Positions 1 through 64,000 of a DNA stretch of 64,000 nt are shown one piece after another (positions within the stretch are counted from its first letter, which is position 1; each line of letters starts with the position of its first letter). The position numbers and the translations under genes are program-made. The notes beneath the pieces were generated by a model. The model ran no database searches. It saw nothing but the letters and a program-made list of their open reading frames with translations, and was not told where the DNA came from. Source of the DNA: Micromonospora antibiotica (GTDB lineage: Bacteria > Actinomycetota > Actinomycetes > Mycobacteriales > Micromonosporaceae); assembly GCF_017599305.1 (NCBI RefSeq), contig NZ_JAGFWR010000002.1, positions 372,001 to 436,000 of the forward strand. Reading direction: 5' to 3'.

Positions 1-862
1 CCCGCCGCAGGCCGGGGACACCCGCGACGCCGGTCACCTGGTCAAGGCCCGGTACACCCCGTTGCAGCCGATCATGCTGGGGGTCGACGAGGAGGCGTCG
101 CCGCACCACTCGCTGCTCGCCACCGTCGACAGCCTGGACGGGATGCCGGTGGTCACGGCCGACCTGCACTCCGCCCTGCCGGCCATCCTCGCCGGCATCC
201 ACGCCGACGCCCCGCAGGCCCGGGTGGCCTACCTGCTCACCGACGGTGGCGCCCTGCCGGCCTGGTTCTCCCGCACCCTCGACGGGCTGCGCGACGCACT
301 GGTCGGCACGGTCAGCGTCGGGCAGGCGTTCGGCGGGGACCTGGAGGCGGCCACGCTGCACACCGGCCTGCTGGCCGCCCGGCACGTGCTCCGCGCCGAC
401 GTGGCGATCGTCGCGCAGGGGCCCGGCAACCTGGGCACCGGCACCCGGTGGGGGTTCTCCGGCGTCGCCGTCGGCGAGGCGGTCAACGCGGTGGCCGTGC
501 TGGGCGGTCGGCCGGTCGGTTCGCTGCGGATCTCCGACGCCGACGCCCGCCCCCGGCACCAGGGGGTGTCGCACCACAGCCTCACCGCGTACGGCCGGGT
601 GGCGCTGGCCCCGGCGGAGCTGGTGGTGCCGGACGGCCTGCCGGTGGAGCTGGCGGCCCGGGTGGATGCCGCGTTGGCCCCGCTGGCCGACCGGCACCGG
701 GTGGTCCGGGTCGACACCGACGGTCTGGACGCCGCGCTGCGCGCCCTGCCGGTGCGGCTGTCCACGATGGGTCGTGGGCTGGACGCCGACCACGCCTACT
801 TCCTGGCGGCGGCCGCCGCCGGCCGGCACGCCGCCGCGCTGGCCGACACGCCGGCCAGCTGA
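1..862 (+). CDS. DUF3866 family protein, 5' end outside window
   Basis: The reading frame is open from base 2 to the TGA at 860-862, and the residues before the first possible internal start (HLVKARYTPLQ) continue the protein, so the true start lies upstream of the window. The sequence has the look of the actinobacterial DUF3866 family: a GHxVKxRYTPxQ segment, an LTDGGALPAW block in the middle and a Gly-rich AQGPGNLGTGTRWGFSG stretch. No biochemical role is known to me. It ends about 240 nt before the convergent last gene of the ubiquitin-like operon, and a short tandem repeat lies between them. Confidence 0.75.
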   Translation, partial: PPQAGDTRDAGHLVKARYTPLQPIMLGVDEEASPHHSLLATVDSLDGMPVVTADLHSALPAILAGIHADAPQARVAYLLTDGGALPAWFSRTLDGLRDALVGTVSVGQAFGGDLEAATLHTGLLAARHVLRADVAIVAQGPGNLGTGTRWGFSGVAVGEAVNAVAVLGGRPVGSLRISDADARPRHQGVSHHSLTAYGRVALAPAELVVPDGLPVELAARVDAALAPLADRHRVVRVDTDGLDAALRALPVRLSTMGRGLDADHAYFLAAAAAGRHAAALADTPAS

Positions 863-910
863 CCCGTCCGGCGCGCTGACCCGCCCGCCCGCAACCCCGG
901 CCGGTGCGGC

Positions 911-1000
911 GGCACCCCGGTCGACGCGGCCCCACCCCGGTCGACGCGGCCCCACCCCGGTCGACGCGGCCCCACCCCGGTCGACGCGGCGGCACCGGGC
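911..1000. repeat. 20-bp tandem repeat between convergent genes
   Basis: The unit tcgacgcggccccaccccgg is perfect at 921-940, 941-960 and 961-980, with degenerate partial copies on either side (911-920 and 981-1000). It is non-coding and lies in the 241-nt space between the DUF3866 gene and the convergent PLD-like gene. I see no hairpin terminator there; the array could be a simple replication-slippage product. Confidence 0.85.
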
Positions 1001-1103
1001 CGGCGCGGCGACCCCGGTCGGCTGGAGTCGGCGGCGGATCCGGGAGGGCGGGCGGCGCGGGTCCGGTGCCCGGACAGGCGGTGGGCGTCGTGCCCGGGCC
1101 CGT

Positions 1104-1892
1104 TCAGTCGCCCGGCTGGTCCCCGGGCCGGCCGTCGGCGTCGACCGGTCGGGCCGCCGCCCAGATGTGGCGGAACTGGTCGATCCAGTAGGCGTACCAG
1201 CGGTCGCTGTCGCGCCGGTGGAACTCCAGGTGCATCCGGCCCGAGGTGGACTCGTTGTGGAAACCGTGCAGCTCCACGATCACCCGGCCGTGCCGGCTCT
1301 GCGGGTCGATCGCCACCAGGCTGAACCCGGGGTTGAAGTCGAGCACCCGATGCTCGACGACGCCGGGGACCGGCCAACCGGCCATCGCGGCCAACCGGCC
1401 ACGGGTGGTGGTGATGGACGGCCGGAGCCGCTGCAACGCGAAGTCGACCGCGTCGTCGAGCTGCCGTACGGCCTGCTCCACCGCCGGTGACGCCGGATCC
1501 AGCAGCACCACCCGGACGACCCCACCGGGCCGGGCGAGCACCGACGTGCGCAGTGCGTCGCAGTGGGCCGGCGACAGGATGTTGACCGCCGACGGCGCAT
1601 AGACCCACACCTCCTGGGCGGTACGCAGCCGGTCCGGGAACGGCCGGGCGTCGAACGCCACCCGGTCGTCGAGGAAGGCGTCCAACGTGCCCGCCCGCTC
1701 GTCGGGGACGGTGATCCGGTACACCAGCAGCGCGATGCCGGCGAGCAGGACGCTCCACAGCACCTCCACCGGCACCAGGTCACCGAAGGCGGAGACGACG
1801 GCGAGCGCCGCGGCGACCAGGGTCACCGCGTACGCCTCCAGATTGCGTCCCCGCCGCACGTCGTGTCCGATCCTGCGCACCGTCCCGGCCAT
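1104..1892 (-). CDS. Two-TM membrane protein with PLD-like soluble domain
   Basis: 262 residues starting MAGTVRRIGH. The ATG at 1892 has an AGGAGG site 5 nt upstream, which fixes the start although the frame stays open further upstream. Residues about 20-36 and 42-60 are two hydrophobic segments. The C-terminal 170 residues face the cytoplasm and contain a VWVYAPSAVNIL strand, a VVRVVLLDP strand and a terminal HLEFHRRDSDRWYAYWIDQFRHIW block. That pattern resembles degenerate phospholipase-D/DUF5919-type sensor domains, but no HKD motif is seen. It is the last gene of the ubiquitin-like operon, 86 nt after the previous stop. A membrane-linked effector or sensor role is inference only. Confidence 0.7.
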   Translation of the reverse strand: MAGTVRRIGHDVRRGRNLEAYAVTLVAAALAVVSAFGDLVPVEVLWSVLLAGIALLVYRITVPDERAGTLDAFLDDRVAFDARPFPDRLRTAQEVWVYAPSAVNILSPAHCDALRTSVLARPGGVVRVVLLDPASPAVEQAVRQLDDAVDFALQRLRPSITTTRGRLAAMAGWPVPGVVEHRVLDFNPGFSLVAIDPQSRHGRVIVELHGFHNESTSGRMHLEFHRRDSDRWYAYWIDQFRHIWAAARPVDADGRPGDQPGD

Positions 1893-1978
1893 CCGCCCCT
1901 CCTGTCGTCTCGGTCGTCGATGGCACCGCGTCGGGGCCGGTCGCCTCCGCCGGGTGGCTGGGCTGCTCACCGGCCGGG

Positions 1979-2773
1979 TCAGTCCGGCGACTCGGCGGCT
2001 CCCCCGGGGCGTGTCCCGGCGATCTCCCGTCGACGCCACCGGCGCAGATACGCCCGGGCCCGTCGACGGGTCTGCGGCGACATCGCCTCGTCCCCGGCGA
2101 TCCGGGCGAGGTCGTCCTGCACCGCCGTACGCAGCGCCGGCTCCCCGGCCACCCGGATCGCCAGGTTGATCAGGGCGTCGTTGCCCGACTGCAACCACTT
2201 GCGCAGGATCGGCACGGCGTCGCGCTGGTTGAGCAGTTCGGTCCGGAGCTTGCCCATCCGGTCGACGTACTTGACGCGCAGGCTCTCCACCAGGGCGTGG
2301 TGCGCCTTGCCGAGGCTCTGCAGGTCCGCCGACTCGCTGAGGGCGCCGGCCACCTCCAACGCCTGCTGCCAGCGCAACAGCCCGGTGATGATGTCCTGCA
2401 GGCGCTTGTCGTCCGACTCGGAATCGAACGGGGCGGACCCGGTGTCCGACGTCGGGTCGCTCGCCGCGGACTCGTCCGGACCGATCAGCGAGGTGGGATC
2501 GACCAGCGAGGTGGGACCCGCGTACTGCTTGCTGATCCGGGCCAGTTCCTCGGTGAAACCGGCCTGCACCGAGTAGGAGATCTCGACCGGATCGAGATCC
2601 GGCACCTCCACCTTGATCATCGCCGAGGTGAGCGGACCGTCGGGCAGGTTCAGGGACACGTCGACGTCCTTCAGGTTGACCGTCATCCTGAGCGCGTCGA
2701 GCGCCCGTGCCGGCGGAACCTGCAGGGGATGCGCCCGGAGCAGGGGCAGTTGGTCCCCGGGGGGTCCCGTCAC
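1979..2773 (-). CDS. Unknown protein of the ubiquitin-like operon (264 aa)
   Basis: 264 residues from a GTG at 2773 that overlaps the upstream stop by 4 nt (GTGA). Residues about 30-75 form a beta-rich unit (MTVNLKDVDVSLNLP...EVPDLDPVEISYSVQAGF). Residues 80-120 are a Ser/Asp-rich linker with a repeated PTSL motif. The C-terminal half is helical and contains segments such as VPILRKWLQSGNDALINLAIRVAG that read like HEAT-type repeats. The protein ends in a basic RRRARAYLRRWRRRE stretch. I do not recognise the family. Translational coupling suggests it works with the preceding SIR2-type proteins. Confidence 0.7.
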   Translation of the reverse strand: MTGPPGDQLPLLRAHPLQVPPARALDALRMTVNLKDVDVSLNLPDGPLTSAMIKVEVPDLDPVEISYSVQAGFTEELARISKQYAGPTSLVDPTSLIGPDESAASDPTSDTGSAPFDSESDDKRLQDIITGLLRWQQALEVAGALSESADLQSLGKAHHALVESLRVKYVDRMGKLRTELLNQRDAVPILRKWLQSGNDALINLAIRVAGEPALRTAVQDDLARIAGDEAMSPQTRRRARAYLRRWRRREIAGTRPGGAAESPD

Positions 2774-4563
2774 CGGTCCGCTCCGTCCGGCGGGTGCGGC
2801 CGTGGGTCGATCTGGAAGTCCGGTGCGCCGTCCTGCGGGTCGGGCGTCGTCGCCGCGTCGTGCCGGGGTACCGGGTCCACGGTGAACACCGGTTGGATCG
2901 CCTCCGTCGCGTCCGCCAGCCGGCGTACCACCTCCGACCAGAGACGGCCGAGTTCCTCCACGGACAAGCCGCCCGTCGACCCGTCCGCCGGCACGTCGGC
3001 GTCCGGTGCACCGTCCGCAGGCGCCCTACCGGCGGCGGCCACCCGGGAGATGGTCAGGCCCACCTCCTGCCGCCAGATGTCGAGCGCGTCGTGCAACCAG
3101 TCCGGATCGGACTCCGGCAGGGCGTCGACCTGCATGATCGCCCCGCCCAGTCGGGCCACGCAGTCCTCGTCGAGCCAGGCCAGCAGCGGACCCAGCTCCC
3201 GCGTGATCCACTCGACGACCGCGTCGACCGTGACGAACATCTGCTCCGGCAGGGCCTCCACCCGGACCGTGTCGCCGCGGCCATAGTTCGCCCGCGCCCA
3301 GTCGGTCACCGCCAGCGGACAGAACAGGACGATGTGCGAGCCGTTCGGATCGACCGATTCTCGCCACCACTCGATGACCGCCGTCAGTCGGACCCAGAAA
3401 CCGGGGTCCGGGGAGGACAGGTCACACAGTTCACCGACGACGACGGTGTCCGCGCCCCGGGCCCGCAGGCCGAGCCACCGGCCGATCGCGGTCAGGTCCG
3501 CCCCGCCGCGCAGGCCGGCGGAGGACAGACCCTCGTCGAGCCCCGCGAGCAGCCACTCCGCCGTCCGTCGGCGGGTACGTTCACCATCGATGCCGATCAG
3601 GGTGACCGGCCCGGCGAACGCCGACTCCCGCAGCCCGGCCAGTTGGTCGACGGTGAGCAACGGAGGGGTCGCCTCGGGCCGCAGCACCGTCCAGCCGGCC
3701 GACGGCGACGCGGTCGGCGGCACAGCGGCGGACGAGGCGGCCCCGGACAGGCCGAGGCTCTCCGCCAACTGGTTCAGGATGTCGGTCGTCGCGTCCTCGT
3801 CGTCCTCGCTCTCGTCACCGACCACCAGGTGGAAGTCGGCCTCCACCCAGGAGTGTTTGAGGCTGTACCGGCCCAGCAGGTACAGCGGCGTGAGCTTGCG
3901 GTAGAGGGTGCTGAGCGGGACGTTGAGCCGGCACCAGCCCCACCCGTAGACGACGTCGAAGTCGTCGAGGAACTCCACCAGCGCGGCACGCATGTCCCGG
4001 AGTTGGGTGCCGTGCTCGTCGAGCCGGGTCGGTTCCAGCCCGGCGATCAGCATCTCCGCCGCGTCGACCAGCACCGGGCGGGCCCGTTCGCTGCCCTGCC
4101 GGCGGAGATCGAACATGCTCGGCTTGTGCCCCACCGCCTCGATGTGGCGCGGCACGATGGAGCCGGCGGCGATCATGTGTCGACAGAGGTGTTCATAGAG
4201 ATACCGGGCCGGGTCGGTCACCATGACCGCGTTGAAGTAGCCCTGGTTCATCAGCTCGGCCAGGTTGGCGATCGCCGTCAGGTCGCCGTCCGCCGCGTCG
4301 GTCGGTGTGGTGTACCGCTTCAGGAAGTCGTCCCGGGCCAGCGACGAGGAGCGGAAAGCCCAGAAGTCGCCGATCTTCTGGTCGTCATTCTTGGTCGGCG
4401 CCCGGTCCCCGCGCAGCGCGTCGACGAACCGGGTCGGTCGGGCGTGGTTGAGCAGCGCCGCCCCACCGTCCAGACCGATCACCAGGGCCGAGGACACCTT
4501 GCTCTCCCGGTTCGCCCGCATCCGTTGGGCCAGGTCGGCCACCTGCAGCTCGGACCTCTTCAC
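2770..4563 (-). CDS. Large unknown protein with degenerate SIR2-like N-terminus
   Basis: 597 residues; its ATG overlaps the TGA of the SIR2 gene by 4 nt. Residues 22-40 (KVSSALVIGLDGGAALLNH) sit where a SIR2 Gly-rich loop would be. Residues about 115-128 (FNAVMVTDPARYLYEHL) resemble the SIR2 'TxNxD..lE' strand with the Asn lost. A VVYGWGWCRLNV segment follows, comparable to the GYSFxxxNV segment of the intact SIR2 next door. I therefore read the N-terminal half as a catalytically dead SIR2-like domain. The C-terminal half contains a VTLIGIDGERTRR segment and a DTVVVGELCDLSS strand that look like a P-loop fold without the Walker Lys. The tail is acidic and Pro-rich. Function unknown; a regulatory partner of the active SIR2 protein is inference. 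Confidence 0.7.
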   Translation of the reverse strand: MKRSELQVADLAQRMRANRESKVSSALVIGLDGGAALLNHARPTRFVDALRGDRAPTKNDDQKIGDFWAFRSSSLARDDFLKRYTTPTDAADGDLTAIANLAELMNQGYFNAVMVTDPARYLYEHLCRHMIAAGSIVPRHIEAVGHKPSMFDLRRQGSERARPVLVDAAEMLIAGLEPTRLDEHGTQLRDMRAALVEFLDDFDVVYGWGWCRLNVPLSTLYRKLTPLYLLGRYSLKHSWVEADFHLVVGDESEDDEDATTDILNQLAESLGLSGAASSAAVPPTASPSAGWTVLRPEATPPLLTVDQLAGLRESAFAGPVTLIGIDGERTRRRTAEWLLAGLDEGLSSAGLRGGADLTAIGRWLGLRARGADTVVVGELCDLSSPDPGFWVRLTAVIEWWRESVDPNGSHIVLFCPLAVTDWARANYGRGDTVRVEALPEQMFVTVDAVVEWITRELGPLLAWLDEDCVARLGGAIMQVDALPESDPDWLHDALDIWRQEVGLTISRVAAAGRAPADGAPDADVPADGSTGGLSVEELGRLWSEVVRRLADATEAIQPVFTVDPVPRHDAATTPDPQDGAPDFQIDPRPHPPDGADR

Positions 4564-5372
4564 GTCAACTGCTCCGTGACGGCCCGCATCAGGCCGGCGA
4601 AGCTGCCCAGCTTCCCGTCGATGAACCTCGGGCTGTAGTTGCGCTGGGCCATCAGCGACAGCACCATCGGGGCGTCGGGGAAGGCGATGTTGGCGTAGTA
4701 GAGGGGGGAACGGTCCCGGCTGAACGCCTGCAACACGTTGAGGTGGAAGAAGGAGTACCCGCAGACCACCGCCGGTCGACTGGTGACGTCCCGGACGAGC
4801 TGCTCGATGCGCTCCTCGTACCGGATGATCTCGCGGCTGGTCATCAGGTTCAGCCCGAGGTCCAGCCCGCCGTGCAGCTTGATGATCCGGATCCGGGGGC
4901 TACCCGGTGCGGTGATCTGGAGCACCGCCGCCTCGGGCCGGTACTGCGGCACGTCGATCACCCGGTAGTCGTGGTGTTCGCGCAGCCCGGCGGCGGCGAG
5001 CGCCTGCTCCAGCAGATCGTCGATGTTGACGGTCACCACCATGTCCGCGTACCCGCGGGTGAGCAGCCCGACCAGTTGGCGGTACGGCGAGTCCGGGGTG
5101 AGCGGACGCTCCAGGTACCGCCGGAACAGGCCGGCCCGCGCCACCCCCGGCCCGAGCCCGTCACAGAACAGGTCGAACCGGTACTGGGGGCTGCCCCACG
5201 TGTCGACGTCGTCACCCAGCACGGCGGCGAGCAGCTCCGCGTTGAGCGGCACCCCGTCGTGCACCGAGCAGCCGGCGCCGAGCCAGAAGAAGGGCTTCTC
5301 CGCCGACGCCTGGTCATCCCGGAACTGCCGCAGATGCCGGACCAGTTCCCGCACACTGTCCTGCGCGGTCAT
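4560..5372 (-). CDS. SIR2-like NAD-dependent protein
   Basis: 270 residues. The start ATG at 5372 follows a GGAGGT site 5 nt away and lies 2 nt after the AAA+ gene stop. SIR2 signatures are visible in order: FFWLGAGCS (residues 28-36, NAD Gly loop), VTVNIDD (113-119, the TxNxD motif) and IIKLHGG with His167, the position of the catalytic histidine. A VVCGYSFFHLNV strand follows near 202-213. Sirtuin-type domains in bacterial defence usually cleave NAD to stop infected cells, and some are deacylases; the zinc-finger insert of classical deacetylases is absent here. Its position in a ubiquitin-like operon suggests an effector NADase, but activity is not provable from sequence. Confidence 0.85.
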   Translation of the reverse strand: MTAQDSVRELVRHLRQFRDDQASAEKPFFWLGAGCSVHDGVPLNAELLAAVLGDDVDTWGSPQYRFDLFCDGLGPGVARAGLFRRYLERPLTPDSPYRQLVGLLTRGYADMVVTVNIDDLLEQALAAAGLREHHDYRVIDVPQYRPEAAVLQITAPGSPRIRIIKLHGGLDLGLNLMTSREIIRYEERIEQLVRDVTSRPAVVCGYSFFHLNVLQAFSRDRSPLYYANIAFPDAPMVLSLMAQRNYSPRFIDGKLGSFAGLMRAVTEQLT

Positions 5373-5374
5373 CG

Positions 5375-7069
5375 CTACCTCCGTAGGTGTCGGAGCAGGG
5401 TCAGGTCCACCACCGGTTCCTCCGACCACGCCTGCTCGGAGACGGGATGCCAGGCCGGGCCGGTGCCGGGCAGCAGGGAGGCGACGCCGCCCTGGACGTA
5501 GTGGCCGTAGGTGCGCTCGACGTCGCGCGCCATGTCGTCGTGGCCCAACTCCCGCAGCGCGGAGACCGACTGCCGCACCCAGTCGCGGATGTGCATCGGC
5601 TGCTGGTACGTCTCCAGCGCGGCCAGCAGCTGCTGCCGGGTCAGCTGCCCGGTCGGCCCCTGCGGGCCGGTGGACGAGATGACCCCCATGACGGTGTCCG
5701 AGACGACCTTCTGGATGTCACCCGGCGCCAACCCGTGCGACCTGCGGGCCAACTCGACGACGTCGATGTCGTCGGCACGCACCCCGGCGTCGAGCTGGTC
5801 GAGGTGCACCTGGAAGATCTTCGCCCGGACCTGCTCGTCGGGCAGCTCGACGGGGATCATCTCGTCGAAGCGGCGCAGCAGTGCCAGGTCCATCGCCCAG
5901 AGCCGGTTCGTGCAGCCGAAGAAGATCACCGCGGCCTGTGACTCACGTAGCCGGTCGATCTCCTGGAGCAGGTGCGAGGTGAGCTGCACCCGCCAGTCCT
6001 GACCGCCCTCCCGGGACATGCCGATCGAGTCGATCTCGTCTCCGAACAGGATCGCCGGTTGGGCGTCGATCGCCTGGTCGAAGATCTCCGACACCCGCTT
6101 CTCGTCGTCACCGACGTAACGGTTCAACACGTCGTTGAGACGCATCCGGAAGATCGGCAGTGGCCGGCCGTGTCGACGCCGGTACTCGCCGCTGAACGCC
6201 CGGATGAGGAAGGTCTTGCCGCATCCCGACGGCCCGAACAACAGGATGGACCTGCTGGGTGACTGGTGGTAGCGGGCCAGCCGGTCGGCGAGGCCCTCGC
6301 TGTCGAGGTCCCCGAAGTAGGTCTCGAAGATCCGCTGACGTAGCCGCCCGGTGAACGTACCCGCCTCGTCCGCCCCTCCGACCTGCGCGAACGTCGGTTC
6401 GGTCGAGCCGGTCACCGGCCGGGACCCCGACCCCGGCTCGGCGGCGTCCACCTCCGCGGGCAGCCGGGGGTGCCGCGGCTGCAGGGCCCGGACCCGACGC
6501 AGGTCCGTCGCGCACTGCTCCGGCCGGCCCAGCTCCTGGTGCACGTACGCGCGGGTGGCCAGCACCTCGGCGGACAGGTACCGGCCCAGCCCGCCGGGCA
6601 GCGGCGCGGCGTCGAGGAGCCCGGCGAGCCGGTCGCACGCCGCCACCGCCTCGACCGTCGGTTGCTGCTCGAACCCGGCCAGCAGCCGTGACAACGCGTC
6701 GGTCAGACTGTTCGCCACCAGTTCCTGGTGGGTGCTGCGCCCGATGGCACGCAGCAGCGACCCGACCGCCCGCTCGTGCTCGCCGCGCAGGTGCTGCAGG
6801 TGACCCAGCAGCGCGGCGGCGTCCGAGCCGGCGCCGAACTCGTCGAGGGCACGGGCCAGGTCCGCCTCGGCCACCGCGAGGTCCGCCGGGTCGGGCTGCC
6901 CGTCCCCGTCCCGCAGCAGGGTCCAGGCCCGACCGTAGTACGGCTCCCACTGGTCCGCGCCCAACTCGATCGCCTTGGCGAAGTGTTCCCGGGCCGACCG
7001 GAGGTCGTCCCGGCCCAGTGCGTCGACACCCTCGTGGTAAGCCGACGTCCAGACCTTCTCGGGCTCCAT
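5375..7069 (-). CDS. TPR-AAA+ ATPase of the ubiquitin-like operon
   Basis: 564 residues from an ATG that overlaps the upstream stop by 1 nt (TGATG). Residues about 7-200 are helical and contain TPR-like units (for example LGRDDLRSAREHFAKAIELG). Residues 225-480 are a classical AAA+ module of the Vps4/CDC48 type: Walker A GPSGCGKT at 279-286, Walker B ILFGDEID at 340-347, a CTN sensor-1 segment and a LALLRRFDEMIPVELP arginine-finger region. A C-terminal helical tail ends LLRHLRR. It may remodel or unfold modified proteins, or gate the SIR2 partner encoded next. It is cytoplasmic, with no TM segment or signal peptide. Confidence 0.85.
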   Translation of the reverse strand: MEPEKVWTSAYHEGVDALGRDDLRSAREHFAKAIELGADQWEPYYGRAWTLLRDGDGQPDPADLAVAEADLARALDEFGAGSDAAALLGHLQHLRGEHERAVGSLLRAIGRSTHQELVANSLTDALSRLLAGFEQQPTVEAVAACDRLAGLLDAAPLPGGLGRYLSAEVLATRAYVHQELGRPEQCATDLRRVRALQPRHPRLPAEVDAAEPGSGSRPVTGSTEPTFAQVGGADEAGTFTGRLRQRIFETYFGDLDSEGLADRLARYHQSPSRSILLFGPSGCGKTFLIRAFSGEYRRRHGRPLPIFRMRLNDVLNRYVGDDEKRVSEIFDQAIDAQPAILFGDEIDSIGMSREGGQDWRVQLTSHLLQEIDRLRESQAAVIFFGCTNRLWAMDLALLRRFDEMIPVELPDEQVRAKIFQVHLDQLDAGVRADDIDVVELARRSHGLAPGDIQKVVSDTVMGVISSTGPQGPTGQLTRQQLLAALETYQQPMHIRDWVRQSVSALRELGHDDMARDVERTYGHYVQGGVASLLPGTGPAWHPVSEQAWSEEPVVDLTLLRHLRR

Positions 7070-9537
7070 CAGCCACCTCCCTGCGTCCCGTTGACCGGCC
7101 ACACGACACAGCGGGAGACGTGGGACCGTCCCCGACCGGCGGTCACCCGGATGCCGCCGTGCGCGCCGATGCCGTCGACCAGTGCGTCCGCGACGGTGAC
7201 ACCGGCGGCGACCGCCAGCGCCCCGTACGCCGCCGGCGTCAGTCCACCGGCGAACAACTCGGTGTAGCCGGTGCAGTCGCCGATCGCCCGCGGGTCGGTG
7301 TCCGCCGTCGCGGCCACCAGGACGTGCGGGGCGAACTCCGCCGTGCCGAACAGCCGCTGGAGCTGGTCCAGCACCGGCCCCGGGCCACCGGTGAACAGCA
7401 CGCACACCGGCCCGGTCACCCCGGTGGGTGGCACGACGCCGGTACGGATCCAGGGATTGTCGTCGTCGGGGGGCGTGCCGCCGGCCGCCGGGGCGGACCG
7501 CTCCGGCGGCGGGTCGGGTTCGCGGGCGGAGCTGACCAGCGCCGCCAACTCCTCCAGCCGGGCCTCGTCCGGGCGGGGCACCACGTCCAACTCGAAGTCG
7601 GACCAGTCCCGGTCACCGGTGGCCTTCGGCACCGACCCGATCGCCCCGACGGTGTCGACGATCGAACCCAGCAGCAACGTCGCCGCCACGGGGGCTTCTA
7701 CGGCGTCCGTGGGCAGGTCGACCAGGACCCGGCCGGCCGAGCCGAGCGGCTCGACGGAGAAGTCCGGCCGTTGGAACGTCATCGCCACGGCCCGCCGCAG
7801 GATGCTGACGACGCCCAGGGCCCGGTCGAGCAGGAGGGCGGCGCGGCGCAGGTCACCGGTGTGGTGGAACGTCAGCCCGGCGCGCTCGGAGACCATCGCC
7901 ACGGCGTGCGTGCGGGACGCGTCGGCGTCGTCACTGGCGTAGGCGCGCCTGGTAAGCAGGCCGACGGCGTAGACGATGGCCCTGACCACCGCGTCGGCGG
8001 CCGGGTCCGCACAGTGCGGCAACCGGGCCAGCAGACACTGCGCCAGCAGGTCGCGCAGCGCCGGGGCCCGGTCCAGTTCCTCCAGCCACCAACCCGCCTG
8101 CCCCTGGCCGTCGAGCTGGGGTCGCAGCCGGTGCCAGCCCGGGGGGACCGTACCGACCGGCGTCTCCCGGATCCACACCACCGGCCAGCCCTGCCGGGAC
8201 AGCGTGTCCCCCCACGCGCCGATCCGGGCTTCGGTCACCGGGGTGCCGATCAGCCGGCTGCGGACGCCCGGGCCGATCCGCAGGCTGGCGACGCCGCCCC
8301 GGTCGGCCAGGCCGACCCGCAGCGGCACCCCAGGCGGGGCGTCCGGGTAGCCGGTCAACCGGGCAGGTCGGCGGAACGGGTCCCCGCTGGCCGGGGGCAC
8401 GGCCACCCGGGTCGGTGCCGACGCCGGGACGACGGGCGGTGGCACCTCCCGCAGCAGTTCGGCGTCGGCGAGCAGGGCCGGCAGGAACCACCCGCTGCGC
8501 CGACCGACCGTCCGCAACTGGCGGGCCGCCACGGGCAACCGGTGACGCAACACCCGGCCGTCGAGCAGTGACACGAGTTCGGGTAGCCGGGCCTCCAGAC
8601 CCCGCTGCATCATCCAGTCGCCGATGCGCAGACCGTGGGCGAAGGCCCGGTGCAGCTCCCGGTCGGAGCCGAGCCGGGAGTGCTCCTCGACCAGCATCCG
8701 GCGGTAGCGCCAGGCCGCCGCGAGGACCGGATCCACCCGGTTCGGGCGCCACGGGTCCGGGCCCGGCCCCACCGCCGCCTCGTCGGTGAGGGCGCTGGCC
8801 AGGTAGAAGCAGGCGTACGCGGTGGTGGGGTCACCCAGCCGGAGCAGGGCCCGCCCGCACCAGACCAGTTCCGTGCGCACCTCGGACTCGAGCCAGCCGG
8901 ACAGCCTCTCGTCCCCGACGATGGTCAGGAGCTGCTCGACGATGATCCGGTATTCGCCCAGGCCGTACCAGACGTCACCCCGGGCGAGGTAGGGACCGGT
9001 CAGATCGCGCAGCAGCCGCCGTTCGACACCCTCCGGATCGGTGGCCGGCGACTCGCCGTACGGCAGGTCGTCCTCGCCGTCGAAGAGGGCGGCGAGCCGC
9101 TCCCGCTTCGGCTCCGGGCCCTCCACCCCCAGCGGTGCCACCGGTGCCGGCACGGGGACCGGTTCCGACGGGCGCAGTGCCGGCTCCTGGGCCAACGCCG
9201 CCAGCTCGGACAGCTCGGCCCAGTCCGCCCGCAGGCCGGTGCCGACCAGGTGAACGGTGTGCGTGAGCAGCGCGTGGGCCAGGCCCGGCAGACCGAGTGC
9301 CGCCCAGCCCCGGATCACCGCCAGCCACCAGCCGCACCGGCCGGTGTGCAGTTGGGCCAGCAGTTTCCCGTATCCGGCCGGGACGGTGTCACCGGGGTCG
9401 GCGGCCGGTACGAACACCGCAGGGTCCACGGCCAGCATGACCGCCGCACTGAACTCGCGGGCCACGACCACCCGCTCACCCGCGTCGAGCAGCCGCGGCC
9501 AGTTGCCCCCGACCTTTCCGCGCCGGCCGGTGGTCAA
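7069..9537 (-). CDS. Large helical protein of unknown function in the ubiquitin-like operon
   Basis: 822 residues if read from the TTG at 9537, which has a GGAGGAGG site 10 nt upstream; a GTG at 9567 is an alternative. The first ~450 residues are mostly helical with TPR-like alternation (ALLRLGDPTTAYACFYLASALTDEA). A middle part (about 450-640) is mixed alpha/beta. The C-terminal ~120 residues, after a Pro/Asp-rich linker, form a compact alpha/beta unit (GPVCVLFTGGPG...HVLVAATADTDPRAIGDCTGYTELF) with a final GAHGGIRVTAGRG segment. I considered a caspase-like CHAT domain but could not align a clear His/Cys dyad. Function unknown. The stop overlaps the AAA+ start. Confidence 0.7.
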   Translation of the reverse strand: MTTGRRGKVGGNWPRLLDAGERVVVAREFSAAVMLAVDPAVFVPAADPGDTVPAGYGKLLAQLHTGRCGWWLAVIRGWAALGLPGLAHALLTHTVHLVGTGLRADWAELSELAALAQEPALRPSEPVPVPAPVAPLGVEGPEPKRERLAALFDGEDDLPYGESPATDPEGVERRLLRDLTGPYLARGDVWYGLGEYRIIVEQLLTIVGDERLSGWLESEVRTELVWCGRALLRLGDPTTAYACFYLASALTDEAAVGPGPDPWRPNRVDPVLAAAWRYRRMLVEEHSRLGSDRELHRAFAHGLRIGDWMMQRGLEARLPELVSLLDGRVLRHRLPVAARQLRTVGRRSGWFLPALLADAELLREVPPPVVPASAPTRVAVPPASGDPFRRPARLTGYPDAPPGVPLRVGLADRGGVASLRIGPGVRSRLIGTPVTEARIGAWGDTLSRQGWPVVWIRETPVGTVPPGWHRLRPQLDGQGQAGWWLEELDRAPALRDLLAQCLLARLPHCADPAADAVVRAIVYAVGLLTRRAYASDDADASRTHAVAMVSERAGLTFHHTGDLRRAALLLDRALGVVSILRRAVAMTFQRPDFSVEPLGSAGRVLVDLPTDAVEAPVAATLLLGSIVDTVGAIGSVPKATGDRDWSDFELDVVPRPDEARLEELAALVSSAREPDPPPERSAPAAGGTPPDDDNPWIRTGVVPPTGVTGPVCVLFTGGPGPVLDQLQRLFGTAEFAPHVLVAATADTDPRAIGDCTGYTELFAGGLTPAAYGALAVAAGVTVADALVDGIGAHGGIRVTAGRGRSHVSRCVVWPVNGTQGGG

Positions 9538-9569
9538 CTCCCCCGCACCTCCTCCGGTCGTCCCCACGC

Positions 9570-11219
9570 TCAGAACCGGCACAGGACGTGGTCGATGCGA
9601 CCGTGCAACCGGCCGAGGTGGTCGGTGCAGATGGTGGCCACCGACTCCTGCCCGGCCACGCTGACGATGTGCTGGGTCAGTCGTTGCGTGCGCAGGTCGA
9701 AGGCGGCGATCTGGTTGCCGCCGTCGTCGTCGAACAGGGCGTAGAGGGTGTCGCCGCCGAGGGACAGGTCCCGCACCGGCCACCGGTCCCAGGGTGGGTC
9801 GAGGGCGATGTCGACCAGCGGTGTCCCGTCGTCCTCGGCGGGTCGCCAGAGCCGGAGCCGGCCGTCCTGCACGGCCCCGAGCAGCGGCGTCGACCCACCG
9901 GACTCCTTCCAGCGGGGCAGCAGCCGACACTGCGCGGACGGCAGGTCCCCCCGCGTGCCGGAGCCGAGCGACGTGCGCTCGCCCTCCTGGACGAGGGGCA
10001 GCCGGTGCCACTGCCGGGCGGTACGCACCCAGACCGCCTCCGGGTCGCCGACGGCCTCCAGCGGATCCCCCTCCAGTGGGGGCAGCGCGAGTCGGGCGAA
10101 CTGGAACCGGAACCGGGTCCCCTGCTCCGAGTCCTCGGCCGCCGAGGTCTCCATCCGCAGGACGTGGTGGTTGGCCATCAGCACCCAGAGCATGCCCTCC
10201 TGGTCGTAGTGCACCGAGACGGGCGGCGACTCGATCCGGACCGGCCAGACCAGCCGCCGGGATATGTCGAAGCGCTCCATCAGCAGGTCACCCGGGGTGT
10301 AGGAGTAGCACTCGCCCCGGTGTACGGCGATCCGTTCCTTGAACCGGGTGGAGGCCAGCCGTAGCCGTCCCTGGCGACCACGGGTGTGTCGCAGCCGCCG
10401 CTGGACCGCCTCCAACTCCTCGACGCAGCCGGGGTCGGCACCGGCCGTGAGCGCCACCTCGACCAGGAGCCGGAACTGGTCGATGCCGGCGTCGGTGCCC
10501 CACCGGCGACGGGGGCTGGCCGCCGCGGTCAGCAGCGTGGCCAGCCGGGACTCCGTGGCCACGCCCAGTGCGGGCAGCAACTCGGCCGGCCCTGGTCGGC
10601 TCGGCCGGTCGTCGTCGTCCCGGTCGACGCACTCCTCCAGGAACCGCTGGTGTCGTTCGGCGGCGCTGTCGGGGCCGGTCATCCGGACCAGGTAGTCGTC
10701 GAGCGCCTCCAGTTCGGTGCCGGCGAGCCGCCAGAAGCCCACCGGGAGTCCCCACTCGCCGGCGCCGACCACGGCGGAGACGTACCAGGGCGCATTGAAG
10801 TGTGCCTGGTGCATCTTGTGGTCGGTCCCCGACATGAACGGCTTGCCGCCGACGTGTGAGTGGTACCAGCCGACGATGTACTCGTCGACGCTGTCGGCGA
10901 GCCGGGCGGCGATCGCCTGGATCGACGACTGGTCGAACTCGAAGTGCACCGCGCTGGCGTTGTCGCTGGGCACCGCCAGGTGGTCGGTGACCGTGACGAT
11001 CCAACCGGTGCCGTTGACGAAGTGACGGCCCAGCAGGATGCCGCCGACCTCGGTGCCGGCCTGCTGCGCGGACTGCCGCCGGATGCCGCTGAGTACGGTG
11101 TCGTCGACGTGCAGGGTGACCACGGGGCCGGACCGCAACAGTTCACTCGACGGTGCCGGGTTGTGCTGGGCGAGCGGGCGGCGGACGGGTTCGATGCGGA
11201 AGTCCGGCGAGACGTCCAT
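9570..11219 (-). CDS. JAMM/MPN isopeptidase fused to beta-rich C-terminal region
   Basis: 549 residues. The ATG at 11219 overlaps the ubiquitin-like gene's stop by 1 nt. The JAB/MPN domain covers about residues 30-190 and has all the metal-site residues of JAMM deubiquitinases: Glu57 in EVGGILLG, then His120-Ser-His122, Ser130 and Asp133 (HSH-x7-S-x2-D). Such enzymes cut ubiquitin-like tails or isopeptide bonds. Residues about 190-290 are helical. From about 300 on the protein is beta-strand rich with repeated LWVL, VWVRTARQWHRLP, RLRLWRP and DTLYALFDD elements, suggesting a beta-propeller or similar binding platform. Its likely role here is maturation and removal of the operon's ubiquitin-like protein. 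Confidence 0.88.
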   Translation of the reverse strand: MDVSPDFRIEPVRRPLAQHNPAPSSELLRSGPVVTLHVDDTVLSGIRRQSAQQAGTEVGGILLGRHFVNGTGWIVTVTDHLAVPSDNASAVHFEFDQSSIQAIAARLADSVDEYIVGWYHSHVGGKPFMSGTDHKMHQAHFNAPWYVSAVVGAGEWGLPVGFWRLAGTELEALDDYLVRMTGPDSAAERHQRFLEECVDRDDDDRPSRPGPAELLPALGVATESRLATLLTAAASPRRRWGTDAGIDQFRLLVEVALTAGADPGCVEELEAVQRRLRHTRGRQGRLRLASTRFKERIAVHRGECYSYTPGDLLMERFDISRRLVWPVRIESPPVSVHYDQEGMLWVLMANHHVLRMETSAAEDSEQGTRFRFQFARLALPPLEGDPLEAVGDPEAVWVRTARQWHRLPLVQEGERTSLGSGTRGDLPSAQCRLLPRWKESGGSTPLLGAVQDGRLRLWRPAEDDGTPLVDIALDPPWDRWPVRDLSLGGDTLYALFDDDGGNQIAAFDLRTQRLTQHIVSVAGQESVATICTDHLGRLHGRIDHVLCRF

Positions 11220-11533
11220 CAGGTCGCCGCCCCCGCCGTCCGGTCGCCCGCGCGCGCCTCCCGGGTCATGATGAGGGTGTGGCCGGCCTCCACCTGCGCC
11301 GACCGCAGGGTCTCGGACACCCCGAGGAAGCGGTTGCGTTCCTGCCACATCAGCCGGTACGGGATCACGTTGCCCGTCTGGTCCTGTTGGGGGAAGGGCA
11401 GGGCCGGGTTCGCCACGATCTTGGCGATGATCCCCTGCACGGGAATGTCGAGCGGGAGGCTGACGTCCCACTTCTCGGTCAACATGGTGGTGGCCAGGAT
11501 GACCGGGATCGATTCGAGCGGCGGATTCGTCAT
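11219..11533 (-). CDS. Ubiquitin-like modifier (YukD-like)
   Basis: 104 residues; the ATG overlaps the stop of the upstream gene by 4 nt. The order beta (PVILATTML), beta (KWDVSLPLDI), helix (VQGIIAKIVANP), beta (YRLMWQE), short turn (RFLGVSETLRSAQVEAG) and beta (HTLIMTREA) matches the ubiquitin/YukD beta-grasp fold, with the typical 'L..sgV..Gh.LiM' end. The C-terminus is REARAGDRTAGAAT, with no Gly-Gly; it may be trimmed by the JAMM enzyme encoded next, or conjugation may use another residue. Its place between E2/E1 and JAMM genes supports the assignment more than the sequence alone. Confidence 0.8.
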   Translation of the reverse strand: MTNPPLESIPVILATTMLTEKWDVSLPLDIPVQGIIAKIVANPALPFPQQDQTGNVIPYRLMWQERNRFLGVSETLRSAQVEAGHTLIMTREARAGDRTAGAAT

Positions 11534-12087
11534 GCGTCACCTTCTGCCGGTGTGGACCATTCCTGGATGCGGTTCACCGAGATGTCGAAGTCGAGATCCT
11601 GCTCCGGCTGGCCGAGCAGGGTGTGGGCGGAGGTCTCCTCCGCCCGCCGATGGACCGCCTCGAACAGTGCGCCGACGGTCAGGTCCGTGGCGATGAGGGC
11701 GATCTCCACGCCGGTGTAGGTGCCGAGGCGGCACACCGTCTGCAACAGGTCCTGGAACGTCCCCGCATGCCACTGCACCGCCGGCACCTCGGCCTGGATG
11801 AGCACGCACCCCTGCACCAGCAGGAACTTCGCCTGTCGGCTGTGGACGTTCCACTCCGACACCAGCCGCAGCACGGGTCCCCGGGCGGTGAGACCGACCT
11901 CCCGTTGCAGCAGGGCGCGCAGGTAGACCCAGTGCGGCGTCGACTTCACCTCGATCAGCAGCGGGTAGTGGTAGCCGGGCACCGGGCAGCGGTAGCCGGT
12001 GACGACGGTGTTCTCGTCGACGACCTCGCAGGTCCAGCCGATCTGCGCGAACAGGGCGGCGATGGCCTTGCCGTCAGGCCTGCTCAT
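11530..12087 (-). CDS. YbjN-like (type III chaperone-like fold) protein
   Basis: 185 residues starting MSRPDGKAIAALF; the ATG at 12087 lies 14 nt inside the end of the E2 gene. The pattern of an N-terminal helix, GWTCEVVDENTVVTGYR, a LIEVKSTPHWVYLRALL segment, RLVSEWNVHSRQAKFLLVQGCVLIQAEVP and a final long helical hairpin resembles YbjN/DUF1790-type proteins, which share the fold of type III secretion chaperones. No catalytic residues stand out. In this operon it could be a scaffold or a chaperone for the ubiquitin-like protein or for E2. That is inference from position. Confidence 0.65.
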   Translation of the reverse strand: MSRPDGKAIAALFAQIGWTCEVVDENTVVTGYRCPVPGYHYPLLIEVKSTPHWVYLRALLQREVGLTARGPVLRLVSEWNVHSRQAKFLLVQGCVLIQAEVPAVQWHAGTFQDLLQTVCRLGTYTGVEIALIATDLTVGALFEAVHRRAEETSAHTLLGQPEQDLDFDISVNRIQEWSTPAEGDA

Positions 12088-12742
12088 CCGGGCCCCCTTC
12101 CCGTCCGGTCGAGTCCGGCTCGACCGTCGCCAGGCCGGGTTCGACCAACGCCGGACCCGGCTCCGTCGACGGCAGGTCGGGACCGGCCGGCGGCTGACCC
12201 GGCTCCGTCGACGGCAGGTCGGGACCGGCCGGCGGCGGGCTCGCCCGCGGTCGCAGGTCGAGGTCGAAGGCCAGGTCACGCACGGGTGTCGGATCGATCG
12301 GCACCACTGGTTCGTCGGCCTCCAGGTTGATCCCGAGCCACCGGGCCGCCCCGCGGTCCAGCGGGTCGTAGATGTTGAACGACTTGTACTGGACCAACTC
12401 GCACAACTGGACGCAGAGTTCGGCCACGGACATGCCGGGGTACCAGATGTCGCCGGTGCAGACCCGGGGCGGCCGGATGTTCGGGTGGAAGATCGGTGTC
12501 TTCCACACGATCTCCGGGGGCAGCAGCGGGAAGCTACCGCCCAGGGTGAGGGTGAACTCGTGGTGCGACGACAGGCCCAGCTCCTCCTGGTTGAACACCA
12601 GGCCACGGCAGGTGAGCACCACGTCGTACCGGGTCGGTGGGAGCCCGTGCGCGGTGAAGGTCACCATCGAGCTGGCCCTGACCAACTGCCGCATGTCGGT
12701 GTACTCGGTGTCCAGTCGCCGGTCGCGGGGCGTCATCGCCAT
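12074..12742 (-). CDS. E2 ubiquitin-conjugating-like enzyme
   Basis: 222 residues. The ATG at 12742 has an AGGAG site 6 nt upstream and begins 1 nt past the E1 stop. The UBC fold is recognisable: N-terminal helix, strands around TFTAHGLPPTRYDVVLTC, FTLTLGGSFPLLPPEIVW, then the canonical HPN tripeptide (residues 86-88) in KTPIFHPNIRPPR and the probable catalytic Cys95 in RVCTGDIWYPG, with the W-x-P that follows the active site in eukaryotic E2s. Residues about 165-222 form a Pro-rich tail that contains a 14-residue repeat. It should accept the ubiquitin-like protein from the E1 encoded upstream and pass it to targets. Confidence 0.87.
   Translation of the reverse strand: MAMTPRDRRLDTEYTDMRQLVRASSMVTFTAHGLPPTRYDVVLTCRGLVFNQEELGLSSHHEFTLTLGGSFPLLPPEIVWKTPIFHPNIRPPRVCTGDIWYPGMSVAELCVQLCELVQYKSFNIYDPLDRGAARWLGINLEADEPVVPIDPTPVRDLAFDLDLRPRASPPPAGPDLPSTEPGQPPAGPDLPSTEPGPALVEPGLATVEPDSTGREGGPDEQA
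12155..12235. repeat. Direct 39-bp repeat (42-bp period) inside the E2 tail
   Basis: Identical 39-nt copies at 12155-12193 and 12197-12235. They encode two 14-residue units of the form PPAGPDLPSTEPG in the Pro-rich C-terminal tail of the E2 protein. Because the period is a multiple of three, the reading frame is kept, so copy number could vary between strains. Confidence 0.85.
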
Positions 12743-12743
12743 G

Positions 12744-14012
12744 TCAGCTCCTGCCTCTGCCGGTACGCGCCGCCGGGTCCTGCGGACCACGAGGCGTCGG
12801 GGCCTGCGGACCACCGTCCGACGGGTCCGGCGGCACCCGGGGCGGCGCACCACCGGCGCCGCCCCGACCTCCGTCGGAGCCCACCGGTTCGGCCAGTTCG
12901 AAGACCACGGTCCCCCCGCTGCCGTGCGCCTCGACCCAGCTCCAGCGGGGGAAACCCGTCTCGTGCGGCGACAGCCGGTGCCACGGCTGCGTCCCGTCGA
13001 TCTGGTCGACCAGGTCGAGGGCCACCTCGGCGGCGCAGGTCGGGCACCGGACCGGGCGGTCCCCCGGGTGGACCCGGTGGACCTCGTCCTGCCGGCCGCA
13101 ACCGAGGCAGCTCCAGCCGCGCAACACCGTCAGCGGCAGGCGCAGCACCACCTCGTCGTCGGCCCGCGCCGTCCGCCACCGCTCGAGGATGTCGACCCAC
13201 CGGTCGGTGGCCCACGAGCCGGGGCTCCCGGTCGGCACCGCCGGGGTCGGGTGCAGCAGGCAGTCCGGGTTCACCGGGATGCCGACCTGCCAGAACCGGT
13301 CGTAGGCGAGGTCGAAGCGCAGTTCGTGGCCGATCGGCACGGTCATGTCGTGCCGGTCACGGCTGAGCCACCGCATCGCCTGCTGCGCCATCGACGCCCC
13401 GACGGTGGAGGCGACGGTCGGGGTGGTGGGCACCCCCCGGGCCGTCTCGGCACGGACCCGGTAGGCCAGGCAGGAGTGGCGCAGGGCGAGGTCCCGCAGG
13501 TCCTCGTCGGTCAGCCCGCAGACGTAGCACGGGCCGTCCGGCGGCAGGTAGAGGCGCACCGCGCCCTCCCAGGTGGTGAGGCCGCCGTCGATCAGCAGGA
13601 CACCGGCCTGCCCGGCGAGTTGGCCGAGCGCCACCCGGGCGGCCACGTTGTCCAGGCAGCCGAGCACCACGTCGGCGCGGTGGAGCAGCCCGGCCCCGAG
13701 ACCCGTGCGCAGGTCGTCGGCGATCACGTCGACCTGACAGTCCGGGTTGAGTTCACCGGCGGCCCGTACGACGGCGTCCACCTTGGCGGCACCGACGTCG
13801 GACGGTCGGTAGAGCACCGACCGGGAGAGGTTGCCGACCTCGACCGTGTCGAGGTCGACGACGGTGATCGTGCCCCAGCCGAGCAGGAGGAGGTTCTTCA
13901 GCACCTCGTTGCCGAGGGCACCCGCGCCGGCGACCACGGCGTGCGCGCCACGTACCTCGTCCTGGTCCCACCACTCGATGTCGGCCAGCCGGGAGTAGCG
14001 GTCCTGGGTCAT
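12744..14012 (-). CDS. E1-like ubiquitin-activating enzyme (ThiF/MoeB fold)
   Basis: 422 residues; the ATG at 14012 overlaps the stop of the RING-like gene by 4 nt. The adenylation domain shows GAGALG (29-34, nucleotide loop), VVDLDTVEVGNLSR (51-64), the conserved Lys77, and LDN at 120-122. A CYVC pair (Cys162, Cys165) begins the zinc site and Cys181 in RHSCLAYR is the best candidate for the thioester Cys, followed by the usual TPTVASTVGASMAQQAM helix. Unlike MoeB it has a second zinc-ribbon-like CLGC/CPTC set (302-305, 323-326) and a Gly/Pro-rich C-terminal tail. Its predicted job is ATP-dependent activation of the operon's ubiquitin-like protein. Confidence 0.9.
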   Translation of the reverse strand: MTQDRYSRLADIEWWDQDEVRGAHAVVAGAGALGNEVLKNLLLLGWGTITVVDLDTVEVGNLSRSVLYRPSDVGAAKVDAVVRAAGELNPDCQVDVIADDLRTGLGAGLLHRADVVLGCLDNVAARVALGQLAGQAGVLLIDGGLTTWEGAVRLYLPPDGPCYVCGLTDEDLRDLALRHSCLAYRVRAETARGVPTTPTVASTVGASMAQQAMRWLSRDRHDMTVPIGHELRFDLAYDRFWQVGIPVNPDCLLHPTPAVPTGSPGSWATDRWVDILERWRTARADDEVVLRLPLTVLRGWSCLGCGRQDEVHRVHPGDRPVRCPTCAAEVALDLVDQIDGTQPWHRLSPHETGFPRWSWVEAHGSGGTVVFELAEPVGSDGGRGGAGGAPPRVPPDPSDGGPQAPTPRGPQDPAARTGRGRS

Positions 14013-14524
14013 GTGGTCACCACCCGACCCACCGGCACCGGAACCGGCACCATGTGGCAGTCGCGCGAGTAGCACCGCGCGCCACGCAGGTACTCCCAGC
14101 AGTCCTCGCAGTAGCCCTCACCGCACAGGGGGCAGAGCACCACCTCCGCATCGACGGTGAAGGTGGTGTGGCACTGCTGGCAACGGTGCCCGACCAGCAC
14201 GTGCCCGGTGGGCAGTCGCAGCTGACGGACCTCGGAGAACCACGCCAACTGACCGGCGAAGGCCACCCGGTCACCGTGGTGCAGGACGGCGAGTCCGATG
14301 ATCCGTCGACCGTTGCGGACGACGTCCACCCCGTCCGGGATGATCAACGAGTGGCCCGCCCGGGACCGGGCGAGCCAGACCCCCGCGCCGTCTCCCGCGG
14401 TGTCCCGCAGCTCGGCGGTGGGCAGTCCCGCGCACGGCAGGTAGCCGTGCGTCCCCCGTTGGGGCAGCTGCACGGTGAAGTCGTCGAAGTCGAGGTACGG
14501 ACCGACGGCGGGGATCTCGATCAT
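14009..14524 (-). CDS. FHA-tail / RING-like zinc protein, candidate E3
   Basis: 171 residues from the ATG at 14524, which has a GGAGGG site 5 nt upstream; an open frame extends further but lacks such a site. Residues about 40-95 (GHSLIIPDGVDVVRNGRRIIG...LHHGDRVAF) look like the C-terminal half of an FHA or related beta-sandwich. Residues 115-157 carry eight Cys in a treble-clef/RING-like order: C115-x2-C118, C131-x2-C134, C139-x2-C142, C151-x4-C156 and His157. RING-type zinc proteins act as E3 ligases with E2 enzymes. As first gene of an E1-E2-Ubl operon, an E3 or adaptor role is plausible but unproven. Confidence 0.7.
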   Translation of the reverse strand: MIEIPAVGPYLDFDDFTVQLPQRGTHGYLPCAGLPTAELRDTAGDGAGVWLARSRAGHSLIIPDGVDVVRNGRRIIGLAVLHHGDRVAFAGQLAWFSEVRQLRLPTGHVLVGHRCQQCHTTFTVDAEVVLCPLCGEGYCEDCWEYLRGARCYSRDCHMVPVPVPVGRVVTT

Positions 14525-14887
14525 CAGCACCCTCCACGACCGGTTCCGGAGCAGCACTCGCGCGGCGGTGACCGGGGGCCGGTGGATCCGTGCCACCCGG
14601 AGCACCTCACGCACGGTGTGCGTAGGGAGACCCAGTGTTCTATGAGGATGCAAGTGCGGGGATCGACCGATGGTCCAGTGAGGACTGTCGACACAGCCCG
14701 GGCGGGTGACCCGACGGCAGTTTCCCGGCGCCGGGCCGGCCGCAGCGGGCCGGCAAGGCGACCGACCTGGCGGCGGTACAGCGTCCCTGACCTGCTGGAT
14801 CGGCATGGACGGGGGCTCTCGGCCGGCGGACCGCACCACCCGTCCCCCGCCGACTGACCGGTCGGCGGGGGCACTGTCGGATCAGCG
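14525..14887. other. Intergenic region upstream of the ubiquitin-like operon
   Basis: 363 nt between the start of the RING-like gene (minus) and the stop of the AhpD-like gene (minus). It holds the hairpin terminator at 14844-14871 and must hold the promoter of the 13-kb ubiquitin-like operon. The most AT-rich stretch is around 14635-14655, but I cannot point to a convincing -35/-10 pair. No further gene was seen. Confidence 0.6.
14844..14871 (-). terminator. Hairpin terminator after the AhpD-like gene
   Basis: A perfect 11-bp stem (arms 14844-14854 and 14861-14871) with a 6-nt loop, 16 nt beyond the stop of the AhpD-like gene. There is no U tract, which is common for actinobacterial terminators. 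It would insulate the ubiquitin-like operon from upstream transcription. Confidence 0.7.
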
Positions 14888-15433
14888 TCAGTCCGCCGTG
14901 TAGCCGTGCGTCACGATCCGCGCGGCGGTCTCCTCGTAACCCTCCCCCTCGGGGGCGAAGGTGCCCAGGCCGTCGACGTACCGGTTGAACATGCAGAACG
15001 CGGCGGCGATCAACACCGTGTCGTGGATCTCCAGGTCGGTGCCGCCCTCGGCGCGGGCCGCCTCGACCAGCTCGCTGGTGACCTGCCGGCCACCGGCCTG
15101 CACCGCCGCCGCGATCCGCAACAGGGCGCGCAGCTTCGCGCTGACCGGCGCGGTGTCCAGGTCGGCCCGCACCTGGTCGACCAGGGTCATCCCGGTGGGC
15201 AGCTGGGCGGCGGCGAACGCCGAGTGGGAGGCGCAGCAGAACCGGCACTCGTTGAGCCCCGAGACGTAGGCGGCGATCAGCTCCCGCTCACCCGGCGTCA
15301 ACGTCGGGTGCGGGGTGCGCAACAACACCTCGGCCAGCTCGTTCAGCGGCTTCGCGGTCTCCGGCCGGTACCGCATCGGCCCGGTGATCCCCGGGAACGC
15401 CTTCTCGTCGAGACCCAGATCGATGTGCGCCAC
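14888..15433 (-). CDS. Carboxymuconolactone decarboxylase/AhpD-like peroxidase-related protein
   Basis: 181 residues from the GTG at 15433, preceded by AGGGGG at 5 nt; a GTG two codons earlier (15439) is also possible. The family hallmark is ECRFCCASH, the C-x2-C-x3-H redox/active-site signature of AhpD-like proteins, in an all-helical context with a preceding LTPGERELIAAYVSGLN helix. Members of this group act as thiol-dependent peroxidase partners, often using the disulfide formed by the CxxC pair. It is a single gene with its own terminator. Confidence 0.85.
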   Translation of the reverse strand: MAHIDLGLDEKAFPGITGPMRYRPETAKPLNELAEVLLRTPHPTLTPGERELIAAYVSGLNECRFCCASHSAFAAAQLPTGMTLVDQVRADLDTAPVSAKLRALLRIAAAVQAGGRQVTSELVEAARAEGGTDLEIHDTVLIAAAFCMFNRYVDGLGTFAPEGEGYEETAARIVTHGYTAD

Positions 15434-15565
15434 CGGCACCCCCTGACTCGCCGGCCGCCCCGGCGGGCTGCCGTCGCACCAGGGTGCCAGCTCCGCGGCC
15501 CCCGATCATCTTCCGGAGTGCTCGACCGGACCGACCGGTGCCGACGGCGGCCCGACCGGAAGGGG

Positions 15566-15763
15566 TCAGCCGACCAGGAAGATCACCGCGAGCCAACCCA
15601 CCACGATGACGACCAACGCCACGGTCAGCACCCAGGTCGGCACCGTGTACTCGCCCCGGCGGTTGCGGGCGATCTCGTCGCGGATCTTCGCCCGGCGACG
15701 ATCGATCCAGTTGAGCCGCTGGGTGTCGCCGCTCTCGCGGTCGGCGGGTTCGGAAGTGTTCAT
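15566..15763 (-). CDS. Small single-TM protein downstream of pafA
   Basis: 65 residues from the ATG at 15763. The N-terminal half is charged (LNWIDRRRAKIRDEIARNRRGEYTVP), followed by one hydrophobic segment (about 43-64) ending in FLVG at the C-terminus, so it is probably a tail-anchored membrane protein. A TACGCT -10-like box lies 9 nt before the ATG, suggesting a nearly leaderless mRNA. Function unknown. Confidence 0.65.
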   Translation of the reverse strand: MNTSEPADRESGDTQRLNWIDRRRAKIRDEIARNRRGEYTVPTWVLTVALVVIVVGWLAVIFLVG

Positions 15764-15778
15764 CGCCCCGCCAGCGTA

Positions 15779-15820
15779 CCGGTGGGGTCGACGGTCGGTG
15801 CCGGCCGCCGACCCCACCGG
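15779..15820 (-). terminator. Hairpin directly after pafA
   Basis: A perfect 12-bp stem, arms 15779-15790 and 15809-15820, with an 18-nt loop, beginning 1 nt beyond the pafA stop. It is probably the pafA terminator. The -10-like box of the small membrane gene lies on its distal edge. Confidence 0.65.
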
Positions 15821-15821
15821 G

Positions 15822-17180
15822 TCACATGCTGGCGATCAGGCGTTCGACCCGCTCGTCGTACGCGCGGAACGGGTCCTTGCAGAGCACGGTGCGCTGCGCC
15901 TGGTCGTTGAGCTTCAGGTGCACCCAGTCGACGGTGAAGTCACGCCGCTTCTCCTGGGCGTGCCTGATGAACTCGCCGCGCAGCCGGGCCCGGGTGGTCT
16001 GCGGCGGCGTCTCCTTGGCCTCGAAGATCTCCGGGTCGGTGGCCACCCGGTCCACCTGACCGCGCCGCTCCAGCAGCCCGTACAGGCCCCGGCCCCGGCG
16101 CAGGTCGTGGTAGGCCAGGTCCATCTGCGCCACCCGGGGGTGCGACAGCGGCAGGTCGTGCTTGCGCTGGTAGCGCTCGATCAACCGGAGCTTGCTCACC
16201 CAGTCGATCTCCCGGGCCACCGGGTCGAGGTTGCCGTCCTCCACCGCGTTGAGCACCCGGCCCCACAGCTCCACCACCCGCTTGGCGGTCTGGTCGCCAC
16301 CGCGGCGCTCGACGAACTCGGTGGCCCGCGCCAGGTATTCCTGCTGGATCTCCAGCGCGCTGACCTCCTTGCCGGAGGCGAGCCGCACCTTGCGCCGGCC
16401 GGTGATGTCGTGTGACACCTCCCGGATGGCCCGGATCGGGTTCTCCAGCGACAGGTCACGCATCACCACGCCGGCCTCGATCATCCGCAGCACGATGTCG
16501 GCCGAGCCGACCTTGAGCAGCGTGGTGACCTCGTTCATGTTGGAGTCGCCGACGATGACGTGCAGCCGCCGGTAGCGCTCGGCGTCGGCGTGCGGCTCGT
16601 CGCGGGTGTTGATGATCGGCCGGCTGCGGGTGGTCGCCGAGGAGACGCCCTCCCAGATGTGCTCGGCCCGCTGGGACAGGCAGTAGACCGCCCCGCGCGG
16701 GGTCTGCAACACCTTGCCCGCCCCGCAGATCAGCTGCCGGGTGACCAGGAACGGGATGAGCACGTCGGCCAGCCGGCCGAACTCACCGTGCCGGGACACC
16801 AGGTAGTTCTCGTGGCAGCCGTACGAGTTGCCGGCCGAGTCGGTGTTGTTCTTGAACAGGTAGATCTCACCCGCGATGCCCTCGTCGTGCAGCCGCTTCT
16901 CCGCATCGACGAGCAGGCCCTCCAGGATCCGTTCACCGGCCCGGTCGTGGGCGACCAGGTCGGTGACCGAGTCGCACTCCGGAGTGGCGTACTCCGGGTG
17001 CGACCCGACGTCCAGGTAGAGCCGGGCCCCGTTGCGCAGGAACACGTTGCTCGACCGCCCCCAGGACACCACCCGACGAAACAGATACCGGGCGACCTCG
17101 TCGGGGGACAGCCGCCGCTGCCCGCGATAGGTGCAGGTGACGCCGTACTCGGTCTCGAGGCCGAAGATTCGCCGCTCCAT
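15822..17180 (-). CDS. pafA: Pup--protein ligase PafA
   Basis: 452 residues, the normal PafA length. It is colinear with mycobacterial PafA as I know it: [15 protein letters not shown] with catalytic Glu9, [13 protein letters not shown] with the second catalytic acid (Asp57), the [16 protein letters not shown] block, [13 protein letters not shown] and the C-terminal [16 protein letters not shown] and [11 protein letters not shown]. It ligates the C-terminal Glu of Pup to substrate lysines, using ATP, to mark them for the proteasome. It sits about 7 kb away from prcA with cell-surface sugar genes in between, whereas pafA commonly follows prcA directly. The mRNA looks leaderless. Confidence 0.97.
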
Positions 17181-17186
17181 GATGTG

Positions 17187-17192
17187 ACACTA
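17187..17192 (-). promoter_or_regulatory. Leaderless -10 box of pafA
   Basis: TAGTGT ends 6 nt before the pafA ATG (minus strand), so transcription should start at or beside the A of the ATG. There is no Shine-Dalgarno sequence. A weak TGACGA hexamer lies 18 nt further upstream. Confidence 0.55.
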
Positions 17193-17248
17193 GCCGCCCG
17201 GAGGGCAGGTTCGTCACTGTCACAGCACAGGTAGTGTGCTTCGGTCGC

Positions 17249-17872
17249 TCAGATCCCGTCCGAGTACGACATTCCGTCCGGCCCCAGCCCGGCCACGAAC
17301 GCCCGGCAGGCGGCATAGTCCGGCAGCGTCCCCGCCGCGCGGACCTGCGCCAACGTCGGCGCCGCCGCGTCGCGGGCGGACAGTTGCGGCACCTCGGCCG
17401 GCCACTCGATGCCCAACTCCGGGTCGAGCGGGTGCACGGCGTGTTCCCCGGTCGGGTTGTAGGTGGTCGAGCAGAGGTAGGTCAGGGTCGCGTCGTCGCT
17501 CAACGCGCAGAAACCGTGCCCCAGCCCCTCGGCCAGATAGACCGCCCGCCGGTCGGTGTCGTCCAACCGGACGCCCTCCCAGCGGCCGAAGGTCGGCGAA
17601 CCGGTGCGCAGGTCCACCACCACGTCGAGCACCGCGCCCCGGACGCAGGTGACGTACTTGGCCTGGCCGGGCGGGACGTCGGCGAAGTGGATGCCGCGCA
17701 CCACACCCCGGCCGGAGATGGACAGGTTGGCCTGGGCCAGCCGCAGCGGGTGCCCCACCGCCTCGGCGAGCTGGTCGAACCGGTACCACTCCATGAACAG
17801 GCCGCGCGGGTCACCGTGCTGCTGCGGGGTGACCTCCCAGGCGCCCTCGATGCTCAGCGGGCGAATCTTCAC
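17249..17872 (-). CDS. rfbC: dTDP-4-dehydrorhamnose 3,5-epimerase
   Basis: 207 residues from a GTG overlapping the rfbA stop by 4 nt. The RmlC cupin is clear: [11 protein letters not shown] at the N-terminus, RGVVRGIHF with catalytic His62, [27 protein letters not shown] and the active-site Tyr in [10 protein letters not shown]. It epimerises C3 and C5 of dTDP-4-keto-6-deoxyglucose in dTDP-L-rhamnose synthesis. Downstream on the same strand is pafA, which has its own promoter. Confidence 0.95.
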
Positions 17873-18786
17873 CGCACCCCCTCCGTTACCGACTGGGCCG
17901 CGCGCAGCACCGCCTCGTCGTGCTTGTCGGCCAGCAGGCCCAGCAGGTAGTCACCGTAGCCGCTCTTGGTCAGCGGCTCGGCCAGGGCGCGCAGCTGCTC
18001 GTCGTCGAGCAGGCCGGCCCGCCAGCAGACCTCCTCGACGCAGCCGATCTTCATGCCCTGCCGTTCCTCGATCACCCGGACGAACTCGCCGGCCTGCATC
18101 ATCGAGGTGAAGGTGCCGGTGTCCAGCCAGGCGGTGCCCCGGTCCAGCACGGTCACCGACAGCTCACCGGCCCGCCGGTACGCCTCGTTGACCGCGGTGA
18201 TCTCCAACTCGCCCCGGGCGCTCGGGGTGAGGTTGCCGGCGATCTCGACCACCCGGTTGTCGTAGAAGTACAGGCCCGGCACCGCGTAGCGGGACTTCGG
18301 CCGGGCCGGCTTCTCCTCGATCGACAGCACCCGGCCGTCGGCGTCGAAGTCGACCACCCCGTACGCCTCGGGGTTGGCGACCGGGTAGGCGAAGACCCGC
18401 CCGCCGACCAGGTCGCCGTTGTCGGCCAGCTGCCGGCCGAGGCCGACGCCGTGGAAGATGTTGTCGCCCAGCACCAGCGCCACCGAGTCGTCGCCGATGA
18501 AGTCCGCGCCGAGCACGAACGCCTGCGCGATGCCGTCCGGGCGGGCCTGGGCGACGTACTCCAGCCGCAGCCCCCACTGGCTGCCGTCGCCGAGCAGCCG
18601 CTGGAACTGGTCCTGGTCCTCCGGGGTGGTGATCACCAGGATCTCCCGTACCCCGGACATCACCAGCGTCGACAGCGGGTAGTAGACCATCGGCTTGTCG
18701 AAGATCGGCATCAGTTGCTTGGACACCGCGCGGGTGATCGGCCACAGCCGGGACCCGGTGCCACCAGCGAGAAGGATTCCACGCAC
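17869..18786 (-). CDS. rfbA: Glucose-1-phosphate thymidylyltransferase
   Basis: 305 residues from a GTG at 18786. It carries the RmlA signature [16 protein letters not shown], the [17 protein letters not shown] block, the metal-binding VLGDNIFHG and the EEKP motif. It makes dTDP-glucose from dTTP and glucose-1-phosphate, the first step to dTDP-rhamnose. It forms a two-gene operon with rfbC, divergent from rfbB-rfbD across an 88-nt shared promoter region. A TAGGCT box lies 6 nt before its GTG. Confidence 0.96.
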
Positions 18787-18792
18787 CGGGGG

Positions 18793-18798
18793 AGCCTA
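18793..18798 (-). promoter_or_regulatory. Leaderless -10 box of rfbA
   Basis: TAGGCT on the minus strand with exactly 6 nt to the GTG of rfbA, the same geometry as at pafA and several other genes in the window. Confidence 0.55.
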
Positions 18799-18859
18799 CC
18801 GGGACCGGCGCGAACCGGACACCGGGGTCACGGTCCCCGGGTCGGCGGGCCGATGCGCG

Positions 18860-18865
18860 TACACT
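18860..18865 (+). promoter_or_regulatory. -10 box of rfbB
   Basis: TACACT lies 9 nt before the rfbB GTG (18875), leaving at most a few bases of 5' leader. No Shine-Dalgarno sequence is present. Confidence 0.45.
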
Positions 18866-18874
18866 TCCGTCCCC

Positions 18875-19876
18875 GTGAGGATTCTCGTCACCGGCGGAGC
18901 CGGATTCATCGGGTCGGAGTACGTACGGATGCTGCTGGGTGTGCCCGGCGGTGACGCGTCCGGCGTGCCCGCGGTCGAACCCGCGACGGTGACCGTGCTG
19001 GACAAGCTGACCTACTCCGGCAACCTGGACAACCTCGCCCCGGTGCGCGAGGACCCCCGGCTGCGGTTCGTCCGGGGCGACATCTGCGACCCGGCGACGG
19101 TCGACGAGGTCGTCGCCGGCCAGGACGTGATCGTGCACTTCGCCGCCGAGTCGCACGTCGACCGGTCGATCGCCGGGGCCGCCCCGTTCGTCACCACCAA
19201 CGTGCTGGGCACCCAGACCCTGCTGGACGCCGCGCTGCGGCACGGCACCGGCCGGTTCGTGCACGTCTCCACCGACGAGGTGTACGGCTCGATCGACTCC
19301 GGTTCCTGGACGGAGACCTGGCCGCTGGCCCCGAACTCGCCGTACTCGGCCTCGAAGGCCGGGTCCGACCTGCTGGCGCTGGCCTACCACCGGACCCACG
19401 GCATGGACGTGGTGGTGACCCGCTGCTCCAACAACTACGGGCCGTACCAGTTCCCGGAGAAGGTCGTCCCGCTGTTCGTGACCAACCTGCTCGACGGGGG
19501 CACGGTGCCGCTCTACGGCGACGGCGGCAACGTGCGTGACTGGCTGCACGTGCACGACCACTGCCGGGGCATCGCGATGGTGGCGCACGCCGGTCGCGCC
19601 GGTGAGGTCTACCACATCGGCGGCGGCACCGAGCTGAGCAACAAGGAGCTGACCGGGCGGCTGCTGGAGGCGTGCGACGCCGGCTGGGACCGGGTCGTCC
19701 CGGTGACCGACCGTAAGGGCCACGACCGCCGCTACTCGCTCGACATCAGCAAGATCAACACCGAGCTGGGGTACGCCCCGAGCATCGGCCTCGACGAGGG
19801 CCTGGCCCAGACCGTCGCCTGGTACCGGGACAACCGGGCCTGGTGGGAGCCGTTGAAGACGGCACCGGCCGCATGA
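18875..19876 (+). CDS. rfbB: dTDP-glucose 4,6-dehydratase
   Basis: 333 residues from the GTG at 18875 (VRILVTGGAGFIGSEYVR). It is an extended short-chain dehydrogenase: GGAGFIG NAD loop, DKLTYSGNLDNL typical of RmlB, STDEVYGSI, the YSASK catalytic Tyr-Lys pair and TRCSNNYGPYQFPEK. It converts dTDP-glucose to dTDP-4-keto-6-deoxyglucose. Its stop overlaps the rfbD start (ATGA), and a string of overlapping genes follows. Confidence 0.96.
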   Translation: MRILVTGGAGFIGSEYVRMLLGVPGGDASGVPAVEPATVTVLDKLTYSGNLDNLAPVREDPRLRFVRGDICDPATVDEVVAGQDVIVHFAAESHVDRSIAGAAPFVTTNVLGTQTLLDAALRHGTGRFVHVSTDEVYGSIDSGSWTETWPLAPNSPYSASKAGSDLLALAYHRTHGMDVVVTRCSNNYGPYQFPEKVVPLFVTNLLDGGTVPLYGDGGNVRDWLHVHDHCRGIAMVAHAGRAGEVYHIGGGTELSNKELTGRLLEACDAGWDRVVPVTDRKGHDRRYSLDISKINTELGYAPSIGLDEGLAQTVAWYRDNRAWWEPLKTAPAA

Positions 19877-20760
19877 CCCGGGTCCTCGTCACCGGTGCCG
19901 GCGGCATGCTCGGCCGGGACCTGCTCACCGTGCTGGCCACCCGCGGCGACCTCAAGGTGACCGCCGCCACCCGCACCGACCTCGACATCACCGACGCCGA
20001 GGCGGTCCGGGCCGCGGTCGCCGGGCACGACGTGGTGTTCAACGCCGCCGCGTGGACCGACGTCGACGGCGCGGAACGGGACGAGGCGGCGGCCACCGCG
20101 ATCAACGGCGGCGGGGTGGCCCACCTGGCCCGCGCCTGCGCCGGGCACGGCGCGCGGCTGCTGCACGTCTCCACCGACTACGTCTTCGCCGGCGACGCCG
20201 ACACCCCGTACGCCGAGGACGCCCCCACCGACCCGATCAACGCGTACGGCCGCAGCAAGCTCGCCGGGGAGCGGGCCGTGGTCCGATTCCTCCCCGAAAC
20301 CGGCTACCTGGTGCGGACCGCCTGGCTCTACGGGGCACACGGGCGCAACTTCGTCACCACCATGCTCGGCCTGGCCGCCACCCGGGAACACCTCGACGTG
20401 GTCGACGACCAGCACGGCCAACCCACCTGGTCGTACGCGCTGGCCACCCGGCTGGTCGCACTCGCCGACGCGGCCCTGGCCGACCGGGCCCCCGCCGGGA
20501 CCTACCACGGCACCTGCACCGGCCAGACCACCTGGTACGGGCTGGCCCGCGCCGCCTTCACGCTGGCCGGGCTCGACCCCGACCGGGTCCGACCCACCAC
20601 CAGCGACCGGTTTCCGCGTCCGGCCGCGCGACCCGCGTACAGTGTGCTAGGGCACGACCGGTGGGCCGAGGCCGGCCTGCCCCCGCTGCCGGACTGGCAC
20701 GACGCGCTGTCCGACGCCTTCGCCTCCCCGACTGCACCCACCCCGTGGAAGGTCGCATGA
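19873..20760 (+). CDS. rfbD: dTDP-4-dehydrorhamnose reductase
   Basis: 295 residues. The start is the ATG at 19873, in the ATGA overlap with rfbB. RmlD features: VLVTGAGGMLGRDL, a DLDITD segment, FNAAAWTDVDGAE, HVSTDYVFAGD and the Tyr-Lys pair in NAYGRSKLAGE. It performs the last, NAD(P)H-dependent step to dTDP-L-rhamnose, the precursor for the rhamnosyl linker of the cell wall and other surface glycans. Confidence 0.94.
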   Translation: MTRVLVTGAGGMLGRDLLTVLATRGDLKVTAATRTDLDITDAEAVRAAVAGHDVVFNAAAWTDVDGAERDEAAATAINGGGVAHLARACAGHGARLLHVSTDYVFAGDADTPYAEDAPTDPINAYGRSKLAGERAVVRFLPETGYLVRTAWLYGAHGRNFVTTMLGLAATREHLDVVDDQHGQPTWSYALATRLVALADAALADRAPAGTYHGTCTGQTTWYGLARAAFTLAGLDPDRVRPTTSDRFPRPAARPAYSVLGHDRWAEAGLPPLPDWHDALSDAFASPTAPTPWKVA

Positions 20761-21164
20761 AGCTCACCCTCGTCACCGGTCTGACCGGCCTGATCCTGCT
20801 CGCCACCATCGTCGAGCTGCTGCGCCGCCGGCAGCTCCGCGAGAAGTACGGCATGCTCTGGCTCGGCGTGCTGGTCATCGTCATCCCGTTGTCGCTGTTC
20901 CCCCGGCTGCTCGACAACGTGGCCGGCTTCTTCGGCGTGGTCTCCGGCGTCAGCCTCGTGCTGTTCCTCGGCATCGTCTTCCTGCTGCTGGTCTGCGTGC
21001 ACCTGAGCTGGGAGGTCAGCGCGCTGGAGGAGGAGACCCGCACCCTGGCCGAGGACTTCGCCCTGCTCCGCGCGCAGATCGACGCGGAACGCGCCGCCCG
21101 GCTCGCCCAGGACGCGCAGCTCACCGCAGCCAACCGAGACGAACTGGTGTCCCACGATGGTTAA
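20757..21164 (+). CDS. DUF2304 small membrane protein
   Basis: 135 residues; the ATG overlaps the rfbD stop by 4 nt. Three hydrophobic segments (about 5-22, 35-53 and 63-83), the second in MLWLGVLVIVIPLSLFPRLLD, and a C-terminal coiled-coil tail (LSWEVSALEEETRTLAEDFALLR...) match the DUF2304 family. This family is regularly encoded beside a DPM1-like GT2 glycosyltransferase, as here, and probably anchors or assists it. Confidence 0.85.
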   Translation: MKLTLVTGLTGLILLATIVELLRRRQLREKYGMLWLGVLVIVIPLSLFPRLLDNVAGFFGVVSGVSLVLFLGIVFLLLVCVHLSWEVSALEEETRTLAEDFALLRAQIDAERAARLAQDAQLTAANRDELVSHDG

Positions 21165-21858
21165 CGGCAAGCGTGTCCTGATCATCATCCCGGCGCTCAA
21201 CGAGTCCGGGTCGATCGCCGACGTGGTCGGCGAGGTCCGGGGCGAACTGCCCGGCGTCGACGTGCTGGTGGTCGACGACGGCTCCACCGACCGTACCGCC
21301 GCCGTGGCCGCCGCCGCCGGGGCCCGGGTCGCGAAGCTGCCGTACAACCTCGGGGTGGGCGGGGCGATGCGGCTCGGCTACCGCTACGCCCGGGACAACG
21401 ACTACGACGTGGCGATCCAGATCGACGCCGACGGCCAGCACGACCCCCGGTACGTGCCCAAGCTGGTCGACCTGCTCGACGACAACGACCTGGTCATCGG
21501 TGCCCGGTTCGCCGGCGAGGGCGACTACTCGGTGCGCGGGCCCCGCCGCTGGGCGATGGTCATGCTGTCCGGGGTGCTCTCCCGGGTGGCCAAGACCCGG
21601 CTGACCGACACCACGTCCGGGTTCCGGGCCGCCAACCGGCGGGTCATCGAGATGTTCGCCGGCTGGTACCCGGCGGAGTACCTCGGCGACACGGTGGAGA
21701 CCCTGGTGCACACCGCCCGGCGCGGCTACCGCATCCGTCAGGTGCCGGTGGCCATGCGCAAACGGATGGCCGGCACCCCCAGCCACTCCCCCGCCAAGGC
21801 GATGATCTACCTGGGTCGGGCCTTCGCGGTGCTCACGCTGGCGCTCATCCGCCGGTGA
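21157..21858 (+). CDS. DPM1-like GT2 glycosyltransferase
   Basis: 233 residues, 8-nt overlap with the DUF2304 gene. It has the GT-A start (IIIPALNESGSI), VVDDGSTDRT, the IDADGQHDPRY DxD metal motif and a GARFAGEGDY segment. There is no large TM domain, only a slightly hydrophobic C-terminus. It likely makes a polyprenyl-phosphate sugar or elongates a surface glycan. Acceptor and sugar cannot be told from sequence. Confidence 0.88.
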   Translation: MVNGKRVLIIIPALNESGSIADVVGEVRGELPGVDVLVVDDGSTDRTAAVAAAAGARVAKLPYNLGVGGAMRLGYRYARDNDYDVAIQIDADGQHDPRYVPKLVDLLDDNDLVIGARFAGEGDYSVRGPRRWAMVMLSGVLSRVAKTRLTDTTSGFRAANRRVIEMFAGWYPAEYLGDTVETLVHTARRGYRIRQVPVAMRKRMAGTPSHSPAKAMIYLGRAFAVLTLALIRR

Positions 21859-23168
21859 TGCGGCGGCTGCTCCATCTCGTCCCGCCCGGCACCGTCGCCG
21901 TCGGAGGCGGGCTCGCCCTGCTCGGGCTCGCCTCCTACGTGCACCTCGCGGTCGCCGGACACGCCCTCGACCGCGCCGACTACTCCTCACTGTCGGTGCT
22001 CTGGTCGATCGTGTTCACCCTCGGCATCGGCGTGTTCATCCCCGTCGAGCAGGAGGTGGCCCGGGTCGTCGCCGCCCGCCGCAGCCAGGGGCTGCCCCCC
22101 GGCCCGGTGCTGGCCCGGGGAGCCACCGTCGCCGCCGCCGTGCTGGCGGTGCTGGTCGTGGCCACCCTCGTCGGCCGCCAGGCGCTCACCGACCGGCTCT
22201 TCGCCGGCGACGACACGATGGTCGCCGTGCTGATCGGCGCGCTGGTCGCGATGGCCGTGGCGTACACCACCCGGGGTGTGCTGTCCGGCCTGCAACTCTT
22301 CCCCTGGTACGGCACCCAGCTCGGCGTCGACGGCGGGGTGCGCATCGCGCTGGTCGCCGGCCTCGGCGTCAGCGGCGTCACGGACCCGGTCTGGTACGGC
22401 GCGGTGCTGGTCGTCGCCCCGCTGCTGTCGGTGCTGGTGACCCTCCCGCCGGTGCTGCGGGCCGTCGGCGGCGGCCTCCCGGTGGCCTGGGGCACCCTGC
22501 TGCGCGGCCTCGGCCTGCTCACCGTCTCCAGCCTGCTCTCCCAGGTCGTGGTCAACATCGGCGTGATCAACGTCCGGCTGCTCGACCCGGCCGACGTGGC
22601 GACCGCCGGTGCGCTGCTCTCCGCCCTGGTGCTGGTCCGGATCCCGCTGTTCGTCTTCGGCTCGATGCAGGCGTCGCTGCTGCCCGGCCTGGCCACCACC
22701 GCCACCACCGGCGACGTGGCCGCTTTCCACCGCCTGCTGCGCCGGGCGCTCGGCGTGGTCACCGCCCTCGGTGTCGCCGGGGCGGTCGGCGCGGTGGCGC
22801 TCGGCCCGTGGCTGGTGCACCGGCTCTTCGACGCCCCCGGCGTGCTCGGCCACGGCGACTTCGCCTGGCTGGCCGTCGGCACCCTCGCCTACCTGTGGGC
22901 GATGGTGCTCGGGCAGGCGCTGCTCGCCCTCGACCGGCACCGCGCCCAGGCCGTGTCGTGGACGATCGGGGTGACCGCCCTGCTCGCCGTCACGGCCGTC
23001 CCGGCCCCCGTCGCGCTCCGCGTCGAACTGGCCTACGCCGTCGGTTCCGTCGTGGTGGCCGCCACCATGGCCGTCCTGCTGCTGCGCCGGGGTGCCCGCC
23101 CGGCCACCCCCACCCCCGGCCGGCCGCTCGACGACGTGGTGGCCACCGGCGTCTCCGGAGGTCTGTAG
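21855..23168 (+). CDS. Multi-TM flippase-like protein (polysaccharide biosynthesis type)
   Basis: 437 residues with about 12 hydrophobic segments. The GTG at 21855 (GTGA overlap) or the ATG in the next codon can start it. The arrangement resembles Wzx/MATE-type lipid-linked oligosaccharide flippases: no soluble domain, PVEQEVARVVAARRSQG in an early loop, and a short cytoplasmic tail. In this operon it would carry lipid-linked sugars across the membrane. Confidence 0.75.
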   Translation: MMRRLLHLVPPGTVAVGGGLALLGLASYVHLAVAGHALDRADYSSLSVLWSIVFTLGIGVFIPVEQEVARVVAARRSQGLPPGPVLARGATVAAAVLAVLVVATLVGRQALTDRLFAGDDTMVAVLIGALVAMAVAYTTRGVLSGLQLFPWYGTQLGVDGGVRIALVAGLGVSGVTDPVWYGAVLVVAPLLSVLVTLPPVLRAVGGGLPVAWGTLLRGLGLLTVSSLLSQVVVNIGVINVRLLDPADVATAGALLSALVLVRIPLFVFGSMQASLLPGLATTATTGDVAAFHRLLRRALGVVTALGVAGAVGAVALGPWLVHRLFDAPGVLGHGDFAWLAVGTLAYLWAMVLGQALLALDRHRAQAVSWTIGVTALLAVTAVPAPVALRVELAYAVGSVVVAATMAVLLLRRGARPATPTPGRPLDDVVATGVSGGL

Positions 23169-24197
23169 ATGTCCCGCCCCCAGGTGTCCGCGGTGATGCT
23201 CGCCTACGGTGCCGAGCCCTACCTGGTCGACGCCGCCCGCGCCGTGCTGGCCAGCACCGACGTCGAGATCGAGCTGATCGTGGTCGACAACGGCTGCACC
23301 GGTGACGGCATCGACGTGGTCAAGGGCTTCGCCGGGGTACGGGTGGTCCGGCCGGAGGAGAACACCGGCTACTCCGGCGGCTGCCGGGTCGGCGCCGCCG
23401 AGGCCACCGGTGAGTGGCTGGCCTTCGTCAACTCCGACGCCGTCGTCGCCCCCGACGCGCTGGCCCGGACGGTGGCGGTGGCCGGTGAGCCGGGCGTGGG
23501 CGCGGTGATGGCCTCGATCCGGCTCGCCGAGAACCCCGACCTGATCAACACCTCCGGCAACCCGCTGCACTACATCGGGCTGTCCTGGGCCGGCGGCAAC
23601 GGCCAGCCCGCCAGCGCGCACGCCCGGCGGACCACGGTCCCGTCGATCAGCGGCTGCTGCTTCGTGATCAACCGGGCGCTCTGGCGGGAGCTGGACGGCT
23701 TCGCCGCCGAGTACTTCGCCTACCACGAGGACACCGAGATCAGCCTGCGGTTGTGGCAGCGCGGACTACGCCAGGAGTACGTCCCGGACGCCGTGGTGGT
23801 GCACCACTACGAGTTCTCCCGCAACAAGCTCAAGCACTACCTGCTGGAACGCAACCGCCTGATCTCGCTGCTCACCGCGTACGAGACGCGGACGCTGGTG
23901 GTGCTCGCGCCGATGCTGCTGCTGACCGAGGCGGCGATGCTGGTGGCCGCGCTGCTCGGCGGCTGGAGCCGGGAGAAGGCGCGCGGTTGGGGTTGGCTGT
24001 GGACCAACCGGGCCTGGGTGCGGGCCCGGCGTCGCCAGCTCCAGCAGGAGCGGATGGTCCCCGACGGCGTCATCGCCGAGCTGATGACCGCCAAGGTCGA
24101 CCCGTCGAACGTCGAGTCGCCGCCCGGGATGAGCATCTTCAACGTCATCGCCGCTGGCTACTGGGCCCTGGCCAGGCCGCTGCTGCGCAGGGCCTGA
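23169..24197 (+). CDS. GT2 glycosyltransferase (rhamnosyltransferase-like)
   Basis: 342 residues beginning MSRPQVSAVMLAYGAE, directly after the flippase stop. GT-A motifs: VVDNGCTGDG, GYSGGCRVGAAEATGEWLAFVNSDAVV (DxD-like NSD), and the EYFAYHEDTEISLRLWQRGLR block containing the ED motif characteristic of WbbL-like rhamnosyltransferases. A C-terminal hydrophobic segment follows. With the rfb genes upstream it probably transfers rhamnose to a lipid-linked acceptor. Last gene of its operon. Confidence 0.85.
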   Translation: MSRPQVSAVMLAYGAEPYLVDAARAVLASTDVEIELIVVDNGCTGDGIDVVKGFAGVRVVRPEENTGYSGGCRVGAAEATGEWLAFVNSDAVVAPDALARTVAVAGEPGVGAVMASIRLAENPDLINTSGNPLHYIGLSWAGGNGQPASAHARRTTVPSISGCCFVINRALWRELDGFAAEYFAYHEDTEISLRLWQRGLRQEYVPDAVVVHHYEFSRNKLKHYLLERNRLISLLTAYETRTLVVLAPMLLLTEAAMLVAALLGGWSREKARGWGWLWTNRAWVRARRRQLQQERMVPDGVIAELMTAKVDPSNVESPPGMSIFNVIAAGYWALARPLLRRA

Positions 24198-24265
24198 CCG
24201 TCACGCCGCCGCCGTGCCGCAGGGCACCGGCGGCGGGTGGGTCGACCCGGACTGCGGATGGCACC

Positions 24266-24307
24266 CACGCGTAGGGTCCGGGGTGTGCACCCCGGCCCCT
24301 ACGCGTG
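24266..24307. terminator. Bidirectional hairpin between the GT2 gene and prcA
   Basis: Two 20-nt arms (24266-24285 and 24288-24307) pair with a single mismatch around a 2-nt loop. It lies between convergent stops, 69 nt after the glycosyltransferase and 6 nt after the prcA stop, so it can serve both operons. Confidence 0.85.
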
Positions 24308-24313
24308 TCGCCG

Positions 24314-25147
24314 TCACGCTTCCGGCTTCTCCTGGGGCTGGCCCTCCAGGTCGGCCGAGCCGGCCGACGTGGTGGGCTTGTGCGCCTCCTCGGTCGGCAC
24401 CGTCGGGGTCTTGGCCTGGCCGTCGGCCGGCGCGGCGTCACCCGCCGCGTCACCCTCCAGCAGCGCGGTCAGCGCCGCGCCGGTGATCCGTCGGAAGGTA
24501 CGCCCCACCCGGGCACGGTCCAGGACCGCCACCTCGAGCTGGTTGGGGGCGATCGTCCGGGCCGCGCCGCCCTCGCCGCCGACGCTGCTCAGCGCCTTCA
24601 TCGCCACCCTGACCGCCTCGCTGAGCGACAGGTCGGGGCGGTGCTCGGCCTTGAGCACGCCGGTGATCGCCTCGGCCTGACCGCCCATCGCCATCCGGCC
24701 CGGCTCGTCGTTGACCGACCCGTCGTAGGTGAGCCGGTACAGCTCGTCCTCCTCGACCGTGGCACCGACCTGCGCCACGCAGATCTCCACCTCGAACGGC
24801 TTGGACTGCTCGGTGAAGATCGCGCCCAGGGTCTGCGCGAACGCGTTGGCCAGGGCCCGGCCGGTCACGTCACGCCGGTCGTAGCTCAGGCCGTTGAGGT
24901 CGGCCATCCGCACCCCGGCACGGCGCAGGTTCTCGAACTCGTTGTACCGGCCGACGGCGGCGAAGCCGATCCGGTCGTAGATCTCACTGACCTTGTGCAG
25001 GGCGCTGGAGAGGTTCTCCGCGACGAAGAGCACCCCGCCGGTGTAACTCAGGACCACCGCGCTGCGCCCCCGGGCGATGCCCTTGCGGGCCAGCTCGGAG
25101 CGGTCGCGCATGATCTGCTCGGGCGAGGCGTAGAACTGCATGGCCAC
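24314..25147 (-). CDS. prcA: 20S proteasome alpha subunit
   Basis: 277 residues from the GTG at 25147, with AAGGAG 9 nt upstream. It has the alpha-type N-terminus ([26 protein letters not shown], the gate and substrate-entry helix) and the Ntn fold without a catalytic Thr. The C-terminal ~50 residues are an acidic, Ala/Pro/Thr-rich tail, as in other actinobacterial PrcA. It forms the outer rings that dock the ARC ATPase. It follows prcB by 60 nt. Confidence 0.96.
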
Positions 25148-25207
25148 GGCGGCGGTTCTCCTTCTGGCACTGTGCTGACGACTGGGGCTGGTGGGGGTGG
25201 GACGGCG

Positions 25208-26047
25208 TCAGCCGCCCGGGTTCTCCATCCGCCCGGCGACGACGGCCTCGGCGATGGTGGCCGTCTCGGCCTCGGTGAGCCGGCGGGTGCCCTCGGCGGT
25301 CGCCGTCATCACCACCGGGTAGATCCGCCGGGTCAGGTCCGGCCCGCCGGTGGCCGTGTCGTCGTCGGCGGCGTCGTAGAGCGCCTCGACGGCGAGCCGG
25401 GTCGCGTCGTCGATCGACACGCCGGTGCGGTACCGCTTCTTGAGCGCGGACTTGGCGAAGAGCGAACCGGAACCGATCGCGTCGTAGCCGGTCTCCTCGT
25501 AGGGGCCGCCGGTGACGTCGAAGCTGAAGATCCGCCCGGCGCGGGCCGGGTCCCGGGCGGCCAGGTCGAAGCCGGCGAAGAGCGGCACGACCGCCAGCCC
25601 CTGCATGGCCGCGCCGAGGTTGCCCCGGATCATCGAGGCGAGCCGGTTGGCCTTGCCGTCGAGGGAGAGCATCGCGCCCTCGATCTTCTCGTAGTGCTCC
25701 AGCTCCACCTGGAACAGTCGCATCAGCTCGATGCCGATGCCCGCCGTGCCGGCGATGCCGACCAGCGAGTACGCGTCGGCGGGGTGCACCTTCTCGATGT
25801 CGCGCTGCGCGATCAGGTTGCCCATGGTGGCCCGTCGGTCGCCGGCCAGCACCACACCACCGACGGCCGAGATGGCCACGATGGTGGTGGCGTGCGGCGC
25901 CAGGTCGGCGGCCATGCCCGGCGGCAGCGGCCGTCGGCCGGGCAGCATCTCGGGGGCCACCCGACTCAGGAACGAGGTGAAGGAGGACGTCCCCGCGTTG
26001 GTGAACACATCTGGTAGACGCCCGGATGGATCAAAGCCCGCTGCCAC
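25208..26047 (-). CDS. prcB: 20S proteasome beta subunit
   Basis: 279 residues from a GTG at 26047, with GAGAGGAA upstream. The propeptide is 53 residues and contains [16 protein letters not shown], which aligns with the mycobacterial propeptide and so supports this early start even though it overlaps the upstream gene by 82 nt. The catalytic Thr is residue 54 (ATTIVAIS), preceded by Ala rather than the more usual Gly. Lys and Asp of the active site lie in [12 protein letters not shown] and later segments. It forms the inner proteolytic rings. Confidence 0.96.
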
Positions 26048-26652
26048 GTGGTTCCTCTCAGGTACGTGATCGCCCTGGCCAGCCTCGTGGGACTGTCACG
26101 GAACTGGCCAAGACCACCGTTGCAGTTGAAGCAGAGTATCCCGCGCACCCATCCGGTGCGGTGATCGTGGTCCACATGTTGAGGATCTTCCGCCCCGCAG
26201 ACGGCACAGACGCCGCCCTGCTCGGCGAGCAGCTCCTGGAACTCCTTCTCGCCGATCCCGTAGCGGCGGCGCAGGTGGTACTCGCGACTGCCGCCGTACA
26301 ACCGGAGCTTGCTCTCCTTGCCCTTCTCGTTGTGGCAGGGCTTGCAGTATCGGCCGTAGCCGCCGCGCCCCGACCGGTTACGGGGAAAGTCGTCGAGTGC
26401 TTTCGTCTCACCACACGTCGGGCAGCGACGGTGGCCATCCGGCACCACAGGTAGTTGGCGAACCTCCCGGCCGTGCTTCGCTCTCGTCCGCTTGGCATAG
26501 CTCACCTTGGAACGCAGGTTGAAGCAAGGCTTGCAATAGCTGCCCCGGCCATCGGGCCGACGGCTGTTCGCGCAGAAATCATCGAGCAACTTCCACTCGC
26601 CGCAGTCTCGGCAACGACGGTGTCCGTCTCGATCGTCGAGCGAATCAGGCAT
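25966..26652 (-). CDS. Endonuclease VII-type HNH nuclease inside the pup-prcB operon
   Basis: 228 residues from the ATG at 26652, 22 nt after the pup stop, with no clear Shine-Dalgarno sequence. Two copies of a zinc-ribbon module (C14-x2-C17...C40-x2-C43 and C77-x2-C80...C103-x2-C106, each ending YCKPC) precede an endonuclease VII core: VCAVCG (149-152), [24 protein letters not shown]. Such proteins cut branched or double-stranded DNA. Base composition is less GC-rich than neighbouring genes. The last 27 codons overlap the start of prcB. It may be an acquired homing-type gene or a domesticated nuclease. Confidence 0.85.
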
Positions 26653-26674
26653 GTCCGATTTAACCGTCTATGCC

Positions 26675-26887
26675 CTATTCACCCCCTTTTTGTACGTAGC
26701 CACGCACAAATTCTTCGGCGTTCTCCTCCAGGACCGAGTCGATCTCGTCGAGCAGGTCGTCGACGTCCTCGGTGATCTCGGCGTGCCGCTCGGCGACCTC
26801 GGGGTTGACCTCGGTGGTGACGTCGTCGATCTCCTCGGCCTGGTGCGACTTGCCCGACTGGGTCTGACCGCCCTCTTGTGAAGCCAT
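26675..26887 (-). CDS. pup: Prokaryotic ubiquitin-like protein Pup
   Basis: 70 residues from the ATG at 26887, with AGGAGG 7 nt upstream. It has the acidic, disordered Pup character with the coiled-coil ARC-binding segment (ITEDVDDLLDEIDSVLEENAEEFVR) and the conserved C-terminus VQKGGE. The codons are GGG GGT GAA TAG, so Pup is made with Glu rather than Gln at the end and can be ligated by PafA without deamidation. The gene starts 110 nt downstream of dop, beyond a hairpin. Confidence 0.97.
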   Translation of the reverse strand: MASQEGGQTQSGKSHQAEEIDDVTTEVNPEVAERHAEITEDVDDLLDEIDSVLEENAEEFVRGYVQKGGE

Positions 26888-26940
26888 CTCGCTGCCTCCT
26901 CCACGATCGTCTGCGATGAACTTACCTCGCGGAGACGACG

Positions 26941-26979
26941 AAAAGCCCGTCGCGCGCCGGCATCCGACGCACGACGGGC
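26941..26979 (-). terminator. Intrinsic terminator or attenuator between dop and pup
   Basis: In the minus-strand transcript the arms 26964-26979 and 26945-26960 form a 16-bp stem (two G-U pairs) with a 3-nt loop, followed at once by UUUU (26944-26941). It is a rare classical U-tract terminator for this genome. It lies between the dop stop and the pup start and implies a separate pup promoter within about 55 nt upstream of pup. Confidence 0.75.
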
Positions 26980-26997
26980 CGCCGTCACCGCGTCGAC

Positions 26998-28515
26998 TCA
27001 GCCGCCGGTCAGCGTCTCCAGCAGATCCTTGGCGGTGTCGCACCTGTCGAACAGCGCCCCGACGTGCTGGCGGGTGCCCCGCTCCGGCTCCATCATCGGC
27101 ACCCGCACCAGCGACTCCCGACCCACGTCGAAGATCACCGAGTCCCAGCTCGCCGCCACCACCTCGGAGGCGTACTGGGCCAGGCAGCGGCCCCGGAAGT
27201 AGGCCCGGGTGTCCTCCGGCGGCTCGGTCATCGCCCGGCGGGTCTGCTCGTCGTCCAGCAGGGTCTTCATCGAGCCCCGGGTCACCAGCCGGTGGTAGAG
27301 GCCCTTCTCCGGCCGGACGTCGGAATACTGCAGGTCGACCAGCTGAAGCTTGTGCGAGCCCCAGCCCAGCTTCTCCCGCTCCCGGTAACCCTCCAGCAGC
27401 CGCAGCTTGGCCACCCAGTCCAGCTCGTCGGCGCAGAGGAACACGTCGCGGCCCAGCCGGTCCAGCACCTGCTCCCAGCGCTCCAGCACGTCCAGGGTCT
27501 GCGCGTCGGCGTCCGCGCCGTACCGCTCCTCCACGAAGGAACGCACCCGCTCGTAGTAGGCCCACTGCAGGTCCAGGGCGCTCAGCCGACGGCCGTCGCG
27601 CAACCGCATCCGGTGGGTCAGCGACGGGTCGTGGCTGACCGCGCGCAGCTCGGCGACCGGGTCGGCGATGCCCAGGTCGGCACCGAGCGCCTTCTCCTCG
27701 ATCATGGTCAGGATCAGCGCGGTGGTGCCCACCTTGAGGTAGGTGGAGATCTCCGACAGGTTGGCGTCGCCGATGATGACGTGCAACCGGCGGTACTTGT
27801 CGGCGTCGGCGTGCGGTTCGTCGCGGGTGTTGATGATCGGCCGCTTGAGGGTGGTCTCCAGCCCCACCTCGACCTCGAAGAAGTCCGCCCGTTGGGAGAT
27901 CTGGAAGCCGCTCTGGCCGCCGTCCTGCCCGATGCCGACCCGGCCCGCGCCGCAGACGATCTGCCGGGTGACGAAGAACGGCGTCAGGTACGCCACGATG
28001 TCGGCGAACGGGGTCTGCCGCCGCATCAGGTAGTTCTCGTGCGCGCCGTAGCTGGCGCCCTTGTTGTCGGTGTTGTTCTTGTAGAGGTGGATCGGCTGGG
28101 TGCCGGGGATGGTGGCCGCCCGCCGGGCCGCCTCGGCCATCACCCGCTCCCCCGCCTTGTCCCACCGCACCACGTCGAGGGGGTTGGTCACCTCGGGGGT
28201 GGAGTATTCCGGGTGTGCGTGGTCGACGTAGAGCCGGGCGCCGTTGGTGAGTATCACGTTGGCCAGGCCGAGGTCCTCGTCGGCGAGCGCCTCCGCCGGG
28301 TCGTAGGCGGCCCCGGAGTAGGTGAACCCCCGGGCGTCGCGCAGCGGCGACTCCTCCTCGTAGTCCCAGCGGGCCCGGCCGCCACGGTTGAGTTCCGGGC
28401 GCGCGCCGTACGCGTTGACCACCTGGGACGAGGTGACCATCGGGTTGGCTCCGGCCTGGCCGGGCACGGAGATCCCGTACTCGACCTCGGTGCCCATGAT
28501 CCTTCTGACGCTCAT
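26998..28515 (-). CDS. dop: Depupylase/deamidase Dop
   Basis: 505 residues. It is a paralogue of PafA with [13 protein letters not shown] at the N-terminus (catalytic Glu), the Dop-specific insertion after residue 40 (the flexible 'Dop loop', [12 protein letters not shown] region), [14 protein letters not shown] with the catalytic acid, [15 protein letters not shown] and [13 protein letters not shown]. It removes Pup from substrates. Because Pup here ends in Glu, the deamidase step is unnecessary and depupylation is its main role. Confidence 0.96.
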
Positions 28516-28573
28516 CGACCTACCCGCTTCGCTCGCCTCACCCGGTCCGCCGTCATGTCGAGCGTAGTCCGCC

Positions 28574-30643
28574 TCACCGGGGAAGGGGGCACGCCGCTTC
28601 GGCCGGGTCGGGAGTGGCGGTCTCCAGGGTGGGCGGGGGCGGCTCGTCGGAGGGGGCCACGTCGCACTCGGGGACCGTCAACGGCACCCAGCTGAGCCGG
28701 TGCCGCAGGGCGGGCTCGTCGCGCAGCATCCGGTGTACCCGACGTTCGCCCTTGGGGTCGGAGGTGATGAACCGGACGGGGCCGGCCACCCGGCGGACGA
28801 TGATGTCGGTGCGGTCCGGTTCGAGGAACGGCAGGCTGTAGATGCCCGGATCGGTGGCCGCCGTGGTGCCGTGCAGGGCCGACAGGCACAGCGAGATCAG
28901 GTAGGACCGCATCGGCCCCCGGTCGATGACCAGGGTGGTGGTGCCCGGCACCTCGGGATAGCGCTGTTGGGCGTCGGCGCACACCCAGGCCACTCTGGAC
29001 GGCAGGGTGAGGTCCTGGTGGACCCACCGCTGCGCCCAGGTCTGCTCGTCGACCACGAGCAGGCTGCGGTGCCAGCCGGTGACCCCGCAGAGCGCCACCG
29101 CGACCGTCATGGTGAGTGCGGCGGCCAGCACCCCCGCCGTGGTGCTGCCGGCCCCCCGCCAACTCAGGGCGGGCCGGGGCACCGGCAGTAACCGGACCAC
29201 CCCGGCGGTGCCGACGATGAGCAACGCGGTGGCCAGGTGGGTGCCCTTGACGAAGTAGTAGCCCGGAGTCACCCCGGCGTCGGTGTTGATCTGCGCGATG
29301 GTCAGCGGCAGGGCCGCGCCGACGACGCAGACCAGCAGCCAGCGCCGCCAGGCCGGATCGGCGCGGGCGACCTGGACGAGCAGGGCCACCCCGACGATGC
29401 CGCCGAGCCAGATCAGCGCCCGCCAGCCCTCGACGGCCTGGGACGAGCCGATGACCAGCGCCTCGGTCTGCCCGGCCCGCAGCACGCCGAGCAGCGGGGC
29501 GATCAGGGCGAGAGCGGCGCCGGCCAGGCCGACGGTCAGCACGGTGAACCACCGGCGCAGTGCCTCCCGCCAGTGGGTGAGCACCCAGCACAGGACCAGC
29601 ACGGCGGCGGCGGGCAGGAAGAGGTAGTAGGTGAACCCGACGGCGGCGAGCAGGGCGCACAGCAGCACGACCTGCTCCCGGGTGCCGGGGACGGGCCGGG
29701 CGACCAGGGTGGCGATCAGGACGGTCAGGGTCAGCCCGAGCACCTCGGTGGGGTAGCCGGCGTTGAGCAGGCGGGGCAGTTGGGTGCCGAGCACCAGCGC
29801 GCCGACGACCACGGTCAGCACCGTGCGGTGCAGCAGGTGGATCGGGCCGGCGAGCCGTTGGGCCGCCCAGATCAGCACGAGGGTGAACAGTCCGAAGCCG
29901 GCGATGGTCCAGCCGAAGTAGTGGGCGACGAGGGCGTCGACGCGCGGCCCGGTGGGGGTCAGGAAGCCGTCGAGCAGGGCGGTGACCAGGTGCCAGCCCT
30001 GCGGGTAGTAGATGAGCTGGGCGGTGATCTGCTCCCGGGCGGCGGCCGGGTCGACGAAGGTGTAGCCGTCGAGGCGGCCCATGGCGTCGAACAGCGCCAG
30101 GTGCCGCCAGTTGTCCTCGCCCGCGCCGAGGACGGTGAGCCGGTCGGCGAGGTCGGTGGCTCGCTGCCAGGGTTGCCGCAGGTAGGCCACCATGGCGGCG
30201 GCGCCGGCCAGCGGGAACAGGTCGGCCCAGCCGGGCCGGGGCAGCCGGGGGCGGCGGCGTAGCACGGCGGCGGCGAGGACGAGCCCGGTGAGGGCGGTCC
30301 CGGTGAGCGGCACCGGTCGCATCCCCCAGGGCCAGACCGGGAAGACCAGGCCACCGATGGCGGTCAGGCCGAGCAGCAGGCCCAGGGCGAGCATCAGCCG
30401 GTCGAGCAGGGTACGGCCGCCGCGCAGCAGGCTGGCCGTGGCGATCAGCACGACCGGGGGTAGGAGCCAGTCCCGGTGCAGGGCGTGTCCGGCGAGGGGT
30501 ACGGCCCATGCGGCGACCAGCGCGGCGAGCAGGAGCGGGATCCACCGCCAGCGGCGGGCCGGCCGGCGCGGCGCGACGGTGGGGGGTGTCTGATCCACCG
30601 CCGGGGACAGCGGCGGATCGGCGACGGTGAGCTCGGGCGGCAC
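28574..30643 (-). CDS. Large multi-TM protein of unknown function
   Basis: 689 residues from a GTG at 30643 with a GAGGAA site 4 nt upstream. About 13-14 hydrophobic segments span residues 35-530, with a loop [25 protein letters not shown] between early segments. A soluble C-terminal domain of about 150 residues follows ([17 protein letters not shown]...[11 protein letters not shown]). The overall shape resembles GT-C-type or related membrane glycan enzymes, but I see no decisive motif. It lies between dop and arc. Confidence 0.7.
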
Positions 30644-30750
30644 GCGGTTCCTCGGAGTCGACTACGCGGTCGGGGAAGTCTAGCGACGCGGCCGGCATTC
30701 CACCCACCCGACGCGGGGTGGTGCGGTTAACAGTGGGTGACGTACGCGAG

Positions 30751-30781
30751 CGGGCCCGCGACGCGTCGCGTCGCGGGCCCG
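30751..30781 (-). terminator. Perfect 15-bp palindromic hairpin after arc
   Basis: Arms 30751-30765 and 30767-30781 are exact reverse complements around a single T. It begins 14 nt beyond the arc stop and is the likely arc terminator. Confidence 0.8.
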
Positions 30782-30794
30782 TCCGGTCGGCCGG

Positions 30795-32576
30795 TCAGAG
30801 GTACTGGCCGGTGTTGCTGGCGGTTTCGATGGAGCGGCCGGCCTCGGTGCCCTTGCCGCCGGAGACGAGCGTGCGGATGTAGACGATCCGCTCGCCCTTC
30901 TTGCCGGAGATGCGGGCCCAGTCGTCCGGGTTGGTGGTGTTGGGCAGGTCCTCGTTCTCCCGGAACTCGTCGACGCAGGCGTCGAGCAGGTGCTGCAACC
31001 GCAGCCCCTTGCGCCCCGAGGTGAGGAACTCCTTGATCGCCATCTTCTTTCCCCGGTCGACGATGTTCTGGATCATCGCGCCGGAGTTGAAGTCCTTGAA
31101 GTAGAGGACTTCCTTGTCACCGTTGGCGTAGGTCACCTCGAGGAAGCGGTTCTCCTCGGTTTCCGAGTACATCCGCAGCACGACCGCGTCGATCATGGCG
31201 GCCACGGTGGCCTGGGGCTCGCCGCCGTGCTCGGCCAGGTCGTCGGCGTGCAGGGGCAGGCCGACGAGGATGTACTTGGAGAAGATGTCCTTGGCCGCCT
31301 CGGCGTCCGGACGCTCGATCTTGATCTTCACGTCGAGCCGGCCGGGGCGCAGGATGGCCGGATCGATCATGTCCTCCCGGTTGGAGGCGCCGATCACGAT
31401 GACGTTCTCCAGGCCCTCGACACCGTCGATCTCGCTGAGCAGCTGCGGGACGATGGTGTTCTCCACGTCGGAGGAGACACCGGAGCCACGGGTCCGGAAG
31501 ATCGAGTCCATCTCGTCGAAGAACACGATGACCGGGGTGCCCTCCCCGGCCTTTTCCCGGGCCCGCTGGAAGATCAGCCGGATGTGCCGCTCGGTCTCAC
31601 CGACGTACTTGTTGAGCAGCTCCGGACCCTTGATGTTGAGGAAGAAGCTGGTGTGCCGGTCCTTGCCCAGCCGCTCGGCGATCTTTTTGGCCAACGAGTT
31701 GGCCACCGCCTTGGCGATGAGCGTCTTGCCACAGCCCGGCGGACCGTAGAGCAGGATGCCCTTCGGCGGCCGGAGCTGGTGCTCGCGGAACAGATCGGCG
31801 TGCAGGAAGGGCAGCTCCACCGCGTCGCGGATCTGCTCGATCTGCGACTGGAGGCCGCCGATGTCGGTGTAGTCGACGTCGGGCACCTCCTCCAGCACCA
31901 ACTCCTCGACCTCGCTCTTCGGGATCCGCTCGTAGGCGTACGCCGAGCGGGGCTCGATCATGAGCGAGTCGCCGGCCCTGATCGCGGTGCCGATCAGGGT
32001 GTCGGCCAGGTGGACGATGCGCTCCTCGTCGGAGTGCGAGACCACCAGCGCCCGGTCGCCCGGGCTGCCCTCGGGACCCGCGAGGATCTCCTTGAGCATC
32101 ACCACCTCGCCGACCCGCTCGTAGCCGAACGCGTCGACGATGTTGAGCGCGTCGTTGAGCAGGACCTCCTGGCCACGCCGCAATTCCTCGGCGTCCAGTG
32201 AGGGTGAGACGGCTACTCGGAGCTTGCGTCCGCCGGTGAAGATGTCCACCGTGCCGTCGTCGTGTCGCGCGAGGAAGACACCGTAGCCGGACGGCGGCTG
32301 CGCCAGCCGGTCGATCTCCTCCTTGAGCGTCACGATCTGCGCGCGAGCCTCTTTGAGGGTGCTCACGAGCCGGTCGTTGTTCTCGGTGAGCCGCGCCAAC
32401 TGTGCCTGGGTGGCCGCCAGCCGCTCTTCGAGCTGCCGGACGTGTCGGGGGCTTTCGGTCAACTTGCGCCGCACCAGAGCGAGTTCCTCTTGAAGGAACG
32501 CGACCTGCGTGGAGAGATCGTGGGCCTCCTTCTCCCACCGTGCGGCGCGCGAGTCCGCGTCGTCGCTGCGTGCCAC
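30795..32576 (-). CDS. arc: Proteasome-activating AAA ATPase ARC/Mpa
   Basis: 593 residues from the GTG at 32576, which has GGAGGT 5 nt upstream. Residues 10-92 are a coiled coil that binds Pup. Two OB-type beta domains follow (95-225). The AAA module has Walker A GPPGCGKT at 278-285, Walker [10 protein letters not shown] around 349-357 and sensor-1 GASNRED. The C-terminus ends GQYL, the proteasome-docking tail typical of this family. It unfolds pupylated proteins into the 20S core. Confidence 0.97.
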
Positions 32577-32753
32577 GTCCCACCTCCCCGGGGGGCTTGA
32601 ACGTTCTGCCCTAACACTAGCCGCTATGAGGCCGATTCGGTCCCACGCAACGCCCTCGTCACTGAACCTTGATCGCCAAGGTACGCCTGAGGGGCAGGTC
32701 CGGCCGTTCGGGTACCGTCGTGGGGTGGGACGGGAGAACATGGGGGGTGCCGG

Positions 32754-33050
32754 GTGAGTGACGTCGCGACCGACCAGTTGCAGGTCTGGGTGGACCAGGA
32801 TCTCTGCACGGGTGACGGGCTCTGCGTGCAGTACGCGCCGGAGGTCTTCGAGTTCGACGTCGACGGCCTGGCGTACGTCAAGGGCACCGACGGTGAGCTG
32901 CGGCTGGCCCCCGGCAGCCGGGTCGACGTGCCGGAACACCTGCGGCTGGAAGTGATCGATTCCGCGAAGGAGTGCCCGGGTGACTGCATCCACGTGGTAC
33001 GCGGCAGCGACGGCGTCGAGGTGGCCGGCCCCGAGGCCGCGGACGACTGA
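32754..33050 (+). CDS. Ferredoxin
   Basis: 98 residues from the GTG at 32754, preceded by GGGGGGT. Cluster ligands are C18-x5-C24 (DLCTGDGLC) and C74-x3-C78 (KECPGDC), with the Cys-Pro typical of single-cluster 3Fe-4S or 4Fe-4S ferredoxins that feed cytochromes P450 and similar enzymes. It is divergent from arc across a 177-nt region. No redox partner gene is adjacent. Confidence 0.88.
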
Positions 33051-33129
33051 CCACTTCCCGACAGAACGCACCGCCACCCGGCCGGCCGCCACCCGCCGGG
33101 GCGGGCCGGTCGGCGGAGCGGCCGGGGCG

Positions 33130-33151
33130 ACCGTCGTCCCGGCCCGACGGT
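33130..33151. terminator. Possible hairpin between ferredoxin and convergent gene
   Basis: A 7-bp perfect stem (33130-33136 and 33145-33151) with an 8-nt loop lies between convergent stops, 79 nt after the ferredoxin stop and 4 nt after the convergent one. Modest strength. Confidence 0.4.
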
Positions 33152-33155
33152 GGTG

Positions 33156-33728
33156 TCACAGCAGCGGACGGCCGACCACCGAGGCGACCAGCCGGGCGAA
33201 CTCCTCCAACCGGGCGATCTGACCGGCACCGCCGTCGTCGAGGGTCTTGCCGAAACGCAGCGCGTCGTGCCGGGGCGCACCGACCATCTCGTCGCCGGGT
33301 GGGGCCTCGTCCAGTGAGGTGAGCAGCAGGTAGACGTCGATGCTGTCGACCCGTACCTCACCGTTGTCGGCCCGGGTCAGGCGGCGTCGGCAGCCGACCT
33401 CGGTGACGGTGGAGACCGGCACCACCCGCAGCGACGAGGTCATCGACCCGGGGGGACCCTCCCCCGGCGGCACGTCCTCGCCGTGCCAGAGCACCAGCCG
33501 GCTGCCGTCGCAGACGACGACCTCCTGCCACACCCCGTTGACCTCGTTGACGAAGCGTTCCAGGGTGAAGCCGAGCACCGAGGCGCCGCGCAGCACCCCG
33601 CCGAGCGCCTCCAGGGCGATGTCCGGGTCACGCAGGTAGGCCCGCGCCGCCGACTCCAGGTCCTGGTACGGCGACCAGTCCGGGAACACGGCCGGCAGTT
33701 CACCGCCGCCGAACCCCGGCCGACTCAT
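33156..33728 (-). CDS. Conserved-looking protein of unknown function
   Basis: 190 residues from the ATG at 33728, with a GGGAG site 5 nt upstream. It is acidic overall and begins MSRPGFGGGELPAVFPDWSPYQDLESAARAYLRD. The middle is beta-rich (VWQEVVVCDGSRLVLWHGED, SLRVVPVSTVTEV, RVDSIDVYLLLTSLDE) and the end is helical. No domain recognised. It lies downstream of trmI on the same strand, so it may be co-transcribed. Confidence 0.6.
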   Translation of the reverse strand: MSRPGFGGGELPAVFPDWSPYQDLESAARAYLRDPDIALEALGGVLRGASVLGFTLERFVNEVNGVWQEVVVCDGSRLVLWHGEDVPPGEGPPGSMTSSLRVVPVSTVTEVGCRRRLTRADNGEVRVDSIDVYLLLTSLDEAPPGDEMVGAPRHDALRFGKTLDDGGAGQIARLEEFARLVASVVGRPLL

Positions 33729-33809
33729 GCCCACTCCCTGCGGTCGCACCGTCGGCCCGCACCGGCCGTCGGGTTCTGCCCGTTCACGCCCAGCTGCTCC
33801 GCTCCGCCG

Positions 33810-35996
<2,187 letters not shown>

Positions 35997-36052
35997 CGCG
36001 CCGACTCGATCATGCCCGGTGCGGCGAGCGCGGTGGTGTCACACCGGTGCCC

Positions 36053-36058
36053 TAACCT
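36053..36058 (+). promoter_or_regulatory. Leaderless -10 box of the RecB-like gene
   Basis: TAACCT with 7 nt to the ATG at 36066. It is divergent from the M50 promoter; the two boxes are under 70 nt apart. Confidence 0.5.
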
Positions 36059-36065
36059 TCGGGGC

Positions 36066-36977
36066 ATGACGGCGGAACCGGTGACCGACCAGCAGCATCC
36101 TCCGGCGGCGTTGCCCGCCACGGTCCGGGCTTCACTGTCGCCGTCACGGGCCGCCGACTTCAAGACCTGCCCGCTGCTCTACCGGTTCCGCAGCATCGAC
36201 CGGTTGCCCGAGCGACCCAGCGTCGAGCAGGCCCGGGGCACCCTGGTGCACGCGGTGCTGGAGCGGTTGTTCGACCTGCCGGCGGGCGGGCGCACCCCCG
36301 ACGCCGCCGGTGACCTGGTCGTCCCGCAGTGGGACCGGCTGGTCACCGAGCAGCCCGAGCTGGCCGGCCTGTTCGACCCGGGCGACGACGCGGGCACGGC
36401 CGAGTTCCTCCGCTCGGCGACGGCGCTGTTGGCGGGTTACTTCGCGGTGGAGGATCCGCGCCGGTTGGAGCCCGCCGAGCGGGAGCGCCTGATCTCCGCG
36501 GTGGTCGACGACGAGCTGCTCATCCGTGGTTACGTCGACCGGCTCGACGTGGCCCCCGACGGGGCGCTGCGGGTCGTCGACTACAAGACCGGCGGTGCGC
36601 CGAGGGAGGCGTTCGAGGCACGGGCGCTGTTCCAGCTGAAGTTCTACGCGTTGGTGCTGTGGCGCACCCGGGGCGTGGTGCCCCGCGTGCTGCGCCTGCT
36701 CTACCTCAAGGACGCCGAGGTCTGCGACTACTCCCCCGACGCTGAGGAGCTGCTGCGGTTCGAGCGCACCGTGGTGGCGCTCTGGCAGGCCATCGAGCAG
36801 GCCACCGTGCGGCAGGATTTCCGGCCCCGACCGAGTCGGCTCTGCGACTGGTGCAACCACCAGGCGCACTGCCCGACCTTCGGCGGCACCCCGCCGCCGT
36901 TCCCGCAGCGGGCCGGGGCGGCCGACCCGTTGCGCGACGCCCGGTCCCGACCGGCCACCCCGGGCGCCGACGAGTAA
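36066..36977 (+). CDS. RecB-family PD-(D/E)XK exonuclease
   Basis: 303 residues. The start MTAEPVTDQQ is set by the leaderless promoter. The domain (PF12705 type) shows LSPSRAADFKTCPLLYRFR, then GTLVHAVLERLF, LLIRGYVDRLDVAPDGALRVVDYKTG (nuclease motifs GxxDR...DYKTG) and QLKFYALVLW. The C-terminal CDWCNHQAHCPTF with an upstream Cys forms the 4Fe-4S cluster found in AddB/Cas4-like nucleases. It is probably a stand-alone DNA-processing nuclease. Single gene. Confidence 0.9.
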   Translation: MTAEPVTDQQHPPAALPATVRASLSPSRAADFKTCPLLYRFRSIDRLPERPSVEQARGTLVHAVLERLFDLPAGGRTPDAAGDLVVPQWDRLVTEQPELAGLFDPGDDAGTAEFLRSATALLAGYFAVEDPRRLEPAERERLISAVVDDELLIRGYVDRLDVAPDGALRVVDYKTGGAPREAFEARALFQLKFYALVLWRTRGVVPRVLRLLYLKDAEVCDYSPDAEELLRFERTVVALWQAIEQATVRQDFRPRPSRLCDWCNHQAHCPTFGGTPPPFPQRAGAADPLRDARSRPATPGADE

Positions 36978-37062
36978 ACGGTCGGCGGGTCGGAGACCGG
37001 CTCATCCGCGAGGAGGAGACGAGGTTCACCGTCGGCGACGACCGGACGGCCCGCCGGGCGGC

Positions 37063-37068
37063 TAGCGT
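37063..37068 (+). promoter_or_regulatory. Leaderless -10 box of the histidine kinase
   Basis: TAGCGT, 6 nt before the ATG at 37075. No Shine-Dalgarno sequence is present. Confidence 0.55.
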
Positions 37069-37074
37069 CACGGT

Positions 37075-38268
37075 ATGACCGAGGGGGGCGAGCGCTGGTG
37101 GGTGCGCCGGCCGTTGGCCGGTGACGCTCTCTTCGCCGTCGCGCTGGTAGTGCTGGAGGTCGCCTTCATCCTGATCACCCCCCGCGAGTTCTGGCCTCGG
37201 CAGCTGCCGTCCGCGCTGGCCTGGAGCCTGCTGTGCGCCGCTCCGGTGGCGCTGCGGCGGGTCGCCCCGTGGCCTGCGGTGGGGGCCGCGTTGGCCACCC
37301 TGGCCGTGCCGGCGGTGCTCGGGCACGCCCCGACCACGCAGAGCCTGACGTTCCTGGTGCTGACCTACACGATGACGGTCAACCGGCCGGCGCTCCCGGC
37401 GGTCGCCGCCACGGTGCTGCTGTGGGTGCCGGTGGCGGCGCTCAACGTGCTCACCCCACTGGACACCGGGCTCGACGTCGGCCCGGCGTACCTGGTGCTC
37501 AACAACCTGCTCACCGCGCTGCTCGCCTACGCGGTGGGGCGGGCGGTGCGGGCCCGGCGCACCTCGCTGCGGGCGCTGCGGGAACGGGCCCGGGTGGCCG
37601 AGGCGAACCAACGGTCGCTGGCCGAGCAGGCGGTGGCCGACGAGCGGCGACGGATCGCCCGGGAGCTGCACGACGTGGTCGCCCACCACGTCAGTGTGAT
37701 GGGGGTGCTGGCCACCGGGGCCCGGCGGGTGCTGCGGCGGGACCTCGCCGCCGCCGACGAGGCGATCGCCACGATCGAGGACACCAGTCGGGTCACGCTG
37801 CGGGAGATGCGGCGGTTGCTGGACGTGCTGCGTACCGACGCCGAGCCGGCCGCCGACCTCACCCCGCAGCCCGGCCTGGCCGGCATCGCCGCGCTGGCCG
37901 AGCAGGTACGCGAGGCGGGGCTGCCGGTCACCCTGGAGGTCGCGGACCCGGTGCCGACGGTCGAGGAGGGGATCTCGCTGACCGTCTACCGGATCGTGCA
38001 GGAGGCGTTGACCAATGCGCTCAAGCACGCCGGCCGGGCCACCGCGACGGTCCGGCTGGGGGTGACGGACGGCTGCCTGACGGTGGTGGTCACCGACACC
38101 GGGCGGGGTCCCGGGCCGGAACCCGACCGGATCGGGCACGGGTTGGTCGGTATGCGGGAACGGGTCGGCCTCTACGGTGGGATCCTGCACACCGGGCCAC
38201 GTCCCGGTGGCGGCTTCCGGGTGTACGCCCGGATCCCGGTGGAACCGGTCGGGGCGGTCCCGACGTGA
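37075..38268 (+). CDS. NarL-type sensor histidine kinase
   Basis: 397 residues. Residues 15-160 carry about five TM segments with almost no extracellular domain, typical of intramembrane-sensing kinases. The HisKA_3 box is RRIARELHDVVAHHVSVM with phospho-acceptor His199. The HATPase_c N box is VQEALTNALKHAG, and DTGRGPG and GHGLVGMRERV complete the ATP site. It pairs with the response regulator directly downstream. Such pairs often control an adjacent ABC exporter, as found here. Confidence 0.93.
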   Translation: MTEGGERWWVRRPLAGDALFAVALVVLEVAFILITPREFWPRQLPSALAWSLLCAAPVALRRVAPWPAVGAALATLAVPAVLGHAPTTQSLTFLVLTYTMTVNRPALPAVAATVLLWVPVAALNVLTPLDTGLDVGPAYLVLNNLLTALLAYAVGRAVRARRTSLRALRERARVAEANQRSLAEQAVADERRRIARELHDVVAHHVSVMGVLATGARRVLRRDLAAADEAIATIEDTSRVTLREMRRLLDVLRTDAEPAADLTPQPGLAGIAALAEQVREAGLPVTLEVADPVPTVEEGISLTVYRIVQEALTNALKHAGRATATVRLGVTDGCLTVVVTDTGRGPGPEPDRIGHGLVGMRERVGLYGGILHTGPRPGGGFRVYARIPVEPVGAVPT

Positions 38269-38291
38269 CGGCGGCAGAACGGGGAGAACAG

Positions 38292-39026
38292 ATGGGCGAG
38301 ACGTACGGCAGCCCCCCTTCCGTCGTGCCGGACGAGGTGCGGGGGCCTGCCCGCGCGCCGGGGCGGCCGGTGCGCATCCTGCTCGCCGACGACCAGCCGT
38401 TGCTGCGTACCGGGTTCCGGATGGTGTTGGGCACCGAGGACGACCTGGACATCGTGGCCGAGGCCGGGGACGGTCAGGAGGCGGTGGAGTTGTCCCGCCG
38501 GCTGCTGCCCGACGTGGTGCTGATGGACATCCGGATGCCCCGGATGGACGGGGTGGCCGCGACCCGGGCGATCGTGGACGCCCGGTTGCCGGTGCGGGTG
38601 CTCATCCTCACCACCTTCGACCTCGACGAGTACGTGGTGGGGGCGTTGCGGGCCGGGGCGAGCGGGTTCCTGGCCAAGGACGTGCCGGCCGACGACCTGG
38701 TCACCGCCATCCGGACGGTGGCCGCCGGGGAGGCGGTGGTGGCGCCGCGCATCCTCAAGCGGCTGCTGGACCGGTTCGCCACCGTGCTGCCGGACCCGGC
38801 GGCGAGCCCACCGAAGGCGTTGGGCACGTTGACCGAGCGGGAACGCGAGGTGCTCGTCCAGGTGGCCCGGGGGCTGTCCAATGCGGAGATCGCCGCCGCG
38901 TTGTCGGTCAGCGAGACGACCATCAAGACCCACGTCGGGCACGTGCTGACCAAGCTACGGCTGCGCGACCGGGTGCAGGCGGTGGTGCTGGCGTACGAGT
39001 CGGGGCTGGTCCGCCCCAAGGCGTAG
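38292..39026 (+). CDS. LuxR/NarL-family response regulator
   Basis: 244 residues from the ATG at 38292, with GGGGAG 5 nt upstream; a GTG at 38265 overlapping the kinase stop is an alternative. The receiver domain has the acidic pair in LLADDQPLL, the phospho-acceptor Asp79 in VVLMDIRMPRMDG, and the switch residues in LILTTFD and FLAKDVP. The C-terminal HTH starts at LTEREREVLVQVARGLSNAEIAAAL. It is probably the activator or repressor of the ABC transporter operon 356 nt downstream. Confidence 0.93.
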   Translation: MGETYGSPPSVVPDEVRGPARAPGRPVRILLADDQPLLRTGFRMVLGTEDDLDIVAEAGDGQEAVELSRRLLPDVVLMDIRMPRMDGVAATRAIVDARLPVRVLILTTFDLDEYVVGALRAGASGFLAKDVPADDLVTAIRTVAAGEAVVAPRILKRLLDRFATVLPDPAASPPKALGTLTEREREVLVQVARGLSNAEIAAALSVSETTIKTHVGHVLTKLRLRDRVQAVVLAYESGLVRPKA

Positions 39027-39382
39027 CCGGGTGGTGGCGGGTCCGCCTCGGGGCGTACCCGCAGTGAGGCCGGTGGGCGGACGGCAGCGTTGCCCCGCTC
39101 ACCTACCGTGACGAAAGACGGCGCGGCGCGGTTGACCATGACACGGCGTCAGGTTTTAGCGTCGGCGTCGGCACCGCCGCAGGCGGCGCGACGAACAGTG
39201 ACCGGTCGTCGCCTCAGGGGCAACCCTGAGTCGGGCTCCGGGCCGACCCGCAGCGGGAAATCCGCCTCGGGTCACCCCGTGGTCGGACGGATCTCCACCG
39301 ACCGGCACCGAGGATGGGATCGACCCCACCGACCAGCGGGGGCGGTGGGGGCACACACAGCCAGACGGAAGAGGTAGATGAC
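39027..39382. other. 356-nt regulatory gap before the ABC operon
   Basis: No protein-like reading frame. It contains a perfect CTCAGGG-GCAA-CCCTGAG inverted repeat (39213-39230), which is a candidate binding site for the upstream response regulator, and should contain the promoter of the ABC transporter genes. Confidence 0.6.
39213..39230. promoter_or_regulatory. Inverted repeat upstream of the ABC transporter operon
   Basis: 7-bp perfect arms (CTCAGGG and CCCTGAG) around GCAA, 153 nt before the ATPase start. The symmetry fits a dimeric regulator, but a small RNA hairpin in the leader is also possible. Confidence 0.45.
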
Positions 39383-40150
39383 GTGACCGCGACGGTAGGC
39401 CGGCATTCGCAGGCCGCGGCCCGGGCGAACGACGTGTGGAAGGTGTACGGCACCGGCGAGGCGCAGGTCGCCGCGCTCCGCGGGGTCAGCGCCGAGTTCG
39501 AGCGGGGCAGGTTCACCGCGATCATGGGCCCGTCGGGCTCCGGCAAGTCGACGTTGATGCACTGCCTGGCCGGGTTGGACTCGGTGAGCAAGGGCACCGT
39601 GCAGATCGGCGACACGACGGTGACCGGGCTGGGTGACTCTGGCCTGACGAAGCTGCGCCGGGACAAGGTGGGCTTCATCTTCCAGCAGTTCAACCTGCTG
39701 CCCACGCTCACCGCCCAGGAGAACATCCTGCTGCCGATGTCGATCGCCGGCCGCAAGCCCGACCCGGCCTGGTACGACACGGTCATCGACACCGTCGGCC
39801 TGCGGGACCGGCTGGGGCACCGGCCGTCGCAGCTCTCCGGGGGTCAGCAGCAGCGGGTCGCCTGCGCCCGGGCGCTGGTCGCCCGCCCCGAGGTGATCTT
39901 CGCCGACGAGCCCACCGGCAACCTGGACTCCCGCTCCGGCGCGGAGGTGCTCAACTTCCTGCGCAACTCGGTACGTGAGCACGGGCAGACCATCGTGATG
40001 GTCACCCACGACCCGACCGCCGCCGCGTACGCCGACCGGGTGGTCTTCCTGGCCGACGGGCAGATCGTCTCGGAGCTGATCGAGCCGACCGCCGACACGG
40101 TCCTGGACACCATGAAGAAGCTGGACACCCCGGTCGAGGTGGCCGGCTGA
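39383..40150 (+). CDS. MacB-type ABC transporter ATPase
   Basis: 255 residues from the GTG at 39383. Motifs: Walker A GPSGSGKS, Q-loop FIFQQFNLLPTLTAQEN, signature LSGGQQQRVACARAL, Walker B VIFADEPTGNLDS and H-loop VTHDPTAA. The subfamily is MacB/LolD, which powers mechanotransmission exporters rather than importers. The stop overlaps the permease ATG by 1 nt. The two-component system upstream likely senses the exported or toxic compound. Confidence 0.95.
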   Translation: MTATVGRHSQAAARANDVWKVYGTGEAQVAALRGVSAEFERGRFTAIMGPSGSGKSTLMHCLAGLDSVSKGTVQIGDTTVTGLGDSGLTKLRRDKVGFIFQQFNLLPTLTAQENILLPMSIAGRKPDPAWYDTVIDTVGLRDRLGHRPSQLSGGQQQRVACARALVARPEVIFADEPTGNLDSRSGAEVLNFLRNSVREHGQTIVMVTHDPTAAAYADRVVFLADGQIVSELIEPTADTVLDTMKKLDTPVEVAG

Positions 40151-42702
40151 TGTTGCGGGCCACCCTCAAGAGTCTGCTGGCGCGCAAGGTGCGCCTGCTG
40201 TTGTCCGGCCTGGCCGTGGTGCTGGGCGTCATGTTCGTCTCGGGGGCGTTCGTGCTCACCGACACCCTGGGGCGGTCGTTCGACGCGGTCTTCGCCGACG
40301 CGTACGAGGGCATCGACGTCAACGTCGCCGGCAAGCCCAAGGTGGCGCTCAGCGAGATGCAGGGTGAGCAGGTGCCGACCACGGTGCCGGCGGCGACGGT
40401 GCAGCGCATCGGCGCGGTCGCCGGGGTCGCCGAGGCCACCGGCGTGGTCGCCACCGACGGGGCCCAGCTGATCGGCAGCAACGGCAAGGTGGTCACCTCG
40501 TTCGGGCCGCCGCAGCTCGGGTCGAACTGGCAGGGCGAGAGCGACCTGGTGAAGCTGCGCGAGGGGCACGAGCCCCGGGCGGACGACGAGATCGTCGTCA
40601 ACGCGGCGCTGGCGCAGGCGGGCAAGGTGAAGGTCGGCGACCGGGTCGGGGTGCTGACCCCGCTGTCGCCGAAGCAGACCTTCACCCTGGTGGGGATCTT
40701 CGGGTACAGCGGTGACCGGGATTCGATCGGCGGGGTCAACGAGGTCGCCTTCACCACACCGGTGGCGCAGCGGTTGCTGTTGGGTGAGTGGGACGTCTTC
40801 ACCAACGTCACGGTCCGGGCGGCCGACGGGGTCAGCGACTCGGCGTTGCGCGACGACGTGGCCCGGACGCTCGGCGACGGCTTCGAGGTCAAGACCGGCG
40901 CGCAGTTGTCGGCGGACGCCTCGGCGAGCCTGAAGGAGGGGCTGTCCTTCTTCAACAAGATCCTGCTCGGTTTCGCGGCCGTCGCGCTGCTGGTGGGCAC
41001 GTTCCTCATCCTGAACACCTTCTCGATCATCGTGGCGCAGCGGACCCGGGAGCTGGCGTTGATGCGGGCGATCGGGGCCAGCGGCCGGCAGATCATCGGT
41101 TCGGTGGTGCTGGAGGCGGTGGCGATCGGCCTGATCGCCTCGGTGCTGGGGCTGGGCGCCGGCATCGGCATCGGCGCGCTGCTGGCGTACGTCTTCGGCA
41201 ACCTGGCCGGAGGGCTGACGCTGGCCGGCATCGGGGTGCCGGCCTCGGCGGTGATCGGCTCCTTCGCGGTGGGTCTGGTGATCACGGTGGTGGCGGCGCT
41301 GCTGCCGGCGCTGCGGGCGTCGCGCATCCCGCCGATCGCGGCGATGCAGGACGTGGCCAACCCGGACCGGCCGCTGACCCGGATCACCGTGACCGGTGGG
41401 GTGATCACCGGGATCGGCGCGGTGCTGCTGTTCCTCGGGCTCAGCGGCAACGCCGGGGACAACACGCTGGCGGTCATCCTGGGTGGGGTGCTGTTCGCCT
41501 TCATCGGGGTGGCGCTGCTGACTCCGTTGATCAGCCGCCCGGTGGTCTCCCTGCTGGGGGCGATCTTCGCCTGGTCGGTGCCGGGCAAGCTGGGTCGACT
41601 CAACTCCGGCCGCAACCCGCGCCGGACGGCGATCACGGCGGCGGCGCTGATGGTCGGCATCGCCCTGGTGACCGGGGTGACGGTGATCCTGGACTCGGCG
41701 AAGGGCAGCATCGGCGCGTTGGCCCAGGACACCATCAAGGCCGAGCTGGTGATCTCGGGGTCGACGACCGGTCCACGGCCGGCGAGCTTCGACCCGGCGG
41801 TGCTGACGAAGGTGGCGGCGCTGCCCGGTGTGCAGATGGCCGACGGCGAGTACGGCGACATGGGCATGGTCGACGGGAAGGTCACCTGGCTGGCCGCGTC
41901 CAGCGACGTGACGGCGTTGCAGCGGATCTTCGGGGCCAAGACGACCGCCGGTGACATCAGCCGGCTCGGCCCGGACCAGATGCTGTTCAGCTCCGACGCC
42001 GCCAGGTCCCGCAACATCTCGGTCGGTTCGACGGTGACGGTGCAGGCCTCCCGGGGTGAGCCGCGCACCTACACGGTCAGCGGCATCTACGAGAGTTCCG
42101 AGCTGACCAGCCCGGTGCAGTTGCCGCCGCAGGCGGTGAAGGACTTCGCCGTCCCGAAGCCCAACCAGGGGTTCATCCAGCTGGCCCCGGGCACCCGGGT
42201 GGCGGACGTGCAGCCGCAGGTGGAGGCGCTACTCGTGGACAGCCCCGAGGTGTCGGTGGCCGACCGGGACGCGTTCATCGAGCAGCAGACCGGCTCGCTG
42301 GACAGCCTGCTCACGATGATCCAGATCCTGTTGGCGCTGGCAATCGTGATCGCGGTGCTCGGCATCGTGAACACCCTGGCCCTGTCGGTGCTGGAGCGGA
42401 CCCGCGAGTTGGGTCTGCTGCGGGCGATCGGGCTGCGCCGGGCGCAGACCATGCGGATGATCACCGTGGAGGCGGTGGTGATCTCGGTCTTCGGGGCGCT
42501 GCTCGGGATCGTGGTCGGCGTCGGTCTCGGTGCCGCGGTGGTCCGGGCGCTCAAGGACGACGGCATCACCGACCTGATCCTGCCGTGGGGTCAGATGGGG
42601 CTGTTCCTGCTGCTGGCGGCGATTATCGGCGTGGTGGCGGCGGTGCTGCCGGCGGTGCGGGCGGCCCGGATCAACGTGCTGGGCGCGATCGCGCACGACT
42701 GA
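40150..42702 (+). CDS. FtsX-like ABC transporter permease
   Basis: 850 residues. An N-terminal TM helix (LLSGLAVVLGVMFVSGAFVL) is followed by a large extracellular MacB_PCD-like domain (about 45-260), then three TM helices with the FtsX motif (LALMRAIGASGRQIIGSVVLEA). A second TM set and a second extracellular domain follow (about 510-700). A final FtsX unit repeats the motif (LGLLRAIGLRRAQTMRMITVEA). The duplicated architecture is typical of Gram-positive MacB-like exporters for lipids or antimicrobials. Operon end is marked by a hairpin. Confidence 0.93.
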   Translation: MLRATLKSLLARKVRLLLSGLAVVLGVMFVSGAFVLTDTLGRSFDAVFADAYEGIDVNVAGKPKVALSEMQGEQVPTTVPAATVQRIGAVAGVAEATGVVATDGAQLIGSNGKVVTSFGPPQLGSNWQGESDLVKLREGHEPRADDEIVVNAALAQAGKVKVGDRVGVLTPLSPKQTFTLVGIFGYSGDRDSIGGVNEVAFTTPVAQRLLLGEWDVFTNVTVRAADGVSDSALRDDVARTLGDGFEVKTGAQLSADASASLKEGLSFFNKILLGFAAVALLVGTFLILNTFSIIVAQRTRELALMRAIGASGRQIIGSVVLEAVAIGLIASVLGLGAGIGIGALLAYVFGNLAGGLTLAGIGVPASAVIGSFAVGLVITVVAALLPALRASRIPPIAAMQDVANPDRPLTRITVTGGVITGIGAVLLFLGLSGNAGDNTLAVILGGVLFAFIGVALLTPLISRPVVSLLGAIFAWSVPGKLGRLNSGRNPRRTAITAAALMVGIALVTGVTVILDSAKGSIGALAQDTIKAELVISGSTTGPRPASFDPAVLTKVAALPGVQMADGEYGDMGMVDGKVTWLAASSDVTALQRIFGAKTTAGDISRLGPDQMLFSSDAARSRNISVGSTVTVQASRGEPRTYTVSGIYESSELTSPVQLPPQAVKDFAVPKPNQGFIQLAPGTRVADVQPQVEALLVDSPEVSVADRDAFIEQQTGSLDSLLTMIQILLALAIVIAVLGIVNTLALSVLERTRELGLLRAIGLRRAQTMRMITVEAVVISVFGALLGIVVGVGLGAAVVRALKDDGITDLILPWGQMGLFLLLAAIIGVVAAVLPAVRAARINVLGAIAHD

Positions 42703-42714
42703 TCCCGTCCGCCG

Positions 42715-42748
42715 CGAAGGGGTTCCGCCGGTCGGCGGGACCCCTTCG
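42715..42748 (+). terminator. Hairpin terminator after the ABC permease
   Basis: 15-bp arms (42715-42729 and 42734-42748) with one wobble and a GGTC loop, starting 12 nt after the permease stop. It is strong but lacks a U tract. Confidence 0.85.
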
Positions 42749-42818
42749 TCGTGACCGGCCCGCGCCACCGGCCCCGCCGGTCACGGCCGGGCCGGCCGAC
42801 CCCGTGGGTGACGGCGGC

Positions 42819-43490
42819 TCAGCCGGGTGGCTCGCCGAGCAGCGCCGCCAGCAGCTCCAGATCAGCGGCGGTGAGGCTCTCCACCTGGTGTACGCCGTCG
42901 GTCGGCGGCACCGGCACCTCCGCCGGTACGGCCAGCACCGCCGCGCCGGCGGCGAGCGCGCTGGCCACCCCGGTCGGCGAGTCCTCGATCGCCACGCACC
43001 GGCCGATCGGCACGTCGAGCAGCCGGGCAGCGGTCAGGTACGGCTCGGGGTGCGGCTTGGCCGAGTCGACCTCGTCGCCGCAGACCACGGCGTCGAAGCT
43101 GTCCCGGCCGAGGGTGTCCAGGGCGACCTCGACCAGGGGCCGGCCGCTGGAGGTGACCAGGGCGGTGGGGATGCCGGCGGCGCGGACCGCCCGCAGCAGG
43201 GTCAACGCGCCCGGCCGCCAACGCAGCCCGGTGCGGAACAGTTCCAGGATCCGCGCGTTGATCCACTCGGCGCTGGCCCGGGGGTCCCGCTCGGGTTGAC
43301 CGAGGTCGTCGTGGAGGATGCGCATCGACGCGGCCATCGCGGTGCCGATCATCGCCCGACGGGCCGGGCCGGTCAGCGTGCCGCCGTAGACGGCGGCCAA
43401 CTCGTGCAGGGCGACGTCCCAGAGCTTTTCGCTGTCGACCAGGGTGCCGTCCATGTCGAAGAGCACGGCGGCGGGGTGTGGGCTGCTCAG
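42819..43490 (-). CDS. HAD-family phosphatase (beta-phosphoglucomutase-like), probable CTG start
   Basis: About 223 residues. HAD motif I is VLFDMDGTLVDSE very near the N-terminus, motif II is LVTSSGRP, and motifs III/IV are CGDEVDSAKPHPEPYL and CVAIEDSPTG. The cap is helical, as in phosphoglycolate phosphatase and beta-phosphoglucomutase relatives. No ATG, GTG or TTG lies between a good AGGAGG and motif I except a GTG within motif I itself, but a CTG stands 6 nt after the AGGAGG at 43490. I take that CTG as the start. Longer forms would run into the neighbouring peptidase gene. Confidence 0.8.
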   Translation of the reverse strand: MSSPHPAAVLFDMDGTLVDSEKLWDVALHELAAVYGGTLTGPARRAMIGTAMAASMRILHDDLGQPERDPRASAEWINARILELFRTGLRWRPGALTLLRAVRAAGIPTALVTSSGRPLVEVALDTLGRDSFDAVVCGDEVDSAKPHPEPYLTAARLLDVPIGRCVAIEDSPTGVASALAAGAAVLAVPAEVPVPPTDGVHQVESLTAADLELLAALLGEPPG

Positions 43491-43585
43491 CGGAATCCTC
43501 CTGGCGGTCGCGGGTGGTCTCCGGGCGATCCTGCCAGCCCGGCCCGGGACGCGTGCCGCCGTACCACCCGGACGTGACGTGGTCC

Positions 43586-44353
43586 TCAGCCGAGGTTGCA
43601 GGCGTCCAGGGACCGTTCGTAGCCGCGGAAGAACCAGTCGGTGCGCTGTTCGGCGGTGCCGTGCGACCCCTCGGCGAACCACGGCTGGTCGGGGTCGTCG
43701 CCGACGGCGAGCAGCCCCTCACGGAACTCGTCCAGGTCGCCGGCGTCGAGCTTGAGGGTGCCGTCGCGTACCGAGTCGCCGAGGTACGCCCCGGCCATGC
43801 AGTCGGCCTGCAGCTCCTGTTGGATGGTGAAGTTGGCGCGGATGCCGAGCCGGATCTGGATGCCGTGGGCGTACTCGTGGCCCAGCAGGTAGAACACGAA
43901 CGCGTCGCCGACCTGCCGGAACGCCGCCACCGACCAGTTGACGTCGTAGGCGATGAAGTCGCCCTGGGAGCAGTAGACCGCGTTGTTGCGGGGCAGCGCC
44001 TGGCCGCCGCAGGAGATCTCACCCTCCCGCTGGTAGGGCAGGATCCGGCGGATCGGCCGGAACTGCTGCCCGGAGGTCCGGAACTGGGCGGCCCAGTAGC
44101 GTTCGGCGATGGCGACGGCGTCGTCGATGTCGCTCTTGAACTCGGCCACGCTGGTGGTGCCGTCGGCGCGGGTGGTCTCCGCCTCGGGAGAGGCCGGTGC
44201 CGCCGGGCGCGACGACTGTCGTGGGGCCGGTTCCCGGGGTGCCTGCGGGGCGTTCTCCCCCACCCCGCCGGCAGCACAGCCGACCGCCACCACCAGCGCC
44301 GTCAACGCGGCGACCAGTGGTCCGTGCGAGCGGCGTCGCGAGCCTGCCGTCAC
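43586..44353 (-). CDS. Neutral zinc metallopeptidase, lipoprotein (YpfJ-like)
   Basis: 255 residues from the GTG at 44353 with GGGAGG 6 nt upstream. The N-terminus has a signal peptide with a lipobox-like LVVAVGCAAGG, so it should be membrane-anchored outside. A Pro/Ala-rich linker follows. The catalytic part contains FYLLGHEYAHGIQ (HExxH), the NNAVYCSQGDFIAYD segment and QQELQADCMAGAY with the third metal ligand. This matches the 'putative neutral zinc metallopeptidase' family. Substrate unknown. Confidence 0.9.
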   Translation of the reverse strand: MTAGSRRRSHGPLVAALTALVVAVGCAAGGVGENAPQAPREPAPRQSSRPAAPASPEAETTRADGTTSVAEFKSDIDDAVAIAERYWAAQFRTSGQQFRPIRRILPYQREGEISCGGQALPRNNAVYCSQGDFIAYDVNWSVAAFRQVGDAFVFYLLGHEYAHGIQIRLGIRANFTIQQELQADCMAGAYLGDSVRDGTLKLDAGDLDEFREGLLAVGDDPDQPWFAEGSHGTAEQRTDWFFRGYERSLDACNLG

Positions 44354-44470
44354 CGTGTGCCTCCCAAGGCGTCCCGGTCCTACGGCCGGTGGTACCCCGA
44401 CCGTGGAACGATCATGCCCGGCCGACGTCCCGTTGACCATGGGGGGCCCGGACCGACCCGGCCGGGACGG

Positions 44471-44677
44471 TCAGTGGTGCTCCTGGCCCCGGTGGATCGT
44501 GTCGGCCTGGGTGAAGTGTCGCTCCGCCTCGTACCGGTGCTGTCTGGCCTGGGCGTCCAGCCTGGCGGCCCGGTCCTCGGCCCCGGCGGTGCGGGCCCGG
44601 TCGCGCCATGCGACCCAGCCGACCGAGCCGACCGTCACCAGCGCCGCCGCCCCGAGCGCGACCCACATCGTCGTCAT
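44471..44677 (-). CDS. Small membrane-anchored protein
   Basis: 68 residues: an N-terminal hydrophobic segment (MWVALGAAALVTVGSVGWVAW) followed by a charged, helical, His-rich tail (AEDRAARLDAQARQHRYEAERHFTQADTIHRGQEHH). It is preceded by a TATCGT box 6 nt before the ATG, so it is expressed as a leaderless mRNA if real. Function unknown. Confidence 0.6.
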   Translation of the reverse strand: MTTMWVALGAAALVTVGSVGWVAWRDRARTAGAEDRAARLDAQARQHRYEAERHFTQADTIHRGQEHH

Positions 44678-44683
44678 AGCACC

Positions 44684-44689
44684 ACGATA
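44684..44689 (-). promoter_or_regulatory. Leaderless -10 box of the small membrane protein
   Basis: TATCGT on the minus strand, 6 nt before the ATG at 44677. Confidence 0.45.
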
Positions 44690-44819
44690 GGTAACCCGTC
44701 GCCATCCGGGCGTCCCCCGCCCGGTGGGCGGTTAGCCTCGGGACCGGTGTCCGGATCGGCCCCGCGGCACCGACGTCTCCGGTGTCCGGCCGGGCCACGG
44801 CCGGCCGAGAGGAGAGAAC

Positions 44820-45221
44820 ATGAAATACATGATCATGTTGTACGGCTCGCAGCGCGACTACGACGCGATGGCCGGCCGGCCCGGCGCGCAGCCGCCGATG
44901 ACGCCGGAGCAGGTCGCCGCGATGCACGCCCACATGGCGGCGGTGCACCAGGAGCTGGCCGAATCCGGTGAGCTGGTCGACGGGCAGGGGTTGACCGCGC
45001 CGGTGCACGCCCGCCGGGTGCGGCTGCGGCAGGGCACGCCCGTGGTCACCGACGGGCCGTACCCGGAGACGCAGGAGGTGCTGGCCGGGTTCACCGTCGT
45101 CGACTGTGTCAGCTTCGACCGGGCGACCGAGATCGCCGCCCGGTTCGTCGACCCGGACGCCGAGGGCGGGTACGTCGACGTGCGGCCGGTCGCCGACGGC
45201 ATCGACGACCTGGACGGCTGA
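44820..45221 (+). CDS. YCII/DGPF-domain protein
   Basis: 133 residues, ATG with GGAGAG upstream. It shows MKYMIMLYGSQ at the N-terminus and the family motif VVTDGPYPETQEVLAGFTVVDC. DGPF proteins are small ferredoxin-like-fold proteins encoded next to ECF42-type sigma factors and are thought to act with them. The sigma factor gene starts 9 nt downstream here, so the two form an operon. Confidence 0.9.
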   Translation: MKYMIMLYGSQRDYDAMAGRPGAQPPMTPEQVAAMHAHMAAVHQELAESGELVDGQGLTAPVHARRVRLRQGTPVVTDGPYPETQEVLAGFTVVDCVSFDRATEIAARFVDPDAEGGYVDVRPVADGIDDLDG

Positions 45222-45230
45222 CCCGTTCCC

Positions 45231-46484
45231 GTGGGCCCGTCCACCGTCGAGGACCTGCTGCGCGTGCTCGCGCCGCAGGTCCTCGGCGCGGTCGTCCGCC
45301 GGTACGGCCACTTCGACACCGCCGAGGACGCCGTCCAGGAGGCGCTGCTGGCCGCCGCGACCCGCTGGCCGGTCGAGGGGCTGCCGGAGCACCCCCGGGG
45401 TTGGCTGATCACGGTGGCCGCCCGGCGGCTGACCGACCTGCTGCGCGCCGGGCAGGCCCGGCGTCGGCGGGAGGACGACGAGGGCCGGGCGCAGCGGTGG
45501 ATCGCCCCGGCGGCCGACCACCGGGAGCCGTTCGACGACAGCCTGGTCCTGTTGTTCCTGTGCTGTCATCCGGCGCTGCCGCCGGCCGCCCAGATCGCCT
45601 TGACCCTGCGCGCCGTCGGTGGGTTGAGCACCGCCGAGGTGGCGCGGGCGTTCCTGGTGCCCGAGGCCACCATGACCCGGCGGATCACCCGCGCCAAGCA
45701 GCGCATCCGCGACAGCGGGCTGCCGTTCGCGCTGCCCGACGCCGACGAGCGCCCGGCCCGGCTCGACGCCGTCCGGCAGGTGCTCTACCTGGTCTTCAAC
45801 GAGGGGTACGCGAGCACCGCCGGCCCGCACCTGCGCCGGGTGGACCTGTCGACCGAGGCGATCCGGCTGGCCCGGCTGCTGCACCGGCTGCTCCCGGACG
45901 ACCCGGAGGTGACCGGGCTGCTGGCGTTGATGCTCCTCACCGACGCCCGGGGCCCGGCCCGGGTCGGCCCGGACGGTGAGCTGGTGCCGATGGCGCAGCA
46001 GGATCGCCGCCGCTGGCGGGGCGACCAGATCGCCGAGGGGGTGGCCCTGGTCAGCGCGGTGCTGCCGCGTGGGGATGTCGGGCCGTACCAGCTCCAGGCG
46101 GCGATCGCGGCGGTGCACGACGAGGCACCGGGTGCCGACGAGACCGACTGGGCGCAGATCGTGGCCCTCTACGAGGTGCTGATGCGGATCTCGGACAACC
46201 CGGTGGTGGCGCTCAACCATGCGGTGGCGGTGGCGATGGCCCGGGGTCCCGTCGACGGGCTGCGCCTGCTCGACGCGCTGGCCGCCGATCCCCGCATCGG
46301 CGACGACCCCCGCCGGCACGCCGCCCGCGCCCACCTGCTGGAACGCTGCGGCAGCCTCGCCGAGGCCCGGGCGGCGTACGCGCACGCGGCCCGGCTGTCG
46401 ACGAACCTCCCCCGCCAGCGCTACCTGTACGGCCGGCTGGCGCGGCTGACCGACGCCGGGGACGGTGAGCACGGCAACGGATGA
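45231..46484 (+). CDS. ECF sigma factor with C-terminal TPR-like extension (ECF42-like)
   Basis: 417 residues from a GTG at 45231. Region sigma2 covers RRYGHFDTAEDAVQEALLAAATRWP and PRGWLITVAARRLTDLLR. Region sigma4 covers LTLRAVGGLSTAEVARAFLVPEATMTRRITRAKQRIR. The remaining ~230 residues form a helical extension (EGYASTAGPHLRRVDLSTEAIRLARLL..., RISDNPVVALNHAVAVAM...) typical of ECF42 proteins, which have no classical anti-sigma factor. The partner DGPF gene lies immediately upstream. Confidence 0.92.
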   Translation: MGPSTVEDLLRVLAPQVLGAVVRRYGHFDTAEDAVQEALLAAATRWPVEGLPEHPRGWLITVAARRLTDLLRAGQARRRREDDEGRAQRWIAPAADHREPFDDSLVLLFLCCHPALPPAAQIALTLRAVGGLSTAEVARAFLVPEATMTRRITRAKQRIRDSGLPFALPDADERPARLDAVRQVLYLVFNEGYASTAGPHLRRVDLSTEAIRLARLLHRLLPDDPEVTGLLALMLLTDARGPARVGPDGELVPMAQQDRRRWRGDQIAEGVALVSAVLPRGDVGPYQLQAAIAAVHDEAPGADETDWAQIVALYEVLMRISDNPVVALNHAVAVAMARGPVDGLRLLDALAADPRIGDDPRRHAARAHLLERCGSLAEARAAYAHAARLSTNLPRQRYLYGRLARLTDAGDGEHGNG

Positions 46485-46561
46485 CCGTGCGGGGGCGACG
46501 CTGCGATGGTGGATGGGTCGCCTGGCCAGGCCCGTCACCGTCTTCGAAGCTGGAGGGCTCG

Positions 46562-47698
46562 ATGGACCATCCGCGCGATCTGCTCGACGCTGCGACGAAA
46601 CTCCGCCCCGAGATGGTGGACCGGCTGCGCGTCCTGGTGTCCGCCGAGTCGCCCCCCGATGACCTGCCCTGCCTGGAGTCCTGTGCCGACCTGCTCGCGG
46701 GCTGGGGCGAGGAGGTGCTCGGCCGGCCCGCCGAACGGGTCGTCGTGGACGGGCTGCCGCACCTGCTGTGGCCGGCCGCCCGGCAACGGGTGCTGCTGCT
46801 CGGCCACTTCGACACGGTCTTCCCCGCCGGCACCGTCCGGACCCGGCCCTTCACCGTACGCGGGGACGTCGCCACCGGTCCCGGGGTGTGCGACATGAAG
46901 GCCGGCATCGTGCAGATGTTCACCGCACTGGGCCTGCTGGCCGACACTTCCCGGGTGGGGGTGCTGCTCACCTGCGACGAGGAGAGCGGCTCCGGCACGT
47001 CCCGGCCGTTGATCGAACGCGAGGCGCGGCGCTCGGACGCGGTGCTGGTCTGCGAGGCGGCCACCCCGCAGGGGGAGGTGAAGGTGGCTCGCAAGGGGGG
47101 CTCGGTGTACCGGGTGACCGTGCGGGGCCGGGCCGCCCATGCCGGGGTGGAGCCCCAGCGGGGGGTGAACGCCACCGTCGAGGTCGCCCACCAGATTCTC
47201 ACGCTGCGCGCCCTCGGCGCGGGGCACAGCGCCGGCACGTCGGTCACCCCGACGCTGTTGGCGGCCGGCACCACCACCAACACGGTGCCGGAGCTGGCCA
47301 GCCTGGCGGTCGACGTACGGGCGTGGACCAGTGCCGAACTCGAACGCGTCGACCGGGCCATCCACGGGTTGGTGCCGTTCCTGCCCGAGGCGACGGTGGC
47401 GGTGGAGGGCCGCATCGGCCGCCATCCGATGCCCCCGGAGCTGGCCCGGCCGCTGCTGGCCGTCGCCCAGTCGGTCGCCGGTCGACTGGGCCTGTCGGCC
47501 CTGGGCGGGGCGCACGCGGCGGGCGCGTCGGACGGCAACTTCACCGCCGCGTTGGGGGTGCCGACGCTGGACGGGCTGGGTGCGGTGGGTGGTGGGGCAC
47601 ACGCCCGCGACGAGTACGTCCACCTCGACCGGATGCCGGAGCGGACCGCCCTGCTGGCCGGACTGGTCGACCGGTTGTCCACGGTGGAGGCGCGTTGA
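46562..47698 (+). CDS. M20 family metallopeptidase (carboxypeptidase G2-like)
   Basis: 378 residues from the ATG at 46562, with GGAGGG 4 nt upstream. Di-zinc ligands are visible: His82 in GHFDTVF, Asp111 in GVCDMKAG, and the EE pair at 140-141 in CDEESGSG. The dimerisation domain follows (KGGSVYRVTVRGRAAHAGVEP). It resembles glutamate carboxypeptidase/CPG2 and should hydrolyse a C-terminal amino acid or N-acyl amino acid. It has no signal peptide. Confidence 0.9.
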   Translation: MDHPRDLLDAATKLRPEMVDRLRVLVSAESPPDDLPCLESCADLLAGWGEEVLGRPAERVVVDGLPHLLWPAARQRVLLLGHFDTVFPAGTVRTRPFTVRGDVATGPGVCDMKAGIVQMFTALGLLADTSRVGVLLTCDEESGSGTSRPLIEREARRSDAVLVCEAATPQGEVKVARKGGSVYRVTVRGRAAHAGVEPQRGVNATVEVAHQILTLRALGAGHSAGTSVTPTLLAAGTTTNTVPELASLAVDVRAWTSAELERVDRAIHGLVPFLPEATVAVEGRIGRHPMPPELARPLLAVAQSVAGRLGLSALGGAHAAGASDGNFTAALGVPTLDGLGAVGGGAHARDEYVHLDRMPERTALLAGLVDRLSTVEAR

Positions 47699-47772
47699 TG
47701 ACGATGTGGCCGAACGGGCCGTAGGCTGCTCCCTGTCGGCGAGCGACCGACGGCGAGGGGTCGGACGCGCGC

Positions 47773-48921
47773 ATGACTACGGCACAGTGGTCGGGGTCGA
47801 CCATTCCCCTGCTCGGCGTCGAGGAGGAGTTCCTCGTCGTCGACGCCGAGCGGGGCGAGGTCAGGCCGGAGGCCGCCACGGTGGTCGACCTGGCCCGCCC
47901 GGCGCTCGGCGGTCGGGTGGGTGGCGAGATCACCGAGCTGCAGATCGAGACCCGCACCGATCCCTGCCACGCGGTGGCGGACATCGGGGCGCAACTCGTC
48001 GAGGCCCGGGCGGCGTTGCAGGCGGCGGCGGGCCGGGCCGGGCTGCGGGTGATCGCCACCGGCTCCCCGGTGCTCGGCCGGGCCGTGCCGCCGCCGATCA
48101 CCCAGGGGCCACGCCAGGACCGGGGCAACGCCACCTACCGGGGGTTGCACGACGACCTGGCGATCTGCGCGGTGCACGTACACGTGGAGCAGCCGGACCG
48201 GGACCGGGCGGTGCTGGTCGGCAACCACCTGCGCCCGCACCTGCCGGTGTTGCTGGCGTTGACCGCCAACTCGCCCTACTGGCGTGAGCGCGACACCGGC
48301 TATGCGAGCTGGCGCAGCCTGACCTGGCAGCGCTGGCCGGTGGCCGGCCCGCCGCCGTATGTGACCTCCGCGCAGCAGTACGACGCCCACATCGACCTGC
48401 TGCTCGACGCGGGCGCGTTGGTCGACTCCGGGACGATCTTCTGGGACATGCGGCTGTCGGCACGCCACCCCACCCTGGAGGTCCGGGTGGCCGACATGCC
48501 GATCACCGCCGCCGAGTCCGCCGGGTTCGCCGCCCTGGTCCGGGCCCTGGCGATGGTCGCCGGAGCGGCAGTCGACCGGGGCGACGAGGGCCCCCGCACC
48601 GACCCGGACCTGATGCGGCTGGCGTACTGGCGGGCCGCCCGGGACGGGATGGGTGGCCACGGCGTCGAGGTGGGCACCGGGCGGCTGCTGCCCGCCGGGG
48701 TGCTCGCCGCGCAGCTGGTCGAGCTGGCCCGGCCGGCGTTGACGGAAACCGGTGACGGTCCCCGGGTCGGGCGGTGGCTGGCCGGGCTGGCCGCCGACGG
48801 TGACGGGGCGACCCGGCAGCGGGCGGCGGCGGCCGGGGGGCGACTCACCGACGTGGTCGCCGCCCTGGTCGCCGCGACCGCTCCGGACGTGCCCGATCGG
48901 CAAGACAGCACGGTGGCGTAA
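47773..48921 (+). CDS. Carboxylate-amine ligase / glutamate-cysteine ligase type 2 (YbdK-like)
   Basis: 382 residues. Family motifs: LLGVEEEFLVVD at the N-terminus, GEITELQIETRT, VHVHVEQPDRDRAVLVGNHLRPHLPVLLALTANSPYW, and WDMRLSARHPTLEVRVADMP. These place it in the GCS2/YbdK ATP-dependent ligase family, which joins amino acids, for example Glu with Cys. Actinobacteria of this group use mycothiol, so the product is uncertain. It follows the M20 gene by 74 nt, which may be a functional pairing of ligase and peptidase. Confidence 0.9.
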   Translation: MTTAQWSGSTIPLLGVEEEFLVVDAERGEVRPEAATVVDLARPALGGRVGGEITELQIETRTDPCHAVADIGAQLVEARAALQAAAGRAGLRVIATGSPVLGRAVPPPITQGPRQDRGNATYRGLHDDLAICAVHVHVEQPDRDRAVLVGNHLRPHLPVLLALTANSPYWRERDTGYASWRSLTWQRWPVAGPPPYVTSAQQYDAHIDLLLDAGALVDSGTIFWDMRLSARHPTLEVRVADMPITAAESAGFAALVRALAMVAGAAVDRGDEGPRTDPDLMRLAYWRAARDGMGGHGVEVGTGRLLPAGVLAAQLVELARPALTETGDGPRVGRWLAGLAADGDGATRQRAAAAGGRLTDVVAALVAATAPDVPDRQDSTVA

Positions 48922-49035
48922 CGACGAACCGGCCCGCCTCGGAAATGCTGGGAGCAGCCGCCCCACGGGCGTGGCGTCCACTGTGGAACTTGCTGCGTGG
49001 TGCCCGGCGGGTCGGTTATCGCAGGGAGGCGACAG

Positions 49036-49698
49036 ATGGCCGACACGGTCCTGCTACCCACCGTCCCGATCCGACACGAACGCCGGCCGGCGGCGGACAT
49101 GCTCCGCGCGGCGGAGGCGTTCGCCGACCGGATGGCCGGCCGCCGTTCGGTACGCGACTTCGCGCCCGACCCGATACCCGAGGGGGTGATCGAGGCGGCG
49201 GTCCGGGCCGCGTCGACCGCCCCCAGCGGGGCCAACGTGCAGCCGTGGCGGTTCGTCGTGCTGACCGACCCGGCCCGCAAGCGCCGGCTACGTGCGGCGG
49301 CCGAGGCCGAGGAACGCGACTTCTACCAGCGCCGCGCGCCACAGGAGTGGCTGGGGGCGATCGCCCAGCTCGGCACCGACTGGGAGAAGCCGTTCCTGGA
49401 GACCGCACCCGCCGTCATCGTCGTGTTCGAGGTGCACCAGGGGCCGCACAGCCCCAAGCCGTACTACGTCAAGGAGTCCGTCGGCATCGCGGTCGGCCTG
49501 CTGATCTCCGCGTTGCACCACGCGGGCCTGGTCACCCTGACCCACACGCCCAGCCCGATGCGGTTCCTCAACGAGGTGTGCGAGCGCCCGCCGGAGGAAC
49601 GCCCCAACCTGGTGCTGCCGGTCGGGTACCCGGCCCCGGACGCCCGGGTCCCCGACCTGGCCCGCAAGCCGCTCGACGAGATCATGATCCGCCAGTGA
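49036..49698 (+). CDS. Nitroreductase-family FMN oxidoreductase
   Basis: 220 residues from the ATG at 49036, with GGGAGG 6 nt upstream. It shows RRSVRDFAPDPIPEGVIEAAVRAASTAPSGANVQPWRFVVL, the FMN phosphate- and ring-binding stretch, and the second FMN segment near LTHTPSPMRFLNEVCERP. The PYYVKESVGIAVGLLISALHHAGL helix carries the dimer interface. Such enzymes reduce nitro compounds, quinones or dehalogenate aromatic substrates. The last 17 nt overlap the convergent FAD gene. Confidence 0.88.
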   Translation: MADTVLLPTVPIRHERRPAADMLRAAEAFADRMAGRRSVRDFAPDPIPEGVIEAAVRAASTAPSGANVQPWRFVVLTDPARKRRLRAAAEAEERDFYQRRAPQEWLGAIAQLGTDWEKPFLETAPAVIVVFEVHQGPHSPKPYYVKESVGIAVGLLISALHHAGLVTLTHTPSPMRFLNEVCERPPEERPNLVLPVGYPAPDARVPDLARKPLDEIMIRQ

Positions 49699-51226
49699 GG
49701 TCCCCGGTCAGGAACTCGACGAGCGGGTCGACGTGCCGGTCCGGCCGCCGCCACTCGGCCAGCAGATCCTCCAACAGGTGCTGCTCGGCCACCAGCTCCC
49801 CGTGGCGGTACCGCCGAATCACCGGGTGGATGAAGGCGCTCTCCCGGGCCCGGTCCGGCGTGGGGTGCCGGTCGATGGCGAAGACGTCGCCGTAGTCGTC
49901 GCGACCCCAGCGCAGGGCGAGGGTGTAGAGGTGCGACGCGGCGGCGAACCGCTGCACGGCGTAGTCCTCCGGCAGGTCCTCGTAGTGCCGGAAGTCGCCG
50001 GTGGCGTCGTCGCGGACGAACACGTCGCAGAGGTACTCGAACTGGGTCCACAGCGCCGAACTCCAGTTGACCCGGTCGAGCATCACCTTGGTCAGCGACG
50101 CCGGCTCCCCCGGCGTGGTGGCCACCGGCACCGGCACGTCGTCGTAGCGCTCGCGCAGCAGCCGGGTGAAGGTCCGCAGGTTGTACCGGAACCCGTCGAT
50201 GAACGGCGACGAGGCGTGCTTCACGTCCCGCGCCTGCGCGATGGTGCCGGCGAAGTACAGGTCGTCGACGTTGCTCGACTGCCAGTCAGGACGCAGGCCG
50301 GGCATCCGACCGTCCCGCACCATGTCCGGGGCACAGGAGGCGTCGAACAGGGAGGTGTCCATCCGGAACCCGGTGCAGCGCAGCACCTCGTGGTAATCCA
50401 GCTCGGCGGTCTCCCCCTGGGCGTGGGTGTAGGTGATGGCGACCTGGAACCTTCCGTCGACCGGCCGGATCTCGTCGATGGTGCAGTCGAGCACCGAGTG
50501 CAGCGTCTTGAACTGGTAGCTGTCGAGGATCGCGCCGTACTGGCCCCGGACGTCACCGGGGTGCTTGGTGTTCCAGGCCAGCCGCAGCGGCTGCCGGCTG
50601 GCCAGGTGCACCATCGACGCCTTGCCCAGGATCGCCGAGGCGGTCTCGAACGCGGAGTTGCCCTTACCGATGATCAGGACCCGCTTGCCGGCGTACCGGT
50701 CGGGGTCGACGTCCATCTCCTCGTAGCCGGTGGCGTACTCGATGCCCTTGATGTCCGGCACGAACGGCCGCCCCCAGCCGGTCGCCACGATCAGGCAGCG
50801 CGCCCGCACGACCCCCCGGTCGGTGCGCACGACGAACCCCTCGTCGTCGCGGCTGATCTGCTCGACCGTGGTGCCGTAGCGGACCCGGAGCTGGTGGACC
50901 CGTTGGAACTCGGCGAGATAGCTCACCAGGTCGTCCGCCGCCGGCAGGTACTCCTGGCTGAACTTCGGGAACAGCAGCTCCGGGTCGTCGTTGAGCAACG
51001 AGTTCCAGTCCCACCGCAACCGGATCTCGGGGTCGGTGCTGTCGGTGTGCACCTTGTTGAGCGAGATCAGCCGACGGTGGCGCGGGAACCGCCGGAAGAA
51101 GCCACCGGGCTCGGCGCCGCGCTCGAGCGTCAGGTAGTCGGCACCCTGCTGCTGAAGGTAGTAGCTCAGCTGCAGGCCGGCGGGCCCGGCTCCGACGATG
51201 ACGTACGTGTGCGTGGTGTCGACCAT
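49682..51226 (-). CDS. FAD/NAD(P)-dependent oxidoreductase (flavin monooxygenase-like)
   Basis: 514 residues. The FAD loop is VIVGAGPAGLQLSYYLQQ at the N-terminus, and a second dinucleotide loop is VLIIGKGNSAFETASAIL in the middle. An RCLIVATGWGRPF motif joins the domains. The C-terminal part (LFDASCAPDMVRDGRMPGLRPDWQSSNVDDLYFAG) resembles FOXRED2-type oxidoreductases. Residues after 370 form an extra helical domain of unknown role. Substrate unknown. Confidence 0.85.
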   Translation of the reverse strand: MVDTTHTYVIVGAGPAGLQLSYYLQQQGADYLTLERGAEPGGFFRRFPRHRRLISLNKVHTDSTDPEIRLRWDWNSLLNDDPELLFPKFSQEYLPAADDLVSYLAEFQRVHQLRVRYGTTVEQISRDDEGFVVRTDRGVVRARCLIVATGWGRPFVPDIKGIEYATGYEEMDVDPDRYAGKRVLIIGKGNSAFETASAILGKASMVHLASRQPLRLAWNTKHPGDVRGQYGAILDSYQFKTLHSVLDCTIDEIRPVDGRFQVAITYTHAQGETAELDYHEVLRCTGFRMDTSLFDASCAPDMVRDGRMPGLRPDWQSSNVDDLYFAGTIAQARDVKHASSPFIDGFRYNLRTFTRLLRERYDDVPVPVATTPGEPASLTKVMLDRVNWSSALWTQFEYLCDVFVRDDATGDFRHYEDLPEDYAVQRFAAASHLYTLALRWGRDDYGDVFAIDRHPTPDRARESAFIHPVIRRYRHGELVAEQHLLEDLLAEWRRPDRHVDPLVEFLTGDLTGGS

Positions 51227-51356
51227 CAGGTGAACCCTTCGACGCGGGGACGGTTCCCCCGACGATGGAGTGGACCACGAGATGTGTCAATGGTCGACGG
51301 TCGGAATCGACGGCGGTGCGCCGGTGGGCACCCGGCGGGGGTCGCCGGGCCGGAGG

Positions 51357-52229
51357 CTACGACGAGATGGTGAACGCCGCCACCACGCCATTGTGGTCGG
51401 AGTTGGTGCCGCTGACGATGTTGTAGTCGGTCATCCACATCTCGCGGTGTTCCTCGACGCGCTTCCAGAAGTAGATGTAGTCGATGTGCCGGTTGCCGTG
51501 CGTCCCGTTCCCCTTCTCGCCGTACAGGTTGTAGCAGGACCGCAGGTTCGGCAGCTCGTTGGCCTCGAACACTTTCCAGGGGAACTTCTGGTACCCGTAC
51601 GCCCGGTCGGCGCTGAAGTCGACGTTCAGGTCACCGCTGACGATGACCTGGCCGGAGTCCTTCTTGGCGGCCGCCAGGTTCTTCAGGGCCTGGAACTGCT
51701 GCTCGGCGCAGGCGGTCCGGGGCAGGTCCTCGGGCCGGCCGTTGTTCTCGATGCTCGCGTTGGCGTGCGCGTTGAGGTGGTAGACGCTGCGCCCGGTCGC
51801 CTTGTGCCGGTAGCGGACCCAGTTGTTGTAGCGGGCCGGCGGCACCTCGCCGGGCCCGTTGGTGTCGCACACGAAGTTCGACCCCTTGTCGAGCACGTCG
51901 AACACGCTCTTTTTGGCCAGCAGCGCCTCGTTGGCCGCCTGCGTCGGCTCGGGCGCGTACAGCCACCAGCCGTTGTCCGCCGCCCAGTTCTGCAGGTACG
52001 CCTTGCGGTTGCCGACCTCGTTGAGCCCGACCAGGTCCGCCTTCGCGGTGATCAGTTCCAGGTCGTGGACGAAGTCGGCCTGGTTCAGCTCGTTGAGGAT
52101 GTTCAGGGTCGCCGCCTGGAAGGTGGAGTTCGCGGCGGCGGGGGTCGCCGGCACCAGGCTCACCAGCAGCACCGCCGCGCCGACGAGGGCACCCGCCCCG
52201 CGCGCCGACCAGAGTTTTCCGCGTGACAT
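51357..52229 (-). CDS. Secreted endonuclease/exonuclease/phosphatase family protein
   Basis: 290 residues. The ATG at 52229 is preceded by AGGAGAGG. A Sec signal peptide runs to about residue 33 (ALVGAAVLLVSLVPATPAAA). The EEP fold shows FQAATLNILNELNQ, LVGLNEVGNRKAYL (metal-binding Glu), VSGDLNVDF and the final SGTNSDHNGVVAAF with catalytic Asp-His. It is probably an extracellular nuclease or phosphodiesterase. It is divergent from the GH43-like gene. Confidence 0.85.
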   Translation of the reverse strand: MSRGKLWSARGAGALVGAAVLLVSLVPATPAAANSTFQAATLNILNELNQADFVHDLELITAKADLVGLNEVGNRKAYLQNWAADNGWWLYAPEPTQAANEALLAKKSVFDVLDKGSNFVCDTNGPGEVPPARYNNWVRYRHKATGRSVYHLNAHANASIENNGRPEDLPRTACAEQQFQALKNLAAAKKDSGQVIVSGDLNVDFSADRAYGYQKFPWKVFEANELPNLRSCYNLYGEKGNGTHGNRHIDYIYFWKRVEEHREMWMTDYNIVSGTNSDHNGVVAAFTISS

Positions 52230-52449
52230 GGTGGTCCTCTCCTGAGTCCCGACAACCGGCGCAACGCGATCCGGCGATGAAGAATACTGTCTTGCTTTCT
52301 TCCGGCACGGTAGCTTAGTTTCACCACCCGGACAACGGAACAACATTGTCCGGAATGAATTGCCGATCTTGCCGACGGAGTGGCGCAGGGGCCCGCCCGA
52401 CACCGGCCCGGACGCCGTCCTCCACCCGCCTGTCGCACCGGGAGACCCC
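52230..52449. promoter_or_regulatory. Divergent AT-rich promoter region between secreted-enzyme genes
   Basis: This 220-nt region is one of the least GC-rich in the window. It has a perfect 8-bp inverted repeat CCGGACAA-N10-TTGTCCGG at 52328-52353 and a GAAGAA-N12-TTCTTC pair around 52277-52300. Either could be an operator that controls the divergent secreted enzymes. Confidence 0.45.
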
Positions 52450-53472
52450 ATGCATCCACGAACGACCTGGCGACCGTCGCTGATCGCCGTCGTGGTCACG
52501 CTCGTCGCCGGCACCGCCGCCGCGCCCGCCGCAGCGGCCACCCCGCAACCGGTGTACGCCCCCTCGGGCGGGATCGCCGACCCCGGCGTGGTGCGGCACA
52601 ACGACACCTTCGTCGTGTTCGCCACCGGCACCCGGGCCCCGGCCTACCGGGGCGAGACCGCGTCCGGGCCGTGGAGCGCCCTCGGCACGACCCTCGGATC
52701 GGTCCCGGACTGGGCCGAGAACGGCGCGGTATGGGCCCCCGACGCGGTCCGTACCGCCACCGGCTGGGTGCTCTACTACTCGGCGCCCGCCAAGGGCAAG
52801 AACGGACAGCGGTGCATCGGGGCCGCGACCTCCGACACCGTCGACGGGACGTACACGCCGGTGGGTGTCGCGCCGCTGATCTGCCCGGGTGGCGCGCACG
52901 GAGCGGACGACGCGGTGGCGGGACGGCCGGTCGCCGCCGCCGGCGTGATCGACCCGTCCCCGTTCGAGGACGCCGACGGCAAGCGGTTCGTGCTCTACAA
53001 GACGCAGCAGACCCCGTCGTCGATCCGGATGCTGCGGCTCGACGACACGGGCACCCGCTGGGTCGGCAACGCCAGTGGTGAGCTGGTCCGCAACGCCGGC
53101 ATCATCGAGAACCCGGTGCTGCGGCAGCGGGGCTCCACGTACGTGCTGTTCGCCTCCCGGTACGGCTACGACAACTGCAGCTACGCCACCGTCTATCTCA
53201 CCTCCACCGACCGGTGGGACTTCCACGGCAGGACCGAGCATTCGTTGCTCACCACGTCCGGCACCGGGATCTGCGGCCCGGGAGGCGCGGATCTCGTCCC
53301 GGCCCTGGTCGACGACGAGCAGCGGCTCTTCCTGCACGGTTGGGTCTGCGCCGGCACCACCCCGTGCCGGCAACAGGCCGACGGCTCGCTGCCCGCCAAC
53401 GCCCGCCGCGCGCTGTACGCGGCGATCTTCCGCTGGGACGGCGCCACCCCGCGCGTCGGGGCGTTCCTCTGA
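52450..53472 (+). CDS. Secreted GH43-like five-bladed beta-propeller glycosidase
   Basis: 340 residues from the ATG at 52450, with GGGAGA upstream. It has a signal peptide (about 1-31, VVTLVAGTAAAPAAAA). The mature protein begins with GGIADPGVVRHNDTFVVFATG, the Asp-containing opening of GH43/62-type propellers. VWAPDAVRTATGWVLYYSA, IDPSPFEDADGKRFVLYKT (second acidic residue) and IIENPVLRQRGSTYVLFASR (candidate catalytic Glu) follow at the usual spacing. Arabinan- or xylan-side-chain hydrolysis is likely; the exact substrate is unknown. Confidence 0.88.
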   Translation: MHPRTTWRPSLIAVVVTLVAGTAAAPAAAATPQPVYAPSGGIADPGVVRHNDTFVVFATGTRAPAYRGETASGPWSALGTTLGSVPDWAENGAVWAPDAVRTATGWVLYYSAPAKGKNGQRCIGAATSDTVDGTYTPVGVAPLICPGGAHGADDAVAGRPVAAAGVIDPSPFEDADGKRFVLYKTQQTPSSIRMLRLDDTGTRWVGNASGELVRNAGIIENPVLRQRGSTYVLFASRYGYDNCSYATVYLTSTDRWDFHGRTEHSLLTTSGTGICGPGGADLVPALVDDEQRLFLHGWVCAGTTPCRQQADGSLPANARRALYAAIFRWDGATPRVGAFL

Positions 53473-53531
53473 GCCGTCCGACGGCCGCAGCGGTCGCCCT
53501 GTCGATGCGGACCGGCCCCGCCGAGGCCGGC

Positions 53532-53669
53532 TCAGTCGTCGCGCTGTCGGCCCGACCGGCGGCCGGTCCGGGCGACCACGACGGCGGCGGCGAGGCTGAG
53601 CGCCGCAGCACCCAGTTGCAGCAGCCCGTCGACGAGGTCGACGAGGTCGGCGAGGGAGGGGGATTCCAC
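53532..53669 (-). CDS. Small membrane peptide (45 aa)
   Basis: 45 residues from the GTG at 53669 with GGAGG 5 nt upstream: VESPSLADLVDLVDGLLQLGAAALSLAAAVVVARTGRR... One hydrophobic segment is followed by a basic tail. A longer ATG form from 53738 adds residues without coding character. Function unknown. Confidence 0.45.
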   Translation of the reverse strand: MESPSLADLVDLVDGLLQLGAAALSLAAAVVVARTGRRSGRQRDD

Positions 53670-53830
53670 TGTGGCCTCCGGAGGGTCGGTCCCCGCCGTC
53701 CGCGCGGTGCGGAGGCGCCCCCCGGGCCCGGGTGACATCCACGGGCACCATCACGATTATGGCACCACGAACCGAACGCCGTCACCCGCCCGGTCCCGCT
53801 TCCCAGCCGTAGCCGCCGCACCGGGACGGA

Positions 53831-55519
53831 TCAGAGTTGACCGGGAAAGAAGCCGTAGCGGGCCAACGGCTCGACGATGTTCTGCTCCTCGTAGGACAGG
53901 TGCGACAGCAGGGTGTCGGTGAGCACGTCCACCGCCCGCTGAAGCTCGGCCAGCCGCTCCGGGTCCTCGATCAGCGCGACCAGCGCCCGGTCGACGCCCT
54001 CCACGACGTCGTGGATGACCACGTGTTCCTGCTCCAGCCGGTCGATCACCGGCACCAGCCCCGGGTCGGCCCGCCGCAGGTGCGGGAAGATCGCGTCGTC
54101 CTCCAACCCGTGGTGCTGGGTGACCAGCGTGCAGTACGCGGCACAGTACGCCCCCAGCGTCCAGTTGTTCTGCCGCATCGTCATCCGGTTGAGCACCCCC
54201 CGGGCGTCCCCGGCGGAGACCACCCCCCGGCGGACCTGATCGAGCAGGTCACGGATCTCGCCCAACTCCCGGCGCAGGTGGTCGTGGACGTCGACCAGGT
54301 GCCCGCCGACGGCCTGGGCCTGCGGGGAGTAGACGTGCCCGGGCGGGGCCGGCGGGGCGACCGGCCGGGTCGACTCGTCCCAGAGCCGGTGGTCGCTGTG
54401 CCGTACCTGCGGTGCCGGGGTGGGGGTGACCGCCAGCCCGGCTGTGCCCCCGGCCCGGACGACCTCCCGTGGCCGCGCGGCGCCCGACCCGCCGGAGCCC
54501 GCCGCCGACCCGCCCTCGGCCGACCCGGACTGCGCCACAGGACCCGACCCGGCCGACGCGTCCTCGGCCGACCCGGCCGGTGCGCCTTCGCCGGCGGACC
54601 CCGATGACCCGGGCGCGGTCGACCCGGCCCGCTCGGCGGCGACCAGTTCACGGACGGCGGGAGCGACCTCCTGGGCGAACAGCTGGATGCTGGTGGGATC
54701 GTCCGAGCCGAGGATGAAGCCGGAGGTGCCGTACGTCAGCACCAGGTCGGCCAGCTCCCGCACCCACTGCTGCGGCGGCCCCTCGAGGAAACCCGCACCG
54801 GTGCGGGTGAACCGACCGGAGACGTTCAGCAACCGCCGCACCTCGGCGGGGTCACGCCCGACCGCCGCCGCACCCTCGTCGACGAGCGCGTTGAGGTCGG
54901 CCAGCTCCGCCGGCCCCTTCGGCAGGTACGACAGCGACGGCAACCAGCCGTCCGCCGCCCGGCCCACCAGCCGCAACAACCTCGGCTTGTACGCCCCGAC
55001 CCAGATCCCCACCGGGTGCGCCGGGGCGGGACCACGCTTCGCGCCGACCACCCGGTAGTGCTCGCCGTCGACCCGCACCCCGCCGCGCCGGTCGGCGGCC
55101 CAGACCTCGCGGATGATCCGGATCGCCTCGTCCACCGCGTCCACCGCCTGCCCCGGGGCGAGCCGTCGGCCACCGTTGGCCTCGATGGCGTCCCAGAACG
55201 CACCCGCGCCGAGGCCGAGTTCGACCCGGCCGCCGCTGAGCAGATCGAGGCTGGCGACGCTACGGGCCAGCACCACCGGCTGCCGCAGCGGCAGGTTGAG
55301 CACGTTGCCGGCCAACCTGATCCGGCTGGTCGCCGCCGCCAGGTAGGACATCAGCGTCCAGGTGTCGAGGAATCCCGGCTGGTAGGGGTGGTCCTGGAAG
55401 GTGACCAGGTCCAGGCCGGCCTGTTCGCAGAGCCGGGCCCGGGCGACGACCTGCTCCGGCTGCCGGGCGTCGGGGGTCAGGAAGCCGCCGAACAGCAACT
55501 CGTGTCCGTAGTCGGTCAT
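53831..55519 (-). CDS. LLM-class flavin oxidoreductase fused to a hemerythrin domain
   Basis: 562 residues from the ATG at 55519. Residues 1-290 are a luciferase-like monooxygenase (LLFGGFLTPDARQPEQVVARARLCEQAGLDLVTFQDHPY, LDLLSGGRVELGLGAGAFWDAI, PVGIWVGAYKPRLLRLVGRAADGWLPS). A Gly/Ser/Ala-rich linker of about 60 residues follows. The C-terminal ~150 residues are a hemerythrin HHE domain with iron ligands in VDVHDHLRRELGEI, TQHHGLEDDAIFPHL, EQEHVVIHDVVEGV and LLSHLSYEEQNIVEPL. The fusion couples a flavin (possibly F420) reaction with a di-iron O2 or NO sensor. Confidence 0.9.
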   Translation of the reverse strand: MTDYGHELLFGGFLTPDARQPEQVVARARLCEQAGLDLVTFQDHPYQPGFLDTWTLMSYLAAATSRIRLAGNVLNLPLRQPVVLARSVASLDLLSGGRVELGLGAGAFWDAIEANGGRRLAPGQAVDAVDEAIRIIREVWAADRRGGVRVDGEHYRVVGAKRGPAPAHPVGIWVGAYKPRLLRLVGRAADGWLPSLSYLPKGPAELADLNALVDEGAAAVGRDPAEVRRLLNVSGRFTRTGAGFLEGPPQQWVRELADLVLTYGTSGFILGSDDPTSIQLFAQEVAPAVRELVAAERAGSTAPGSSGSAGEGAPAGSAEDASAGSGPVAQSGSAEGGSAAGSGGSGAARPREVVRAGGTAGLAVTPTPAPQVRHSDHRLWDESTRPVAPPAPPGHVYSPQAQAVGGHLVDVHDHLRRELGEIRDLLDQVRRGVVSAGDARGVLNRMTMRQNNWTLGAYCAAYCTLVTQHHGLEDDAIFPHLRRADPGLVPVIDRLEQEHVVIHDVVEGVDRALVALIEDPERLAELQRAVDVLTDTLLSHLSYEEQNIVEPLARYGFFPGQL

Positions 55520-55843
55520 GACGCTGCCGTCACCTGATCCCTTCGTCGCGTCCGGCGTCGCCCAGCGGCACGCCCGGCGTCGGGACGCGGCCACGGCGGG
55601 TGGCCGGGGCGACCGGCCCACCGTAGCGCCGTCCCCCGGTGCTCTGCCGGGCGGTCGCGGAGTTCGGGCCGGTCAGGGCCGCGGTGCCGGGCCGGCCAGA
55701 GGTCGAGGGTGAGGTGTACGGCCACCCGCTCCCCCACCTCGATCCCCTCGGCCGTACGCACCCGGGCCCTGCCCGGGACGAGATGGCGCCCGCCCGACGA
55801 TCACGAGTGGCGGAAGTTGCGGCAGCTTGCAAGGCTAGGTGCC
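55520..55843. other. 324-nt divergent region between the LLM-hemerythrin gene and sthA
   Basis: No convincing gene. A minus-strand frame of about 80 codons contains the protein-like stretch [23 protein letters not shown] but then turns low-complexity and lacks a ribosome-binding site, so it may be a decayed remnant. The promoters of both neighbours should lie here. Confidence 0.5.
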
Positions 55844-57247
55844 GTGTATGACTACGACCTGTTGGTGCTGGGCTCCGGGCCCAGCGGTCAGAAGGCCGCG
55901 ATCGCCGCCGCGAAGCTCGGTAGGCGGGTCGGCATCGTGGACCGCCGCGACATGATCGGTGGGGTGTGCATCAACACCGGCACCGTCCCCTCCAAGACGC
56001 TGCGGGAGGCCGTTCTCTATCTGACCGGCCTGAGCCAGCGCGACCTCTACGGCAGCAGCTACCGGGTCAAGGAGGAGATCACCGTCGCCGACCTGGCCGC
56101 CCGTACCCAGCACGTGATCGAGCGGCAGACCGATGTGATCCGCAACCAACTGGGCCGCAACCGGGTCGCGCTGATCACCGGCACCGGCCGGTTCGCCGAC
56201 CCGCACTCGATCTGGGTGGACGGCGGCTCCGGGCACGACACCCGGATCACCTTCGACAAGGCCGTCATCGCCGCCGGCACCCGACCGGCCCGGCCGGACA
56301 GCGTCGACTTCGACGACCGGACGATCGTCGACTCCGACGGGGTGATCAACCTGCAGGCCGTGCCGCGCAGCATGGTCGTCGTCGGTGCCGGCGTGATCGG
56401 CATGGAGTACGCCTCCATGTTCGCCGGGCTGGGGACGAAGGTGACCGTGGTGGAGCGCCGGGACCGGATGCTCGAATTCTGCGATGAGGAGATCATCGAG
56501 TCGCTCAAGTACCACCTGCGTGACCTTTCGGTGACTTTCCGCTTCGGGGAGGAGGTCGCCGCGGTGGAAAAGCACCAGAACGCCGCGCTGTGCATCCTCA
56601 AGAGCGGCAAGAAGATCGTCGCCGACACGGTCATGTACTCGGCCGGCCGGCAGGGGCAGACCGACGACCTGGCCCTGGACGCGGCGGGCCTGGAGGCCGA
56701 CAAGCGCGGCCGGATCTCGGTCGACGAGCACTACCGCACCAGCGTGGAGCACATCTACGCGGTGGGTGACGTGATCGGCTTCCCGGCGTTGGCGTCCACC
56801 TCGATGGAGCAGGGCCGGATGGCCGCGCAGCACGCCTGCGGCGAGCCGGCCCGGGAACTCCAGGAGTTGCAGCCGATCGGCATCTACACGATCCCGGAGA
56901 TCAGTTTCGTCGGCAAGACCGAGGAGGAGCTGACCAACAGCTCCACCCCGTTCGAGGTGGGCATCGCCCGCTACCGCGAGCTGGCCCGCGGTCAGATCGT
57001 CGGCGACTCGTACGGCATGTTGAAGCTGCTCGTCTCCCCGCAGGACGGCCGGTTGCTCGGGGTGCACGTGTTCGGCACCGGCGCGACCGAGATCGTCCAC
57101 ATCGGGCAGACCGTGATGGGGTGCGGCGGCACGGTCGACTACCTGATCGACACGGTCTTCAACTACCCGACCCTGTCCGAGGCGTACAAGGTCGCCGCCC
57201 TGGACGCGGCCAACAAGATCCGCAACATCACCCGGATCGACGGCTGA
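55844..57247 (+). CDS. sthA: Soluble pyridine nucleotide transhydrogenase
   Basis: 467 residues from the GTG at 55844. The FAD loop is [20 protein letters not shown]. The disulfide-region motif reads [13 protein letters not shown], with only one Cys where lipoamide dehydrogenases have two, as expected for the Si-specific transhydrogenase. NAD(P) loop [20 protein letters not shown] and the C-terminal dimer domain ([50 protein letters not shown]) follow. It balances NADPH and NADH. Confidence 0.93.
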
Positions 57248-57250
57248 CCC

Positions 57251-57278
57251 GCGGGCTCCACGACACGTGGGGGCCCGC
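57251..57278 (+). terminator. Hairpin after sthA
   Basis: GCGGGC-tCCACG pairs with CGTGG-GGGCCCGC around a short ACA loop, with one bulge, 3 nt after the sthA stop. Confidence 0.6.
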
Positions 57279-57386
57279 ACCGGTGGGTGGGGACGGTCAC
57301 CGGCCGGGCGCGCGAGGTGACGCACGGCGGCGACGGCAACTACGCTCGACGGGTAGTCAGCCGCCGATCGACAGGGCCGCCTCGTG

Positions 57387-58598
57387 ATGCCGAAGAGTCC
57401 GACCGTGGACGGGCAGTCGCCGGGGGACAGCCGCCGCCGGAGCCTGGGCGCGCTGCTGCGCCGGGTGCACCTCGGCGGACCGGTGTCGCGCGCCGGGCTG
57501 GCCGCCGGGCTGGGCGTGAACCGCAGCACGGTCCTGGCGCTCACCACCGAACTGGTGGCGGCCGGCCTGGTGCGGGAGGGTTTCCCCGAGCTGACCGGCC
57601 GGGCCGGCCGGCCGTCCCTGATGGTCCGGCCCGCGTCCGACCGGGTCTTCGTGCTCGCCTTCGACATCGCGGTGGACCGGCTGGTGGCCGCCCGGGTCGG
57701 GCTGGGCGGGCAGATCCAGGACCGCCGGGAGGCGCCCCGGGCCCGCGCGGGCGTCGACCTGGACACCGTGGCGGGGGTGCTGGCCGACCTCGGGCGTGAC
57801 CTGCACCGGGCAGCGGCACCGGGGGCGGTCTGCGTGGGGATCGGCGCGTCGTACTGCGGGATGATCCGGCCCGGCGACGGGATGGTGCGGTTCGGCCCGG
57901 ACCTGGGCTGGGTGGACCAGGCGTTCGGCGCGGAGCTAGGGCGTCGACTCGATCTCGGCCTGCCGGTCCTGGTCGGCAACGAGGCCCACCTGGGCGCGCT
58001 GGCCGAACACCAGCGTGGGGTGGGCGTCGGGGTGCGCAACCTGGTCTACCTGCACGGCGACGTCGGGGTCGGGGGCGGCATCATCGTCGGCGGCGACCTG
58101 CTCGGCGGCGACGGCGGGTACGGCTCCGAGGTCGGTCACATGCTCGTCAACCCGTACGACGGGAGGCCGTGCGGGTGTGGTTCGCGCGGCTGTCTGGAGG
58201 CGGAGGTCGGCGAGCGGGCGTTGCTCGACGCGGCCGGTCGACCCGCCGACCTGATCGGTCGCGACGCGGTCCGTGAGGTGGTCGAGGCGGCCGGTCGCGG
58301 CGAACCGGCGGCCCGCGACGCCCTGCGGACCGTCGGCGACTGGTTGGGCATCGGGGTGGCCAACGTGATCAACCTGTTCAATCCCGGCATGGTGATCTTC
58401 GGTGGTGTGCTGCGGGAGGTGTACCGGGGCGCGGCGACGCACGTCCAGGAGCGGATCACCGCCAACGTGCTGCCGGTCTCCCGGTCCCGGGCGCAGTTGC
58501 GGGTCTGCGCCCTCGGTGACGACGCCACCCTGGTCGGCGCGGCGGAACTCGGCTTCACGCGGCTGCTCGCCGATCCGCTGGGGATCCCGATCGGCTGA
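57387..58598 (+). CDS. ROK-family regulator/kinase
   Basis: 403 residues from the ATG at 57387 (a GTG one codon earlier is possible). An N-terminal winged-helix domain (LLRRVHLGGPVSRAGLAAGLGVNRSTVLALTTELVAAGLV) is followed by a ROK sugar-kinase-like domain with VLAFDIAVDRL, VCVGIGASYCG, LPVLVGNEAHLGALAEH, GDVGVGGGIIVGG and the zinc motif CGCGSRGCLE. The glycine-rich kinase loop differs from true glucokinases (DxGGT is absent), so this is probably a sugar-responsive transcriptional repressor. Confidence 0.88.
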   Translation: MPKSPTVDGQSPGDSRRRSLGALLRRVHLGGPVSRAGLAAGLGVNRSTVLALTTELVAAGLVREGFPELTGRAGRPSLMVRPASDRVFVLAFDIAVDRLVAARVGLGGQIQDRREAPRARAGVDLDTVAGVLADLGRDLHRAAAPGAVCVGIGASYCGMIRPGDGMVRFGPDLGWVDQAFGAELGRRLDLGLPVLVGNEAHLGALAEHQRGVGVGVRNLVYLHGDVGVGGGIIVGGDLLGGDGGYGSEVGHMLVNPYDGRPCGCGSRGCLEAEVGERALLDAAGRPADLIGRDAVREVVEAAGRGEPAARDALRTVGDWLGIGVANVINLFNPGMVIFGGVLREVYRGAATHVQERITANVLPVSRSRAQLRVCALGDDATLVGAAELGFTRLLADPLGIPIG

Positions 58599-58782
58599 GC
58601 GGCCGGCCGAAAACCCGTTGGCCGCAGCGGTCCGGTGCGCCAGGCTGGTGGGCATGACGTACTGACGGACACCTCCGCATCCCGCCCGCACCGCGCCACC
58701 GCGTGCGCCGCATGCCGCCGTGATACCGCGCGCCATCGCGCGCCGCCGCGCCGTCCGTTCCCGTCACCCGAAACGAGCGTCC

Positions 58783-59958
58783 GTGTCCCCACAGCATTTC
58801 CCGCCGCCGTCGACCACGGCCACCGTCACCGTCTTCGCCTCCCCCGAGAGCTGGATCGAGTCCGACGCCGTCCGGCAGTGCCACCAGGTGGCGGCCCTCG
58901 ACGGCATGCGCCACGTCGCCGCCATGCCCGACCTGCACCCGGGCAAGGGCGCCCCGATCGGCGCCGCGATGGCGTCGACCGTGCTCTACCCGCATCTGGT
59001 GGGCTCCGACATCGGGTGTGGCATCGCCGTGTTCCCGATCGGCCTCAGGCGCGTCGTACCCGAGCGGCTCGCCGCCCGCTTCCCCGACCTGGACCGGGCG
59101 CTGGACCCCGGGCGGGACGCCGACGATCCGGCCTGGGCCGTCGCGGCCGGCGATCCGCCGGCCGGCCACGTCGAGGGCCTCGGCACGGTCGGTCGGGGCA
59201 ACCACTTCGTCGAGCTGGCCCGGATCGAGACCGTCTTCGCGGCGGACCACGCGGGCCGGCTCGGGCTCACCGCAGGTGACCTCGTGCTCATTGTCCACAG
59301 CGGATCCCGCGGCCTGGGTGAGCGGATCCTGCGGGCGCACACCGAGGCCCACGGCGCGGGTCCGGCCCCCGATCCGGCCGGCTACCTGGCGCGGCACGAC
59401 GACGCCGTCCGCTGGGGTGCGCTCAACCGTCGGCTGCTGGCCGCCCGGGTCGCCCATGCCCTGGGGGCCGAGCCCACCGCGCCGATCGTGGACCAGTGCC
59501 ACAACCTGGTCGAGGTCCGTGACGGCAGCTACCTGCACCGTAAGGGCGCGGCCCCGGGTGACGGCCGCGACGTGCTGGTCGCCGGTACCCGGGGCACCCG
59601 CTCGTTCCTCGTCGCCGGCCACGCGGGCCCGGCGGCCAATTATTCGGTGGCGCACGGGGCGGGTCGCAAGATGTCCCGCGCCGACGCCCTGCGTCGGGGC
59701 CGGGCGAAGCACACGGTCGCCGAGTTGCGGCGGACGCCGGTCGGTTCGCTGGTGGTGTGCGGCGACCGGCAGCTGCTCTTCGAGGAGGCCCCGACGGCCT
59801 ACAAACGTATCGAGCAGGTGATCGCCGATCTGGTCGGCCACGGCCTGGCCACCCCCGTGGCGAGCACCGTCCCACTGGTCACCTACAAGACACCCGACCT
59901 CGGGCCCGGGCTCCGACCGGCACGCCGGGACGAGCGTCGGCAGCGGGGCCGGGGATGA
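58783..59958 (+). CDS. RtcB-family RNA ligase paired with PrfH (RtcB2-like)
   Basis: 391 residues from the GTG at 58783. RtcB motifs: AAMPDLHPGKGAPIGAA, VGSDIGCGIAVFP (metal-binding Cys), VGRGNHFVELA, VHSGSRGLGE, VDQCHNLVEV and NYSVAHGAGRKMSR (guanylylated-His region). It is shorter than the ~480-residue canonical RtcB and is coupled by an ATGA overlap to a release factor H gene. That arrangement marks the RtcB2-PrfH set, which is reported to rescue and re-ligate ribosomes cut in 16S rRNA by toxins. Confidence 0.93.
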   Translation: MSPQHFPPPSTTATVTVFASPESWIESDAVRQCHQVAALDGMRHVAAMPDLHPGKGAPIGAAMASTVLYPHLVGSDIGCGIAVFPIGLRRVVPERLAARFPDLDRALDPGRDADDPAWAVAAGDPPAGHVEGLGTVGRGNHFVELARIETVFAADHAGRLGLTAGDLVLIVHSGSRGLGERILRAHTEAHGAGPAPDPAGYLARHDDAVRWGALNRRLLAARVAHALGAEPTAPIVDQCHNLVEVRDGSYLHRKGAAPGDGRDVLVAGTRGTRSFLVAGHAGPAANYSVAHGAGRKMSRADALRRGRAKHTVAELRRTPVGSLVVCGDRQLLFEEAPTAYKRIEQVIADLVGHGLATPVASTVPLVTYKTPDLGPGLRPARRDERRQRGRG

Positions 59959-60641
59959 GCGTCCACCTGCTCCTGTCGGCCGGGCGGGGCCCGCAGGAGT
60001 GCGCCTGGGCGGTGGCCCGGCTGCTGGACCGGCTGACGGCCGACGCCGCCCGGCACCGGGTGAGCACCCACCGGTTCGAGACCGTCGCCGGTGACCGGCC
60101 CGCCACCTACCGGTCGGTCCTGGTCCGGCTCGACGGGGCCGACGCGGAGGCGGTCGCCGCCTCGTGGACCGGCACCCTGTGCTGGCAGGCCCCCAGCCCG
60201 TACCGGCCCGCGACGGGTCGGAAGAACTGGTACGTCACCGCCAGGCCGTGCCCGGTGGACCCCCCGGCCACGCCGTTCACCGAGGCCGACGTGCACGTCG
60301 TCGCCTGTCGCACCGGCGGGCCCGGCGGCCAGCACCGCAACAAGGTCAGCACGGCGGCACGGGCGACCCACCGGCCCTCTGGCCTCGTCGTCGTGGTGGA
60401 CTCCGAACGGCGGTTCGGCCTCAACCGCGCCGCCGCCCTGCGGTTGCTGCGCCAGCGGCTCGCCGACGGCGACGTGCGCGCCGGGCACGCCGTCACCGCC
60501 GCCCGCCGGCGCGTCCACGACGAACTCGTCCGGGGCGACGCCGTGCGGGTCGAACGCCCGCACCCACCCGACGGGTCGGCGGCGACGACCGGGGCACGGG
60601 TCAGGAGCCGTCGCGCAGGTCGGCCAGCCGGTCGCGGGTGA
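59955..60641 (+). CDS. prfH: Peptide chain release factor H
   Basis: 228 residues. The ATG overlaps the rtcB-type stop. The catalytic loop CRTGGPGGQHRNK carries the GGQ at 124-126, which triggers peptidyl-tRNA hydrolysis. A downstream VRAGHAVTAARRRVHDELVRGD segment completes the domain 3 fold, but the stop-codon-recognition domain of RF1/RF2 is missing, as in PrfH. It is known to act on ribosomes damaged in the decoding centre. The last 41 nt overlap the convergent DUF1349 gene. Confidence 0.93.
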   Translation: MSVHLLLSAGRGPQECAWAVARLLDRLTADAARHRVSTHRFETVAGDRPATYRSVLVRLDGADAEAVAASWTGTLCWQAPSPYRPATGRKNWYVTARPCPVDPPATPFTEADVHVVACRTGGPGGQHRNKVSTAARATHRPSGLVVVVDSERRFGLNRAAALRLLRQRLADGDVRAGHAVTAARRRVHDELVRGDAVRVERPHPPDGSAATTGARVRSRRAGRPAGRG

Positions 60642-61227
60642 AGTGGATGTCGTCGAAGGTGACCCGGCAGCCGTCCCCGATCGGCGACTGCGCCTCGAAA
60701 CCGATCGTGGCGGCGGTGGCCGCACCGTCGACGGTGAAGTACCGGACCATCCGCCAGGTCCGCCCGTCGACCGAGGCGTGGTACGCGAACGCGTGGTCGA
60801 TCCGGGACACCCGCAGCCACACCGTACGGCCGTCGACGACGAAGGCGTTAGCGTCGTCGGCGACCCCCCGGCCGACCACCGAGACGATCATGGGCTCGCC
60901 GTCGGGAGAGAACTCGAAGCAGAGTTTGCCCCAGTGCCGCTCGTCGACCCAGAGCAGCAGCACCCCGGCGTCGTAGGTCGCCGCGAAGTCGACGCCGACC
61001 CGGGCGCTGAACTGGAAGTCGCCGTCCGGGGGCAGACCGAGCAGGGTGGCCGCGGTGATCGTCGGCTCGGCGTGGAGCGGGTCGCCCGACGCCGGGTCGA
61101 TGAAGATGTCGGTACGCGGGGCGGCCGACGCGCTCACCACACCGTCCGCCTCGGCGATCGTCCACGCCGCCTCGGGAGACGGGGACAGGGTGAACGGCAG
61201 ACCCGGGACGTTCCAGGTGGTGGTCAT
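60601..61227 (-). CDS. DUF1349 (concanavalin-like) domain protein
   Basis: 208 residues from the ATG at 61227; an ATG three codons upstream (61236) is also possible. Beta-sandwich pattern: FQFSARVGVDFAATYDAGVLLLWVDERHWGKLCFEFSPDGEPMIVSVV, VWLRVSRIDHAFAYHASVDGRTWRMVRYF and IGFEAQSPIGDGCRVTFDDIHF. This is the DUF1349 family, likely a sugar- or ligand-binding lectin-like fold. It is cytoplasmic, with no signal peptide. Biological role unknown. Confidence 0.88.
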   Translation of the reverse strand: MTTTWNVPGLPFTLSPSPEAAWTIAEADGVVSASAAPRTDIFIDPASGDPLHAEPTITAATLLGLPPDGDFQFSARVGVDFAATYDAGVLLLWVDERHWGKLCFEFSPDGEPMIVSVVGRGVADDANAFVVDGRTVWLRVSRIDHAFAYHASVDGRTWRMVRYFTVDGAATAATIGFEAQSPIGDGCRVTFDDIHFTRDRLADLRDGS

Positions 61228-61303
61228 GGCGTCCATTATCTGCCGGGGCACCGGCACGCGTCGCCCCGGTGGGCCGGTACCCGCCGTCGTCGGTCGGGAC
61301 GCC

Positions 61304-61309
61304 TAGGGT
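61304..61309 (+). promoter_or_regulatory. Leaderless -10 box of the PIG-L gene
   Basis: TAGGGT, 6 nt before the ATG at 61316. Confidence 0.5.
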
Positions 61310-61315
61310 GAGGGT

Positions 61316-62146
61316 ATGGCTGAGCGAGGTCTGACCCTGATGGCGGTGCACGCGCACCCCGACGACGAGGCGACGAGCACCGGCGGCGTGCTGGCCCGGT
61401 ATGCGGCGGAGGGCATCACCACGGTGCTGGTGACCTGCACCGACGGGCGGTGCGGCGACGGTCCCGGTGGGGTCAAGCCGGGTGAGCCGGGGCACGATCC
61501 GGCGGCGGTGGTGGCGATGCGGCAGGAGGAGCTGGAGGCCAGCTGCGCGGCGTTGAAGGTCAGCCACCTGGAGACGCTCGGCTACGCCGACTCCGGGATG
61601 ATGGGCTGGCCGAACAACGACATGCCCGGCGCGTTCTGGACCACGCCTGTGGTGGAGGCGGCGGACCGGCTGGCGGAGCTGATCCGCCGCTACCGCCCGG
61701 ACGTGGTGGTCACCTACGACGAGAACGGCTTCTACGGTCACCCCGACCACATCCAGGCCCACCGGATCACCATGGCCGCCGTGGCGATGACCGACATCCC
61801 GGCGAAGGTCTACTGGACCACCATCCCGCACACGGCGTTCGCGGAGTTCGGCCGGGTGATGAAGGAGCTGGGCGTCGAGTGGGCCGAGCCGGACGCGGGG
61901 GACGCGCCGGGGCCGCAGCTCGGCCTGCCCGACGACGAGATCACCACCTGGGTGGACACCAGCAGTTACGGCGTGCAGAAGTTCGACGCGCTGGCCGCCC
62001 ACGCCAGCCAGACCGAGAACATCTTCTTCCTGCGGATGGGCCGGGACCGGTTCGTCGAGCTGATGGGTCGGGAGACCTTCGTCCGGGTCCGCGACACCAC
62101 CGGGGCGGCCCTGCCGGAGGACGACCTCTTCGCCGGCCTGCGCTGA
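61316..62146 (+). CDS. PIG-L/LmbE family N-deacetylase
   Basis: 276 residues. Metal-binding motifs are MAVHAHPDDEATSTGG (HPDDE) and FYGHPDHIQAH (HPDH). The core is the Rossmann-like LmbE fold, with TCTDGRCGDGPGG and LGYADSGMMGWPNND. The family includes MshB and the mycothiol conjugate amidase Mca. The sequence departs from the Mca pattern after the first motif, so I call only the family. Zinc-dependent deacetylation of an amino sugar or a conjugate is likely. Confidence 0.9.
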   Translation: MAERGLTLMAVHAHPDDEATSTGGVLARYAAEGITTVLVTCTDGRCGDGPGGVKPGEPGHDPAAVVAMRQEELEASCAALKVSHLETLGYADSGMMGWPNNDMPGAFWTTPVVEAADRLAELIRRYRPDVVVTYDENGFYGHPDHIQAHRITMAAVAMTDIPAKVYWTTIPHTAFAEFGRVMKELGVEWAEPDAGDAPGPQLGLPDDEITTWVDTSSYGVQKFDALAAHASQTENIFFLRMGRDRFVELMGRETFVRVRDTTGAALPEDDLFAGLR

Positions 62147-62164
62147 CGGCGCGAGCGGGTGTTG

Positions 62165-62203
62165 CCGGGGTGTTCCGTCCGTAACAGGGATGGAACACCC
62201 CGG
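62165..62203 (+). terminator. Strong hairpin after the PIG-L gene
   Basis: 16-nt arms (62165-62180 and 62188-62203) pair with a single wobble around a 7-nt loop, 18 nt after the PIG-L stop. There is no U tract. Confidence 0.85.
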
Positions 62204-62345
62204 ACACAACTCGTCGGTCATACCATCGCCCGGATGGGCAACTCGGTATGAATAGCCATCGACAACTGTCTTCCCAGACTCTCCACAGCCGACGATGATC
62301 TCGCTATCGAAAGATGCGAGAGCATCTCGGATTGGGGAGGTCAGT

Positions 62346-64000
62346 TTGAGATCAGCCCTAGCGCTGGCCGGCGTCACCATGCTGGTCGGCAGCGGTCTCG
62401 TGGTCACCACCACGAGCGTGTCCGCAGCCCCACCATCCACCCCGGGGCCGGCGCTGGTCGCCGCTGCCGACACCGCCCTCAAGAATCACGCCGGAGCCGT
62501 CAGGTCCTCGGCGAAGGACCGCTACGCCGTGCACAGCAGCCGGCGGGACGCCAAGGGCGGGGGCGCGGTCCGCTACACCCGCACGTACGACGGGCTGCGC
62601 GTCTACGGCGGCGACTTCGTCATCCGCACCGAGGCCGACGGCGACTACGCGGGCAGCTCGGTCGGCCTGGCCGCTCCGCTGACCCTCGCCACCACCCCGA
62701 AGGTCAGCGCCGCCAAGGCGCGCAGGGCGGCGACCGCCGAGTTCTCCGGCAAGGTCACCGGCACCGGCGCGGCGGAGCTGTTCGTCGACGCCAGCAGCGG
62801 CACCGGCCGGCTCGCCTGGGAGACCGTGGTCACCGGTTGGGCACCGGACGGGCAGACCCCCTCGAAGCTGCACGTGATCAGCGACGCGCTCACCGGCGCC
62901 CGGATCGGCTCCTACGACGAGATCGAGTCCGTCGTCGGCACCGGCAACAGCATCTACGCCGGCCCGGTCGCGATCGACACCACGCAGTCCGGGGCCACGT
63001 ACAGCATGATCGACCCGACCCGGGGCAACGGCCGCACCTGCGACATGAACAACGGCACCTCGACCTGCACCACCTTCACCGACGCCGACAACGTGTGGGG
63101 CACCGGCGCGGCCTCGAACCGGCAGTCCGCCGCGGTCGACGCCCACTTCGGCGCGGCGACGACCTTCGACTACTTCACCGAGGTGCACGGCCGCAACGGC
63201 ATCTTCGGCAACGGCACCGGCGTGCCGAGCCGGGTGCACTACGGCAACGCCTATGTCAACGCCTTCTGGGACGGCGCGCAGATGACCTACGGCGACGGCG
63301 CGGGCAACGCCAAGCCGCTGGTCGCCCTCGACGTCGCCGGCCACGAGATGTCCCACGGCGTCACCGAGAACGTGGTCCCCGGCGGCCTGACCTACTCCGG
63401 CGAGTCCGGCGGCCTCAACGAGGCCACCAGCGACATCTTCGGCAACATGGTGGAGTTCTACGCGAACACCCCGGTCGACCCCGGTGACTACGAGGTCGGC
63501 GAGAAGATCGACATCCGGGGCACCGGTGCGCCGCTGCGCTACATGTACAACCCGACGCTGGACGGGTCGTCGCACGGCTGCTGGTCGAGCAGCACCAACA
63601 GCCTCGACGTGCACTACTCCTCCGGGGTGGCCAACCACTTCTTCTTCAACCTGGCCGAGGGCTCCGGGGTGACCCCGTACGGGACCTCGCCGCTGTGCGG
63701 GTCGGCCCCGCCGGTGACCGGCATCGGCCGGGAGAAGGCGGAGAAGATCTGGTTCCGCGCGCTGGACGCGTACTTCGTGTCGAACACCCGCTACGTGAAC
63801 ACCGCCCAGCCGACCAACACCGCGCGGCTGCACACCCTGTCGGCCGCCACCGACCTGTACGGCCTGTGCAGCACCGAGTACAAGGCGGTGATGGCCGCCT
63901 GGACCGCGGTGAACGTCAACGGCACCGAGTCGTGCGCCGCCAACGACTTCTCCGTCGCGGTCGCCCCGGCGACGCTGACCCTCGACCCGGGCACCTCGGG
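62346..64000 (+). CDS. Secreted M4 (thermolysin-like) metallopeptidase, 3' end outside window
   Basis: 551 codons are present and the frame is open at the window end. The start is a TTG at 62346 with GGGGAGG 5 nt upstream; no ATG or GTG is well placed. The signal peptide is about 1-33 (LALAGVTMLVGSGLVVTTTSVSA). A PepSY/FTP-type propeptide follows (RYTRTYDGLRVYGGDFVI). The catalytic domain has ALDVAGHEMSHGVTENV (HExxH) and the NEATSDIFGNMVEF segment with the third zinc ligand, and VANHFFFNLAEGSG with the substrate-side His. After about residue 535 (CAANDFSVAV) a C-terminal accessory domain begins and is cut. Confidence 0.93.
   Translation, partial: MRSALALAGVTMLVGSGLVVTTTSVSAAPPSTPGPALVAAADTALKNHAGAVRSSAKDRYAVHSSRRDAKGGGAVRYTRTYDGLRVYGGDFVIRTEADGDYAGSSVGLAAPLTLATTPKVSAAKARRAATAEFSGKVTGTGAAELFVDASSGTGRLAWETVVTGWAPDGQTPSKLHVISDALTGARIGSYDEIESVVGTGNSIYAGPVAIDTTQSGATYSMIDPTRGNGRTCDMNNGTSTCTTFTDADNVWGTGAASNRQSAAVDAHFGAATTFDYFTEVHGRNGIFGNGTGVPSRVHYGNAYVNAFWDGAQMTYGDGAGNAKPLVALDVAGHEMSHGVTENVVPGGLTYSGESGGLNEATSDIFGNMVEFYANTPVDPGDYEVGEKIDIRGTGAPLRYMYNPTLDGSSHGCWSSSTNSLDVHYSSGVANHFFFNLAEGSGVTPYGTSPLCGSAPPVTGIGREKAEKIWFRALDAYFVSNTRYVNTAQPTNTARLHTLSAATDLYGLCSTEYKAVMAAWTAVNVNGTESCAANDFSVAVAPATLTLDPGTS

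What the first reader, a model, noticed from the sequence alone, without database searches (positions are those of the whole stretch)
1104..14524. Twelve-gene ubiquitin-like conjugation operon with E1, E2, Ubl, JAMM protease, RING-like protein, AAA+ ATPase and SIR2 proteins
Seen in sequence: one strand, 1-14 nt overlaps or tiny gaps between eleven genes, with recognisable E1 (GAGALG, Cys181), E2 (HPN, Cys95), ubiquitin-like and JAMM (HSH...S..D) proteins. Family knowledge: E1-E2-Ubl-JAMM sets occur in bacterial antiphage systems (Bil, Bub-type). Inference: the added TPR-AAA+, an intact and a degenerate SIR2, an 822-residue unknown and a membrane PLD-like protein make this a distinct, probably effector-bearing version in which protein tagging could gate NAD depletion.
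Basis: partly seen in the sequence, partly recalled or inferred. Interest (0 to 1): 0.95.

Follow-up and report, generated by a model that had tools for sequence, protein, structure and literature searches.

The report
Bacterial ubiquitin–p97–SIR2 operon
An actinobacterium (Micromonospora) carries a twelve-gene block, missing from the close relatives examined, that encodes look-alikes of the ubiquitin tagging cascade beside a p97-like ATPase and a pair of SIR2 proteins, and it would likely act as a phage defence in which protein tagging triggers destruction of the cell's NAD.

Summary
Twelve minus-strand genes (window 14524-1104) encode a RING-type protein, E1, E2, TY-chaperone-like protein, YukD-type Ubl, JAMM protease, an 832-residue unknown, TPR-AAA+, SIR2a, SIR2b and two smaller unknowns. 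Ten of eleven junctions lie between a 14-nt overlap and a 2-nt gap. All twelve recur as one unit in two Streptomyces species; only the last gene moves to the front. In 7 of 8 Micromonospora relatives fetched, DNA runs straight across the site (the eighth contig ends first), so this is a discrete ~14-kb insertion. Catalytic residues of E1, E2 and JAMM, eight RING cysteines and an Ala-Gly near the Ubl end are conserved. SIR2a keeps its catalytic residues; SIR2b has a predicted SIR2 fold without them. One deltaproteobacterial relative keeps the tagging core and AAA+ but has two trypsin-like proteases and no SIR2 gene there, suggesting an exchangeable effector. It fails tests for Bil, CBASS and the FtsH-ternary Ubl system. 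No paper I could search describes it, but the key 2011 paper was not held. Best reading: a defence system coupling Ubl conjugation to a SIR2 NADase. All activity is untested.

The parts
863..14887 (.). Extent of the insertion: the stretch between the stop codons of the convergent flanking genes (CMD and DUF3866)
   Evidence: Absent from 7 of 8 relatives fetched; in L128 the two stop codons lie a few bases apart
14009..14524 (-). Gene 1: RING-type protein, 171 aa; N-terminal part looks FHA-like to the eye (recalled, no call)
   Evidence: Prok-RING_1 E 1.1e-5, 25.7 bits, below the 29.1 cut-off; eight Cys invariant in 4 of 4
12744..14012 (-). Gene 2: E1, 422 aa
   Evidence: ThiF E 3.5e-44; GAGALGNE, C181, C162/C165, C251/H254 invariant in 5 of 5; best solved relative UBA7, E 1.1e-44
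12074..12742 (-). Gene 3: E2, 222 aa
   Evidence: UQ_con E 7.1e-7, above cut-off; HPN 86-88 invariant and C95 nearly invariant in 17; best solved relatives eukaryotic E2s, E 1.7e-9
11530..12087 (-). Gene 4: TY-Chap/YbjN-like protein, 185 aa
   Evidence: TY-Chap1 E 3.8e-4 and YbjN E 1.1e-3, both below cut-off
11219..11533 (-). Gene 5: YukD-type ubiquitin-like protein, 104 aa
   Evidence: YukD 25.0 bits, below the 27 cut-off; S. aurantiogriseus and MAG orthologues pass at 31.6 and 51.6, S. violaceus does not (22.3)
11246..11251 (-). Ala95-Gly96 of the Ubl, predicted mature C-terminus after JAMM trimming
   Evidence: Invariant in 6 of 6, followed by tails of differing length
9570..11219 (-). Gene 6: JAMM protease with a long C-terminal part, 549 aa
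   Evidence: Prok-JAB E 5.2e-10; E57, H120, H122, S130, D133 invariant in 4 of 4; Rpn11-like solved relatives
7069..9567 (-). Gene 7: unknown protein, 832 aa
   Evidence: No Pfam match; conserved in both Streptomyces cassettes; structure prediction failed, pLDDT 34
5375..7069 (-). Gene 8: TPR-AAA+ ATPase, 564 aa, single AAA domain
   Evidence: AAA E 2.7e-28 and TPR matches below cut-off; Walker A and B residues invariant in 4 of 4; best solved relatives VCP-like/p97, E 2.7e-50
4560..5372 (-). Gene 9: SIR2a, 270 aa, catalytic residues present
   Evidence: SIR2_2 E 3.7e-8; GAGCS, N116, D118, H167 invariant in 3 of 3
2770..4563 (-). Gene 10: SIR2b, 597 aa, predicted SIR2 fold in residues 6-277 without the catalytic residues, plus an unassigned C-terminal half
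1979..2773 (-). Gene 11: unknown protein, 264 aa
   Evidence: No Pfam match; conserved in both Streptomyces cassettes, E 1.5e-19 and 3.6e-16
1104..1892 (-). Gene 12: membrane protein, 262 aa; first gene in the Streptomyces cassettes
   Evidence: Hydrophobic stretch 17-63; E 1.6e-74 and 1.5e-73 in Streptomyces
14844..14871 (.). Perfect 11-bp inverted repeat just after the upstream CMD gene; possible end of its transcription unit
   Evidence: Seen by eye; no T run follows

Best explanation
This is a discrete twelve-gene insertion encoding homologues of an E1-E2-RING-Ubl-JAMM tagging cascade with a p97-like TPR-AAA+ ATPase and a SIR2 pair, and it likely works as a phage-defence system in which Ubl tagging and AAA+ remodelling would switch on the SIR2 NADase. 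Shown: gene content, conserved key residues, conservation as a unit, and the empty site. Inferred: JAMM trims the Ubl tail to expose Ala-Gly; E1, E2 and RING then attach the Ubl to a target, either a phage protein bound by the RING or 832-aa protein, or a regulator inside the complex; the TPR-AAA+ protein pulls the tagged protein out of a complex, as p97 does; this frees SIR2a from its inactive partner SIR2b, NAD falls and phage growth stops; JAMM removes tags and resets the system. The tagging core plus AAA+ would be the regulator and the SIR2 pair an exchangeable effector.
For: Conserved 12-gene unit in two Streptomyces species. Empty site in 7 of 8 relatives fetched. Patchy: strong E2 match in 1 of 160 Micromonospora and 1 of 392 Streptomyces genomes. 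The SIR2b profile hits 1 of 200 and 1 of 392 genomes, in each case the genome with the strong E2. Conserved catalytic residues. Nearest solved relatives are ubiquitin-pathway proteins. Best fold matches of SIR2b are antiphage SIR2 proteins. Effector difference in the MAG: two trypsin-like proteases. A related actinobacterial Ubl type is read as a conflict system in PMC7159879 (passages).
Confidence: 0.5

Rival explanations
1. Tagging is the safety catch: Ubl conjugation keeps SIR2a silent in healthy cells, and JAMM or AAA+ action after infection removes the tag and releases the NADase.
For: JAMM is encoded in the same operon, and a lethal NADase would need a constitutive brake. The gene content fits either sign of control.
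Against: Nothing in the sequence sets the sign. A separate RING-type protein fits regulated target choice at least as well as constant self-tagging.
Confidence: 0.18
2. A small ubiquitin-like degradation pathway: tagged proteins are unfolded by the TPR-AAA+ protein and degraded, perhaps by the host proteasome; the SIR2 proteins regulate it.
For: Homologues of E1, E2, RING, Ubl, Rpn11-like JAMM and a p97-like ATPase sit together. pafA lies 1.3 kb upstream. PMC7159879 proposes a degradation link for related Ubl systems (passage).
Against: The AAA+ C-terminus (LTLLRHLRR) has no HbYX proteasome-docking motif (motif recalled). pafA adjacency comes from the insertion site; no pafA was matched in the flanks of the Streptomyces loci. 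This reading leaves the SIR2 pair unexplained.
Confidence: 0.15
3. A developmental or stress-response system unrelated to phage, in which SIR2a acts as a deacylase or ADP-ribosyltransferase on Ubl-marked proteins.
For: The full sets lie in actinobacteria, which have complex development (recalled). SIR2b's fold also matches deacetylase sirtuins.
Against: Presence or absence between close relatives and low frequency fit an accessory system. The best fold matches are antiphage SIR2 proteins, and SIR2a's only convincing solved relatives are the Sir2 of a Sir2/Ago system (E 0.007).
Confidence: 0.12

Closest known systems
Prokaryotic tri-ligase Ubl systems with RING E3 and YukD-like Ubl (Burroughs, Iyer and Aravind 2011; recalled, paper not held)
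   Same: Separate E1, E2, RING, JAMM and YukD-type Ubl genes
   Different: Here the core comes with TPR-AAA+, a SIR2 pair, an 832-aa protein, gene 11 and a membrane protein. Whether the 2011 paper lists this set could not be checked
FtsH-ternary Ubl systems (PMC7159879, passages read)
   Same: E1, RING, JAMM, Ubl, E2 and an AAA+ ATPase in actinobacteria; read there as conflict systems
   Different: Those have MoxR, vWA and fvmX proteins, an EAD1-Ubl-E2 fusion and a caspase-like effector. Here Ubl and E2 are separate genes and no MoxR or EAD1 was found
Caldiarchaeum subterraneum ubiquitin operon (PMC5654768, abstract and passages read)
   Same: Ubl precursor, E1, E2 and RING with an Rpn11-type JAMM; trimming and cascade shown in vitro there
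   Different: No SIR2, TPR-AAA+ or other accessory genes are among the components named in what I read; an archaeal system
Bil (BilABCD), as described in PMC11354881 (passages read)
   Same: Ubl, E1, E2 and JAMM in one operon
   Different: BilA has two Ubl domains, BilB a CEHH motif and BilD two adenylation domains; no SIR2 or AAA+ in that four-gene set
Antiphage SIR2 NADases: SPARSA Sir2, ThsA, DSR2, KomC
   Same: SIR2a keeps the catalytic residues; SIR2b shares the fold by prediction
   Different: Those are controlled by Argonaute, cyclic ADP-ribose signals, a phage tail protein or a HAM1 partner (titles and abstracts; in part recalled), not by Ubl conjugation

Membership tests
Tri-ligase prokaryotic Ubl operon | E1 with adenylation motif and catalytic cysteine | tested here: met
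   ThiF E 3.5e-44; GAGALGNE and C181 invariant in 5 of 5
Tri-ligase prokaryotic Ubl operon | Classical E2 with HPN and catalytic Cys | tested here: met
   UQ_con above cut-off; HPN invariant, C95 nearly invariant in 17
Tri-ligase prokaryotic Ubl operon | RING-type E3 | tested here: inconclusive
   Eight invariant Cys in 4 of 4, but Prok-RING_1 below cut-off in 3 of 3 orthologues tested
Tri-ligase prokaryotic Ubl operon | YukD-type Ubl | tested here: met
   Above cut-off in 2 of 4 orthologues; the window's own is just below, 25.0 against 27
Tri-ligase prokaryotic Ubl operon | JAMM/JAB peptidase with complete motif | tested here: met
Tri-ligase prokaryotic Ubl operon | Covalent conjugation of the Ubl | not testable with these tools
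   Needs biochemistry
FtsH-ternary Ubl system (PMC7159879) | MoxR-type ATPase with vWA and fvmX proteins | tested here: not met
   No such Pfam match among the twelve genes; present in the sister locus L101
FtsH-ternary Ubl system (PMC7159879) | EAD1-Ubl-E2 fusion protein | tested here: not met
   Ubl and E2 are separate genes without EAD1; L101 has EAD1, YukD and UQ_con in one protein
Bil system | ISG15-like double Ubl, E2 with CEHH motif, E1 with two adenylation domains | tested here: not met
   Single Ubl domain, HPN-type E2 and one ThiF domain; definition from PMC11354881 passages
CBASS with Cap2/Cap3 | CD-NTase and a fused E1-E2 protein | tested here: not met
   No nucleotidyltransferase match among the twelve; E1 and E2 are separate genes; definition from PMC10097602 passages
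SIR2 NADase effector | SIR2 fold with catalytic Asn/Asp/His | tested here: met
   SIR2a: SIR2_2 above cut-off and N116, D118, H167 invariant in 3 of 3. SIR2b does not keep them
SIR2 NADase effector | NAD hydrolysis | not testable with these tools
   Needs an enzyme assay
p97/Cdc48 segregase | AAA domain of that clade | tested here: inconclusive
   Best sequence matches in the PDB are VCP-like/p97, but no tree was made
p97/Cdc48 segregase | N-D1-D2 double-AAA architecture | tested here: not met
   One AAA domain behind TPR-like repeats: it may work like p97 but is not a p97

The most novel reading that the evidence does not exclude
A bacterial innate-immune pathway built like the eukaryotic ubiquitin-p97-Rpn11 axis: a RING-directed YukD-type tag is read by a dedicated one-domain p97-like segregase that unlocks a swappable killer, a SIR2 active/pseudo-enzyme NADase pair in actinobacteria or a pair of trypsin-like proteases in a deltaproteobacterium. 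To my knowledge it would be the first Ubl-gated NADase.
Probability: 0.33. Interest if true: 0.88.

Novelty: new variant of a known kind. Interest (0 to 1): 0.72.

Why it matters
If right, it joins two separately known bacterial immune themes, ubiquitin-like tagging and SIR2 NAD depletion, in one operon with its own p97-like ATPase. It would give a compact genetic model for how a ubiquitin-p97-Rpn11 style pathway can control cell death, and it makes the question whether YukD-type Ubls are really conjugated directly testable. The apparent effector exchange (SIR2 or trypsin) lets the tagging core be studied apart from the killer.

Tried and rejected
Structure of the 832-aa protein: AlphaFold2 failed (pLDDT 34), so no fold is claimed. 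Foldseek also listed AAA+ proteins for the SIR2b model; I could not assign them to its C-terminal half. Plasmid, phage and viral-contig searches with the E2 found no relative. Homology of the MAG's four intervening genes to SIR2a, SIR2b, the 832-aa protein, gene 11 or gene 12 was no clearer than shuffled controls. No exact direct repeat of 11-20 nt between window 841-1110 and 14501-15000. Pup-proteasome link: considered because pafA is adjacent, set aside because that neighbourhood comes from the insertion site. Gene 11 as Trypco2: no Pfam match. 'PLD-like' for the last gene: not supported. Papers sought but not held: Burroughs 2011, Chambers 2024, Hör 2024. Literature searches whose listings showed no description of this gene set. 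Passages read: PMC1779556, PMC7159879, PMC8195603, PMC9503650, PMC11354881, PMC5654768 (also abstract), PMC10097602; no paper was read whole.
Full report
What is there. Twelve minus-strand genes run from 14524 to 1104. Eleven follow each other with junctions between a 14-nt overlap and a 2-nt gap; the twelfth starts 86 bp downstream. They encode, in order: RING-type protein, E1, E2, TY-chaperone-like protein, YukD-type Ubl, JAMM protease, an 832-aa unknown, TPR-AAA+, SIR2a, SIR2b, a 264-aa unknown and a membrane protein. The host is probably a Micromonospora: the closest E2 in the protein search (96% identical) is annotated to unclassified Micromonospora.

Boundaries. Upstream lie a carboxymuconolactone-decarboxylase family gene (CMD, 15439-14888) and pafA, the Pup ligase; downstream on the other strand is a DUF3866 gene. 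I fetched the region after pafA from 8 of the 12 same-genus relatives listed. In 7 of 8, BLASTN shows collinear DNA on both sides, pafA and DUF3866, with the block missing; the eighth contig ends too soon. One of the seven, L128, keeps CMD, and there the stop codons of the convergent CMD and DUF3866 genes lie a few bases apart. The insertion therefore fills window 863-14887. Its G+C (0.723) equals that of the window to its right (0.722), and no exact direct repeat of 11-20 nt was found between the two end regions tested.

One unit. A scan of named genomes with the E2 profile returned 69 loci. Two, Streptomyces aurantiogriseus and S. violaceus (55% E2 identity), hold relatives of all twelve genes in the same order, except that the membrane-protein gene leads instead of trailing. 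That it changes place without leaving the cluster argues that it belongs. The SIR2b profile hits 1 of 200 Micromonosporaceae and 1 of 392 Streptomyces genomes, in each case the genome with the strong E2 match (E2). Those two genomes also supplied rows of the profile, so this tests for stray copies elsewhere, not for independent gains.

Frequency. E2-profile matches at E 0.001 or better: 2 of 160 genomes in the genus, 11 of 354 in the family, 7 of 394 in the class and 5 of 392 Streptomyces; the sets overlap. Strong matches are the window genome (6e-87) and G370 (S. aurantiogriseus, 3e-76), then G411 (6e-31) and G690 (2e-25); the rest are 3e-17 or worse. The G411 and G690 loci hold E1, E2 and a Ubl (and a JAMM in G690; a JAMM relative also in the G411 stretch), but no relative of SIR2a, SIR2b, the 832-aa protein or the TPR-AAA+ protein appeared in the stretches read; the G690 contig is only 7.4 kb.

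Conserved residues. E1: GAGALGNE, C181, C162/C165 and C251/H254 invariant in 5 of 5. E2: HPN invariant and C95 nearly so in 17. JAMM: E57, H120, H122, S130, D133 in 4 of 4. RING: eight cysteines in 4 of 4, though the Pfam RING model stays below cut-off in 3 of 3 tested. Ubl: Ala95-Gly96 invariant in 6 of 6 with tails of differing length, as expected of a precursor trimmed by JAMM; Rpn11 trimming of a pro-ubiquitin is shown for Caldiarchaeum in PMC5654768 (passages). AAA+: Walker residues in 4 of 4. By sequence the best solved relatives are UBA7/UBA1 for E1, UBE2E, UBE2L3 and UBE2D for E2, Rpn11 for JAMM and VCP-like ATPase for AAA+. The Ubl profile reaches ubiquitin only weakly (single ubiquitin chains at E about 0.4; lower values come from summed polyubiquitin). 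Such similarity shows family, not activity.

Effector exchange. The Deltaproteobacteria MAG locus (L004, L091, L092) carries RING, E1, E2, TY, Ubl and JAMM in the same order on one strand, with the TPR-AAA+ gene at the other end of the run. Between AAA+ and RING are two trypsin-like proteases (E 1.8e-12 and 1.2e-6, both above cut-off) with apparent catalytic His, Asp and Ser by eye, and two unknowns. None resembles SIR2a, SIR2b, the 832-aa protein, gene 11 or gene 12 beyond shuffled controls. So the tagging core and AAA+ stay while the putative killer differs. This is one locus.

Sister type. The profile's weaker actinobacterial hits that I read are ten Micromonosporaceae loci (L093-L102) and two others (L042, L044). 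Relatives of E2, JAMM and AAA+ lie together in 11 of these 12, and a bpMoxR-family gene (named from L101) in 10 of 12; L094 has a lone E2-like gene. In L101 the E2 protein is an EAD1-YukD-E2 fusion beside bpMoxR and fvmX genes (Pfam was run on L101 and on one L095 gene only). These match the FtsH-ternary systems of PMC7159879 (passages), which that paper reads as conflict systems with a caspase-like effector. The word SIR2 does not occur in it. The window system has no MoxR, fvmX or EAD1 and is a different type.

Mechanism. Most likely the tagging core marks a phage-related protein or a regulator, the p97-like ATPase remodels the tagged complex, and SIR2a is released to consume NAD, with JAMM both maturing the Ubl and resetting the system. 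Every step after gene content is inferred. The opposite sign (tagging as the safety catch), a degradation pathway and a non-defence role remain open.

Verdict. Reading it as one distinct, effector-bearing system is supported; Bil kinship and the PLD label are not. Novelty: a new variant of tri-ligase bacterial Ubl systems, not described in the papers I could search; the most relevant 2011 paper was not available, so prior description there is not excluded.

Noticed in passing
window 15822-17180 and 27178-28263: The cassette sits 1.3 kb from pafA (Pup ligase), with a pafA-like (probably dop) gene also in the window, so two protein-tagging systems are neighbours here; no pafA was matched near the Streptomyces cassettes.
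   Followed up: partly
L091:17052-19845: Two trypsin-like protease genes between the TPR-AAA+ and RING genes of the deltaproteobacterial relative, in place of SIR2 genes.
   Followed up: partly
L091:6152-7261: Caspase-domain gene on the opposite strand, about 3.2 kb beyond the JAMM end of the same MAG operon.
   Followed up: no
L112:5331-10568: 1746-aa CHAT-domain protein on the opposite strand, a few kb from the E1-Ubl-E2 genes of G411.
   Followed up: no
window 5375-7069: The AAA domain's best PADLOC-DB matches are IetA models (E 7.9e-29), the ATPase of a known defence pair; this may be general AAA similarity.
   Followed up: no
L110, about 5.6 to 8.6 kb left of window position 1: A second ~3-kb block of the own genome is absent from relatives L122 and L123.
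   Followed up: no
L005, L006, L007, L009 and other Planctomycetes loci: Related genes in another layout: E2, JAMM, E1, second JAMM-like and second E2-like gene in a row.
   Followed up: no
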